A stretch of 64,000 nt of DNA, taken from the NCBI RefSeq assembly GCF_963576615.1, contig NC_088718.1, positions 27,999,377 through 28,063,376 on the forward strand. Reading direction: 5' to 3'. Below are positions 1 through 64,000 of this stretch, in pieces. Below the pieces are notes generated by a model, which worked only from the letters and a program-made list of their open reading frames with translations, did not search any database and had not been told where the DNA came from. Position 1 is the stretch's first letter. Every line of letters begins with the position of its first letter. This stretch comes from Watersipora subatra (taxonomy: Eukaryota; Bryozoa; Gymnolaemata; Cheilostomatida; Watersiporidae). The position numbers and the translations under genes were made by a program.

Positions 1-170
1 GTTATCATTAATTCAACATATTCAGGATTTTTGCTGGACATACCGAAGGACAGACAACCAACAGCCGACAAACTTCGAAAAATCTATATTTTTCTTTTTC
101 TCAAAGTTTTTTGTCATTGTATATGTCCAGCTGTAGCTATTAAAATCTTGGAATTAAAATTTCGCATTCT

Positions 171-244
171 GATGAATTTGAACTCAGGTCGAATGCAACT
201 GCAAGTTCTGAACCACGCGCTCTACCACTAAGCTATACAAGGCC
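171..244 (-). repeat. tRNA-derived SINE head or tRNA pseudogene
   Basis: On the minus strand this begins GGCCTTGTATAGC. It carries an A-box-like TAGCTTAGTGGTAGAG and, about 45 bases on, a degenerate B box GAGTTCAAATTC. Spacing suits a RNA polymerase III promoter of a tRNA-derived SINE. The degenerate B box and lack of a closed cloverleaf argue against a working tRNA gene. A second copy with the same start lies at 56263-56338 on the plus strand. Confidence 0.55.
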
Positions 245-717
245 TATTGATCAAAGACATTATCATATACTGTATACCGTATGCACACGCTAAATGACGT
301 AGTATTTAAAACTTTATGAATTCTATTAACTCGATGAAACATGATGCTTTTTCATGTTTTTTTGAACTTCTATTTTCAGTTTTTCGTAAGGTTCAGTGCT
401 ATACAATGGCTATACTGTGCTATACCGATTCTTTTCACGTGGCCAATTGTATTATTTTTGTAGGAAGAGCCTTGACAATCTTTCTCCGTTTGGTCAGACA
501 AGGACAGTATGATATTTCATTTTCACATTTGTTCCAGTATCGAGAGGTACCAGTATCATCGTATTCAAAGTTTTGATGAATAGCTTCTGGTGGAACAGTA
601 ATTTTTTTTAATTTAACCGTATTAATCGACTAATGAATTGTTATCATTAATTCAACATGTTCAGGATTCTATTTTGTTTTCTCAGTTCGTCTTAATTGTA
701 CCATTACTGAATCATCT

Positions 718-1064
718 TTTATTGTAATCCTAGCAAATCAGACTTAGTTTAGCTACTACTTGCTAATTATTTCACATTTACATTGAAACACTTTTATAGT
801 TGTTTTTTTTTAATTCATTTGACCTGCACAAAACGTTTTTCTCACGATAGGAAGTTTGAAAGTTACAGTTGTTTGATAAAGTCTGAAAACCTTTACAGTT
901 TTTTTATTTTCCCTCCTAATTTATTTCAACTACACAAAATACCTTTCTTATGATATGTAGTTTGAAAGTTAGAATGGCAAATTTCGTTATATGTTAAATA
1001 CAAATAAATTTTCTGTCCGAAGACTTTTATTATACCCATGCAGTGCCGGGTAGTACAACTAGTA
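718..1064 (+). mobile_element. Helitron-like non-autonomous repeat, 3-prime end
   Basis: An AT-rich repeat also present at 8695-9604 (plus) and at about 54073-54400 and 55187-55520 (minus). Shared blocks include TTGCTAATTATTT, ACAGTTGTTTTT and a GTAGTTTGAAAGTTAGA stretch. Its 3-prime end has a short CCGG-type inverted repeat (GCAGTGCCGGG) followed by ACTAGT and then the (TA)n tract. A hairpin about ten bases before CTAG-type ends is the known Helitron signature. No Rep/helicase coding is present, so the assignment rests on the terminus only. Confidence 0.45.
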
Positions 1065-1080
1065 TCTATATATATATGTA

Positions 1081-1139
<59 letters not shown>

Positions 1140-1170
1140 CTATATATATATATGTATCTATATATATGTA

Positions 1171-1262
<92 letters not shown>

Positions 1263-1320
1263 TATATATATATATATGTATATATATACATGTATATATA
1301 TACATGTATATATATATATA
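1064..1320. repeat. (TA)n microsatellite with ATGTATC interruptions
   Basis: About 250 bases of nearly pure TA dinucleotide with occasional TGTATC interruptions. It directly follows the Helitron-like CTAGT end. The open frames across it, on both strands, are Tyr-Ile repeats without coding value. Confidence 0.97.
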
Positions 1321-1555
1321 GACTACCTTTATTACAACTACCTTCATTTAAACATATTTGTTTAAAAGGCTGGAAGATTTACAAATTTTTCAAGTTGGCC
1401 ACCATGGTGGGACTGTAATAACAGAGATACTGCCTATTGCAATCAAAGTTCACGCTGAGAGGATGGAAACCTTGAAAGAATTTTGGCGTAGCCATTGGTG
1501 TAAGCATCTACTACGCCAATGAACATGTTTTGCATCTATTTTAAATTGCTCTGAC

Positions 1556-2323
1556 CAGGCCCGTATTCCCTGGGGCGGCTGGCCGGCTAAGCCGCCCCAA
1601 CTTTTTAGGATTTTTTGGCAGCTAAGTACAGTCAAACTAGGATAACTCGCCCTCAAATAAAATGTAAAATTTTATCACGAACACTTGGTTAACTCGAACG
1701 GATTTGTTTGGTCCGTTCCCACGCAATGATAAATTGTTTTAGATAACTCGACCTCAACATCATTAACTCAAACAGTTATTTGCCCAACGGCTACGGGAAC
1801 AGTTTTTATCACTTTATTCCAAGCCATAGAGACAAATGTCAACTTTCAATCGTTCTTGGCATCATTGTTCTCATCATTGGCAAAATATTGTTGTTAACGA
1901 TTTTTATAAAGGTTTGCAAAAGGTCAAGTTTTAACAAACATCCGCTTGGCAATGGCCCAATGAAAGGGTAGAAACATTCGGATGAACTTAAAATAAAATC
2001 GGCAAAATCGATCTTTGCTGAAACGCTAAAAAAAAATAAATGTCTTTTTTCTGAGCGTTTTAACTGCAGTCAAGTTTTGCCTATGTTAATCTGAAAACGT
2101 CCTGGCAGTCACATCACCTAAAACACACAAATCTCAAATAATAGAAAAAATGTTTATACTTTCCGATAAAAATTTTTAAAACTATACATGAGATGCCCGG
2201 TTGAGGCCCCACATGAAAGAAACCTGTTGGGGGGCTGACACCGCCCCCTCCAAACCACCATATGCTCATAACTAGTCGCCTAACATTAGCCGCCCCAACT
2301 TGCAACAAGGGAATACAGGCCTG
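1556..2323. mobile_element. hAT-type non-autonomous transposon with perfect 8-bp TSD
   Basis: The element starts CAGGCCCGTATTCCCT and its other end, read on the minus strand, starts CAGGCCTGTATTCCCT. Both subterminal regions contain GGGGCGGC blocks. The sequence GCTCTGAC lies directly outside both ends (1548-1555 and 2324-2331), a perfect 8-bp target-site duplication. CAGG-type ends with an 8-bp duplication are typical of hAT elements. It encodes no transposase and holds a pogo/Tigger-like fragment at 1629-2192. Confidence 0.8.
1629..2192 (+). mobile_element. pogo/Tigger-like MITE fragment, right end missing
   Basis: Starts after a TA with CAGTCAAACTAGGATAACTC. It follows the same order of blocks as the complete element at 32381-33505: GGTTAACTCGA, TTGGTCCGTTC, GCCCAACGGCTAC, TTATTCCAAGCCATAGAG, CAAGTTTTGCC. 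Similarity stops near 2192, so the right terminal repeat is absent. It lies inside the hAT-type element at 1556-2323. Confidence 0.7.
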
Positions 2324-2600
2324 GCTCTGACACTGGTGTTATAAAAGAGTTTACGCAGAACTAAGCCCTTAACTTGTATATCATGATATTAACACTATAT
2401 CTAATATCTTGTACAAATAGTGATAAGATATCACTATAAGTAATTCAAACATCATAATGTCATAGCACAGCGTATTATAACTGGAAGACATCTGCAGTGT
2501 AAGCAAATATAACATGTAGAAGCTACTATGCTACTTGTAGCCATATCACTTTGAGATAGCTGTACCAGATGTAGTTACATGTATGTCTGTAAAACAACAG

Positions 2601-2802
2601 TACCATATGTCGGTATATATCTGTGAGACACTGTGTTACATGTAGGCATATATCTGCCAGAGGTTTGTATCAGATCTAGCTACATATCTGTGAGGCAAGT
2701 GTACCATATGTAGGTATATATTTGTGAGACACTGTGTTACATGTAGGCATATATCTGCCAGAGGTTTGTATCAGATCTAGCTACATATCTGTGAGGCAAG
2801 TG
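2601..2802. repeat. Tandem duplication, 101-bp unit, two copies
   Basis: Copy 1 (2601-2701) and copy 2 (2702-2802) share TACCATATGT, TGTGAGACACTGTG, CATATATCTGCCAGAGG and TCAGATCTAGCTACATATC at a spacing of 101 bases with few differences. No coding content. Confidence 0.9.
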
Positions 2803-5800
2803 TACTACATACAGCCTTTTTTAATAATGATGCAACTTTACTTGGCATCAAATCAGTGAAGCTACTGCACCTTTGATGTTGGTCTTGTCTCTGATTGTGA
2901 TGACTTGAGGAATCTCAGCATTTTCCAGTTTATTGATCAACCAGTTTTATACAGTTTAGCTTTTGTTCCACCAATCCTTGCCAACCTTACCAACCGTTAC
3001 TTATAGGAGGAGGTTTAACCTACAAGAAAGAGTACATTTTGAGCCTAAGCTGAGCAAGTATAATGCATTTCTTATGGGCATATTACATTTTATCCACTTG
3101 GCAAACTAGTGTTCAATTCTAATATTTGAATAGTTTTTAGAATATAATTTGATGCGGGCATATTGAATGTCAGACTAAAGACCTTAAGAAGTCTAATTAA
3201 ATGATAAATATATTGCTACATTTTTTATAAATCTACATGTAGATATTATCTAAATATATATAAAATTCATTTGTGTGGTTATTCTCTTTACATAAGCTAG
3301 GTTTATGTTAATCACATGATCTTTAGATGCTTGCTTATATAAGTATGTTTTTGAAAATGAGAGTTTCAAACATGCAATAATCTATATATAAATATGACCT
3401 TTCAGGTTCAAAAGTGAAAACTAACCTTCCATCTCTTAAAGGAAAAATTTGCGTAAGAGAAGTCTGAAAGTTTAAATAGTGTTATAATTGAAGATTTGAT
3501 TGTTACTATGCCCTTGTTTAACTTACAGTTATGTTAGTTTACTGCTAAAATGTCATCCCAAGCAACATCATAATCGTATGCAAAACGTATATTCTTAAAT
3601 ACGTATTTTATATAGTTTAAAAAGGTCTGGTCAAAGTATTTTATAAAGTTTAATGAGGTCTGTCTATTGCTAAATACATAAATTCTTTTTCAAAGTTTGC
3701 TTGCTTTTTATTTATTAATAAAATGACTTTACTTCTGTCATTGTGTGTAGAAGTCAAATAGAAATCAACTAAATTTCTGTAAAAGCGTACTATGAACTAA
3801 CCATAAATACTTCAAATATCCGCATGTCTGATATTTGAATTCTTCTTATTCATAAAGAATATTTTATATTCTTTTTTGGTAAAGAATGAGCCTGTCAGTT
3901 GGGGAATTATATTGTTCAATATAGATGCAAGAAGGCTGCTACAACTTACCTTCAACTGGTTGTAGATTTCTAAATAAATTTGCATTAAAAAACTGAGAAA
4001 TATCTCTACAATTTGATAACTATTTTTGTAATTAACCTCTAAAAGTCTTATAAACTGATTGGAAAAAAATTAGAACTTTAAGTTTTTCATGTAATTCTTC
4101 TAAATTTTAGAATGTATTTTTATTTGTTATTATATTATAGGTAATAATGTTGTATAAAAACTCATTACCTCCATTAATATGTGTGGTACTATCGGAAGCC
4201 GAGTTTAGATAACAATAATGATGCTATTAAATAATACGCTATAAATCTGCAATTTTATAAGTTGTATAATATTAATCTATTGAATGCTGCAAATATATAT
4301 TTGAGAACAAGTGACATAAGAAAACTATATTTATAATACATACAGAAACATAAATTAATATTTTTGAAACAAAAATGTTTGCATCGTTTGCTCAGCCAGT
4401 TGTGTTCTGATTGTTGCTTTCGTTTGGGCTCATTTCTGATTTTTTTGGCTGTTCATAGCCTTTCCCTGTGTCTGCTGACCTTAACTGTTTTTCTGCACAG
4501 CTGAGCTAGTCAATATTAGGTTCCAAACAAATTTTTTAGCGGAGCAAAACTTTTATGCATTGTCATTTAGAATACATAATTTCTGCAAAAATAAATAAAT
4601 ACTTATAGTCACATGTACATCTCGCACATGCGCGCTAAGCACAAATTCTGTGCAATATATAGCCTATGTACTGTTAATTAAACTTTTTTTGAATGGTATG
4701 CCAGCATTGAGTAATACATACATGTATGCTATTTCAGCTCAACTTATTTTGAGAAAATAGCATGTTAGCATTGTACAATGTATGTACTAATTTAGTAAAC
4801 CTTTATGAACTGACACACAATCATAGCATCGCAGATTCACACTGCTGTTGAAGAGTTCAGTCTAAAGTATATATATTTTGCAATGTCCTAAAGAAGTATT
4901 GTGGTGTGATTGATAATATTTATGGCAGATTTACATACCCAGCCAGAAGACAGCAATTTTAGATAACACCTCTTTTCAACTGCTATACTGGTTATCCCTT
5001 GATTGCAACAGGAACATGCGCTGGCTGGCACTGAAGCAAATCATGCACCAGCCAATGAGATGCCAAAGTGAATAAATATTTTTACAGTTTACTTGCAAGA
5101 TCATTTGTAGAGATATCGTAATAGCATCACATCGAGGTTATCATAATACGATTACATAGACATCTCGACCACACCTCCTGCCAAAGAATCACTATTTTTC
5201 TATCATGGAGTATAATACCCACAACACCTTATATTGCTTTACCATTGGCAACCATTAGTTGCTTTTAGTAAAATGATTTGTTGCGAAATAACAGACAAAA
5301 TCGTTTGAGTATTTTGTTTCTTCCAAAAGGTTGCAATTGAATTTGTTTGGAAAATAAAATCAACATGATAGAAATACAGCTGAAAAAAAGGAAAAACCAA
5401 ACTTATCTATCCCGGTAAAACTAGTAGAAACACAAAACCATAAAGTTTATTGAGGTAACAAATATAGTGGAGTCATTAATAAGGCTTTAAAAAAAGCCGA
5501 TTCAGTTCCATTCTCACAAAGAAATTAACAATTCAATTTTTAATTCTTGTGCATCATAGACCTTGTAAGAATCCATTCAATTACGTATTTAAGCACTAAA
5601 CGTAATAATTCAATTCTCAATTCCTTAGCTATCCTAACCTTAGTGAACCAACTCAATTCATTTCACCAAAATAAACAAAGTGAATTCTTTATCAATTCTT
5701 AGCAAGAAGTTGACTCATGACAATCCATCAAAACCACAATTACTAATTCAACTACACCAGACTACCTCAGCCTTTAGACTGTTTGTATAGCAAGTGTTGA

Positions 5801-6795
5801 CTCTTTCACTACGGAATATGTTGTTCTTTTGAACAAAGTTGAAACTTGCCTAAAATCCTTTGTTGACACTCGCACGGTGTTTTCTCTGTAAAGGCTTAAG
5901 TTTTTGGGATCTATAGGCGATCCATTATAAAGGCTTTCCATATTGCAAGAGTTGCAGCAGATATTCGTTAATACAAAAATTAAATGTAAGCATGATAGTA
6001 TAAGCATAAAAATAAATATATTTTCCAGATGACTTGTGCATATATGTCTAACAAAGTGACATGTGTTTACACTGCCATAAAACAGCATAACTAAGCTTAT
6101 TGTACATGTGCAGGCAAACCATAGAACTATACTATATGATTGTGTAGTACATATTATTGAGCAACAAAATATACGCAGTGATATCGAGGTTTTTTGAAAA
6201 TGTGTGCAGCTAGCAACATTAGACTGCACTGACATTTGCTCAAGCTCTCCTGAAATAAAAGATCTGTATACTTAGGATATCACTGTCCGTGATGAACTTT
6301 TGGCAGCGCTGTAGTTATAGATACAGTAATAATAAAGGGAAGCATCGATTCATTTTGTCTCGAGTCATTTTGCTTATTAAAATAAAGGATGACCTTTAGA
6401 ATGACCTAAGAAGTCATTTTGGTTATTGAAAATAGAAGATCACATCAATTCCTCTATGGTGACAGCAAAAATCTGATTGGATTCAATTATATTTGGAAGG
6501 ATGCGCCGAATCAATTCAATTCTACAGCAAGTAAAAGATAAGAGAGAATCGATTCAATACATCGTCTTAAAGTTTGCTCGAGCATGTTAACTCTAGTGCT
6601 CATCTAGAATATGAAGATATCTAAGATCCAGCTAGCTAGATATGGTGTCTCAATAAAAACACCCAAAAAGCAATGGCAAACCGCTGTAGATACCTGTCAA
6701 AAAAGACATGATTATAGGAAATTTAAAGAACCATGCATGCTCACATGATACATAGAGTCCATAGGTAACTAGAATATGAACAGCTGTGTATAGAA
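2803..6795. other. No gene seen (AT-rich intergenic)
   Basis: No exon with convincing splice sites, RNA gene or transposon end was recognised. The longest open frame (5774-6235, minus) has no known motif and erratic composition, and I do not call it. Confidence 0.6.
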
Positions 6796-6799
6796 TACA

Positions 6800-8073
6800 T
6801 AATTAAGTATATGAGTATAAACAGCTATATGTAAAGTATATACATGTAAATGAGTATATGAGTATAAACAGTTGTAAGTACAGGATATATATAAGTATAA
6901 ACAGCTGTATGTAGAATATATAGATGAGTATATGAGTATTAACAGTTGTATTTAGAGTATATAGATGAGTATATAAGTATAAACAGTTGTATGTAGAGTA
7001 TATATATAAGTATATGAGTATAAACAGCTGTATGTAGAGTATATATATATGAGTATATGAGTATAAACAGATGTATGTAGAATATATAGATGAGTATATG
7101 AGTATTAACAGTTGTATGTAGAGTATATAGATGAGTATATGAGTATAAACAGTTGTATGTAGAGTATATATATGAGTATATGAGTATAAACAGCTGTATG
7201 TAGAGTGTATATATATGAGTATATGAGTATAAACAGTTGTATGTAGAGTATATATATGAGTATATGAGTATAAACAGTTGTATGTAGAGTATATATATGA
7301 GTATATGAGTATAAACATCTGTATGTAGAGTATATAGATGAGTATCTGAGTATAAACATCTGTATGTAAAGTATATATATGAGTATATGAGTATAAACAG
7401 CTGACTGTAGAGTATATATATGAGTATATGAGTATAAACAGCTGTATGTAAAGTATATAGATGAGTATATAAGTATAAACAGTTGTATGTAGAGTATATA
7501 GATGAGTATATGAGTATAAACAGCTGTATGTAGAGTGTATATATATGAGTATATGAGTATAAACAGCTGTATTTAGAGTATATATATGAGTATATGAGTA
7601 TAAACAGTAGTATGTAGAGTATATAGATGAGTATATGAGTATAAACAGTTGTATGTAGAGTGTATAGATGAGTATATGAGTATAAACAACTGTATTTAGA
7701 GTATATATATGAGTATATGAGTATAAACAGCTGTATGTAGAGTATATAGATGAGCATATGAGTATAAACAGCTGTATGTAGAGTATATATATGAGTATAT
7801 GAGTATAAACAGTTGAATGTAGAGTATATAGATGAGTATATGAGTATAAACAGCTGTATGTAGAGTATATAGATGAGTATATGAGTATAAACAGTTGAAT
7901 GTAGAGTATATAGATGAGTATATGAGTATAAACAGCTGTATGTAGGGTATATAGATGAGTATAAACAGTTGTATATTGAGTATATAGATGAGCATATGAG
8001 TATAAACAGTTGAATGTAGAGTATATAGATGAGTATATGAGTATAAACAGCTGCATGTAGAGTATATAGATGA
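6800..8073. repeat. 41-bp minisatellite array, left block
   Basis: About 30 copies of a unit of roughly 41 bases built from GAGTATATGAGTATAAACAG plus CTGTATGTAGAGTATATA, with small length variants such as an extra TA. Because 41 is not a multiple of 3, a frame passes through all three phases of the unit. All are stop-free on the minus strand, which explains the overlapping open frames of about 400 codons there. The array resumes at 10435 in the same orientation, so both blocks were one array before the 8082-10434 insertion. Confidence 0.95.
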
Positions 8074-8397
8074 GTATATGGCATAGAGTTGTCTCCCCCT
8101 AGAGTGATAACTGTGCATTCAGCAACACGAGCGTTTCCGGTGCCAACAAGGAGCGTTTAGGCCACGCCCCTTTTTTGTGCTAGTCAATCGTAGTGATCGA
8201 CAGAACAATAACGTCAGCCATGAGAATGATCATGAATTTCCAGTTAAGATAGTAATTATTGCTCATATTAAAGAAATGATGATTATAGTTTATTACTCTA
8301 ATATATGCTTATTATTTAAAGCAATTCAATACCTACATGCATTGCAAAGGCACTGAATAGATGGTGTTAAGTAAGTGAGTTAATGCAATCAGTTACT

Positions 8398-8442
8398 CCA
8401 ATGATATACAGCCCCCACACATGAGGGGCTGTATATCATTGG
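8398..8442. repeat. 45-bp near-perfect palindrome, a micro-insertion
   Basis: Arms CCAATGATATACAGCCCC and GGGGCTGTATATCATTGG flank a 9-base loop. The right arm of the host fold-back element lacks it and reads straight from GTTACTC into ATAG. Here GTTACTC and GTTATTC flank the palindrome, so it looks like a 43-bp insertion with a 7-bp target duplication. Confidence 0.75.
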
Positions 8443-8661
8443 TTATTCATAGATAAGATAGATAGTCATACTGGGGTTGTATTACATTGGTGTGATGGGA
8501 AGCTAATCGACTGCCATCAACTGAAAGTATTGACATTGTATGGTGATAGAGTGATTCATTGTCACCTCAGTTCACAAACAGCCCTTGCATGTAATATTAG
8601 ATTTCAATATTATGGTATGCGTATATATCTAACATATCAATCAAATACATAGACTAGCTTG

Positions 8662-8699
8662 AAGCAAAGATGTCCACTAGTTAGTGGACATCTTTGCTT
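8662..8699. repeat. Hairpin palindrome
   Basis: Arms AGCAAAGATGTCCACTA and TAGTGGACATCTTTGCT are perfect inverted copies separated by four bases or fewer. It sits in the loop of the fold-back element, just before the Helitron-like copy. Function unknown. Confidence 0.85.
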
Positions 8700-9604
8700 G
8701 ATGTAAGCAAGCAAAAAGTTTGAAAGTTAGAGTGGCAAATGTTGTTATATGTTAGATGAAAATAAATTATACTTAATTATACTAAATTATAATTATTTAA
8801 AAATAAAATAGACTTTTTATTACTTTATTTATTAAATAAAGTAATAAAAAGTAGTTGTGAATTACTTTATTTATTAAATAAAGTAATAAAAATTAGCTAT
8901 GATTACAATAATTTTTTATTGTAATCATAGCTAAACAGATTATATTTAGCATTACTTGCTAATTATTTTACATTTAAACACATTTGCAGTTTCATTTTTC
9001 TTCTTAATTCATTTTAACAAAAAACTTCTTTCATGATATGAAGTTTAAAAGTGGTAGTTGTTTGAAAAAGCTTGAAAACATTTACAGTTGTTTTTATTTT
9101 CTCTCTTCTCTTCATTTATTTCAATTACACAAAACACTTTTTATAATATGTAGTTTGAAAGTTAAAGTGGTAAATGTTGTTATATGTTAAATAAAAATAA
9201 ATTATACTTAATTCTACTAACTATAATTATAAAAAAATAAAATAGACTTTTTTATTACCTTATATATTAAATAATTTTTCATTGTAATCATAGCTAAACA
9301 GATTATATTTAGCCATTACTTGCTAATTATTTTACAATTAAACACATTTACAGTTTTTATTTTTTTTCCTATTTTATTTCAACAAAACACTTCTTTCATG
9401 ATATGAAATTTAAAAGTTGTAGTTGTTTGAAAAAGCTTGCAAACCTTTAGAGTTGTTTTCTTTTTCCTCTTAATTCATTTAAACTGCTTAAAAATATTTT
9501 CTCATGATATGAAGTTTAAAAGTTAGAATAGTAAATGTTATATAAAAATAAATTTTCTGTCCAAATACTTTTTTATTACTCGGGCAACACCGGGTAGTAC
9601 AGCT
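8695..9604 (+). mobile_element. Helitron-like non-autonomous repeat copy
   Basis: Contains two internal iterations of the repeat seen at 718-1064 (TTGCTAATTATTTTACA, CATGATATGAAGTTTAAAAG, AGTTTGAAAGTTA). It ends with ACTCGGGCAACACCGGGTAGTACAG, cut here into CGGGCAACACCGGG (a hairpin) and TAGTACAGCT. The arm of the surrounding fold-back element resumes 3 bases later. Confidence 0.45.
8814..8933. repeat. Three consecutive AT-rich hairpins
   Basis: Hairpins at 8814-8850 (arms ATTACTTTATTTA), 8861-8887 (the same arms again) and 8893-8933 (arms TAGCTATGATTACAATAA). The other Helitron-like copies show only single, non-palindromic versions of these stretches, so the inverted copies are local additions. 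Confidence 0.8.
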
Positions 9605-9751
9605 CATAGTTGATGGCAGTTGATTAGCTTCCCATCACACCAATGTAATACAACCCCAGTATGACTATGTATGTTATCTATGAGTAACTGCTTGCATTAC
9701 CTTCACTATCACTCACTATCTATTCAGTGCCTTGGCAAGTCATGTAGGTAT

Positions 9752-10181
9752 CAGGGATTACGTGTATGTCACAATTTCCATTTTCATAATTCATTTCCAT
9801 ATTATTTCCATTTCCATAATTCATTTCCAGGTTATTTCTATTTCCATAACATTTCCATAATTCATTTCCATATTATTTCCATTTCCATAAAAGTTCCATA
9901 ATTCATTTCCATATTAATTCCATTTCCCTATTTCATTTCCATAGTATTTCCATTTCCATATTATTTCCATTTCCATAATTTATTTCCATATTATATCCAT
10001 TTCCATAAAAGTTCCATAATTCGTTTCCATATTAATTCCATTTCCATATTATTTCCATTTTCATACTATTTCCATACTTGTAAAATAAAATTTCCATATC
10101 CATTTCCCTAAAATTATGGAAATATTTATGTTTATGGAAATGAAAAAGTAAACATTTCCATAATATGTTTAGCAATCTCTG
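9752..10181. mobile_element. Nested hAT-type MITE filled with ATTTCCAT repeats
   Basis: Begins CAGGGATTAC and its far end, on the minus strand, begins CAGAGATTGC. The perfect 8-bp duplication GTAGGTAT lies at 9744-9751 and 10182-10189. It interrupts the right arm of the fold-back element; the left arm shows the uninterrupted sequence. The interior is an irregular pyrimidine-rich repeat of ATTTCCAT and CATAATTC units from about 9775 to 10110. CAGRGATTGC-like ends with 8-bp duplications are typical of hAT elements. Confidence 0.8.
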
Positions 10182-10434
10182 GTAGGTATTGAATTGCTTT
10201 AAATAATTAGCATATATTAAAGTAATAAACTATAATCATCATTTCTTTAATATGAGCATTAGTTACTATCTCAACTGGAATTCATGATCTTTGTTTAACC
10301 CTTCTCATAGCTGATGTTATTGATCTAGGCAATTACTACGACTGACTAGCACAAAAAAGAGGCGTGGCCTAAACGCTCCTTGTTGGCACCGGAAACGCTC
10401 GTGCGGTTATCACTCTAGGGGAGTTAACTCTATG

Positions 10435-10745
10435 GTATATGAGTATAAACAGTTGTATGTAAAGTATATATATGAGTATATGAGTATAAACAGCTATATG
10501 TAGAGTATATATATGAGTATATGAGTATAAACAGCTGTATATTGAGTATATAGATGAGTATAAACAGCTGTATGTAGAGTATATAGATGAATATATGGGT
10601 ATAAACAGCTGTATGTAGAGTATATATATGAGTATATGGGTATAAACAGTTGTGTGTAGAGTATATAGATGAGTATATAAGTATAAACAGATGCATGTAG
10701 AGTATATATATGAGTATATGAGTATAAACAGTTGTATGTAGAGTA
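10435..10745. repeat. 41-bp minisatellite array, right block
   Basis: Seven to eight copies of the same unit as at 6800-8073 in the same orientation. The array resumes exactly at the right end of the fold-back element. Confidence 0.95.
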
Positions 10746-11808
10746 TTTTTTATTCTTTAAAGAATAAATATTTTTAAAGTTCACTTTCAAGGTTATTTGT
10801 GCAACTATTGTAGTAGCATCACCATGAGGTTAAAGGTTGACTTGCAACAAATCTCGCATTACAGTTATTTGGTATCAAAAGATTCACCATGTCTTACTCT
10901 GTTGTGTTGTAAGTGCCAAATATGTGGAAATGTGATTACAAGCTCTTAAAAGCTCAAAAACGAAAAGCCGTCGTAGATTGGAATTTCTTTATTTCGATGA
11001 CATAACCACGAAATTTGGTTATCGTCTTGTCACGTATGTTCTCACGTGAATTGAAAGGCCAATAAAAAGCTCAATATAAAACTTATAGTAGTACTAGTTT
11101 ATGACAAACACTTCGGGTTTTACCAAAGACCCCGTATCAAATATAGATGCTCGCTACTTTACAGTTTTGTTTCAGCATTATTCAATCATCAATTCATAAT
11201 CTGATCATGTGACCCAATCCTTTGCAAATAATTTTTGAGCACTTTTTGATTATCACAGGTGACCAACAGGCTCATAATGATTATCAGCCAATGATATGTA
11301 CTCCATCGAGCTAAGGTTAAAAAGTTTAACGATTTTTTAAGGTAAGCTATAAGATATCAGTGCTAAAAGTGACAGCATTACGATGGCGATAAAACAGACG
11401 CTTAAGAACAATAGACATAGTTTTATTGAATGCGTAAAGTATATTTGTGAAAATATTTTGATGAATAAGGTTGCAAGAAAGTGTACACAGAAACCATCTC
11501 CTACAACTACATCACATTTGAGTCGTTTTGGAAAGGGAATCCAAACTACGGCAGTCTCGTGTGGCTGCAATTTTCTGTTCGTTATTGAGCTTTTAAGAGC
11601 TTGTAATTACCTTTCCACATATTTTGCACCTACAACACAACAGAGTAAGACATGGTGAATCTTTTCATATCAATTAACTGTAACGTGAATCTTGTTGCAA
11701 GTCAACCTTCAAGCCTTTTCAGTGCAGCTCAGAATAGGCAAAGAAAACAGCTCAGAGAGACAAACTTTTTGTCGACTGTCAATATCTCTATGAATATAAT
11801 ACAGTGTT

Positions 11809-11824
11809 GCATATATATATATAC

Positions 11825-11894
<70 letters not shown>
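11809..11894. repeat. (TA)n microsatellite
   Basis: About 86 bases of TA dinucleotide with two ACATATATA interruptions. The start codon of the LINE frame follows nine bases after it. Confidence 0.97.
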
Positions 11895-11896
<2 letters not shown>

Positions 11897-14800
11897 CTCC
11901 GGATGAAATGGACTCGGACTGACAACACGGACCTCATGCAGTGCCACTTTATGAGTGAACCTCAAAAGTGAGGCTATATGGGAAGGATGCGTCAACTGTG
12001 GATAAACATGCGCCCTGAATTGCCACTAACCGCTAAGCAACTTGTAGCTCAGAGAAGTAACATAATCAAGCGGCACCTCATATCAGAACTTGAGGTGGAT
12101 GAAATTAGGGAACGGTTCACCCAAGTAACCTCGACCAACGAGGAGTGCATATCAACACACACCGTCACACATACACGATCTTGTGTTGACTCACAAGTTG
12201 AAGAAAACATGCACTTTGACCTTTACCCAAGGGTGAAGGAGTTTGCGGAAAATATCATCAACAAGATGCCGGCTGCTAATGACTATGGAAGCAGGGTACC
12301 ACTACGAAGAGTTAGCAAGACCATACCCAAGAAGCTGTTAGAAGACATTAACTTGGCACTGGAGTCGATCTCAACTAAATCGTTCAGTGAGACTAATGCC
12401 TTAATCTACAGTACGGCAATTGTCGTCTTGGAGGAGATGGGTATTAAGCCACTGTCAACAAGGCTTCAAGCCATTCCATCTTAGCAGCTGAGGTTACAAA
12501 ATAAGATCAAGGACTTGCGCAAGAAAGTTAGTAGGCTCAGTGAGAGATCTAACCATAGTTTGGAGCGTCCAAAAAGGGAAGCCACAATATAAGCTTTAGA
12601 ATATGCCAAACAGCAGCTAGTAGCACTCTCGGCACGACTGAAGGGGTACACCAAAGAGCGGGATAACAAGAGAATGAACAAACTGTTCATCAATAATCCA
12701 TCTAAAGTGTATTCTCAGTTCAAAGGTGAACTGCGGAAGCCAATGTCAGATCCTCTCCGATCCAGCACCTCAAAGTTCTGGAAGGACATCTGGGAAAAGA
12801 GACTACTCATAACACCACTGCAAATTGGCTAAAGAGGCTTAAAGAGAGCCACCAACACACTGTGGCTCAGCAAGCACTCACCATCAGCGAAGTGGACATC
12901 AAGTGCAGAGTGCAGCGTATGAAGAACTGGGCAGCACCTGGCCATGACATGATTCAAGCCTTCTGGTTGGAGAAATTGACATCACTTCACACTAGAATGG
13001 CTAAGCAGATGGCATTCCTAATAGAACAAGGCGACCATCCGGAATGGCTGACCAAAGGACGAACTGTACTTCTGATAAAAGATCCAAAGCAGGGGCCGAA
13101 TCCCAAGAACTATCGACCAATAACGTGCTTGCCCGCCACCTGGAAACTGCTCTCAGGAATAGTTGCAGACAAACTGGAAGAGCACATGAGTCACTATATG
13201 ACCAATGCTTAGAAAGGAATTGGGCGCAACACCCGAGGAGCCAAACATCAGTTACTGGTGGATTGGACGGTCTGTCAAGACAACAGGAGCAGGCATACCA
13301 ATCTTGCCATGGCTTGGATCGGCTACAAAAAGGCCTATGACTCAATTCCCCATAGTTGGATACTTGAGTGTCTCAGTATGTACAATGTTCACCCTGCTCT
13401 TGTGGCATTCATCAAGATGTCAATGACCAAATGGAAGACAGAACTGGAGGCTAATGGCAAAAAGCTGGCGAGTTTACAAGTTAAGCAAGGCATCTATCAA
13501 GGTGACTCCTTATCACCGCTGCTCTTCTGCATATGCCTAAACCCTCTAAGCAGTATGCTAGAGAAGACTCACTATGGGTACCAGTTTAAGAGTGGCACCA
13601 AGATAAACCACCTCTTCTACATGGATGACATCAAGCTGTACGCTAACAAAGGAAGGGACATCGATTCGCTAATACACCTCACTCAGGTATACAGCAAGGA
13701 CATCGGAATGACCTTCGGTATTGAGAAATGTGGAAGGCTAATTCTTAAGAAAAATCATTCTATGCTCACAGATGGCCTGAGAATGCCAAATGGTTCCATC
13801 AAAGATATAGAAGAAGGGTACAAGTTCTTGGGGATTATGCAAAGCAGCATCAACCACGAAGCCGAGGTAAATCACAAAGCCATTACTGAATACAAGAAAC
13901 GCCTTCGGCAGGTCCTACGGAGCCAGCTCAATGCCAAGAACCAAGTCATGACAATAAATACTTACCCACTGCCAGTAATAAGATATCCAGCAGGCATAAT
14001 AAAGTGGACTGAGGAAGCCATCAAGGAAACAGATATAGCAATTCGTAAACTGCTGACCATGCATGGAGCACTCCACCCAAAATTTGATACTACTAGATTG
14101 TATCTCGATAGGAAATATGGCGGTAGGGGACTCAAAAGTGTACAGCAGACAGTGAAAGAGGAAAAGCAAAGCATCAAAGCCTATGCAGCCTCTATGGCCA
14201 CTTCAGATAAGTTGCTAGCTGAATTTCAATCGGCTGCTCTTACAATGGACCTTCGCCCTGATGATGAGGAAATTGACTGGCACACAAAACCTCTTCATGG
14301 TGCTTACCACCGACAAATATCTAAGGTTGGCGATCTTCACCAGACATATATGTGGCTGAACAAAGAAAACCTAACGGCCAATACAGAGTCGCTAATCATG
14401 GCAGCCCAGAAGCAAGTGCTCCCAACAAGGCAACTCCAAACAAAAATCTATCACATTAGAGACGATCCTAGATGCAGACTGTGCAAAGATGCACCTGAGA
14501 CCATCCAACACATCATCAGTGGATGCAAGCAGCTAGCAAGAAATGCATACACTGAGCGGCATAACCATGTCGCAGGTGTTGTGTATAGAAGTCTATGTGA
14601 TGAGTATGGCCTTAATAAACCACAACACTGGTGGGAAGCTCCTGGTAAGGTCAATGAAAATGACCGCGCTAAAATCCTCTGGGACTTCTACATCCGGACT
14701 GACAAGCATGTTTTAGCAAACCAACCAGATATAGTGGTGGTGGACAAAGAGAACAAGAGAGCTACTATAATAGATATAGCAGTACCCAATGACAACAATA

Positions 14801-15118
14801 TAGACAGCAAAGAAAAAGAAAAGGTAGAGAAATATCTCCCTCTTGGAGAAGAGATTGAAAAATGCTGGGATGTAAGAACAACTGTAATCCCAGTAGTCAT
14901 TGGGGCACTTGGCGCAATAACACCGGCGCATAAAATGTGGCTTGCCCAAATACCAACAGCAATCAACTCAGGTGAGTTGCAGAAAAGTGTGCTACTGGGA
15001 ACAGCTAAGATCTTGAGGCGAGTGCTTAAACTCCCAGGTCTCTGGTAGGAGACCCAAGTTAGAGCAGAAACTACTACCACCCATACGGGTTAACCGGGGT
15101 GAGGAAACAAAAAAAATG
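11895..15118 (+). mobile_element. R4/Dong-like non-LTR retrotransposon, near full length
   Basis: A single broken frame of about 1,050 codons occupies nearly the whole element. It begins right at the (TA)n tract and ends in a short 3-prime UTR (GGAGACCCAAG, GGTGAGGAAAC) and an A-rich tail followed by GTATATATAAC. The reverse transcriptase is followed by a CCHC finger and a restriction-like endonuclease. That order places it in the R2/R4 branch of LINEs, not among apurinic-endonuclease LINEs. A second, truncated 3-prime tail of the same family lies at 57966-58053 and also abuts a TA-rich tract. Confidence 0.85.
11903..15048 (+). pseudogene. R4/Dong-like reverse transcriptase-endonuclease, disabled
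   Basis: Reading order: N-terminal region starting ATG 11903, which passes into GYMGRMRQLW and resembles the usual start of RLE-type LINE proteins; reverse transcriptase from about 12860 (KNYRPITCLPATWKLLSG); motif A around 13321; the YMDD box with its aspartates at 13624-13629; a CCHC finger from 14473 (CRLC, then H and C); and the endonuclease motif PDIVVVDK with TIIDIAVP near 14724-14790. Breaks: TGA 11969-11971, TAG 12482-12484, TAA 12590-12592, a one-base frameshift in the A-run near 12795, and TAG 13210-13212. The motif A aspartate is also replaced by glycine (GGC at 13321-13323), so the enzyme would be inactive even with the frame open. The 13213-15048 part is intact. Confidence 0.9.
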
Positions 15119-18100
15119 TATATATAACTGTCATATTCGGTTTAAGTAGTTTTAAATTATCAGTTGAGACTTGGAGTTGTCATCTTCCTTTGGACAACTT
15201 CTATGTATTTGCTAGATCACTTTGGGCCGTTTATGCTGTGTTAGGGTGTTGGTACCTATCATCCAGTGTATATTGCATGAAATACTACTCTACTGGTAGT
15301 AAAAATATTACGGAATCGGTAGTATGACCTCACGATATACTACCTATGCAGTTGATATGAAAGAATTCGCTATAAATTAGTTATCCGTAACTGAAATTAA
15401 TCGGTGTTTAAAATTCTCTACATATCACAATATTCCACAGCTCGCTGAGCATGCGAGAGAAAGATAGTCGTTGGCTGTTATTATTATTATTACATAATAT
15501 TATTAAGCAGAGCTTAATAATATTACGGTGTGAACCTTATAGCTATTACATTGTGGGATGCGCGATTCAATATAAAAATGGCTTTAATTATGAAAATATG
15601 TTATAACTGTAATTTACCTTTTTATCAGTGATCGCCCACTGCAGACTGGTCACTCCTTCTTGGATGTCCACAGCCTGCCGTGACCAGGCACGGATTTTGA
15701 TAGTAAAGATGCAGGACGATCACCGTCTCGTGGAAGCGGCCTTCACCGGTCGAGAGTCCATCCCAAAAGGAAGAAGGATAGTTCGAATCTCCCGGTTAGA
15801 TGTTGTATCTGAAGACCAACGAGTGCAAGGACTGTGACAGGGGGAGGTTATCAGCACTGCCCCTATTAAGAGAAATAACTCACGCTATACCAATGTGACG
15901 TAGGTCAGCTACGCAATGTTATTGGTCGTACTAATCGTGCCAAATACACTATAGCGAATGCCAACGTGGATTACAAGATGGCGGATCCAAACCATAATGC
16001 AATTTCCTACGCAGTTCCGACTTAGATAATGCAAAGGTCGAATTTCCCAGCAATGAGGAGATAACTCCTTTTCGGTAAGCAGAAACTGACAAAACGAGAT
16101 ATAACACAGTGATTATCCAAGTGCGAATACTACAGATAACGTAGTAAGCCTCAATCTATCAGAACGCATACGTATAAAACAACGATCTCTCAGGTATTAG
16201 TGCTGTTAGTCACTACTTAAACATTGGAGTACAGTGTCATGGACTTGTGCATGGGCTGTGTTAAAATAGGAAGGAAATTAAATTGGTCATGGATTTGAGT
16301 CTAACACGAAGGTAGTTTTGGGGTCGCGTTTCATGCTCATACTTATTATCTTAGAATCGCAAGGTTCTAACAAATTACAAAACTGAAAACTAAGAGACTT
16401 ACTGTGAACTAAACTACCACAGCAAGTAAGTATTCCAAGACAAGATATGATTGATAAATTGTTAAGTAAATAATCAATGTAGGTACAAGTTTGATAAGAA
16501 TAGTAGGCAATTGCTAGATTTTAACGAATAAAACGTAGGAATTTAAATTAATCGCTTTTTAGTAAAAGTCTTGTGACGTGCCTATGATGATGGTGAACTC
16601 TTTATTACTTAAAAATAATACTAAAACAGAAAAATGCCCCCGTTTTCGGGCCAAGATGAAAGGTTAATACTTGAGAGTGTATAAATACTATCTACAGTGT
16701 AATTGTTCCTGTACAGATTTTTACAGTGTTATAATGGTAAAAAATTGTAACGATAATATGATAATATATACAGAATGATGCTTGAAAATAAAGATTGTAT
16801 GAGTATTAGATTGGCAATTTTTGAGGTTTATATTCTATCATCTGGATTGAGTATTGTTAGAACATCAGTCTTTTCGTGAGATTAAAGAACGAAAATGCTG
16901 ATGTTACTAGGTGACGTGGCTAGTGAAATTAGTATTTGATTTTAATGGATTCAACCGAAATCATGAATAAAATTTCTTATTTGTTAACAAATTTTAATAA
17001 TTCAAGTAAAAGATACTCGGAGTACGATGTACCGTTTGGTAGCCTACTTTGTGTATATATATTATCATTATTATTCTCAAAAGTACTAATCTTGCATTTT
17101 ATCTTGTATTTTATTCCTTCTAAAAATCTTATTGCCAAAATTTAATACTCGTTTTTAATCATAATTAATTATATTATGTAGGTAGTGGCTCTCTTTTTAC
17201 TTTCTACTAACGCTCTCGGTGTGTGGGCTAAAACAGGCCCGGGTTTAGATATCGCCTTATAGAAAAAATACAAACCTGTATATAGTGAATGAAGAGCAGA
17301 GACTAAGCTATTCGATGGTACCAAGGACATTAAAATTAGAACAACGGTCGCCGAGTTGCAGACGTTTGAAGATCGCCATTATAACTCTATATACTAGAAA
17401 CTAATTGGTAACCGCGTTGTGTACTCGTTACTAACCAAAAAACGCCACGTATATTTCCTGTTTAAGTACCTATTGACTGTATATTGTTTTGAGCATTCTC
17501 CCGATTGGCTGTTTTTAGAAATACTGGATCCTGATTAATCAATACTGCATCTGTTTTCTTGTTTTCTCAGTGGCTATCGTTTGATGATGCAGTCCAGCCA
17601 ATCAGAGTAAATTGATATGTATAATACATGTATAATCAGCTGCTCTTGTAAAATAGAATGAGAATATGTGTGAACCTCATAAAATTCCCAACTCTCTCGC
17701 TCTACTTAGTAGATTAGATTTTGCTTTGTACTGCTCCATGTGCATGGTCTAGAGTTGGACCAAACATCTAAATTATTATAGGACTAGGTTAGTAAAGATA
17801 ATAGCCAGGATCTAGGCGGTACTTCTGCAGTAGGAATAACCCGATGAGCAGTGAACGGATTGTCCTCGTCGTCCCCAACACTAGTTTTATTGAGCAGTGG
17901 GCGGGCACACCCCACTCAATAATTGGCAAACCATGACTAGAGAGGCCCATTTGCACTTAGTGCTAGACTGTGGCTGGAGTAGCCCATCTGGGAACAAGCA
18001 TAGTGGGCAGGATCTAGCCCCCCGTTTGTAGGCGAAACTCTGGCAAGACTTGATTAGGTCTACCAAAAGACTGTGGTTAAGCAAATGAGAGGTAAAGTTA

Positions 18101-18777
18101 CAAATTTAGCTATAGACCAAGACTCTGTTAAAATTCCCATATACATATTCTACCTGTTGTGAACGAGCCTGTGATCCATAAAAACGATAAGAATATAAAA
18201 TAGATAGAAGAAAGTTTAGTTTGAGTTATATCTATTTTTATTTTCTTGTAAATAAAAAAGGATTAAGAATAAAGTTCAATTAATATAATTTTCTGAACAG
18301 TGAACAGAACAGGGAACACGACTGTTGGGTTAGTGAGAACTGTCTGTCTGCAGTGAACCTGTGATTCCGTTTTGGTAAAACAATCAATTATTTCATTGTC
18401 CTCATCGGGGGATTTTGTCATAAAATATTATTCTTTGCCCTGATTCTGATTTTTTTTGTATATTTTTTATATTTTGTAACATACATACAGCATATAGGGC
18501 CTATAATTTGTATAGTTGCAAATCGCTCCTATGGCCACCCTTCAGATAGTAACACTATTATTAATTGGCAGTTTAATGCTGGTTTATCTTTTTTGTCTTC
18601 AAATAATAAACATCAATTTCATGGCAGTCTATTGTCAATACCTCAGCTAAGTAGAGGCCCAACCTTATTTTGATTTGGACATGGTTTTTGAGCAATGTTT
18701 ACTGTGTCTTAGATATTGAATAGTCAGTTTGAGTACAAACTGACAGTTGACCCGTCATTGCTTCTATTTTAATAGTT
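15119..18777. other. No gene recognised; upstream region of the next gene
   Basis: Holds short palindromes (for example TAATATTATTAAGC at about 15497-15520) and a less AT-rich patch at 15628-15850. That patch contains a B-box-like GTTCGAATC but no matching A box. No exon, transposon end or RNA gene could be supported. Confidence 0.5.
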
Positions 18778-21700
18778 ATGACAAAAGAAATGAAGCAATG
18801 CATATACTACGGTTGTGATGGAGTGAGTCAAGGGGCAGCCAAGAATTGTGCGAAGTGTGGTAAGTTTTATATAATTGCACTATAGACATTATCATCATGT
18901 GAAATCACACTGTTCTGAATTCTATTAGACTGTGCTCGCATTGGCCAAACCATAAGTCACCCATGAAAGTTTGAATTATAAAAATGTATTTGAATTCAAA
19001 ACTAATCTGTCTCGGAGGTATAGTATCGTTATCTCACATTGTCACATTTATAGAGATCAGCTTTCCCCAAACTAATAGTTACACATTTCTGGCGCTCTTC
19101 TCAGTTTGCCTAATATTGTTAACAGTAAAAATATAATCACCGCTTCACTGATTGCCATGTTATTAATTTGATCATTGCTGTTGTAGGGAGGAAGATACCA
19201 AGACCAGGCTGGAAAATGAAGATGGAGGAGGCAAGAAAAGAAGCGGCAGAAAGAAGGGAAGGCTTTCGAAATGAGAAGAGTTTGAGGAGCAGATGGAATG
19301 CTATGGAGAAGCTACTAATAGCTGTGAGCATGATTGAGATACAAATGGTCAAAACACTAGCTTTACTGTAAAATGGGTTTCACTACTTATTCTCTAGCAA
19401 GTATGAGTACAGTCTAGAAATTCTGCTTGTATTGTATCTCCACATACATTGGGCACACCTTTTACAATCATGTACAAACATCGGATCCTTTTTGTTAGGA
19501 TGCTAATGCTGAAGGCTACGGTCTTAACATCACACTCACAGCTTGGATGCCTGGCAAGGTACAGGTATATTCCAATTGTGAGTCAGCGGCTTGCCTTGAC
19601 TAGCTCAAACAAGCGATATCGATGAGGGCTGGAATCAAATATACAGAACAGATGAAAGGTATAAGTGATTTATTTGTCTCCCACATTAAAGGTTTTTTCT
19701 TCCAAAAAAATTGAAGATGCATCGTTGAATGATCTAGTTGTGGTGGCTGCACAGTTTGTAGCAAACAAGAAATATTCACCATGATTTATGCAGTCTATAA
19801 ACACAACCGCTAACAACTATTATATGTTATGGAACACGCATGCATGCAAATGTTGATGCGATTATTCTGCCAAATTTATACGATTTCTGTTCTATGACAT
19901 ATTATTTGCAGATGATATGTTTGTGCCTATACAGGGTGAATCTCCTGAGCTTTTTGAACTAAAAGAATGGGCTAAGATTCGCTACAACTCGTCAGCACTA
20001 CCACAGACTACTGGTAAGCAGCAACATAGCCCAACCATATTAGTCATCTAAGACCTCAATCAAAGTCTGCGAGGAAATAGGGTTAAAAGTTTGTGATTGG
20101 TAACAGCACTTTTATTGCTTATTATATTGGCATCTCATTCAGATGCTCAATATTTGTGTATTATGATAGTCTAAGCCCTCAGACTTCAAACGTGTGGGGT
20201 TGTTGGTGCCTACTATTCAATTCCTCTCCTCCTGGATAGGCGGCAACTCCAATAAAAAACCATTTCATTGCTATGGCCTAAATGAGCTTCCCCATTATAA
20301 TTATACAGAAGAACAAAAAGCAGAAGAACCAGCAGCAGAGGAACCAGCAGAACCAGCAGCAGAGGAACAGGCAGAACCAGGAAGAGCAGCAGAGGAACCA
20401 GCAGAACAACAATCAGCAGGAGAGTCAGCGATAGAAGGACCGGCCATGCTAGATGAGACTGGGCGATGGGTGCCATTGCAGGAACTGCAGCTTGAAGATA
20501 TTCTCAGTAAAATCTCAACACCATGTGCAATACCGGGTTGCCATTGTCATCAGTCAATAGGTGTTCTGCTTATGATACATTTGTTGTCACATTTGAATAC
20601 TGTAGAAAGTACTGAAACCTGAAACAAGTTATGTTGCTGACACCAGTTGGATAGTGGGTGTCAGCGACACCATCTTTTTGAAGTCTGAGTATTTGAAAAA
20701 ACCTGTTATCTGTGTCCAAAAAGTATATGCTTGTCATATCAAAAAGCTTAATATTTTGATACTATGTGCACTCATACGTTAGACTGCAGACCGTGTTTAG
20801 TCTGTAGGTCAACTTTGATGTTTCATGGCATGTATTAGGCCATTCACTGTTAATTATTAGTGTACTACCATGTTGCTGTTAAAGAAAATGATGAGACCTA
20901 ATGTTTTCAAAACAGTTCCATTTGTAGTATGATTATACTTTCAAAATACATTCAGCCCAAGAGTCAACTGATAAGATCTGCGTGTCACTACGCAACTTTC
21001 TTATGATCAGTATTACATTTATGTATATATTGGATCAATTTGTTCTAATTTGCCTATACTTTTTATTTTGTAAGTTGCAGATCACAGGCAGATGGCAGAA
21101 GAAGACACAGATATGACAGAAGAGCCAACAGGAGAAAATTTTGACAGAGGTGAGAATAACTCCTAATTTTACCAAACCTATCTTAGGAACAATGGTTTGC
21201 AAAAACTTGTCTACCAAAGCAGGTCTCCTGGGAAAAAAGTCATGTGATCTGCTGTTAACTGTGGTTTAAATTATATTCTTAGGTGAAGAATGAAAGCTTG
21301 ACCAAGGAGATGAAGGCTCGAGTGAGAGGCGTAAGCGACCAAACACAGAAAACCATGAAAACAAGGTGATTGTGGAACAGTCAAAATTTAGAAGGGGGAG
21401 AGAGTCCCAAACATGAGGAATTGTTTTTTTACAATGAAGTGACAAGCATGTTATATGGCAGGGGACAGCTTGAAATTTTGTTAATATTATTTTATCTATC
21501 CACCCCTTGGTAAAATTGCTGCTTGGTTTTCTCTTATCACCTGACCGTTTAAAAACAGGAGGCCTGTACCTCAAATTTAAAATTCTTGTTAGTTGATAAA
21601 CCAAAGCAAAGCAGTGGAAAGGAGCAAAGAAAGAAATGGAGCTGCAGAGAAAGCAAGAGGACCAAAATGTCTGCTGACAATGAACAAGGAAGTGAGTTTA

Positions 21701-22318
21701 GAACTTTAAAGCCCTAGTAGGGAATGGGGAAGGTATACTTTATGTAGAATATGAATCATTCTAAGGATTTGCTGAATACCATTGTATCGTATGTATTGAT
21801 GCATTTCACTTAGCATTCCACTAGTGGAAGTTAAAATGCAGTGCAAATTCCACTTGCATTACAAGTGGCCTCAGCCCTGTATTGTAATGAGTACCTCTAA
21901 AATAAGCTAAGGCGACTCTATTTCATTTTGGATCATGTTGGGTAATGTGACAGATTTTGGTGGGATAACGAAATTCTATCTATTTTTATCTCATGCTTGT
22001 TTGGGCAAAGTTCCTTGGAAGGATGTTCATCTCTATGTGTCATACTCAACATAACAATTTTGTAGTGGAACAACTTACACGCTGCTCAGTCAGAGTCCGC
22101 CACTTCCCTGACGACAACCACACAGAGTAAGTTATGAAGATATATTCTATTACATCATCTATGCTACTATTAGTCTGCTGATTTTTTTATATCTGTAAGT
22201 AGACTGAGTTGAACGAAAAAACTTAAAGACAATGCTACATCTACCTACCTGTGTAATACATTGGCCTGACATTCACATATTATACATCATACATTATGTT
22301 TGCAGGTTTAACAACTAG
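18778..22318 (+). CDS. Unrecognised ten-exon gene, zinc-finger-like N-terminus
   Basis: I do not recognise this gene. Ten exons join in phase: 18778-18859, 19187-19323, 19499-19558 (or 19564), 19935-20013, 20309-20506, 21081-21149, 21283-21365, 21607-21691, 22066-22126 and 22306-22318, with GT-AG introns and about 288 codons. The N-terminus has four cysteines in CIYYGC and CAKCGRKIPRPGW, like a small zinc-binding knuckle. A basic helix follows (EEARKEAAERREG), then an ITLTAWMPGK segment. Exon 5 is a Glu/Ala/Pro repeat and exon 7 a basic, nuclear-signal-like SSERRKRPNTENHENK. A nuclear role is inference. Exon 7 carries an in-frame TGA (21291-21293), so this copy may be a pseudogene unless the acceptor differs. 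It runs tail-to-tail with the KDZ gene. Confidence 0.5.
20155..20225 (+). repeat. Dispersed ~70-bp repeat, copy 1
   Basis: Contains TATTTGTGTA, GTCTAAGCC, TCAGACTT, CGTGTGG and GGTGCCTACTATTCAA. The inverted counterpart at 39996-40078 matches over about 70 bases, and a shorter inverted counterpart lies at 20632-20692. It sits in intron 4 of the 18778-22318 gene. Confidence 0.7.
20632..20692 (-). repeat. Dispersed repeat, copy 2 (inverted)
   Basis: Contains AGTTGGATAGTGGG, an ACCATC block and GAAGTCTGAG, matching the copies at 20155 (inverted) and 39996 (same strand). Copies 1 and 2 bracket exon 5 (20309-20506) of the surrounding gene. Confidence 0.6.
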
Positions 22319-22674
22319 TTTTGTTCGCTATCAACGGAGCGATCGAAAATTAGCCAATTGAGTACAATTGGCACAGCTATAGCCAGCTCGGCTAACAGGA
22401 TCAAATTTGGCACAGTTGACACTGTCTTGGCTATTAACGACAAAGTAGGCTCGATTATTAAGGCTATACTAGGCTCCGCTAAAACCAGGCGAGTTATTGC
22501 TTATGCTCGTATACAGAACCTGAGTTACATACGCATGACCTTAAAGCATATATAAAGAAAGAAATGAGCAAAACCAACCAGAGCACCTGGAAGTTTAACC
22601 CCATGCAGTTATACGTTTGTCGCATATTTAACTGTATCATTATATATTTACTGATAAATATATACTTTCATTGC

Positions 22675-22748
22675 CTCTGTTTATTGATGATATTTAAACA
22701 AAATCATGTTCGTTTGGGCACCGGGCTGGTCTGCAAAATCAGAGAATT
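22675..22748 (+). repeat. Direct repeat pair, left copy
   Basis: A block with GATGATATTTAAACAAAATC, CGGGCTG and GCAAAATCAGAGAATTCA recurs at 23033-23106 in the same orientation, 358 bases downstream, with a few mismatches. It lies in the gap between the two tail-to-tail genes. Confidence 0.85.
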
Positions 22749-23032
22749 CAACAAACCCAATCATAGAGCCGTGAACTCGAAACTATCAGTCATACACATA
22801 TCAGACATGCTGATTTCAAATATGCTCTCATAGTTTGTGTGCATGTAATAGTTTAGCCCGAGTAACTGTTTAATATCGTAATCGTCTCCCTACACTGCTT
22901 AAATTGATCCCAGACAAATTGACACGTAACTAGCCAACCGCAACTATGAGGATAGTTTGATCATTGGTTTTGGTATTCTGTCAAGATGATTGATGGAAGC
23001 GGCAACAGAAGATATTGGTAATATTCTTCTGG

Positions 23033-23106
23033 CTCTGATTAATGATGATATTTAAACAAAATCATATTTGTTTGGGCGCCGGGCTGCTCTGCAAAATCAG
23101 AGAATT
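23033..23106 (+). repeat. Direct repeat pair, right copy
   Basis: Second copy of the block at 22675-22748. No terminal features of an LTR were seen on either copy. Confidence 0.85.
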
Positions 23107-23580
23107 CACAAGTTAAAAAGGACTAAAACTATAGCCTTGGACAAGATCGTATATTTTTGAGCACTGAAATTATTTTTGAGATAAAAGTATTTTATCGTAC
23201 TATCAACTATATCGAGATCAATGGTCAACTCGAGATGGTCAATGGTCGAGATCAACTCTTCTTTTATACAATATTGATACATGTATTTTACAATAACAAT
23301 ATTTTTATAATAACAGTCTGCCGATTTACACTACAATCATACCAAACGTTGAAATTAAAAAGTTGAAGGTTCATTGCAAAGCAGACAAGAGGTGACTGCG
23401 ACTATCTATACATGTACATTACAAAAGCTGACAATGGTATGTGAAAGCTTGCTGTATCAATGTTGGCAATTGCGTACTAGCGACAAATTGTATTTTGTTC
23501 TATCCTATCATGCCTTCATTATTTGTGATCAATTGTCATCGACATCACTCTCTAATTCTGGCTCCTCAAACTCTACATTA

Positions 23581-26500
23581 TCATCTACATCTGGCTGGCC
23601 AATCTGAATTAGCAAGCAATCTGATTTTGAAAACAAGCTCCTTAGTCAACCCAGACTTATCCTGCCCTGTTTCTAACTTATCATTGATGTATTCAATGAG
23701 GTTGTCTCTCTCTGTAAGTAGTACTTCTACTTCTTCATAACATCTATTGATCCTACAATAATAAATACCAATTAATAGAGAAGAATAAGCAGGTTGCCAA
23801 AGCAATATGGAAAAAAAACAATGGAGGAAACTGCAATAGAACACCTCATCTCTCCTGGTGTAAAAAGTACACATTTTTAGGGAAGGGAAAGACTTTCAAG
23901 CTGTATGAAGTTTATTTTCTATGTGAACTGCTGGCCACCCTCTGTTCCTTCCAAAATTATGCACTTTTCAAACTCACCGATGGTGAAGATCCACTGCTGC
24001 TAGCAATCCTGGACTGATTTCGAGTGCTGCAACCATCCAAGGAAAATATAGGGTGTCCTGGACTTGGAGAAGTTCCTTCTTGCTTACTTTCATTCCTTTT
24101 TTTCTACCTGTTCAAAATGATGAGATGATATTTCAACAACTATGATCATAATCATTCTGACCCATCATATATAAATATAAGTACATTGTACTAACTAGCT
24201 AATTTTCCTTAAAACTCAAACATTTTGATATGAAATTTACCACAATGATTACCTGACAGATACTTGTCCACCTCACTTTCAAACTGCCCTTTGACTTTGG
24301 TCAACATGTCGCGGTGTCTTTTTCTGGTCTTGGAAGAATCTGAAACAATAACAATATTCATAGCTTAAGTTGAGAGTAAAAACAGTTTTTCAACGCAGCC
24401 ATTGGAATTGTCTGTAGATCCAGCAGAAGCTTTGACCAGGGAAGCCATGGTTATATTTCAGCTCCTCATGATAATAATATTTAGTAAAACATTGTGAAGT
24501 TGCTTGAGTCAGTAGTTCTTTGGCCAAAGAATTTGTTTCTGCCATTGTTCCAGGCTTTAAAGTAGACTTTTGGGCCAGAAATCTTTTTCTGTAGTTTCAT
24601 CGCTGCACATGACTGAGGTCTACTCTTTTGAAAAAGTGGAGTTATTGGCTAACTTTTTGAACTAAACATGGTTTGGGACCTAACCTCACAGTCAAGGGTA
24701 GGCAGCTCAACATACCGTAAAACCTCTAATTGAACGACATGGCGCTCTATTTTCCAACTCTTCTTTTAAGGTGGCGGTCAATGAGACGCGGCGGTCAATA
24801 AGAGGCGGCGTTCAAATAGAGGCTGGCGGTGAATTTTTCAATCTTTCTCTCAGGGTGACAGTCAATTGGAGGTGGTGTTCAAATACAGGTGGCGTTCAAA
24901 TAGAGGCAGCGTTCAAATAGAGGTTCTATGGTAACTTATGAAAAATATTGAATATCAATTTGCATGTGTACCACTGATTTCAATGGATTAAAACTTCTGT
25001 CAAAAAGTACATTATTACCTGGGTCACTAAATATACTTGATACTAATATTTTGTAGCGACAGGCAAGCTCCTCCATCTTCCGCTCCTGTGGTGTTATATC
25101 GCCTAGAAAATAATACAAAAAATAAACTAATTTACATTTCCATCGGTGGGAAAACTACAAAAAAGCAAAATAATTATTTTTGCTGTAATGGGACTGGACT
25201 GGGTACTGGATTTTTTGGTTTTCTGTACTGTGAACCCTGAACGAATGCAACCAATTGAACCGTATTGCAAATGCCAACATAGTTATTACCTTCTCCAATC
25301 TTGGAATATTCCTCTCCTAGCTGTTCAATCTGAGCCTCACTCTTCTTCAAGTCTCCACACATCACCACAAACTGCTCCTCCATTTCCTTAATTTCTCTCT
25401 TCATCTACAAAATACAAGTATAGGTTGAACCTTCCCATTGGTTAGCCTGATTGAGGTATGAGTCCTGATGCAAGCTTCTGCCTATCATGCCTGGCATCAA
25501 AGTAATTAGTTCTGTTTCCCCCGGATGAAGATATGGTTCACAGCAATTATTTCAATCAGTAACAGAACCAGATACGGAACTTCTTCCATTTGTCATTTTC
25601 TAGACGTGAAATAGAAGTGTTAGTAACCAATACTCTTCCTTGGAAGCAAAGCTCATACCACAAATTCTGTTTACCAAATTACTATGTCTCAAATGAAATA
25701 CACCTTGTTACCTTGCTCAACTGTGCTGCAATCCACACTGGAAGTTCCAAAAGCTTGCGGCTATTCCAGGACTTAGCACTCTGAGTTATCCTTTCCCTAC
25801 GCGCTATTGCAGACAATGAAATGATAGGTATCCAAACATACACCACAGCATCATAACAACAGAAATTAGTCTCAATTTGCATGTATTGAGAGGTCAAGAA
25901 GTTCATTGTCTAAGTACTCTGTCTATTGAGAGAAGTTGCTGGCCTCCTTCCCCCTATTCCAGTCACACCCGCAGTCAATGTTATACATCAGTGTAGGTCA
26001 AAATTGGTAATCACAACAGTCCCAGACACCTGACCAGACACAATTCATAGACACATGAGAATCTGCTATCGAAATGACATAATGCTTACTTTCACATTGG
26101 TAGGATTCAGGTCAACCATCATCCACAATTAACCATAATCTTATGCCAAAACAACACCCTCCTCACTTTGAGTCAACCAAAATGACATTTCTCAAATGTG
26201 TGACAGAGAAAAGGTGAACACATCTAGTGCTTAGGGCAGTAATTGTTAGTTTGACATTTGAGTTGTCTGAATTTGTCACCTATATTATAGGTCGGGTTAG
26301 ACAATATGAAGTCCCTTGCCTGATAATATAGCTTGTCTGGGAATGTTGAGTGAATGAATGGTTGGTGAAACTCATGTCGGACAATGGTCAGTGCTAGCAA
26401 TGCCAACTGTTTAAATAACTTATGCGGAATTCATCAAATGGTCAGTCATGGGATGCTACAAAACGCACCTGCAGAATGAGAGTTTCGAGTGACAGGACCT

Positions 26501-29500
26501 AAACGTGAAAGGTAACTGTTAGCTTGTTCAAAGGTTTCTCCAGTTGAGCGACCAGCTCCCTTTACCACCTTACCACTCCATTTCATCTGAAAATACAATT
26601 GTTATAAAATTGTAATTCACTAACTGACATCGCTAAGGCCTGAGCCAACCACTGTGGGGGGTGGGAGAGAGTCTGGTGGCGTCGTAACATTTGTTGAAGT
26701 GAAAGTGGTTTTCCGCATTGCCTGTGCCAAAATCTTACATCAGTAGTTTATTTATGACTAAGCAAAAAAGAACTTTTTTCATGCAGGTTTTTGGAAGCAC
26801 TGTACAAATGTCTGAATATTTTTTATAAGTTATCTACTAAATTTAGAAACCAGGATTTCCTACTTGAGGGTAAACTTAAAATTATGCCAACAAGGGCTTT
26901 GGCAAAACTTGATGAATTATTGCTATATTATACCGTATAACAATAATCACCTGACATGACCACTGGTGTGATTTAGCATGCATTACGGATAACATTGGAG
27001 TTTGCTTTTTGGCTGTTTCCCCATCAAACTTCTGGAGCCAAGGGTAATACCTACACGCAACATCATAGGCAAAGAACTGTGCTGATGGAAACTGTTTCTA
27101 GAGAACAAAGTAAAAACAATGAATTGCGCCATGAACCATATGATATTTCATGTTTAAAGCAAAAGGTTAGGAAAATGACAGTTCCTTCAAGTACGCCTGG
27201 CCTAGATTTCACAACAAAATCTTTTTTTTATGATCATGGCATGTCAAACTTATGATTTGCAGCGTTAGGAGAGAGTTATGTTTATATATAGATGAAATAC
27301 AAACTGATACCTGAAGTATATATGGATACTGGAATATCTCTCCTCTCTTCATGTCCAGTCCTTTCAGGATAAACACGTGTCGACATGTTGCTAGCATGAG
27401 ACCGGTCTCATCTTTAGAAGAATGGGCCTTTCCACCGACTTTAGCATTTTTCAACTTTGTGTCCCCACATGAATTGTCAACAACCTTTCAAGAAAAACGT
27501 GATTGATGTGCTTATTTACAGTAGGAGGCCTGGAAGGAATGCACCGATTATTTAAAATTTTGGCATCTGACAATGATTGTATCAAAATTAGGAATAACTG
27601 TGTGCTCTTTCACAATCTATTACCAAGTTTAGATCAAATCCCAATGTCTTGTGTTGTACCTTCATATGAAAGATACAATCAACTCAAATTTCAATATGCA
27701 ATTTGCATCTTCAGTGGGGCTAAGAAATTGTAGGCGAGCTCATTCATCCGTAGCCTTGCTGAAACATCCGGCAATGGTGTCCAGTAATATAATACATTGT
27801 TAAAGTTCAATTGAAACACGCCATACCAGTAGAGTTTTAACTTATCTTGGGAGGGAGATTCAAAACTCAACAAATTATTGCTGTAAATATTGGGTATGCT
27901 GCTAGCAGTTTAAGCATAACATCTATACCAAAGCAACACCACAGGCCTTCTGCTATTTAATCCAACTAACAGCTAAATATTTGTGCAACCAAATAGTCTA
28001 ACACATCTAGGATGTGATTTGACTGTTGCAATTGGGATGAACTATATTTTATGGTACTCATGAGACGGAAAGTTAGTGCTATGTGTGAACCAAATGGAGC
28101 CATCAAATTTTAATTCACCTCTTGAACAGCTGTGCCTGATTTACTGCCTCTGAGTTTATCAACCTCTTTGTCAACATCAGTAGAGTCTAATGTGAGCTCA
28201 GACTAATAATCAATCTCAGTCACCCTAAAAATTATAGATAACACGGCTTATAGGTGCTATTTGAAAGAGAATCACAAGCGCCATACATGAATATTCTTTG
28301 GGAATTCGGGCAGTATAGGAGTACTTACCCTCCGGCTTTCTTATAGCGGTATAGCTTAGAGTTACCATCAACGTTAATGGTGTGTGGCCTTGTGCTACAG
28401 GCTGGACACTGTAGAAAATTATGTTTCTCACTCATTGCTAGTTCCTCCAACCTCTTCCACTCCCTCATGACACAATTGATAACTTCAGGCCTTACGTTGT
28501 ACATCTGTAAATAAATATGAAGTGCAAAATACATTGTGATCATCACCAATGTTAATATTAGTTTGAAGCTTGAAGACTACCCCAAATAGCTCAGAAATTG
28601 CCAGAAGTGTAACAATAGCATAGTTTAGGTGAGTTATACATCATTTGCTTTCCATCATTTATTAAGAATCAGAAGCTGTGAGATAAGCTCCTCATCTGAT
28701 ATTTTGGAAAAAAGCTGTACAAGTTATCGATGGCTCACATTTGCTTGTGTGCCAAATGTGAAAATGCTTCCTTTCCCAATTGAAATCGTTTTGGGGTACA
28801 CCCCTTGCAAATACTGGCATCATGCACTTGGTTAGAGATTTGTAACTGATAAGTAAACTGACATTCATTTTCAAAACTATACACACTTGGAAAATGAGGG
28901 GGGTTTGTTTGTGATCATGAGTTTAAAGAATAGAGAAAGCATAATATTATTATGCTTTATTATTCATCTTGAGGTGTTGACTGATGTTCTAAAAAAAGAA
29001 TCAAGGAGATCGACCAACCAGAAGCTGAGATATAGCCAGCCAAACACAGGTCTACCAAAAAAACATAAGTGTTTTGGTAATCATAAATATATGACGTATG
29101 AAATCGACTTGTGTGCCATTGGTCAATTAAGCTAACTAATGCGCTCTCCTATAACAATCACGGCGTTTTAATTGGTTTAATACCTGGAAGTATAGAACAA
29201 TCAAATTGGGCCTAACAATCATCGCTCCTAGAATTCCGAACCAGTCCCTCAGACGTGTAGATTAGTTTTAGCATAAAATAATTACTCGCATCTATTATTT
29301 CGCAACATTTCGCTATCTTGCTAGTTCAGCTCAGTTTTGCTGTTCTTCTACTTAGCTTCCCTATTCAGACTCATCTTTAGCATTGTTCAGATTTTTTTAA
29401 CTATAGCTAATAATTGGAATCAATTAAATCAATCATCAATCTCGGTTATCATTTGGAATTTTCTACAAATTATATTAGTTACATCATTTATTCTGTACGC

Positions 29501-31541
29501 AGTTATATTATTATTTTGTATAATATGCATTATGATTATTATATAAATCATAAAAAATAATCATAGATAAGATAATAGATCAATAGAAAAATCAAATCAA
29601 AAGTTATCGTTTTCTTTTCTTATAGCAAGAGCAGCACGGTCAGGTTAGTTTTTTAAGATTATGGCTGTAGTGAACTTACAGTCTGTTCATAGTGACGATA
29701 ATCATGAAAATCAACCGAACTCTGCAGTAGATACACAGTAGAAGAATGCTGCAGTAGATACACAGTAGAAAAATGATGAAGGAACAAAAAGTCCCATTCC
29801 TATTTCTTATTCTAAACAAACTGCAACTCGCGGATATCGCATATAGACTATACATGCGCCTTTCGTTGAACAGATGATCTTCGGAGCATATCCGTGGAGA
29901 TTGAGTTAAAATTTGAAGCACGATAGTCAAAATCTGCTCTTCTGTTTTTAAAAATCATGGCGAGGGGTTGTGGGCAAAAGCCTTTACCACACAATGTGTG
30001 GTTGATTTTTCTGAAAAACCAGAGCTAGTCTGTAAATTATTTAGTATCGCGAGAAGCGTTTCACATCTCGTAGCCAAAACAATCATTGGCCATCATTATA
30101 AATAACGGCGGTAAGGGTGCGCAACTCCGACACATGACCATTAAGTCGATTTTATACGTCACAGTTTTCGGGATTTTCGAAGGGTTTTCCTCTGATTCTT
30201 TATTAGGTAGACCTGTGTTTGGCTGGCTATATCTCAGCTTCTAGTGGGTCAATCTCCTTGATTCTTTTTTTAGAACATCAGTCAACACCTCAAGATAACT
30301 AATAAAGCATAATAATATTATGCTTTCTCTATTCTTTAATTAGCGTGCAAAGTTTACTACACACCTACACACAAAAAAGATCGATGAACCAGCACATTAC
30401 TCACATACCTGAAAACTCTTCTTCATGTTGAAGTTAACTGCGCTGGCTATAGTTGCATAACTAACTAAAGCATTGAAGTTAGTCATAGTAGACAACAAAT
30501 TCAAAACTTCAAATGAGAAGAAAACAAATTTATCTGGAAATAAAGGAAACAATCCGAGGGGCATTAACTGTATTGGGTCTTCCCTGATTGCGCATGTCAG
30601 ACAAACATAACAGGATAGATGCCTGAAACCTAAAATCGGAATGTATTGCCTATTTTTAGAAGGAAGACTTTGATATTATTTGGTTGGTCACAATTATACA
30701 CATGAACTGTCATTCAATTGATAAAAAAAGAGATGAAAGGAACAAAAACTGTGTGGTAAAACATGACACGACTAAACAAACATCATACTTTGAGCCTTGT
30801 GACTCTCGGAGCATCAAAAACTCTGGTATATGGATTGACTGGGCCGTTAACCACAATCATGAAACACCTGGTTATATACTATGTATCCACAAGAGGCTGT
30901 GGCATGGAGGGGAGTCCAACCTCACTATCATGAATGTTTATGCCTTTCAGCCGGCAAGATCATAAAGCCATGATGGGCCATACTTCAAACCACACACTTT
31001 ACAAGGATGTTTGTTAACACATTCGATTATGCAGTTTGGGTTTTGTCACGTCGCAGCCAACTTCAACAAGCCATTGTCCTGCATCACCAGTATAAACTCA
31101 ACTAACCCTGATTAATTATGTATATCTTTTGTTCATATGATTCACTCTCTGTTCCTAGACAATCCCGGCACTCAGTGCTTGAATAATGTGCTGATCTTTG
31201 ACCTAGGAGAAGCAATTATTAAGTAAATTAAAGCACAATAAATACAACGTCAATTGTTGGCGTCAATTGTTGGCGAACTATCCTAATGGCTTGAGCTCTT
31301 GATCTTAAGCCGCCAAATGTTGTGTTAAGAAGTCATAGGAGAGACAATTTTAAGCATCCAAATCAATGTTCTGGCAAGTTCTGACAAATAACAAAAATGC
31401 TACCTAAATCATGTACTGCAGTTATTATAGCCATTCCGTCTTGAAACAAACTGAACAATCTATCTCTGACCAAACCCCATTCCTCCTCACTAGTTTCTAT
31501 AAATGTCCTTCTTGTTTTTCTTGGCTCAGATTCTATATTAT
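23581..31541 (-). CDS. KDZ-family (Kyakuja-Dileera-Zisupton) transposase, thirteen exons
   Basis: Exons on the minus strand: 31541-31404, 30533-30409, 28504-28329, 28202-28119, 27484-27311, 27097-26951, 26586-26469, 25803-25712, 25404-25290, 25102-25019, 24339-24253, 24107-23978, 23752-23581. The first has no start codon, so at least one 5-prime exon is missing. KDZ hallmarks in order: CPAC with NVDGNSKLYRYKKAG; SKDETGL with CRHVFILKGLDMKRGE (first Asp); FAYDVACRYYPWL (second Asp); MHAKSHQWSCQ then KGAGRSTGETFEQ (Glu); ITQSAKSWNSRKLLELP. A charged, probably coiled-coil C-terminus follows. The last ten exons join in one uninterrupted frame of 401 codons including TGA. The join between exons 3 and 4 does not keep phase (two bases left over against none needed). 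That means one indel or a misread splice site. DNA transposition in the nucleus is the family role. Confidence 0.82.
24715..24931. mobile_element. 217-bp MITE with TA flanks in a KDZ intron
   Basis: Ends CCGTAAAACCTCTAATTGAACG and, on the minus strand, CCATAGAACCTCTATTTGAACG (each cut here at about 20 bases of match) are inverted copies flanked by TA (24713-24714, 24932-24933). The interior repeats GGCGTTCAAATAGAGG and GGCGGTCAAT several times. It lies between the exons at 25019 and 24339 of the KDZ gene. Confidence 0.65.
28927..30335. mobile_element. TTAA-flanked DNA transposon with ~200-bp inverted arms
   Basis: Begins AGAATAGAGAAAGCATAA and its other end is the inverted copy. TTAA lies at 28923-28926 and 30336-30339. 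Inverted similarity continues through AAAAGAATCAAGGAGAT, CTGAGATATAGCCAGCCAAA, the AGGTCTACC block and TGACGTAT followed by AAATCGACTT. TTAA duplications are known from piggyBac and Kolobok elements; the ends do not decide between them. It carries no recognisable transposase and lies in the KDZ intron between the exons at 30409 and 28504. Confidence 0.75.
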
Positions 31542-32380
31542 CTGAAAAGGAAAACAATTTCACATTGAACTCAAAGGAGTCAAAATACCATTGAGGTACA
31601 CATCATATTATCACGCAAACTCATTTGGCTGCGGTGGTAGCTAAAGCGCTATAGTAGCCAGGTAAGACTCAGGCAATAATCATGCTGCTGATGAATTCAG
31701 AAAAATACAACATTGGCTGTTTGATACCAGAAACAGGATTTCAATCATAAAGAGTTTCACTTGCTGATTGCTGTGTAGCTTCAATGTGAGTGAGGGTATA
31801 TCATTGCCATCAGTCAACTACAGTTCTTTACTACCCTGGTAAGCAAACATATCTCATACCTTGTTGTTAACTGGTCTTGCAGTTTAATAACTCTGTTTAT
31901 ATAGAGCTTAGCTAGTTAATCACCACCTATATTACTAGAAATTCCACTGTCATACAGCCCACGACCAAAGTAATAATGGAAAAAAGAAAGGGTACTTTTG
32001 GTTGTTGAAAAAGTAGTTCACAGCAGGAATTGACAGAGTATAATGTAAATGAGACTTGTTTGAGATGATATAAAATAAATTTGAGTGAGCACGACTCTAA
32101 AAAGGCAACGACGTAATGTTCTGGGAGGTTGTATGTCCAAGGTAGTTGTCAAGTAGTTTTTAAATGAAATTCAAAAGGTCAATTATGCAAAACAAAAGGT
32201 TGTATAAAAATCAGACCTAATCTACTACTATCTCAAACTCATGTTTTACAACAATAAAATAAATATTAATTCCAGCTGTAGACCTAAACTACTGTACGTA
32301 ATTTAAATAACAACAGCAATAATGAAATATGTTTATTATATCTCTGAAATGCAATATTAAAAGTAAAATATATTGTAATA

Positions 32381-33505
32381 CAGTGAAACATGGATAACTC
32401 GCCCTCGGATGTAGCGAACACATGGTTAACTCGACTGGATTTGCTTGGTCCGTTCTCACGCAATGATAAATGGCTCTATATAACTCGAATTCAACACTGT
32501 TATAACGCACTGTTTTTTGCCCAACGGCTACCGAAACGGTTGCTATCGCTTTAGAAAATCACTTTATTCCAAGCCATAGAGGTAAACCTCAACTTTTCGT
32601 AATTCATAAGCGTCGTTATTACCTCCATCGGCAAAATATTTTTGTCAACGACTGTTCTAAAGGTTTGGTGAAATTTGATTTATACTGCTATACGATGAAT
32701 ACCACGGGCTAGCCGGGTCACGGGCGCAAGGATTTTCGCCAGGCACATACAAAACAAAAACAGCATGTTTTTGTTTTGTATTTGCGTGGCGAAAATCCTT
32801 GAGTGCGTGACCCGGCTAGCCCGTGATGAATAGTTTTCCGACGTTGATTCCGTGTTGAATTAACGTCGGAATGTTGAATGTTTAAAACGTCTTAAAAATT
32901 GTTGAAATCAAACGTATACTTTGTCTTAGCTAAAAAAAACTATTCATCGTTTGACCTAAACACAAAATACGTGTGTACATTCAATAAGTATCCATTCAAA
33001 AAGCGTGAGTGATATACAATGTACCGCAAAACCTAGTAAAACTTTTAATTGAACTACCTCGGAGTGTTGCTCTTAACGAATCCCAGGTAAAGTAAGGTAA
33101 TCTTTCCATAAACTTCAAGAAAGATCGGCAAAATTGATCATAGGTAAAACGCTCAAAAGAAAAAGATGTCTTTTCTTTGAGCATTTCAGCAACGATCAAG
33201 TTTTGCCAATGTCAATCTAAAAACGTCCTGGCAATAACATCACCTCAAACAACAAACCAATCTCAAGTGATAGAAAAATCTCTATACTTTTTGATAAAAA
33301 CGTTTTAAACTTTACATTAGAAGCATTTAATTTGAAACAAGCCATTTGTGCTTTTGATTTATATTATAGTTTGTATATGTTCATGTATCTACTAATAAAT
33401 AAGTAAATACATGGACTTGTGACAGTGCTCTGATAACTTGAACACTCTGATAATTCGAACACTTTTGCTCGGTCCCTTGAAGTTTGAGTTATCCGAGCTT
33501 CACTG
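32381..33505. mobile_element. pogo/Tigger-like non-autonomous transposon
   Basis: Ends CAGTGAAACATGGATAACTC and, on the minus strand, CAGTGAAGCTCGGATAACTC, flanked by TA at 32379-32380 and 33506-33507. This is the standard TA duplication and CAGTG terminus of the pogo/Tigger branch of Tc1/mariner. Copy 2 of the surrounding duplication reads GTAATATACAG at this point with a single TA and gives the empty site. No transposase is encoded. A fold-back insertion lies inside at 32703-32825. Confidence 0.88.
32703..32825. mobile_element. 123-bp fold-back element nested in the Tigger-like element
   Basis: Nearly the whole segment is an inverted repeat: CACGGGCTAGCCGGGTCACG at one end and its complement at the other. 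The arms continue through AAGGATTTTCGCCA and ACAAAACAAAAAC to a short loop. ATGAATA flanks it on both sides (32695-32701 and 32826-32832), a 7-8-bp target duplication. Confidence 0.8.
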
Positions 33506-33834
33506 TATACAGTTTGAAAGTTGGTTGTGTTGAATGTAGAACGGTTTTGACAGTGATATGTAACAGAAACAAATATTAATAAAATAAATATTCAACTATC
33601 TCAAACTTATGTTTTACAATAATAAAATAAATATTAATTCAAGCTGTAGACCCATCCTACTGTATGTAATTTAACTAACAACAACAATAAAGAAATATGT
33701 TTATTATATCTCTGAAATGCAATATTAAAAGATAAACGGCAAGCTGATGTGTAATATACAGTTTGAAAGTTGGTTGTGTTGTGAATGTAGAATGGTTTTG
33801 ACAGCGATATGTAACAGAAAGCAAGTGTTGGCAT

Positions 33835-35033
33835 TTACGCGTCTGGAAGTTTTATGCAAACTGGAGTGAAATAAAAAAATATCTTGTCATAAAAGAGCGT
33901 TGTAGTAACGCCCTATCTTGTAGATAAGATGTAAAGAAATCTGGCTGATGTTCTAGATAATTTGAAAAACCTTCGGTAATTGGACAAAAACGTAGGCTGA
34001 TAAAGTGTTTACCACATTTTCGTACCTGTAAATCGGTCTACACCTCAAACAGTACACAAACCTTCTTGGCAATTAAACAATGCCATAGACTGGTGAAATG
34101 AGCACGTTTTTCTCGTGCTGAATTGCGCACTGCTAAATAGTTCTACTATCTGTCGCATGGCTTTATTGGCATTTCGTAGGTCGGTCGAAACTACTAATAA
34201 ACCAAGCTTTTCAAGCGTTTTTGTGGCGATTTTCGTCCAAATTAATCTGTCTATTTGTGTATAATCCGATCAGATGGGTTAGTTTTAGAAATTTGCGGTA
34301 ACCTTTCAAAGGCTTGGTGACATATTCAAATAGGTTTATATGCGTTTTTTGTCATTATTATACTTAAACGACTTTACTGAAAAATAGTTAAATTTGTTGA
34401 TAGGATTTCGTTGCAAGGGTTCGGTGATGGCCGTTAACGAATAATTTTTCAGGAGTTGTGTGCACATGTGCATTTATCATAAATCTCCCAATCATTCGCT
34501 TCGTTCTTGTTTGGTCGTGGGATAATAATGCACATCTAGGCCTTTGAGGAAGTTGCCATATAATGAATTTTACAAGTAGGTTTTGGATTCTTAGCCAGAG
34601 AGGGTGGCTAGAAAAATAAGCCTATCCACCTTAAGTCATTTAGTAAATTTCATGATCGTATTGAAATTAACAAAAGGCCTTTGCTTTGGGCAATGGTGAC
34701 TATTTATGCCATGCTGATGGCTTCCAATGGGTTGAGTGAAGACATTGCTGTTCAAGCTATGATCCATGAAAGTCGTTTCATTGTAATGAACATGAAACTT
34801 GTAAGCCTCGTACTCAGTAACTGCATGGCACAATAGTTACTGTTGTGTGCAGTTATATTTTTCTTGTGGGGTTGGGGTGTCATAAAGTGAATGTCAGGAT
34901 ATACCTATGCCTACCAATCACACTATTTACATCTGATAGAGTTAACAACATGTATGCCTTTAACCATGCTACTAATACTAACCAGACACTAAGCTGACGT
35001 ATTGTGAGTAGTCTACACGTACTTCCGAGGATA
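33835..35033. other. No gene supported
   Basis: A minus-strand open stretch near 34833-34640 has balanced composition, but I found no splice partner or family motif for it. Nothing else was recognised. Confidence 0.45.
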
Positions 35034-35041
35034 CTTGTCTG

Positions 35042-36056
35042 TAGAGTTGCCCCAATTTTGGTATCGGAATCGGTATCGGTGCCGATATGGGTGTCAAGTA
35101 TCTGAATCGGAATCGGCCGATCTTTTCTTAAAAAATCTGAACCTTCCGATACTTTTTACAGATCAACCATTTAGCAGAAAACTGTATTTTAGCCTGCTAT
35201 ACTAATAAAAAATCATCAGCTGTAAGCTTCTTACTTTTACTTAATGAATTTCAGGCTTGCCACACAATTTATTTCATATCTATAGCCTGATCAACACAGC
35301 GAAGGAAGCTTTTTAGCCAGAACGTAAACAAAAAGTGTGGCATTTCCCAATCACAGCGACAGGATTTATTGCAGGCAATCACGAACAAGATAACAAAAAT
35401 GGGAGACAAGAACGCAGTGTAATATTTCTATTTGCTAGCATTACGAAAGTAATTTAAACAGTCGACGCATAAAGTTATCTATCACGCTCTTGTTCTTGAC
35501 GATACAATGGATTGTTTGTATTGTACAAAAAACGGTAACCCCAGTGGCGTATCGGTATGTAGCCTGTCCTCCAACATCTGTGGCAAGTGAATCCCCCTTC
35601 AGTACGCTTGGCTACATTGATTATGATGGAAGAAAGAGACGTCTTACTGAGATAATTGAATCACTAACGGTAATTAAAAGAAACATTGATTTGCTCTAAA
35701 CTTGTAAAGGCACAGCAGTTCATCCAACAATAGAAGAGGGACTTCGTTATCACAGATAGAACTGTACCACTAACATTAATTACCTTTATTTACAAATTAC
35801 AAGAAACATGGACTGTTTTGTTACTACATGCACGGTATGTCAGTATGTAAATATGTATATATATTTTTTCCATAAATGCAAACAAATAAATACAATAATA
35901 TTCATGTTTTTTTTGCATTATGTTTGTATTTGCATAATAAAATGAACAACTATCTATGCAACACAAAAGATCTGGGTCGGATTATTTTTCAATTAGGATC
36001 GGTATACCGGATCGGTATCTGAATCGGCTGGTGAATTTAGAATCGGGGCATCTCTA
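35042..36056 (+). mobile_element. hAT-type transposon with perfect 8-bp TSD
   Basis: Ends TAGAGTTGCCCCAATT and, on the minus strand, TAGAGATGCCCCGATT. CTTGTCTG lies directly outside both (35034-35041 and 36057-36064). Both subterminal regions are rich in GATCGGTAT and CGGAATCGG units, the usual arrangement of transposase-binding repeats. It contains the tail of an hAT transposase (35490-35699), so it is a deleted relic and not a MITE of unknown origin. Confidence 0.9.
35490..35699 (+). pseudogene. hAT transposase C-terminal dimerisation domain, relic
   Basis: From about 35550 the frame reads ACPPTSVASESPFSTLGYI, then GRKRRLTEIIESL and KRNIDLL, ending TAA. This is the hAT C-terminal dimerisation domain, whose usual form has PxTSxxSERxFSxxG, RRxRL and KxN. 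The Glu-Arg pair is Glu-Ser here. DNA-binding and catalytic parts are gone. Confidence 0.8.
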
Positions 36057-36614
36057 CTTGTCTGCCTGCTGGTCTGTGAAGGTATTCTAAAATATGGTCA
36101 CAGAGTGGTATGATTGCACCAGTGCATGGTTAGTTACATAGAATTGCCTCATATACTGCACAATTGATATAGTCCAGTGCATGTGATGCTGAATTGTTAA
36201 ATTTTTTTTAGTTTAGGAAACCAAAAGCAGAGCAGGATTTGACTGTTCCAAAAGATAGCTGTAATGTATGTCTTTAGAAATTCATTTTGTCGGAATGGCC
36301 AACCTTGCCAATACTCAATCAGCGTCAAATTTATTGGCAGCGACATTTGCCATTTACACATGTACTGTGTGCGTGGCAGTCTAAGGTGACCTAAAGGCTT
36401 TTAAACAACTATTTAACTTGGTTTTATATATAAGGTGATTATATCAATGTATTTCATACCTAGGTCCTAAACTATTACACAAGTGAATAGATGCATTATG
36501 TTATTAAATGTATTTTCTACAGACACAAGAAAAACAACTTCAACAAATAATTGTGGTTTTCATTGAGATTTGATAAATAACAATACATACATATTGATAA
36601 CTTAATAATAGGAT

Positions 36615-39600
36615 TTAGCTCTCATTTTCCTCATCATCATCCTCCTCATCTTCTCTCACACCCCTGTTAGTGCATTCTGTATTGGTGCAGCCACAAAGGT
36701 CGCAGCATGGTAAGTTGGCCATCTTACATGAGCATCTTTGGCGGCAACCATTTTTGTCGCACTTGCATTGTACCGTCTTCAGAACTTGTGGTGGTATGAC
36801 AGATTTCTGATACCAAGTTATTTCTAGAGTGTCTTCTTTAGTCATGTGCCAGCCATTATCTTGAGGTGGAGGAATGTTGGGCTTAAAAGAAATAAAGTCT
36901 ATATATGTGCGATGTTAATTCATACCATAAACAGCAATGGCTTTATATCAAATTGTTAGACAAGCATGTGAAAGCTTTTTATTAGCAGTCATAGGGTGTG
37001 TAGATGTTAGCAGGATAATAATGAAGCCATGTTGAAAAAGATTTATATAACACAAATCATTTGTTTTTCTTATACTAAAATTACATTGCACTGATAGGTT
37101 TATGTTTGAGGTGAGTTATTTCCCCCTGCCGAATAATTATGATCCATAATGAAGAGTCTCAAGTTGAGATTTATTAATAATCTAGTTCAGCGTCACTATG
37201 TTTGGGGTTGTTGTTTTGCCTCAAACTACAACTGAAACAGATTGTCAATCTCTATAGCGGAAGGCCACACAAATCACAACATATACCATACACCTTTTAT
37301 ACCTATTATTCTACACACTCTATACATACCACATCATGTTTCCTGCATAATCTGTTAAATAAAATCATGCTTTGCAGTGTTGAGTGTTTCACATGACAAA
37401 CAAATATCAAAGATAGAATACCTGTTCACACAGAGACTATAAAGCATTAACAATAATAATATTCTTAAAAAGAAATAGAATAGGAAATTTACCTCTCGGC
37501 GTCATATACATATTTATCATAGCAGGATTTATGGTACTTCAGCTCTCGAGCGACAGCATCACTCCAGCTAAACTCCCGCAAAATACGTTCATCTCCAAGG
37601 ATCTCTGCACAGTCCTGGAGTTTACCTTTGAAAAATAGCACAACCAATAGCACAACTCAAACATATACCATAAATCACAGGTTACCTTTAGTAGGTCAAA
37701 ATTGGATGATATCGCCATAATAATACTATGCCATAAAACCAACTAGATCAAATCAGCCATCACAGGTTAATTAAACATTCTTCATTGACATACTTGCAGT
37801 TTGGACTGGGTTTTTCAGAGTTTATCAATAGTAGTGGTTACACATCCAGTCTTGTACTTGCGTTCCTTCTGACACAGAATACATATTGGAGGTAAGATTG
37901 GTCGCTGGTTTGCCACTCGTTTTCTCTTAGCAGGCCTAGGTGTCTCCCCTATACCCTCATTTCCCAATTGAGATTCATTAATATTGACAGCTTGGTCTGT
38001 CTCTGGCTGTGGTGATATTACGCAAAATGTGCAAGCTTACATTCATTATTGCAAAGAATAGGTTTTTATTATGATGGAATGAAAGGCCAAGCTGGGGTGG
38101 CGGGTTCTCAACCAGGTAACTTGATAACACTGAGTCAGACCATTTTACACATACACACTAGACTTTTGTGTACTCTGCGTAAAACAGTTGCATCTCATAT
38201 ATAAATAAGCCTTAACCCTTTTGCGATACTGACGCTGGTGGGCAGAGCGACTATTATGTCACCACGCGAACGTTTTTTATAAACTGATTTCTGGTTAGAT
38301 TATTGTCTTTTTTTTATTTAATTTTTTTACCAATAGTAAACTACAATAGATTGGTTTCTGCTAGCAACAAAAAAAGCCGTTTTGAGGATCAAAAACGATC
38401 GTTTTTGTAATACTGAATGAGCGAAAAATCTGAAATGAAAATGTATTTAAATAAAATTGGGAATTTTGTTTATAGCTTGTTTCTGTTTTTTTCTGCTTTC
38501 TGAATGTTTTCTCAGAGTGACACAACTTTATTTTACTCTCATGGCGTCTTCCAAAGGCTATAAGCAAAGGAGATTGTTGGTTGAGATAGTATTACTCAAC
38601 TCACTTCAGTTCTCCTTTGAGCTGATTGTAATGTTTTCTCGTGAGTGAAATGGCTGTAGCATTTCTCATGGCAGCTGATAGTGATATCTTGAGAGGTGTT
38701 GGAACTGGTCGAAGATGATGATGCTCCTAGTCCCTTAGAAGATCGTTGCAAATAGAGTCTAGATAAACTCCTTTGCGGCTCAAGATAATAGTTAATATAT
38801 TGCTGAGCATATGACTCAGCAGTGCCGAGCCACTTTGATGATAAAACAATCACGTTGCAGTTGTCATTTTCTGATTTCAGACAGTGAAAAGCACATGAGG
38901 TAGCAGCCTTTTTCTTCATTTCAACTTGCAAACATGCATGCGGCTTACGCACTACTTTCTTTAATAATAACAAACCGGATTACTCATAGTAAAGCGGATT
39001 GTTTAACATGGCGTAGTAACTATAAAATCATGACTGCGCGTTGTGAAATAGTGCAACTATATTTTGTAACATTTTACTAGAAATGGCAAGTTTTCAGATT
39101 CCAAGAACTTTATTTTAGTTAATTTATGCTACATCAACCATTTTAAAATAATCAAAAAAGCTTCTGCTGGCCGTTTTCTGATATTTTACAATTCAGCATC
39201 ACATGCACTGGACTAATAAGGAAAGCGGAGCAACTCATTCAATATCCTGAGTCAACAATCACATTTAGTTATGAATATCAGAGCATAGCAATGAAACATT
39301 ATAAATTTTGAATGCGACTATGCTGCATTTTTTATTGTTAATGAGTTGCACTAAAAAAGGTTTCCAATCCCCCAACGTTTCCGATGTCTGAATTGCTTGA
39401 ATAAAAACAATGATAACTGAGTATGACTTAATTATTGAGTTTACCACAAGAATCTTGCTTGTTTTTCAAGGAGTGCGAAGAGCTAAGAGCTTTCTGGGTG
39501 GCCTCAATATCGATACACGTGTGGCTTGTGGCACTCTCTATATTGACACTATCCATATGTGCTGAAACATGAAACAAGTGGGTAAAAAGAGAAAATATTG

Positions 39601-39899
39601 CGGTAAGTAAAAAGCCGAATACCGCCATTGAAAATCTTGCACTTTTCCTAAAGCATCTTAGAACTCTATCCGGCTGATTTAGACTTTTATGAACTAAAAC
39701 AGCACTTACCATTTTCAGTTGCCTTGCCTAGTTCTTGCTGTACTGTCGCCAGATAATCGGAATATCCTGTATTATCTTTGCTGCGCTTTGATTCTTGCTC
39801 AGCAATGCATGTTTTCAAATAGCCCTGATAGTCTGCAGCTGGACGTTTAGTCGCCTGCTCTTTAAGACAGGCATCAAGATACCGGTCATAGTTAGCCAT
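36615..39899 (-). CDS. Cys/His-rich protein of an expanded invertebrate family, middle missing
   Basis: Five exons join in phase: 39899-39710 (ATG, MANYDRYLDACLKEQ), 39561-39445, 38924-38605, 38006-37794, 37614-37493. They carry a CHEKCYSHFT motif in exon 3, PICILCQKERK in exon 4, and LQDCAEILGDERIL with ELKYHKSCYDKYV in exon 5. A C-terminal exon at 36881-36615 has NGWHMTKEDTLEITW and a tight cysteine cluster from QCKCDKNGC to CTNTECTNRG, then an acidic tail. From general knowledge, large uncharacterised invertebrate proteins combine such N-terminal C/H pairs with such a C-terminal cluster. The several hundred residues usual between them have no room here, and the join from exon 5 to the last exon is out of phase. 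Exon 4 also has an in-frame TGA (37817-37815). Probably an internally deleted, decaying copy. Function unknown; metal binding is inferred. Confidence 0.55.
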
Positions 39900-39995
39900 G
39901 CTAAAACAATCAAAATACACACGATAAATACGCAAATCGTGCCTTTACCCCCATTGACTACCCAACACAGGCCAGCTGTATGATGACCCTTTGGC

Positions 39996-40078
39996 TCATT
40001 TTGGAGTTGGATAGTGGGCACCATCAACTCCACACGTTTTAAGTCTGAGGCTTAGACTACACAAATATACATGTATGA
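39996..40078 (-). repeat. Dispersed ~70-bp repeat, copy 3 (inverted to copy 1)
   Basis: On the minus strand it reads TATTTGTGTAGTCTAAGCC, then TCAGACTTAAAACGTGTGG and GGTGCCCACTATCCAACTCC. It matches 20155-20225 except for an 8-base insertion there. It starts about 100 bases upstream of the ATG at 39899. Confidence 0.7.
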
Positions 40079-41063
40079 GCTTCAAATAAATAAATTTTCT
40101 GGTTGAAGGATATCAACTAGATATAGTGTAGAACATGTAAGCACTCCTTTAGAAACTAACACATTAAGAGTAGGGGATTGCGTGAGTGAATGCATAGAGT
40201 AACATGTAGTGAAATAGTTATTAGTATTATTTTATATAGGATTATTTTTCTAACTAATTTTTATATTTTAATTTACAGTATTCATTTAATATTTCATTTG
40301 AGGATTATCTATATATAATCACTGGCCTGGACTTGGGAGAGTTATATAATTCATTTATTCATACTTACTTATACTCTACTGTTCTACTGTATGTTGCTAA
40401 CTTTATTTTATAAATAACCTTTGTTTGTTTAACCATTTTGTTTTCTCTATCATTCACCGAACAAGTAAAAAGAGTTAGTTATGTTAATATCCATAACTAA
40501 CTACTACTAAACTTTACATTAAAGTTATTGTTTTTTATCAATTAATAAAAAACGAAGTAGGCTATGTTAATAACATACAGTACCAGTTCGTATGAAAAAT
40601 TAATTACTGATTAATTACTAAAATGAAAATAAACTATTACGATGCATCACTTCATTCAACACAAGCCTGCCTGCCCAAGGCCGTCCCTTGATTGATTTGT
40701 TACATTTAGATTTATGAATATTTTTAATTAATTAAAACAGAAATTTAAATCTTTCAGTAAAATTTATTTTATAAACAACTTTACAGTTAAATCTCTACCT
40801 TTGAATGTTGTAGTTTCGATATCCAGCTCAAACTTGATGTGCAAAAGTTAAAAATAATTATTCACTGATTACACTTCACTACCGCACCAGTCCAGCGTCA
40901 ATTCAATTACTATAAAAACATTGAATGCAACTCGCTAGAATAGAAACAAAACTGCATGAACAGCAAAATACCATAGAAACAAAATTGGCATAGATATGAA
41001 AAGAAAAGATAACTCTCATTAACAATTAACCAGTTTTAGCAATGATTCGATACTACGTGTGAA
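40079..41063. other. No gene seen
   Basis: AT-rich DNA between the repeat at 39996 and the P-type element. No exon or element end was recognised. Confidence 0.6.
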
Positions 41064-41865
41064 GTAGTGTTCAGTGTCGTATAGGGAGAGTTACGTCACC
41101 AACGGGGCCTATACAAACGCATCAAAAGTTCCAAGCAAACATCGGCCACGCCTACTTTTATATAGAGTTACAATGGACTGCACTTACCTGTCTTTGTTTA
41201 TCAGTTAATAAAACTACTTTGGGTAACCTTAGAGCCCTATCAAGTATATCACAAGAAAGCTCAGGTTTTGCTCTAACTCACATAGCAGTTGTAAAAATGA
41301 GAACTTCATATTTACAGGTTTTTTGCTACTTTATAGTAAATACCTTTTATTATCTGCACTAGAATGTCTTAGCTAAATTGTGTTTACTTGCAATTTCACA
41401 ACTTTGGGCGACCAAACAAACAATTAAATGTATTCACAATGATAATTATATTTATAATATCATCACTTGCCAATTTTTTTGTTCATAAAAATTATAAGCA
41501 GGCTTGTTTTATGCAAATTAATGGACAACCACAAATTTATTACGGACAAAGATTTCAACTAAACATGCAAGAAGTATGAGGTACAACGTAAAAATTGAAC
41601 AACTTTCCATAATAAAAACTGAATACTAAAAGGGCATATTATACTACATAGAAAATCTTTCATAGTAATGTTACAATAAAAATTATTAACTTCGAATAAA
41701 CAAGTCAAAGAAGCTAAGCTGTACTAGTACTATAGTAAGGTACGCCAACGTAGTATTTTGTGTGCAATGGCTGACTTGCACATGTTTATAACATATATAA
41801 ATATAATACTAGTCAACAAGAATGAGTACAGTAAAAATACAGAAAGCATCAAATTTCAACAACAC

Positions 41866-44800
41866 TTAATGATGAATATTCTGAGCTAGTGTTCGCATGG
41901 CCATGCTTTTGCTACCAAACTGCACTGACTGTGAGGTGGAGGTATGTTTTTTACATAAAATATGAAGTCTAACATTCACTAACTTTCTCACTAGTTTCTG
42001 CAATATAGCATGACAAGTGGGCAGCTCACATAGCATATCAATATTCTCTATGCATTTAGAAGCTATCAAAGTACCTATATGGTTGTTCTTAAGATGAGGT
42101 TCAAAGCTTCTCACGACAGACTCCCACTTTTTGAACAGAGCAAGCAGCCAGCCAGCAAGATAGTATAACGACTCTTCTTCTGCTGCGCTGATTTCCTCAC
42201 ATGAAGCCAGATATACATCTATGAGCAAAGGCTCGGCAGTTGGTACTTCTATGGTAGATGGCAATAAATCTCCGAAGTACTCTCGCTAATCTTCTACATA
42301 GTTAGAAGCTTTGGTCGGTTTGAGATACTCTGCCACAGTGATCAGTTTTTGAGCATATTTAAATTCTCTAGCTGTTGGCACAGGACTCTTACATCTTACC
42401 AAGCTGAAAAGGTTCTCGATACAGTCTTGTGTCAACCTGGAGGTGAGTAAGAACTCCATGTTGTCAAGCGTGTCATCACAAATGTTGAGTACGGATCATG
42501 TAGATAGGTGAATACTAGCTTGGACTGGCTTCCATGCATACTTGATTCCTATCCGCATTGACTGAACTATTTGTATAAAATCATCAAGAAATGAACGAGC
42601 ATCGGCATAAGCGTCAAGTTTGTGTTCAGATAAAGCCATTACCGAATGTCGAGAGGACTTCAAATCAAATCAATGGTCGACTGTGTCAATAAACCAAGCC
42701 GTTGTCAAATACTCCTCAGCTCTACCTTCCTTAATAACGAGGTACCTCAGAGCAGCACTAACAGACTTACTAAAGAGATGCATGACATTCGCCACATTCA
42801 TTTTGCTTAAGTGTTCTGTAGACGAGACAGTTTTATCAAACAGATTGGGTGCTAATTTTAAGTCTTTACCAGACTGAAATTCAAGAAGATCCAAAACATG
42901 GGAGAGTTTTATGCAGTTAAAATGAAGATTATGTTTTTTACAAATATCGTCAGCTATTGTAAAAACTTTATGAGTGGCAAACGCATTTCTTAAATTTTTA
43001 ATAACGTGAGGAACGTCAGCTAAGAAATGAAGTACATTATCACCAGACACAGGATGTGGAATACAGCTGACTGGTGAGTCCCTTTTGCTTTCAATACTAA
43101 ATGTCTTCCACATCGCTTGGTTGTTTGACTCCATGTCTGACGTAACAGCAACAACTTTCAGACCAATACCGCTTGCATGTGTTATGACATCAATAATAAG
43201 AGAAGCTAGACTGTCCCCGGAAATAGATTTACCAGTGAGATGGAATGCGACAATTTGTTTCCATCTTTCAGTAATTCCTGCAAAGATACAGCCAACACTT
43301 GGATTCAAAGTACATGTAATATTAGTGGTAAAACTGCAGACACAAAGAGGAAAGTAATAAATGAAATAAACAAGAAATTAACGTCACCAACCTCCAAGCA
43401 TAACCACTAAACCATGACTAGCAAGGCCACTATGGCCAGGTAACATCACTTCTCCTATTACGGAGCTGTTGCTAGCATCATACTCAAGGGCTTCAGTAAT
43501 CTCCCTCTCAATTTTTACCAACAACATACTTTCTTAAGCTTCTTCCGTAACATTCGTTCTATGCTCTCGATTTCGGATGTGATCAAAGTTGTAGGCTTAC
43601 TTGTCGCTAGTTCTGATTCCAAGACATTCGGTGAATCAATTTCTAAAAATCTAAATATACCATATTAAAATAATGACAATTATAGTCACTTTTAAGATTT
43701 AAGCATCAGCAAATGGGGAGCACTGTTGCTCTCCGGATAGCGCATAAACTTGCAAATCAATATGAATAGAATGTGAGAAACGTTTGCCTGTGTGAATTGA
43801 AAATGTGCAGCAAGAGCAATTTATCATCATTGGCGATGAGGGATTGAATTCATTAGTAAATACGTGTATGTTAGACAGATATTTAAATCATACATATCAC
43901 TTATACCTGAACCCCTAAATTCTACTGGCCACAGCAACTGATAAGATAAATGCTGTACTGCTAATTAATTGGGAAAATGTTATAGAAGTGAGTGTCAGTT
44001 AGTAAAGTTAGAGTGTGTAAGAAAGCTACATATATAAAGAATACAATTGTTAATCACACAGCAATTTTGTTTCCATACCTTTTTGTAATCACCTGTTAAA
44101 AGATACATTCAAATTAATAACTGAAACTGATTGTAATATAAAATTACTTTTGCAAAAATCTGTTGCACAGTTTGATATATCATAAGCAATAAATGAGAAA
44201 TTGAATATAGAAATTAATGAAAAAAATTTCCTTACCCATATTTTGGCTTGTGATGGGGAATGCAGAAGAGCTGCGGCTTGTGATTATAGTATTTTTTAAA
44301 GCAGTTTTTTTTCGGAGACAGGTGGTGGCCTGTGAGCAAACAGAGCAAGAATAGCATCACTTGTCAGTCGACGTTTTTCCGTTTTAGTCAGTGTAAAACA
44401 CTTTTCTTCAAAATGTCTCTATAAGTAAATAAAAAAGAGGAGAGGTAAGCAAGGGAAACAGTAATATGAAAACTACTATTACTATTAGGCCTACTAATAG
44501 GGCCACTACTATTATACTATTCAACTTATTCTTAAATGCCTATACAACTTTTCTAATACTTTTAACCAGTTATCTCTTAATGAATGCAAGATACTATATG
44601 CTATTTTTATCAACTTCAATAATAACACAAATGCAAATCATTACAACAGATAAGAAAACTTTGGTAATAATAATAAAACTTGACAAAAACAATAGTGGTA
44701 CTATACAAACAACTAAACTTACGATTAGCATTTATTATAATTGTAAAATTTATTTTAACAACTAGCAGCATTAATTACAATGACAATAAGAATATCAATT

Positions 44801-47332
44801 GGTTTAAAAACAGGCCTGCCAACCCAAGAGTAGGACAATGCGTGAGATTTGGCTTGGGGCAATTTATGTGTCAATAATAGTATATATAAAATGGTGGAAA
44901 TTGGGGCAAAAATCTCACGCAGTTCTCACGCCTTTTGATTTTTTCTTTGGGGTGATTGCGTGAGTCTCACGCCCAATGCGTGAGAGTTGGCAGGTATGTT
45001 TAAAAACCGATATACATGTACGTATATACGTATAACAAGATAATTCTAAATAATATTTTGACTAACCTCACAAAGTTTAGAAGAAGCAGTTAGCTGCAAA
45101 AGTTTCGGATTCCTTTTGCTACTGTCAGATATCAGTTCTAGAATAAAACAGGAGAACCTATTTTGCCAAGGAAACCAGCAACTACTATGACCCATGAAGA
45201 CAACAACACACGCAAAAAGGAAATTTAATCACCTATTCATCTTAGCACAACAAACAGACCACCCCAGGATGTCAGATGCTAGCTGGCCGGGAAAACCACA
45301 AATCACTTTATCTCACCATAATATATATATTTATTTATATGCTTATTCAGATTCAACACAGCTCATCAAAATATTGCATAAACATCGGAAAGAAAAGACG
45401 TGAGAGCTGAGCAGCCATCCAATCCTATAGAGAACCTGTACAGAGTAGAAGAGAGCCTCCATGCATACATCCCCGAGCTACAACAAATGATTGAGTATCT
45501 TACATAAACAATAACTGCATGACTTGAGCTTACACTTTAATCTTTGTATTTTATGCTTTTTACTTTATGTTAGTTTTAAATTTTATGTGTTATGCTAGTT
45601 TTGTTTTTTTTATACATTGGTAATGTCAAAGCAGTCCTCAGAAACTATCAAACTCATGAAAAACAGTCCTTTCAACTATATCTCCATGGGATTCCATTTA
45701 ATCATGGAATTTCCCAAGGAGCTGGCTTCTAGCAGCAAGCAGAGCCTTAAAAAAATAAGCTTTAAGAATTTTCACAGCTAAAATAAATTTTTTAAAAATA
45801 TGACTTTTATAGTAATAAAAAGAATGGAGCGAAATACATACTCCAGAATTTTTCTAGATTTTTAAAGCTAAAACAAAAGAGATAGAGACACTTTTATAAA
45901 TTCCACACTCAGAAAATTGGCTAAGTTTTTTAAACATCATGGGCTTCCCAGAAAGATGAGCTCACCCGCTCCACCACAGCTGGTCTGTTGTGATATGCAC
46001 AGTCAGCAATTGCACAAAGTTTGCAAAATGCTGACTAGAAACCAATTAGAAGTTATTATTCCCAGACAGCTGGTATATAAGGAGCCTCTGAAAGTGATTA
46101 AGGCAGAGAGCGGGCCAGGGAGGCCAAGTGGGTGAAATCGTATACCCCTTTTACAACTGTTGCCTCGAAGAGATAAAGCCATTTGGCTGAATACTACGAT
46201 AGCATTTGTACGTTTCTGAGGACACGTTTTTATCACTCATTTTGACGAGATATACACTTATTATACTACGAACAACGAATTATTTGAACAAATTTCTTCA
46301 TTCATTTTATGCCCAAGTGAGGCTTGCTATTGATAAATATACTTTATATCGAAGCCTGAGATAGGCCAATCTATTATTGATACGACAACAATATTTGAGT
46401 TTGCAACCAGCACTTGAAATTTACGCCCTAGAGAGGCTATATACTGATAAAACAACACTCATTCTACAAATGAACATACATTGTTGCCCAAGCGAGGCAA
46501 GACAACTACTGAGCTGAGAGATAAGTATAAAATATTCAGGAGAAGACAACTTGTGTCAGAATTGCAGATACGGTAACAGATCATACACAAAATTCGCAGG
46601 ATTGATTTGACAGTCGATTGATATAGAGAACATTTCTTTACCTGGCAGGAAGAGCCACTTTGCCAGTTCGAAAAATTTATTTGTTACGTGAGAAAAGCAG
46701 TCAGGAGTGCTACCTTACACAACATTATATAGAACCACACACAAAACACAATTGCATTTATAAGATGTATTTTATTAAATTTTGAAACTTTCATTTAGTT
46801 TGAATAATTATATACATACATATTTATAAAATATTATTAAATTTTCTCCAGTGACAAAGCTGTAGCTTTGCACCACACTACGAGTAATTTAGAAATACAT
46901 TATATTTATACAAACAAAAATATATTTATATAATTCAAATATATTATATTATTTAGTTTATTACATATATTATTTAAAATATTATTTTTATAATTTTTCT
47001 CACGTGACACTACTTTCAGAATCCAACCTGTAATTTTCACATTGACACTATTTAAATAAATAAAATTATAAAAAATGACTCCGTTCACATAGGCCTGACA
47101 CGGCTGTGAATAATAGTCTACAACTATCCTTAGCTTTCCTACTAATCATTTCAACATTAAACTTATAGTAATATCTAAATCTATACAATTGCAAACACTA
47201 AAAACAACATGAATCTTACCTGCCCACTTTAACAATCCATGCATTCCTTCTTTCAGGATCTTTTTGGAATTGAAAAACCTGTAGGCCTAACTCTGATCTG
47301 CCTGAACATCCCACAGCCCAACAATTAACCAT
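41866..47332 (-). pseudogene. P-type transposase with THAP domain, disabled
   Basis: THAP exons: 47332-47220 (MVNCWAVGC, KDPERRNAWIVKVG), 45121-45067 (NPKLLQLTASSKLCE) and 44418-44236 (RHFEEKCF, KRRLTSDAILALF). Joined in phase they give C-x4-C, 45 residues, then C-x2-H, with the Trp and an AVPTLF-like tail: a whole THAP zinc finger, the DNA-binding module of P elements. An A8 run near 44290 shifts the frame. The transposase frame is 43308-41866: KVVAVTSDMESNN (catalytic Asp region), FLADVPHVIKNLRN, LTQDCIENLFSLVR (the QDxxExxF motif) and YYLAGWLLALF near the end. It has three in-frame stops: TGA 42672-42670, TGA 42498-42496, TAG 42288-42286. The part between THAP and 43308 (about 43384-43660) is only partly readable. 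Family function is transposition; this copy is dead. Confidence 0.85.
44812..44997. mobile_element. 186-bp MITE with 10-bp TSD
   Basis: Ends AGGCCTGCCAACCCAAGAG and, on the minus strand, ATACCTGCCAACTCTCACG. Inner sequence repeats TGCGTGAGA, CTCACGC and related units. GTTTAAAAAC flanks both sides (44802-44811 and 44998-45007). Duplications of 9-10 bp suggest a Mutator-like source, which is inference. It lies in the intron between the THAP exons at 45067 and 44418. Confidence 0.75.
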
Positions 47333-47714
47333 TATGATGAAGATGCTGTGTAAATCACAATTAAATTTAAAATTATAAAAAATAAAGGGGAAAAGTGTTG
47401 ACGCAAAGATCGAAATAATTCCACGCTGGCAGATAAACGGAATTTTGATTTTAGCCTGGTGTAAATCTAACTAGCTACAGATAAGATGCTCGTATTATAC
47501 ATGAAAAGAATCAGAAAATTATGACGATCTTTGTGGTATATAAAAAGGCTAAAAAAATGGTGATTTTGACTGTGTATACCCGGTAAGTCGTATTTTTGAT
47601 TCAATACCTTAATTTTCAACAAAACTTTATATTGCAAAGCGAGTTTGTTTGGAACTATCGAAAATGACGTAACTCCAGTTGGCGTAACTCTCCCTATATG
47701 ACACTGGTAGTATT

Positions 47715-49984
47715 CAGTTCTCATTACTACGGCCATGGTAGTATCAGCGATTGAATATTACCCATAGATATAGATACCCATAGATACCCATAGATATATA
47801 AAGGTTTATATATCTATGATATTACCGTATTGGTAGTATTCAAAACTACGACACAGGTAGTAAACGCTGCCGTATGGGCTGCATCATCTCGTATTGCAAT
47901 AGCTAATAAAATGATGCCAGCAGGTCTGAATCATGTATGATAGTCAAGTTTTATTTGGTTAGGTTGATTTTCCAATATCATCCCCTTCCCTTGATTGTAG
48001 GCAGCAAATAATCTTCTCTACTCTTTTTGGAGCTCAGAGAGATCAGATTCCCTACAGATTTCACTCTCTTTCATGCCTGGTGAATGGTCATGAGATCTTA
48101 CTGATGACTGAATTGACAACCAAAAAATCCATGCTTGTCGTGGTGAATTGGGTACATACAAGGAGTGACCAAATTGCTGTGCGCTTTCTTTATATAACAG
48201 GTACTATTGATTACGGTATAATTTGATTTTCCTGAAATTAATTATAATCGTTACATAGGAATTATCATTCTTTTGAATATTTCTTCAATCAAAAAAACAA
48301 TAATAATTGTCTCAAGAGTTAAGAATAAACTAATAAATGAATAAATTCTTGCTGCCAGCGAGTTCTATTATTAGTACTATTGTAGTATGTTGTAGTGGAT
48401 TGTGTGCCGGTAGTTTTCATTATTAATTCTCACCCCTTTGGTTAACTGGACTAATGGAGAACCCTCACATTCCATAATAAGACAGCAGCACGACAAGGTT
48501 GTCAAACAGCAATATTCAACAAAGCATGCACATAAGATTATTGGTTGATATTCTAAATGGGCAAGAGTTGTTATTATGAGGCTTGCCAGATTTGGGAACC
48601 TTCTATTAAGATTTGACTGAAAATATATTATAATGGGTAAGTTTACAACAAAGTTTTCTATTTTCATAATCTCCACATTTTATTCTATGATAAACTTTAC
48701 AATACAAGGATTATTAACTTTAAAGTTAAGTTTAAACAAATATTTTGTTGAGTGTTGAGATGGTAGCCCATGTGGAGGTATCAGGTAGTTTTATCGTTGT
48801 TGTTTTCTGTATAAAGATAAAATATAAATTCCAAAATTTTTTCAAATTAAAGTAAAACAAATTTTTGTTGCAGTTTAAATATAATTTGCAAGCATTTTAA
48901 TCTCCGAGCAGCAGTTTTATTGTTATTAGCAGCTGCAGAACAGCGCGATGCTGGTCATTGAAACTTGCCGCCATTATATTAAATGTGTAATCAGGTTGCA
49001 AGGTCTTATGCAGTGCAGTGAAGTCTGTGGCTATGGTGAGACAAAACTAAGATTCAAGGTCAATGGCAATATCGCGATAGTGTTAAAGCTATCACAGTGC
49101 AACAGTATAATGTTAACAGCTTTATGGCGAGGTCATGGCTCGTCGAGACTACTGGTTTATAAGCAGAGGAGGACCCAAAGGTTGGTATTATTCTACCGTG
49201 TTGAAACGGGTAGGTACCTGCACATTGTTTAACAATAGTAATAGGCTCATACGTAAAAATCATTATAAACTCCTTACTACTCCATTCAAACAAACTTGTC
49301 ATAAAATAGAAATGTTGGCACATCTAGCAATGTTTTACAATAATAATTAGTCTTGAAACATCAGCATTGCAAAAAAGTTTACATTTGAAAATTTGAATTA
49401 TAGCATTCTACTTTAACTATGATTATCACGTCTGCAGTGCTAATCTAAAACTATCTCAGTTTCCAACTTCAACAGTGGGAAAAAATTTATCTATTTTATT
49501 TGCAAAATGAAATATACAAATAATTGTAGAAGAGATCTTTGGAATTGCCCCCTGCTGGTTTCAATAACATAGACTAACTTTACACCTTTTTAAATATAGT
49601 AATACTGATGAGGGTATGTATGAACAGAAATGGTCATCACAGTCGTTATTTTTAGTGTAAGTATAACTGCATTTCCATTAGCGATTTGCATTGTAAGCAA
49701 ACACCTAGACTGGTAGTGAACTTTGGTTTAAAATAAAGATTTTATATACTGTACCGTAAACTACATGTACGTGCTTGTCTTACACTAATAATGTGCTTTA
49801 AAGATATTCTGGTCACCTGTCATTTTCTTCTAGTTAGCGATTGCCGATAGATAGTAAATAGCAAGATAGTTCATAATGACCAAGCAAACATTAAAAAAGC
49901 ACTAAATATTTTGTTTTTAACATTATGGTTATAAGTATTACATCATTTGTAAATTGTTTTCATTTTTACATAAAATTGAATATA
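47715..49984. other. No gene seen
   Basis: Has a short TACCCATAGATA repeat at 47759-47800. Open frames at 48948-49350 overlap on both strands and carry no motif. No element ends were recognised. Confidence 0.55.
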
Positions 49985-51019
49985 GTCAAGTGGGGTAAGT
50001 GCACCATTGGGGCAAGTGCACCAGCTGTTGATATTTTATCAGCCAATCCCTGCATAGCTGTCTATGAGTTGCAGGACTATTACCCATGATCCTCCACAGG
50101 AAGCTATAAGCCCTGCATTCTGGATTTCAAATTTTTTGTGAAGTGAGCAACAAAAACGTAAATGCGCTATTTAAGTAGTTGGCTTTAAATTTAGAGCTGT
50201 TCACTGTTAATTTTATAACTTTCATTTTAGCGGATATTTGTTTTGGCTAACTATTGAGTGCAACTGGTGTCTGTCCATAGATTACTTTTTTTCTTGTTTT
50301 AATCCAAACAAATAATTTTGTATTATTTTAACTGGGGTGGTGCACTTGCCCCTGATAATTTTAGAGACAGGGGCAAGTGCACCTATGTAGTATACATTAA
50401 CATTAACCTATGTGCACCGTAATATATAACAAGGGCAGGGCAAGTGCACCACCCAGCACACATGTAGTTCTCCATCAAAAGAGACGGTTCAATCTCATTT
50501 TAAGTTCTCCAATCTCTATAGTCTTTTTTGTTATACTTTTGAGTTAGTCTATGTCAAATTTGTGGTTCACTTGAGTGAAACTGGTCACTTGAATTTCAAT
50601 GGTATAGAATTGCTAATTTTTAAAATTTTAATGTTCAATACGATCAACATTTCAGTGGTGCGGTACGAGCTCAAAAAACTTTTTTTTTCATCTCTATTGA
50701 ATTTTATATAATTTCAATATCAGCAATTTGGTGCATTTGCCTCTGTTTATCAACCAATGCATAACAATGGCAAAGAAGGCTAGGTGGTGCGCTTACCCCT
50801 GTATATGGGGTAAATGCACCACCTAGACACACATCTTTTAGCGCTTCACATAAAGCAATGATATTTAATTAACAGTCTTTTAGTGCTGATATTCTTGCTC
50901 AGAACATTCTGGAGTTTCACAATGACAAATATTAGACTCAAATATTTAGTTAAAGCAAAGCAGTAAGACTGCAAAATTGAATTACCCTTTTTCGATGGTG
51001 TACTTACCCCACTTGACCC
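49985..51019. mobile_element. TA-flanked element with many GGGGCAAGTGCACC motifs
   Basis: Left end GTCAAGTGGGGTAAGTGCACC and, on the minus strand, right end GGGTCAAGTGGGGTAAGT, flanked by TA (49983-49984, 51020-51021). The motif GGGGCAAGTGCACC or a variant occurs at least eight times in both orientations: near 50013, 50337, 50370, 50440, 50730, 50785, 50805 and at both ends. No transposase frame was found. TA flanks fit Tc1/mariner-like or related elements. Confidence 0.7.
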
Positions 51020-51021
51020 TA

Positions 51022-52849
51022 GTACTTTTAAATATAATATTTAGCAAGATTTTATATTTTAATAACATAATATTTTACAATATATTCATTGTTTATTTGG
51101 TTTCAAATTACCATTTACATTTACTACCTACATAGGAATTATTTTATTAGTTATAATTAGTTATAAATATAAACTAATGTAATACTGCTTATATTAAAAT
51201 TAATTTATATAAATAGTACAACACCACATTAAATATCACAGAGGCTCAGATTACAACTGATGATAGTAAATGTTTATTGTTCATATACGATAAAATATTT
51301 GTGATTGGCGTTTCAAATCTTAGTTATCAACATTATAACCAGTCACAAGAAGAGTTACTAATTTTTAGTTGGTAGAACTGGTAAAAAATAAATTTCTAAT
51401 ATCAATCATTAAATATAGATACCTTTATTGACTACAACATTTGCATTTTGATGCAATTTGATGTGAAATAAATCTCTTTTAATGTAATAATAGATATGAT
51501 GCTAATAATGTAAAGCAATAATTTTTACTAAGATCGGTTTATAAATAAATTACTATAATAGCTATGCAGGCTACCTGCTATAATACACTACTAGTGCAAC
51601 TAACATTTGTCAGTCCAAATAGGCCTTTAAGAAAAATGCCACCTAAATTGAAAGGCAAAGGTTACCAAAACATTCACAAATAACAGGAAGACTAAGCTAA
51701 AGACAACAGTCAGTGATGTCATAATTATTACTACAATATGACTGAGGAGATGAGACGAGCTAAGAGAGATGAATTTTCAAAACACCAAAACAGTACATTA
51801 TACTATATTCCTACAAGTCAGTAAACATAGGGTGACACTTCATGCCGTGCTACCAAGTTCATTAGTGTGTTATAAATATCATGTCCTTTCGTCACATGCA
51901 TTTGCATGTCTATGAGACGTCACAAAATAGTCAAGATTTCATGGATCAATTTTCAAAGTTTTATATAGATAAGATATTGTAAAATGACGTACTAAAAGTT
52001 GGAAATGTTCAAAAATGTGAAAAGATTTTACTCAAGATTCTCACAATAGAATTTGAGCCAAAGATAAGCACTACAATGTTTGTGCAATGATTACTGGATG
52101 CCATCAACTCATATTAGGAGTTATTTTCTCTGAATATCAGTAAGCGTACATTTAGCTGCTATTGTATGCAGTCATAATTGGGAGTTGTCATTTCTGTATA
52201 CTTTTATTTACTATTTTGTAGCATCCCTGGTTATTTAGTTTTTTGGGTTATTTAAGACTAAACAGAAACTATAACTATGTTATCTTTTTAAACCCTAAAA
52301 CTACTTTGTTCATTGAATAATCTTTGACATTTTATCAATATTCATCAATCTAATGTATGCAGCCATTATAAATCACATTCTTATTTCACTACAACATAAG
52401 AGTTAATACAGCTTGTATATAGCATATATAATACATATTATATGGTATATATATATTATATATCCTGCCTTGCCGTCTGTCTGTTTCAACAATAATTTGC
52501 ATCTTAGTGATGCATGCTTGGGTCGAGCATTATGGAAGAGAAAAGGTGACCCAGTTCTCAGTATATTATACTACTTCCGGAACTGTCAGATTAACATAAA
52601 GGGATGCTAGTGCAACACGTCCAGTCTGGCAGAGCCAGGTAGCCTTTTCACTTGCTCAGTGTGTGAAGGACAGAGGTGGATCTTTAACACGCCCACGTTG
52701 TCAGTTTGGTACCTTGATGTGGTACCTTGTGGTACCTGGCAAATGAGACCTCCAAGTTACGGTCTAGATCCGAAAGACACAACAATTTAGGGTTGCTGGG
52801 ATCCCTTACCAATTGAGCCGTACAAGCTTGATAGATTTAGTTGTCGATA
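51022..52849. other. No gene seen
   Basis: Very AT-rich. No exon, RNA gene or element end was recognised. A TATA-rich imperfect palindrome lies near 52415-52465. Confidence 0.6.
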
Positions 52850-52851
52850 TA

Positions 52852-53810
52852 CGAGGTCTGATCCAAAAGTTCCCGGAATTGAGTTGTATACTCGTGCATA
52901 TTCACACGATGGAAAAACCCATTGCAGGGTTGGCTGGGAAACACCTCTGGAGTGTTGTCACAAAATTTCAGGTTGCTATGACAATGCGTTCTCATGTGAA
53001 CTAACGATATGTCAAGGTCTGTCCGGTGCTTCGGTATTTTAAAAATTTTTTTTTATCATCATGTCTAATTAACAGGAACAGCGCATTTGCATTAAATTTT
53101 GTGTGAAATTAAGAAAAACAAGGATATTACGACCTTTAAAATAAAGTTTTGATCATTCTTGAAAGCTTCCTTAAAATCGTTGCAAGCGTGCATCCTGAGC
53201 TCGTTTTGGTCATCAGTCAGCAAGCTTGGCACGAACTTTGCTGCGACTCGTTTAATCTGTTAAAAATTGTTTAAATTGTCAGTTAAAACTTTTTGAACAG
53301 TTCCAAAAATAAGTCCAGTCTCTCAAAATATCTCTAATGGTTAAACGTCAATCTGGCATGACTAGTGACCTCACACTGTCAATTTACGAGCAGGTTCTTG
53401 CCGACGCTGGTCTGCCAGACCTCGCGTCATCTTCAGTGCTGTCTCTACCTTCACAAAAACGTTTGTACCACTCAAAAATTTGTGTTCTTTATAGACCAGC
53501 ATCTTCAAAAGCTGTAGTTAACATTTCAACTGTCTGAGTACTTTTTTTCCCTAATTTCGCACAAAATTTAATGCAAATACGCTGTTCCGATTGATTAGGC
53601 ATGACGATAAATTTGTTAAAAAAAATACCGAAGCACCGGACAGACCTTGACATATCGTTAGCTCACATGAGAACGCATTGTCATAGCAACCTGAAATTTT
53701 GTGACAACACTCCAGAGGTGTTTCCCAGCCAACCCTGCAATGGGTTTTTCCATCGTGTGAATATGCACGAGTATACAACTCAATTCCGGGAACTTTTGGA
53801 TCAGACCTCG
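52852..53810 (-). mobile_element. mariner element with long inverted arms
   Basis: Ends CGAGGTCTGATCCAAAAGTT on both strands, flanked by TA (52850-52851 and 53811-53812). This is a typical mariner terminus. The arms are inverted copies for about 250 bases: 52852 to about 53100 and about 53560 to 53810. Ordinary mariners have terminal repeats of about 30 bases. The interior holds a mariner transposase fragment on the minus strand. Confidence 0.88.
53105..53560 (-). pseudogene. mariner transposase, N-terminal fragment
   Basis: On the minus strand the reading starts near 53550 with TTAFEDAGL, a stop, then RTQIFEWYKRF. In a shifted frame it continues DDARSGRPASARTC, and nearer 53250 VAAKFVPSLLTDDQ, then NDFKEAFKNDQNFILKVV. 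These are the helix-turn-helix, linker and early catalytic parts of a mariner transposase. The first catalytic aspartate region and everything after it are gone, replaced by the inverted arm. At least one stop and two frameshifts. Confidence 0.8.
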
Positions 53811-54032
53811 TATGTCATTACATTGGTGCAAATATGCTATCGCTCTCTGTTACGGTGCAACATCACGGAGAGCAGTTGCGTAATTGTACGAGTGCTTAAC
53901 TTTGAGAGCAAGTAGTTAGCTCTTATCAGTAAGCATACTCAAATTAGCCATTGGCAATATGCCAGTCTAATAACAAGTGACAGGTAACTACACTACCTCT
54001 CATTGTTTATAAGCTGATTTTATTACCTGTGC

Positions 54033-54057
54033 AACGCCGCACATTTCGCTAGTATGT
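54033..54057 (+). mobile_element. Helitron-like 3-prime terminus, plus strand
   Basis: GTGCAACGCCGCAC can form a short hairpin and is followed by ATTTCGCTAGT. Only the terminus is recognisable. It faces the minus-strand terminus at 54073-54105 across a palindromic ATGTATATATATATACAAT spacer. Confidence 0.4.
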
Positions 54058-54072
54058 ATATATATATACAAT

Positions 54073-54400
54073 ACTAGCTGTGCTACCCGGCATTGCCCGG
54101 GTTATCAAAAAATATTTCTGTCTTTGGCCAGAAAAATCATTTGTATTTAACATATAACAACATTTGCCATTTTAAACTACATATCATGAGAGAAGTTTTT
54201 TGTGTAGTTGAAAGAAATTAAAATAGAAAATAAAAACAACTGTAAAGGTTTTCAAAATTTGTTAGCAACTAACTTTCAAACTTAATATTATGAGGAAATG
54301 TTTTTGTACAGAACAACTAAATTAAAAGTGAATAAAACAACTGTAAAAGTTTTGATCCCACTGTAAGTTTAAAATTTCATAACTTTCAGCTTTTTCATTG
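54073..54400 (-). mobile_element. Helitron-like non-autonomous repeat copy
   Basis: On the minus strand it ends CCCGGGCAATGCCGGGTAGC then ACAGCTAGT, a strong hairpin ahead of a CTAG end. The body matches the copies at 718-1064 and 8695-9604: AACATATAACAACATTTGCC, CAACTGTAAAGG and related blocks, read on plus. Confidence 0.5.
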
Positions 54401-55186
54401 TTCGAGATCCAAAACTATTTTTCTCATTAGAATAAATGTATATAAATTTTAGTCCGTTCCAAGGCAAGAAAACACTTTCGTGAAGTATTTTACATTTTAC
54501 ACCATAAAATGTACTGTATACTGCATACTATAGATAAAAACGGGTAGATATAGATCGTGTTTAATTTTAATAAAATGTTTTCTATTTATGATATTTGTAA
54601 AAGAAAACAAAGGTTAACATTTTGTATGTTTTGCTCTTAAAACACCAAAAACATTAAAAGTTAAGATACAATAACAAAAATTGCAGAAATTGTTAAGGAA
54701 ACAGCAAAAAATGCAGCAGATGAGTTACATCAAAAATCGTAGGAAAAAGAAAATACAAACAGCAAAGGCACGTTCACTTCACATCTTTTGAAGGAGAATC
54801 TTCCTCCAAAACAATTTACGGTAACTCGACTTGAGGGGTTATCTCCCTAGCAAATCCCTTCGGTAGAGGAAACATCGTCCCTGATGGTTCCACCATTTTG
54901 TAAAGAATTTATGAAGCGTAAATTGTTTATTCGTTTGGAAACGAATGTTTTCATGCTGTTCCCGGAGCTTTTCTAATTCCAATGCGCATGCTCCGGTTTG
55001 GTCGAGAATCGAATTTATGTTCAAGACCCGAGATGAACAAATCTTAAAGTATTTGGTCCAAAACCGAGTTGGTTGAGAACCGAAGCGTTTGAGACCGAGG
55101 CTCCACTAAATATAATCAGTATACAAATCTCCAAATTTCAAGTTCGAGATAAATTATTGTCGATATCACGGGCCTATTGGGACAGA

Positions 55187-55520
55187 AAATTCATTTGTAT
55201 TTAACATATAACAACATTTGCCATTCTAACTTTCAAACTACATATCATAGAAGAAATGTTTTGTGTAGTTGACATAACTTAAGAGAAAATAGAAACAGCT
55301 GTAGAGGCTTTCAAACTTGATCAAACAACTGTAACTTTCAAACTTCATACCATGAGGAACAAGTTTTGAGAATGACAACTAAATTAAAAATAAATAAAAC
55401 AACTGTAAAGTTTTTAAACAACTGTAAATTTAAAATTTCATAACTTGAAGAAGTGTTTCGTTGAAATAAATCAGAAGGAAAACTAGAAACTTAAAGGCGT
55501 TTAAATGTAAATGTGAAATC
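55187..55520 (-). mobile_element. Helitron-like repeat copy without terminus
   Basis: Shares AATTCATTTGTATTTAACAT, AACATTTGCCATTCTAAC and TTTCAAACTACATATCAT with the copy at 54073. The CTAG-type end is missing; a CACGGGCC stretch stands in its place. Confidence 0.5.
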
Positions 55521-56262
55521 CTTAGCAAATAATGGCAAAATATAGTCTATTTTGTAACGATTACAATCCAAAATTATTTGATATAAGAATGATATGATTT
55601 TAGTTCGTTTCAGTGTTGGCATGCAAAAATTGACATGTAGGCTAATATCGTAGACTGTAGGGACTTATTATCATCATTAAAAATAGTGCCAAAATACTAT
55701 GTTATCCTTAGTAACTATAGGTACCTACAATGATTTCAGTGAATTTAGTGGTTATGATCTGCGTGCCCAAGATAATATAACATTACAATGTGCTACGTGT
55801 GGAGTTTTTGCTTTCGAGACAAACGTATAACATAAACTCCGAATCTAACTTAAATGAATTTAGTTTACTAAACACATACTTGAAAGAAGTTTTAGTATGC
55901 AGTTTAGTGAACCATAAACCTTTAGCATTAATTTATATCATTGCGAGATGTTTTTATTTTAACTGATACCAAATATACCGTATAACGGATACAGATAACT
56001 CGCCATGGAAAGTTCAGTGACGTAAATCTTTTATTAACTTATATAATCAATTATAATTCGTCAAGTTTTAAGTTCAAGATTAATGATCGTGAAGCCGAAT
56101 AAGTCAACCCAAACGGAAAAAGATGAATAGGCATGGTGTTGCATATGCTTAGGCCCCAAAATAGTTCTGAACAGAAGCATCGTACCTCGTCGACGCTGAA
56201 GGCTAAAATAATTAGCACGCTCATTGTGTATCCGTTATATTAAAACATCTTCAACCACTATG

Positions 56263-56338
56263 GCTTTGTAGCTCAGTGGTAGAGTGTTTGGATTAGTATG
56301 TTGTCATGGAATCGTCGTGAGTTCAATCCGGCTTGAAT
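56263..56338 (+). repeat. tRNA-derived SINE head
   Basis: Begins GGCTTTGTAGC, with A box TAGCTCAGTGGTAGAG and B-box-like GAGTTCAATCC about 45 bases downstream. The 3-prime half does not pair with GGCTTTG as a tRNA acceptor stem would, so it is more likely a SINE head. An AT-rich palindromic tail (TACGTATACGTATA, TATATATATACAT) follows to about 56470. Confidence 0.6.
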
Positions 56339-56469
56339 ATAATATAAATACATAAATATACGTATACGTATATATAGTTTAGTATATATAAAATATAACT
56401 ATGTATATATATATACATATTTATGTATATATTATATACATAAATATGTATATATATATACATAGTTAT

Positions 56470-57965
56470 ATTTTTTCAACTCTGAGAGTTGTCTAATGAT
56501 CTTGGTATTGAAAGACGTTTAACCTATTTAAATGAGTCAGAAATAAGAGTGACCAAAATAATGTATTTTGAAATGTAGTTGATGATAAAGGGAAACCTTA
56601 AAACTAAAACTCCCATGCACGAAACAAAGTTCAGGAAGTTTTTTCTTAGGTACACAGTTTTATCGATTTTTTTTCAATAAGAGGAATGCTTTACGAATGA
56701 CTAGAACGAAAGAAAAAAGTAACTTTTGAAATACGTAATCAATAATCTACCAACAGCATGAAAATAGAATTATAAACTTTACAAATCTTTTGTTATAAAC
56801 TAGTGTTGATTATGGATCAGTGCACACCAAGCTCTGTCATTACAATGACAGCCACCTGGTTCGGTAACAGCTAACAAAAGTATGGAAATTCGAAATTATG
56901 TAATATTTCTTAGCTAGTCAGAGCGAGACTTGAGAAACATGTTTAGTTTACCATTAATTTTTTATATGCGCCACTTTGACTAAGTTACAGGTTTTTGTTG
57001 GAACTTTGTCATTGGAAGAGTCAAATATATGAATACAAAATAAAACACCTAAGATTTGTTTATCGTCCAGCTGCGGGCGTTGCTTTTCGTTTTTAACATT
57101 TCTTCTAGTAGATGCTGAGCTCGAAACAAAGCTTTTGCACTTGATTTGTTCTGAAGAAAGGCGGCAATGAATAGGTGAGATGTTTGCTCATACAAGGTTC
57201 TACTAACTAGGTTGACAGTCGTGCTTTCAGCTTATAGTCACCTGCCGAGTTCACAGCTCACCACAGAAAGTGGCGGTTATCGTTGCTGGCTAACTTAAGA
57301 TTAGATTGGTAAGCTATTTTAAAATAACCATTTAGTGCTTAGTTAGCTTTACAGAAGAGACTTTGACATGGCTGGGGAATCTTTGATTTTGAAACATCAA
57401 GTTGAAGTGTTTAGGTGTTGAAGTGAGACATTTATTTACATAGTTTTAAAGTTAATGTAAATTAAAAGGTAGGTAACTCGAAATTCTCCCGCTGTTCCTT
57501 AAAAAATGCTTTTCTAATAGAGATACCTCTTCGCAGAATTCACACTTCAATGAGCTTTGTACATGGGTAAGCAGCGTGGAACTTTTGTAGAGTTTTGGTG
57601 AGCTTTCTAGAGCATGAAGCTTTGTGGCGCCCTTGCATTAAAACATAAGTAGTATCTTTGTAGAAAAACTAGAGTAACAGAAGTTCAGGGGATTTAAAAA
57701 CCCTAAAAAAAGTCGCATTTTGATGCAGTTGTTCAAGAATGCCAAGTTGGTGCTGCCAACCCTGCTGCTTGCCAAAATCAAGCTGAAGATTGATTTATGT
57801 CTCAATGAATCAGAATAGAAGAGCTAGTAGTTCATTTTAAATGCCTTGCTGATTGCTGCTTTTTTGAAAATTATGTCTAGGTTGTATGTTTGAACCTTTT
57901 CCAATTAATGGCTGCAAATATGCTTGGTATATATTATTATGATAATTTATTATTTTATAAATGAA
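56470..57965. other. No gene seen
   Basis: No exon with splice support, element end or RNA gene recognised. Confidence 0.55.
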
Positions 57966-58053
57966 CTCCAAGGTTTCTGGTAGAAGACCCAAGCTTGTTT
58001 ACCCCTTACCACCTACTTCGGTAAATTATGATGAGGAAACAATTCATATATAT
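57966..58053 (+). mobile_element. 5-prime-truncated R4/Dong-like LINE tail
   Basis: Matches the end of the LINE at 11895-15118: CTCCAAGGTTTCTGGTAG (last codons and stop), AGACCCAAGC, TACCACC, GATGAGGAAAC, then CATATATATAAG. Only the final coding bases and the 3-prime UTR remain. Like the long copy it abuts a TA-rich tract. Confidence 0.75.
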
Positions 58054-60530
58054 AAGTTTTTTGGCAGTCACCCCCAAAAAAGAGTAAATAGTGCACTAAA
58101 AAGTTATATAGTGTAAACCACTGAGGGTTCACACTAATGTAATATGGGAAGAAAACTTTTAGAATCTTTTTAGAGAGCATTTTTTTGCTCTTTTGGGTAG
58201 TTACATCACTAGTTAATTACTAAATTTAAAAAAGATCATGGTGGTGCCCACCACTGTTCAAAACTTGAGAAGACGTTTTTAAAACCAGTGGGATATTCTC
58301 GTTTACAAACGGGATGAAAGGTTGAACTTACGATTGCTGTAGTAGGTAGTAATAATAGTGGCGCTCAGATTTCAACAGGCGTCAATATTGCTAGGTATTT
58401 GGAACAGCTCAATGACCCTGTCTCACTCATTTAAAATTTAATAGAGACTTGCAACTGATATGATTCTATGATTAGTGATTCAGTTTAGAAAATACTAGTT
58501 ATTATGGATTTAAATAACTGGCAACAATGGTAATTTATATCGCATCGGAGCACACAAAGTCTAAATGTACCTATGTTGACCGCTCATAGATTTAGACGAA
58601 GACAACATAGAAGGTACAGGATAGTGACTTGTAAAAGGTGTTCTGTTTTGTTCTTGCTTATTCTTTAGCAAATATTTTACATACATATCCCAAAATGCAA
58701 CTTTAAAATAAAAACATGGAAAATTTTACGTGTGAGCAGATCTATATTAAAAATACAATTTCATGTTTTATGGTAAACCAGTTTGAAATATGTTATTAAA
58801 TGTCATAAACTTACAATATAAAGATACATTTTGATTCTTTATTTTCAGCTCATATGAATGATTCCACTTGTTTACTTTATAATATACATTCACCACTTAT
58901 ATACTAAGTTTCTATACATGAATGTTTTAGCGACACTTGAGTGTCAGTGCCGAATCGCTGGGCTGACATGCAAATTATGATTCCGTAAGATCATGTTTCT
59001 ACAGGGTGCTATAATAGAGCGATGGTTGTGCGACACCTTATGTCAAGGCATCAGGGTTAAAACATTCAAATTCAACCAAAAGTGAGAGACCGACCTTTAT
59101 AGTTGCAAAGAGACCAACAGAGACTCGTAACTCAGCAACTTGTACCAATTAGTTGATATCAATAATGAAAGAGACAAACAGCCAAGCAACTTGTGACATC
59201 ATTTCGGCTTTTATTTTCCTTCTTAGCAGTTAAACCCGATCAAGTTTTGCAGATTTAAATCTTGAAACATTTTGGTAGGCAGATCAACTTAAACATCAAA
59301 ACAACCACAGATAATAGAAATATACCGATACTTTCTGACAACATCTACTAAAATGTTTGTAAATTCATGTTTAATTAGGGTAGCAGAGGAGAAGCGCAAC
59401 TAAGCTCTTCTAAATCCCTGCGCAAGTAAATGTGTAGACGGTGATGGGAAACTAACATATTGGAGGGTGAAAGGCAGCTGTCTATAGTTATGAGGCAAAG
59501 GATAGTGAGTCAGAACATTATCCGTGTTATCACATAGCTGTACGTCATGACTATAGTTAGGGCGCCCGTTACACCCCACTCCTCCTTGTTCAAATGTAAC
59601 ATGAGCAAGCCAGATCATAAAAATGTTTTATTTAAACAGCTTCTACTCAAGCAAAGCTAACAATGATAACTCAGTCAGGCAGCAGCCGTCTCCAATCAAA
59701 CTTATAACTTATTTAAATAGATACAAAAAAATTGTTATAAACACTTTGCTGGCTATCTCTATTTTCGAAAAAGTGAGAGTAAAAAATTGTGAGATGGTAG
59801 GCTGTTTTATGAATGTCAATCCATTGTTTTTTTTTGACGTCATCAAGTCATTTGCACATGCGCTCGTTCACGAAAAAGCCGCCATATTTGTAAAAAACGA
59901 TCGTTTATCTTTTATTTACTAGTACTTTTTGGTGTTGTTTTCAAAAGATCATTGCAAAAGCTTCGTGTTTCAAACAATAAAATTGTCTATAAAGATGGCC
60001 AACAACGATAAAATTACGTCACGAAAAAACGAAGGATTTGCGACGGAAAGCCACCATGATTACAGCCAAATCGAGACTTTCAATATTGGCTTTTGTTAAG
60101 GAAGCAGCTGAAGTAACCCAATAGTTACTTCTAGATATTAAAAGGTGTTAGTCTTGTTCAACCTGGTTCAAGCAAGTAAAACCAAAGCTTGCATCTGATT
60201 GGACAACTTACTATTAATGAGTACAATATTCTCTTTATGTTCTTTTGATCGTGGCTCAAATGTGTGAAGTGAAATGACAATCATACAAAACACTGATGGA
60301 AAAACATGAATTTAATTAGTGCTGTTCAGACCTTTCAGAATTTTTAGACCAAAAATTTTAGTTGCTTTATTTAAGCTGTACATATTTTAGAAGCTCTGTG
60401 CCCATTCTCAAGGTGTCTCCTTTTAACTTCTTTGCTAACAGGGAAACAGATCGTAGGCGCATTCAAGTGTTGAAGAATCAAGTGCCCTTGTTTGTACAGC
60501 TCAGTATTGTAAAGGTCTGGCCCCGGTAGC
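58054..60530. other. No gene; diverged Tigger-like fragment near 59221-59345
   Basis: Between 59221 and 59345 the blocks GATCAAGTTTTGCAGAT, ATAATAGAAATATACCGATAC and TTTCTGACAAC resemble the inner part of the elements at 1629 and 32381, suggesting an old third copy. Nothing else was recognised in this stretch. Confidence 0.4.
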
Positions 60531-60896
60531 TGAGCCAGCTTTACTTTTCCTAGCAAGGCAGTGCAGTCTGAACACTGGGCCTTCCCCTCGTTGGCCTGCC
60601 TGACACACCTAGTAGTCGGATCAGGCAGCGGCTGGTTGTCCTCAGTTCAGGCTCACTTGGAAGGCTAGCACGGCCTGCTCTCTGAGACCCTATCTTGGCT
60701 AATTCAGGTCCCGGCTAGCTTACTGGAGGGCCTGATCTCCAATGCTATCGCATTTCTGATCAGGTCCGATCGTAAAGCAGCCCACCCTTAGCCTTCCTTA
60801 GGTGTCTCCCCAAAGCAGTTCGTGCCTGAAGCCAGATCAGTTCTGGCAGAAGGATCCTTATTATGCCGACCAGGCAGGCATCAAACGCAGGCAGTT

Positions 60897-61251
60897 TGTA
60901 AGAATAAGTATAGTGTATTTAGCGTATATCAGTACATGTACAACTTCGTCTTGACAGTATCAATTCCGTAAGCAGAATCCCAAAGAGTTGGCTTATGCCT
61001 GCTCCTTTTATACTATTTGCTCCGCCCACAATTATATAATATCCATTGTGTTATATCAGGCCTGCGAGGCAGGCCCAGACAATAGGTATAATGGGGTGCT
61101 AGCAGGCCTGCGAAGCAGGCCCAAAAAATGTAGTATTATGTAACAGGTTCACCAGAGTATTATATAACCGGTTAAGAAATATACATAAAGTAACTAGGAA
61201 TAACGTTGTCTCAAGCACAACATATGGTTTAGTATAGTCCCGTCCTCCACA
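60897..61251 (-). mobile_element. LTR-like segment with TATA box
   Basis: On the minus strand it starts TGTGGAGGACGGGAC and ends TATTCTTACA, giving the TG...CA borders of an LTR over 355 bases. It contains a TATA box AGTATAAAAGGAGCAGG and two GGCCTGCnnnGCAGGCC palindromes. The downstream sequence (60540-60896) is clearly richer in G and C, as an internal region might be. No partner LTR, clear primer-binding site or gag/pol was found, so this is provisional. Confidence 0.4.
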
Positions 61252-61971
61252 GTATTTCTTAGGGTCAAGAATTGAAAACTAGCAAAAATATACAAGAACA
61301 AAAAAACTAAAATATATAAATTTCTCTTATACTCTCACCGAAGGATCTTGTACAGAGGTACCTCAATGAGCATCAGTGAGATGGCAGTCGTGGCCATTCG
61401 CTGTTCTCTTCTTACGTTTTATGAAGTCGAAAAAAATTGCAAAGCACTTGTGACACCATTCATCCCACCTCCTATACACCCTCCACGCTCAATATTCTCT
61501 AATGAACGTTAAAAAAAGACGTAAATGCTTATGATCACTGAAAAAGTGGGTTTCTTACATACGAGTTTAGTAGTTTCTAATTTGTGGATTTCTACTTATG
61601 GCGGGTGGTGGTCATCAGTCCCGATAAACCAGGAAAAGTGAAGAATTACTGCGCTGATCTAAGATAATCTAAGATCCTATTGAACCTCCCAAGTTATTTT
61701 GAGGGTTTATAATTAGCTGATATATCGCATCTTACGATTCCTCCCGGTTCCACCAGGCATAGTGTAGGCTATGCATAGGGCAGTCAGGCTCCGATTGTAT
61801 TCTTTCTACATCTGTAAACTTTTTTTATATTTTGGCACCAGGTGGTTGGCTATAAGGTAGTCGGACGCCTCTGAATGCGGTAGGTGAACAAATGAAGCTT
61901 TGAAAGTTTTCGTTAATATTTTGAAATAGTTAGTTCATCTAAGATAGAATAATCAGCTACTTTCCATCTAA

Positions 61972-62414
61972 AGGCTGGTTCACACACACTACATATATCA
62001 CTTTCAGCGTTCATCATCGATTATGTGAACCGTGAACCGATGGCATCGATGAAGCATGGCGGACACGTCAGGAAAGTTTGCAACTGTCACACTTGCTCGA
62101 CATTTCGCCAAGCATCGACGACGGCCTCTCAAATGGGACCATTTCGGCGATGGTTATTCGCTGTTGCAGATAGCGGGGTTTATTCAAATCCGTTTATGAT
62201 AGTCGCTGCGAGACCAATTTTTAATTTTAGTACCCGAAAACAGAGAGGTTTTTTCGCGAAAATTAAAAAATATAAATGAGAACACTACGCCACGAAGTAT
62301 TTCCTGATGCGAACACAGTTGAGTTTGTGATAGTGTGAATATTTTTATTATCGGCGATCACCAAAGTATTGTGGCATAAACACCGAGATACGACGATATA
62401 ATGTGAACCAGCCT
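61972..62414. mobile_element. PIF/Harbinger-like MITE
   Basis: Ends AGGCTGGTTCACA on both strands with TAA duplicated outside (61969-61971 and 62415-62417). A 3-bp TWA duplication with such ends is typical of PIF/Harbinger. The inner open frame 62025-62279 has no transposase motif. Confidence 0.7.
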
Positions 62415-62417
62415 TAA

Positions 62418-64000
62418 CTGACACGCTAGATGAATACTAAAATGTTTAGTAGGTTATGCGTGAGTCATCTTCAAACTAATAGAGTATTTATTCCATCAAC
62501 CGCGTATCATTGAAAGTAGCTGGACATTGTGAGGATAATTCCAAGTTTATATCCTTTGCAGTTTAAACAATTTTTCAGAAATAGTAAACTTTCTCGGTGC
62601 TACGTACTAGCTAAATAAAAAAGTGGATGGCAACTATGGATATATTATTTTGACAAAGCTGTTTACTTTTCCTGCAATAGTAAGAGATTTGTAAGATTTT
62701 TTTTTCTTTTTTGTTGTTTTTAAAATACATTCTTCTGGCATCTTCTTGTATTTATGATTTCACTGTGTCTACATTCGTTCCATTAATAGCCATGTTTGCA
62801 TAAATGAGAGCTTTAGTCAGCTACAAGAGATAATCATTATAAAGTGTTTATGCATTCAGCCAGTCGGATATGACAGTTTTGCTTTCACATATAGATCCTG
62901 CTAACACACAATGCTGTTTTTAAGTCTTGTTTTCAGAGGATGCTGCCTCTAGGTCATAATACAAGGCATCGCTTTACTTTTACAGTTTAGTAGATGAGTT
63001 TTGTCAGTTTGTGCGAGTTGAACTGTCTTTTTCAAACTGTCACTTCTGTTTCTCACCGAGTCAATCAAAAAATGTATCTTCATCAACTGAGATGGTTACG
63101 TTAATGCTTTGACCTCTAGACAAGAACCAATATTAAGTGTCGTCTTCTCACATCACTGATTCAATTGATCTTGCTAGTCCAACTGAGGTACATTCTACAG
63201 TATTATTTGCAGAAGACCTTTGCTGTATTCTGTCAACAAATGGAGAGTCATCGGATGGAGCACATCTTGAGGGTCATTTTGGTTTTTGTGGCTCACTTTG
63301 CGTCAGCGCAGGAAAACAACCCAACTATGATAGGTATATGCTAGAGAGACTATGATCCCACAGTTTAGCTGAAACCATGGATGTCTCAACTGAACTTCTG
63401 CCATTATGGAGAACTTGCATTCCCACCAGTTTTCTTCAATGGCTATGTATCTCTTCCTCTGTTTATATACATACATATATACGCTAAATACTTATAGATA
63501 ATTATTAATATATAGCGCTACCATATACAACACACAAAAACACAGGCGTATATTCTTGTGTCTTTGTGTTTTGTATATAGTAGAACTTTGTATTTAGAGG
63601 TAGTTACACCAAAAAGAGAGTTTTGTGTGGAATATGCAAGAAAGTTCATAAATTAAATACACACCAGGAGACATGGTTACTACATGTACATGGATTGGGG
63701 TGGATGGTAGCTAATCACAACTCATGTAATACTTATGATGTACTTGGTTCAAAAACGCATTTTGTTTTAAATTGAATATTCCTATCATATATTTTTTTAT
63801 CTTATCCATATAATAATAGGGTAAGAGGAAAAATACTTTGCTAAAACTCACTACAAATCTGTTTGGAACACATTGAAAATCTGCTCTCGTAAGGTACCGC
63901 TTGTCACCAGCAATGACAAGCGTTATTACTATTATTTTACTCTATGAAAATTTCACTTTCAGAGTAGAGTTCCTTTTAGTAAGCACTTTATCAATGCTGT
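62418..64000. other. No gene seen
   Basis: An imperfect hairpin at about 63519-63585 (ATATACAACACACAAAAACA and its rough complement) is the only structure noted. Open frames are short and without motifs. Confidence 0.55.

Follow-up and report, generated by a model that had tools for sequence, protein, structure and literature searches.

Whether a transposase gene whose frame runs in phase through many introns is still an active mobile element, serves its host or is the remnant of a transposon is the question raised by a locus in the bryozoan Watersipora subatra. The gene lies in a stretch of 64,000 nucleotides, hereafter the window (contig NC_088718.1, positions 27,999,377 to 28,063,376; coordinates below are counted from its first letter). 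The initial annotation described it as a KDZ transposase gene of 13 exons, ten of them in perfect phase, and read the retained phase as a sign of recent activity or host use.

On the minus strand, the gene model comprises 14 exons placed by eye between 31541 and 23529, one more than first counted. All 13 introns, which are 104 to 1904 nt long, have GT-AG borders, and the frame is carried over unbroken from exon to exon, except at a stop in exon 5 and at the end of exon 14. With splice sites scored by approximate weight matrices, the acceptor ranks first within the open frame in 8 of the 14 exons and second in the other 6; of the 13 donors, 10 rank first, two second and one third. Exon 1 (31404..31541), an open frame with acceptor and donor, begins in mid-codon, so that at least one further exon is to be expected on its 5' side; none was found in the list of open reading frames, inspected by eye, or by Pfam search. 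Together with exons 2 (31107..31202) and 3 (30409..30533) it lies outside the Pfam match described below, and the support for these three exons comes from splice sites and phase. The predicted chain continues through exons 4 (28329..28504), 5 (28119..28224), 6 (27311..27484), 7 (26951..27097), 8 (26469..26586), 9 (25712..25803), 10 (25290..25404), 11 (25019..25102), 12 (24253..24339) and 13 (23978..24107) to exon 14 (23529..23752), its splicing being that of a model derived from the sequence.

The identity of the gene is supported by the protein profile. With an X at the stop, the spliced model matches the KDZ profile of Pfam (PF18758) over positions 5-217 of 217, with 106.7 bits (E = 1.8e-30) where the cut-off is 26.6, and the part after the stop, taken alone, gives E = 8.5e-28. 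We placed the match on the exons from ~28378 in exon 4 to ~25763 in exon 9, within the span 28504-25712 for which the initial annotation had proposed a profile search; Pfam gave nothing for residues 1-161 of the model, which correspond to exons 1-3 and the beginning part of exon 4. Inside the match lie KDETG in exon 6, YDVAC in exon 7 and GE in exon 8, which we take to be the first Asp, second Asp and GE motifs, that is, the catalytic positions (Asp codons 27412-27410 and 27064-27062, Glu codon 26538-26536). The locus is a KDZ-superfamily (Kyakuja-Dileera-Zisupton) transposase gene, with at least 14 predicted exons, and the initial annotation was right about its multi-exon nature, strand and place. 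A comparison of a 205-residue part after the stop with solved structures gave four chains with E values up to 1, none of them significant (the best at 0.21), and pattern searches with 8-residue seeds returned 1 and 5 matches in viral_contigs and 22 in genome_contigs, with no confirmed relative among them, these viral, bacterial and archaeal collections having little bearing on animals.

The 585-codon body of the gene holds one in-frame stop, against 41 and 62 in its two alternative frames and a mean of 40.4 (minimum 25) after 1000 shuffles of the bases within exons, figures that are biased in favour of the model in that the 585 codons end at the frame end and open exons were selected by eye. 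Given this selection, the independent check is the Pfam match, which spans exons 4-9. A random-phase control (0 of 2000 with two or fewer stops) was set aside, since its count ran through the last exon beyond the offset in frame, so that the real chain would fail as well.

The single stop is an in-frame TAG at 28205-28203 on the minus strand, in exon 5, and all three motifs are encoded downstream of it. The initial annotation had let a frame of 401 codons start at 28202 and run across nine introns to 23581, with both Asp motifs and GE in frame; this frame is indeed there (400 amino acids and a stop), and so are KDETG, YDVAC and GE, the presumed motifs. Its start, in turn, proves to be the codon right after the TAG: exon 5, entered through the acceptor at 28224, is in phase with exon 4, and there is no phase break at 28202. 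That position makes a poor acceptor: it lies 22 nt past 28224, does not fit the phase of exon 4 and is outside the three best-scoring acceptors. Those three score 0.1 (28224), -2.5 (28186, out of phase) and -4.1 (28149, in phase). Splicing to the last, 75 nt downstream of 28224, would bypass the stop at a cost of 25 codons, the stop included, an in-frame escape that is possible but weak. Skipping exon 5 would shift the frame, as the exon is 106 nt long, and internal initiation would yield an incomplete catalytic core, since the sequence from the stop to the first Asp motif contains no methionine. Alternatively, the TAG could be allelic or result from faulty assembly.

A second lesion is found in exon 14, where the main frame ends near 23581 and an acidic stretch, DVDDNVEFEEPELESDVDDN, continues in another frame to a TGA at 23529. 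The stop near 23581 is thus probably not the original end of the protein, the acidic stretch being its likely former tail.

These two lesions bear directly on the suggestion of host use. A KDZ-derived gene domesticated by the bryozoan, with a stop that is artefactual or is avoided by splicing to 28149, would agree with a frame held across 13 introns with one stop in 585 codons and with the presence of an in-phase cryptic acceptor; moreover, fish F-box genes are reported to have captured the KDZ-derived cysteine-cluster domain CxC7, a precedent for parts of KDZ being put to use by a host (PMC12062965). However, the cryptic site has a score of -4.1, compared with 0.1 at 28224, and a maintained host gene is not expected to carry both a C-terminal frame offset and a nonsense codon ahead of the first Asp motif, so that host use is left unsupported. 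Nor does the retained phase speak for it, as the initial annotation had argued: a young transposon copy should retain phase anyway, and multi-exon structure is reported to belong to the Zisupton elements themselves (PMC9297572), which deprives exon number of value as evidence for domestication. We therefore regard a domesticated gene as highly improbable.

The amount of decay is small. About 5.5% of the single substitutions possible in the 585-codon body yield a stop, so that one stop is expected at ~1% neutral divergence, a rough figure derived from a single event, which fits a fairly young dead copy. The same low decay, together with the intact motifs downstream of the stop, would suit a transposon copy that is still active, with a stop that is heterozygous or due to sequencing error, but two separate lesions speak against this, as do element ends and target duplications that were not demonstrated and a probable insertion in intron 3. 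The insertion is a 1.4-kb stretch (28923..30339) with inverted arms of 141 nt, 95% complementary and each starting with TTAA, and it is probably a nested non-autonomous element. Current activity of this copy is accordingly very unlikely, and recent activity, the other half of what the initial annotation proposed, is compatible with ~1% divergence per stop as far as the family is concerned, without being demonstrated.

The surroundings are rich in transposon sequence, with a reverse transcriptase, TNP-like transposase domains and a weak hAT end. The reverse transcriptase (RVT_1, E = 1.4e-24, at ~13.1-13.8 kb, with a zf-RVT match below cut-off) sits within 11900-15100, presumably a non-LTR retrotransposon. 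At ~43.3-42.4 kb, TNP-like RNase H N-terminal (E = 4.8e-16) and GTP-binding-insertion (3.7e-10) domains lie between inverted ends of 27 nt (41072 and 47706). The 8-mers next to these ends, GTAGTGTT and GTAGTATT, are equal at 7 of 8 positions; RNase H C-terminal and THAP matches within 41072-47706 are weak and below cut-off. We assume that this is a P-element-type transposon. The hAT dimerisation-domain match at 35538-35687 on the plus strand (E = 0.0021) is also below cut-off.

Several further features were observed in the vicinity. A segment of 3,046 bp (36170-39215) has 33-nt inverted ends (97%) bracketing cysteine-rich open reading frames on the minus strand, one of which has a CXC-like, cysteine-rich end at 36914-36618. 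Just downstream of the KDZ gene lies a 79-nt direct repeat, 91% identical (22672-22750 and 23030-23108). Two 60-nt arms with 92% complementarity, spaced by 3 nt, form a foldback (32703-32825) in a region (32.2-33.8 kb) that has repeats in common with 1.6-2.2 kb. Weak matches below cut-off were seen to LRRNT (19506-19565, minus strand, E = 0.00027) and DUF7042 (20475-20669, plus strand, E = 0.0018). Neither a tRNA scan in its bacterial setting nor an Rfam search gave any hit.

A TET/JBP or cysteine-cluster partner for the transposase was not detected in six-frame Pfam scans of 15.3-25.0 and 31.5-41.4 kb, run at E up to 0.5 in one case and 0.1 in the others, settings under which a domain split over short exons could escape; the remaining matches in these two intervals are under the curated cut-offs, and beyond them Pfam coverage extended to the KDZ gene on the minus strand and to pieces near 13 and 43 kb. 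Inverted ends of the element beside exact duplications of 7-9 bp, sought at 12000-23500 on the left and 31600-52000 on the right in a scan blind to ends lacking inverted repeats, agreed at best in 12 of 16 positions, no better than five mononucleotide shuffles, which gave 12-14.

An inverted, gapped pair of sequences, 20119-20224 and 40003-40093, does flank the KDZ gene on both sides. With a gapped score of 93, against a maximum of 27 in 300 shuffles, the similarity is real, and a pattern built from both arms, with up to 3 mismatches allowed, has no further match in the window and none in viral_contigs. If the pair marked the ends of an element, this would be a large KDZ element of ~20 kb, holding further genes and later transposon insertions. 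As to a duplication beside the pair, one candidate was found, alike in 6 of 7 bases, which does not exceed chance, 300 random pairs of places giving a mean of 6.3 candidates. A third inverted stretch, 72% similar to the pair, lies at 20647-20689 among the 25 longest of 75 inverted pairs, which favours a dispersed sequence over element ends, and we consider it unlikely that the pair bounds the element.

Taken together, the locus is very probably a decayed, fairly young copy of a KDZ cut-and-paste DNA transposon lying among other transposons. Its ancestral gene, spliced from at least 14 exons, would once have encoded a transposase, whose mode of transposition is presumed from the KDZ family, whereas the present copy, read through its best-scoring splice sites, would no longer encode the full enzyme. 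The nonsense codon in exon 5, ahead of the catalytic motifs, would inactivate the copy, and the frame offset near the C-terminus probably removes the acidic tail; both its inactivity and the fairly recent onset of decay are what these lesions suggest. The resemblance to a host gene, with its many in-phase exons, is compatible with a broken mobile element. What has been gained is a corrected gene model and the identification of a lesion that was overlooked in the first reading from sequence alone.

The KDZ family is already known, and the copy described here is a further, slightly broken member of it. With the superfamily as defined by PF18758 it has in common the profile from 5 to 217 of 217 and the in-frame motifs taken as Asp, Asp and GE, and it departs from an intact KDZ transposase in the nonsense codon upstream of these motifs, which breaks the open frame. 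Cysteine-cluster domains accompany the family elsewhere, fish Zisupton reportedly carrying CxC7 (PMC12062965), and the genes listed for the sex locus of Hydractinia, a cnidarian, include a 'likely KDZ transposase' (PMC9926710). Target-site duplications are reported to measure 8 bp for Zisupton and a fungal Dileera element, and 7 bp for fungal Kyakuja, which has CA..TG ends and no inverted repeats (PMC12730594). A close parallel comes from Pristionchus nematodes, where Zisupton gene families are reported to have 18 and 31 exons and the elements, according to the authors, superficially resemble typical protein-coding genes (PMC9297572). For Pristionchus pacificus that study gives evidence of terminal inverted repeats and reports no target-site duplications, whereas neither inverted repeats nor duplications are demonstrated for the bryozoan copy; both have in common a multi-exonic transposase gene, here of at least 14 predicted exons (PMC9297572).
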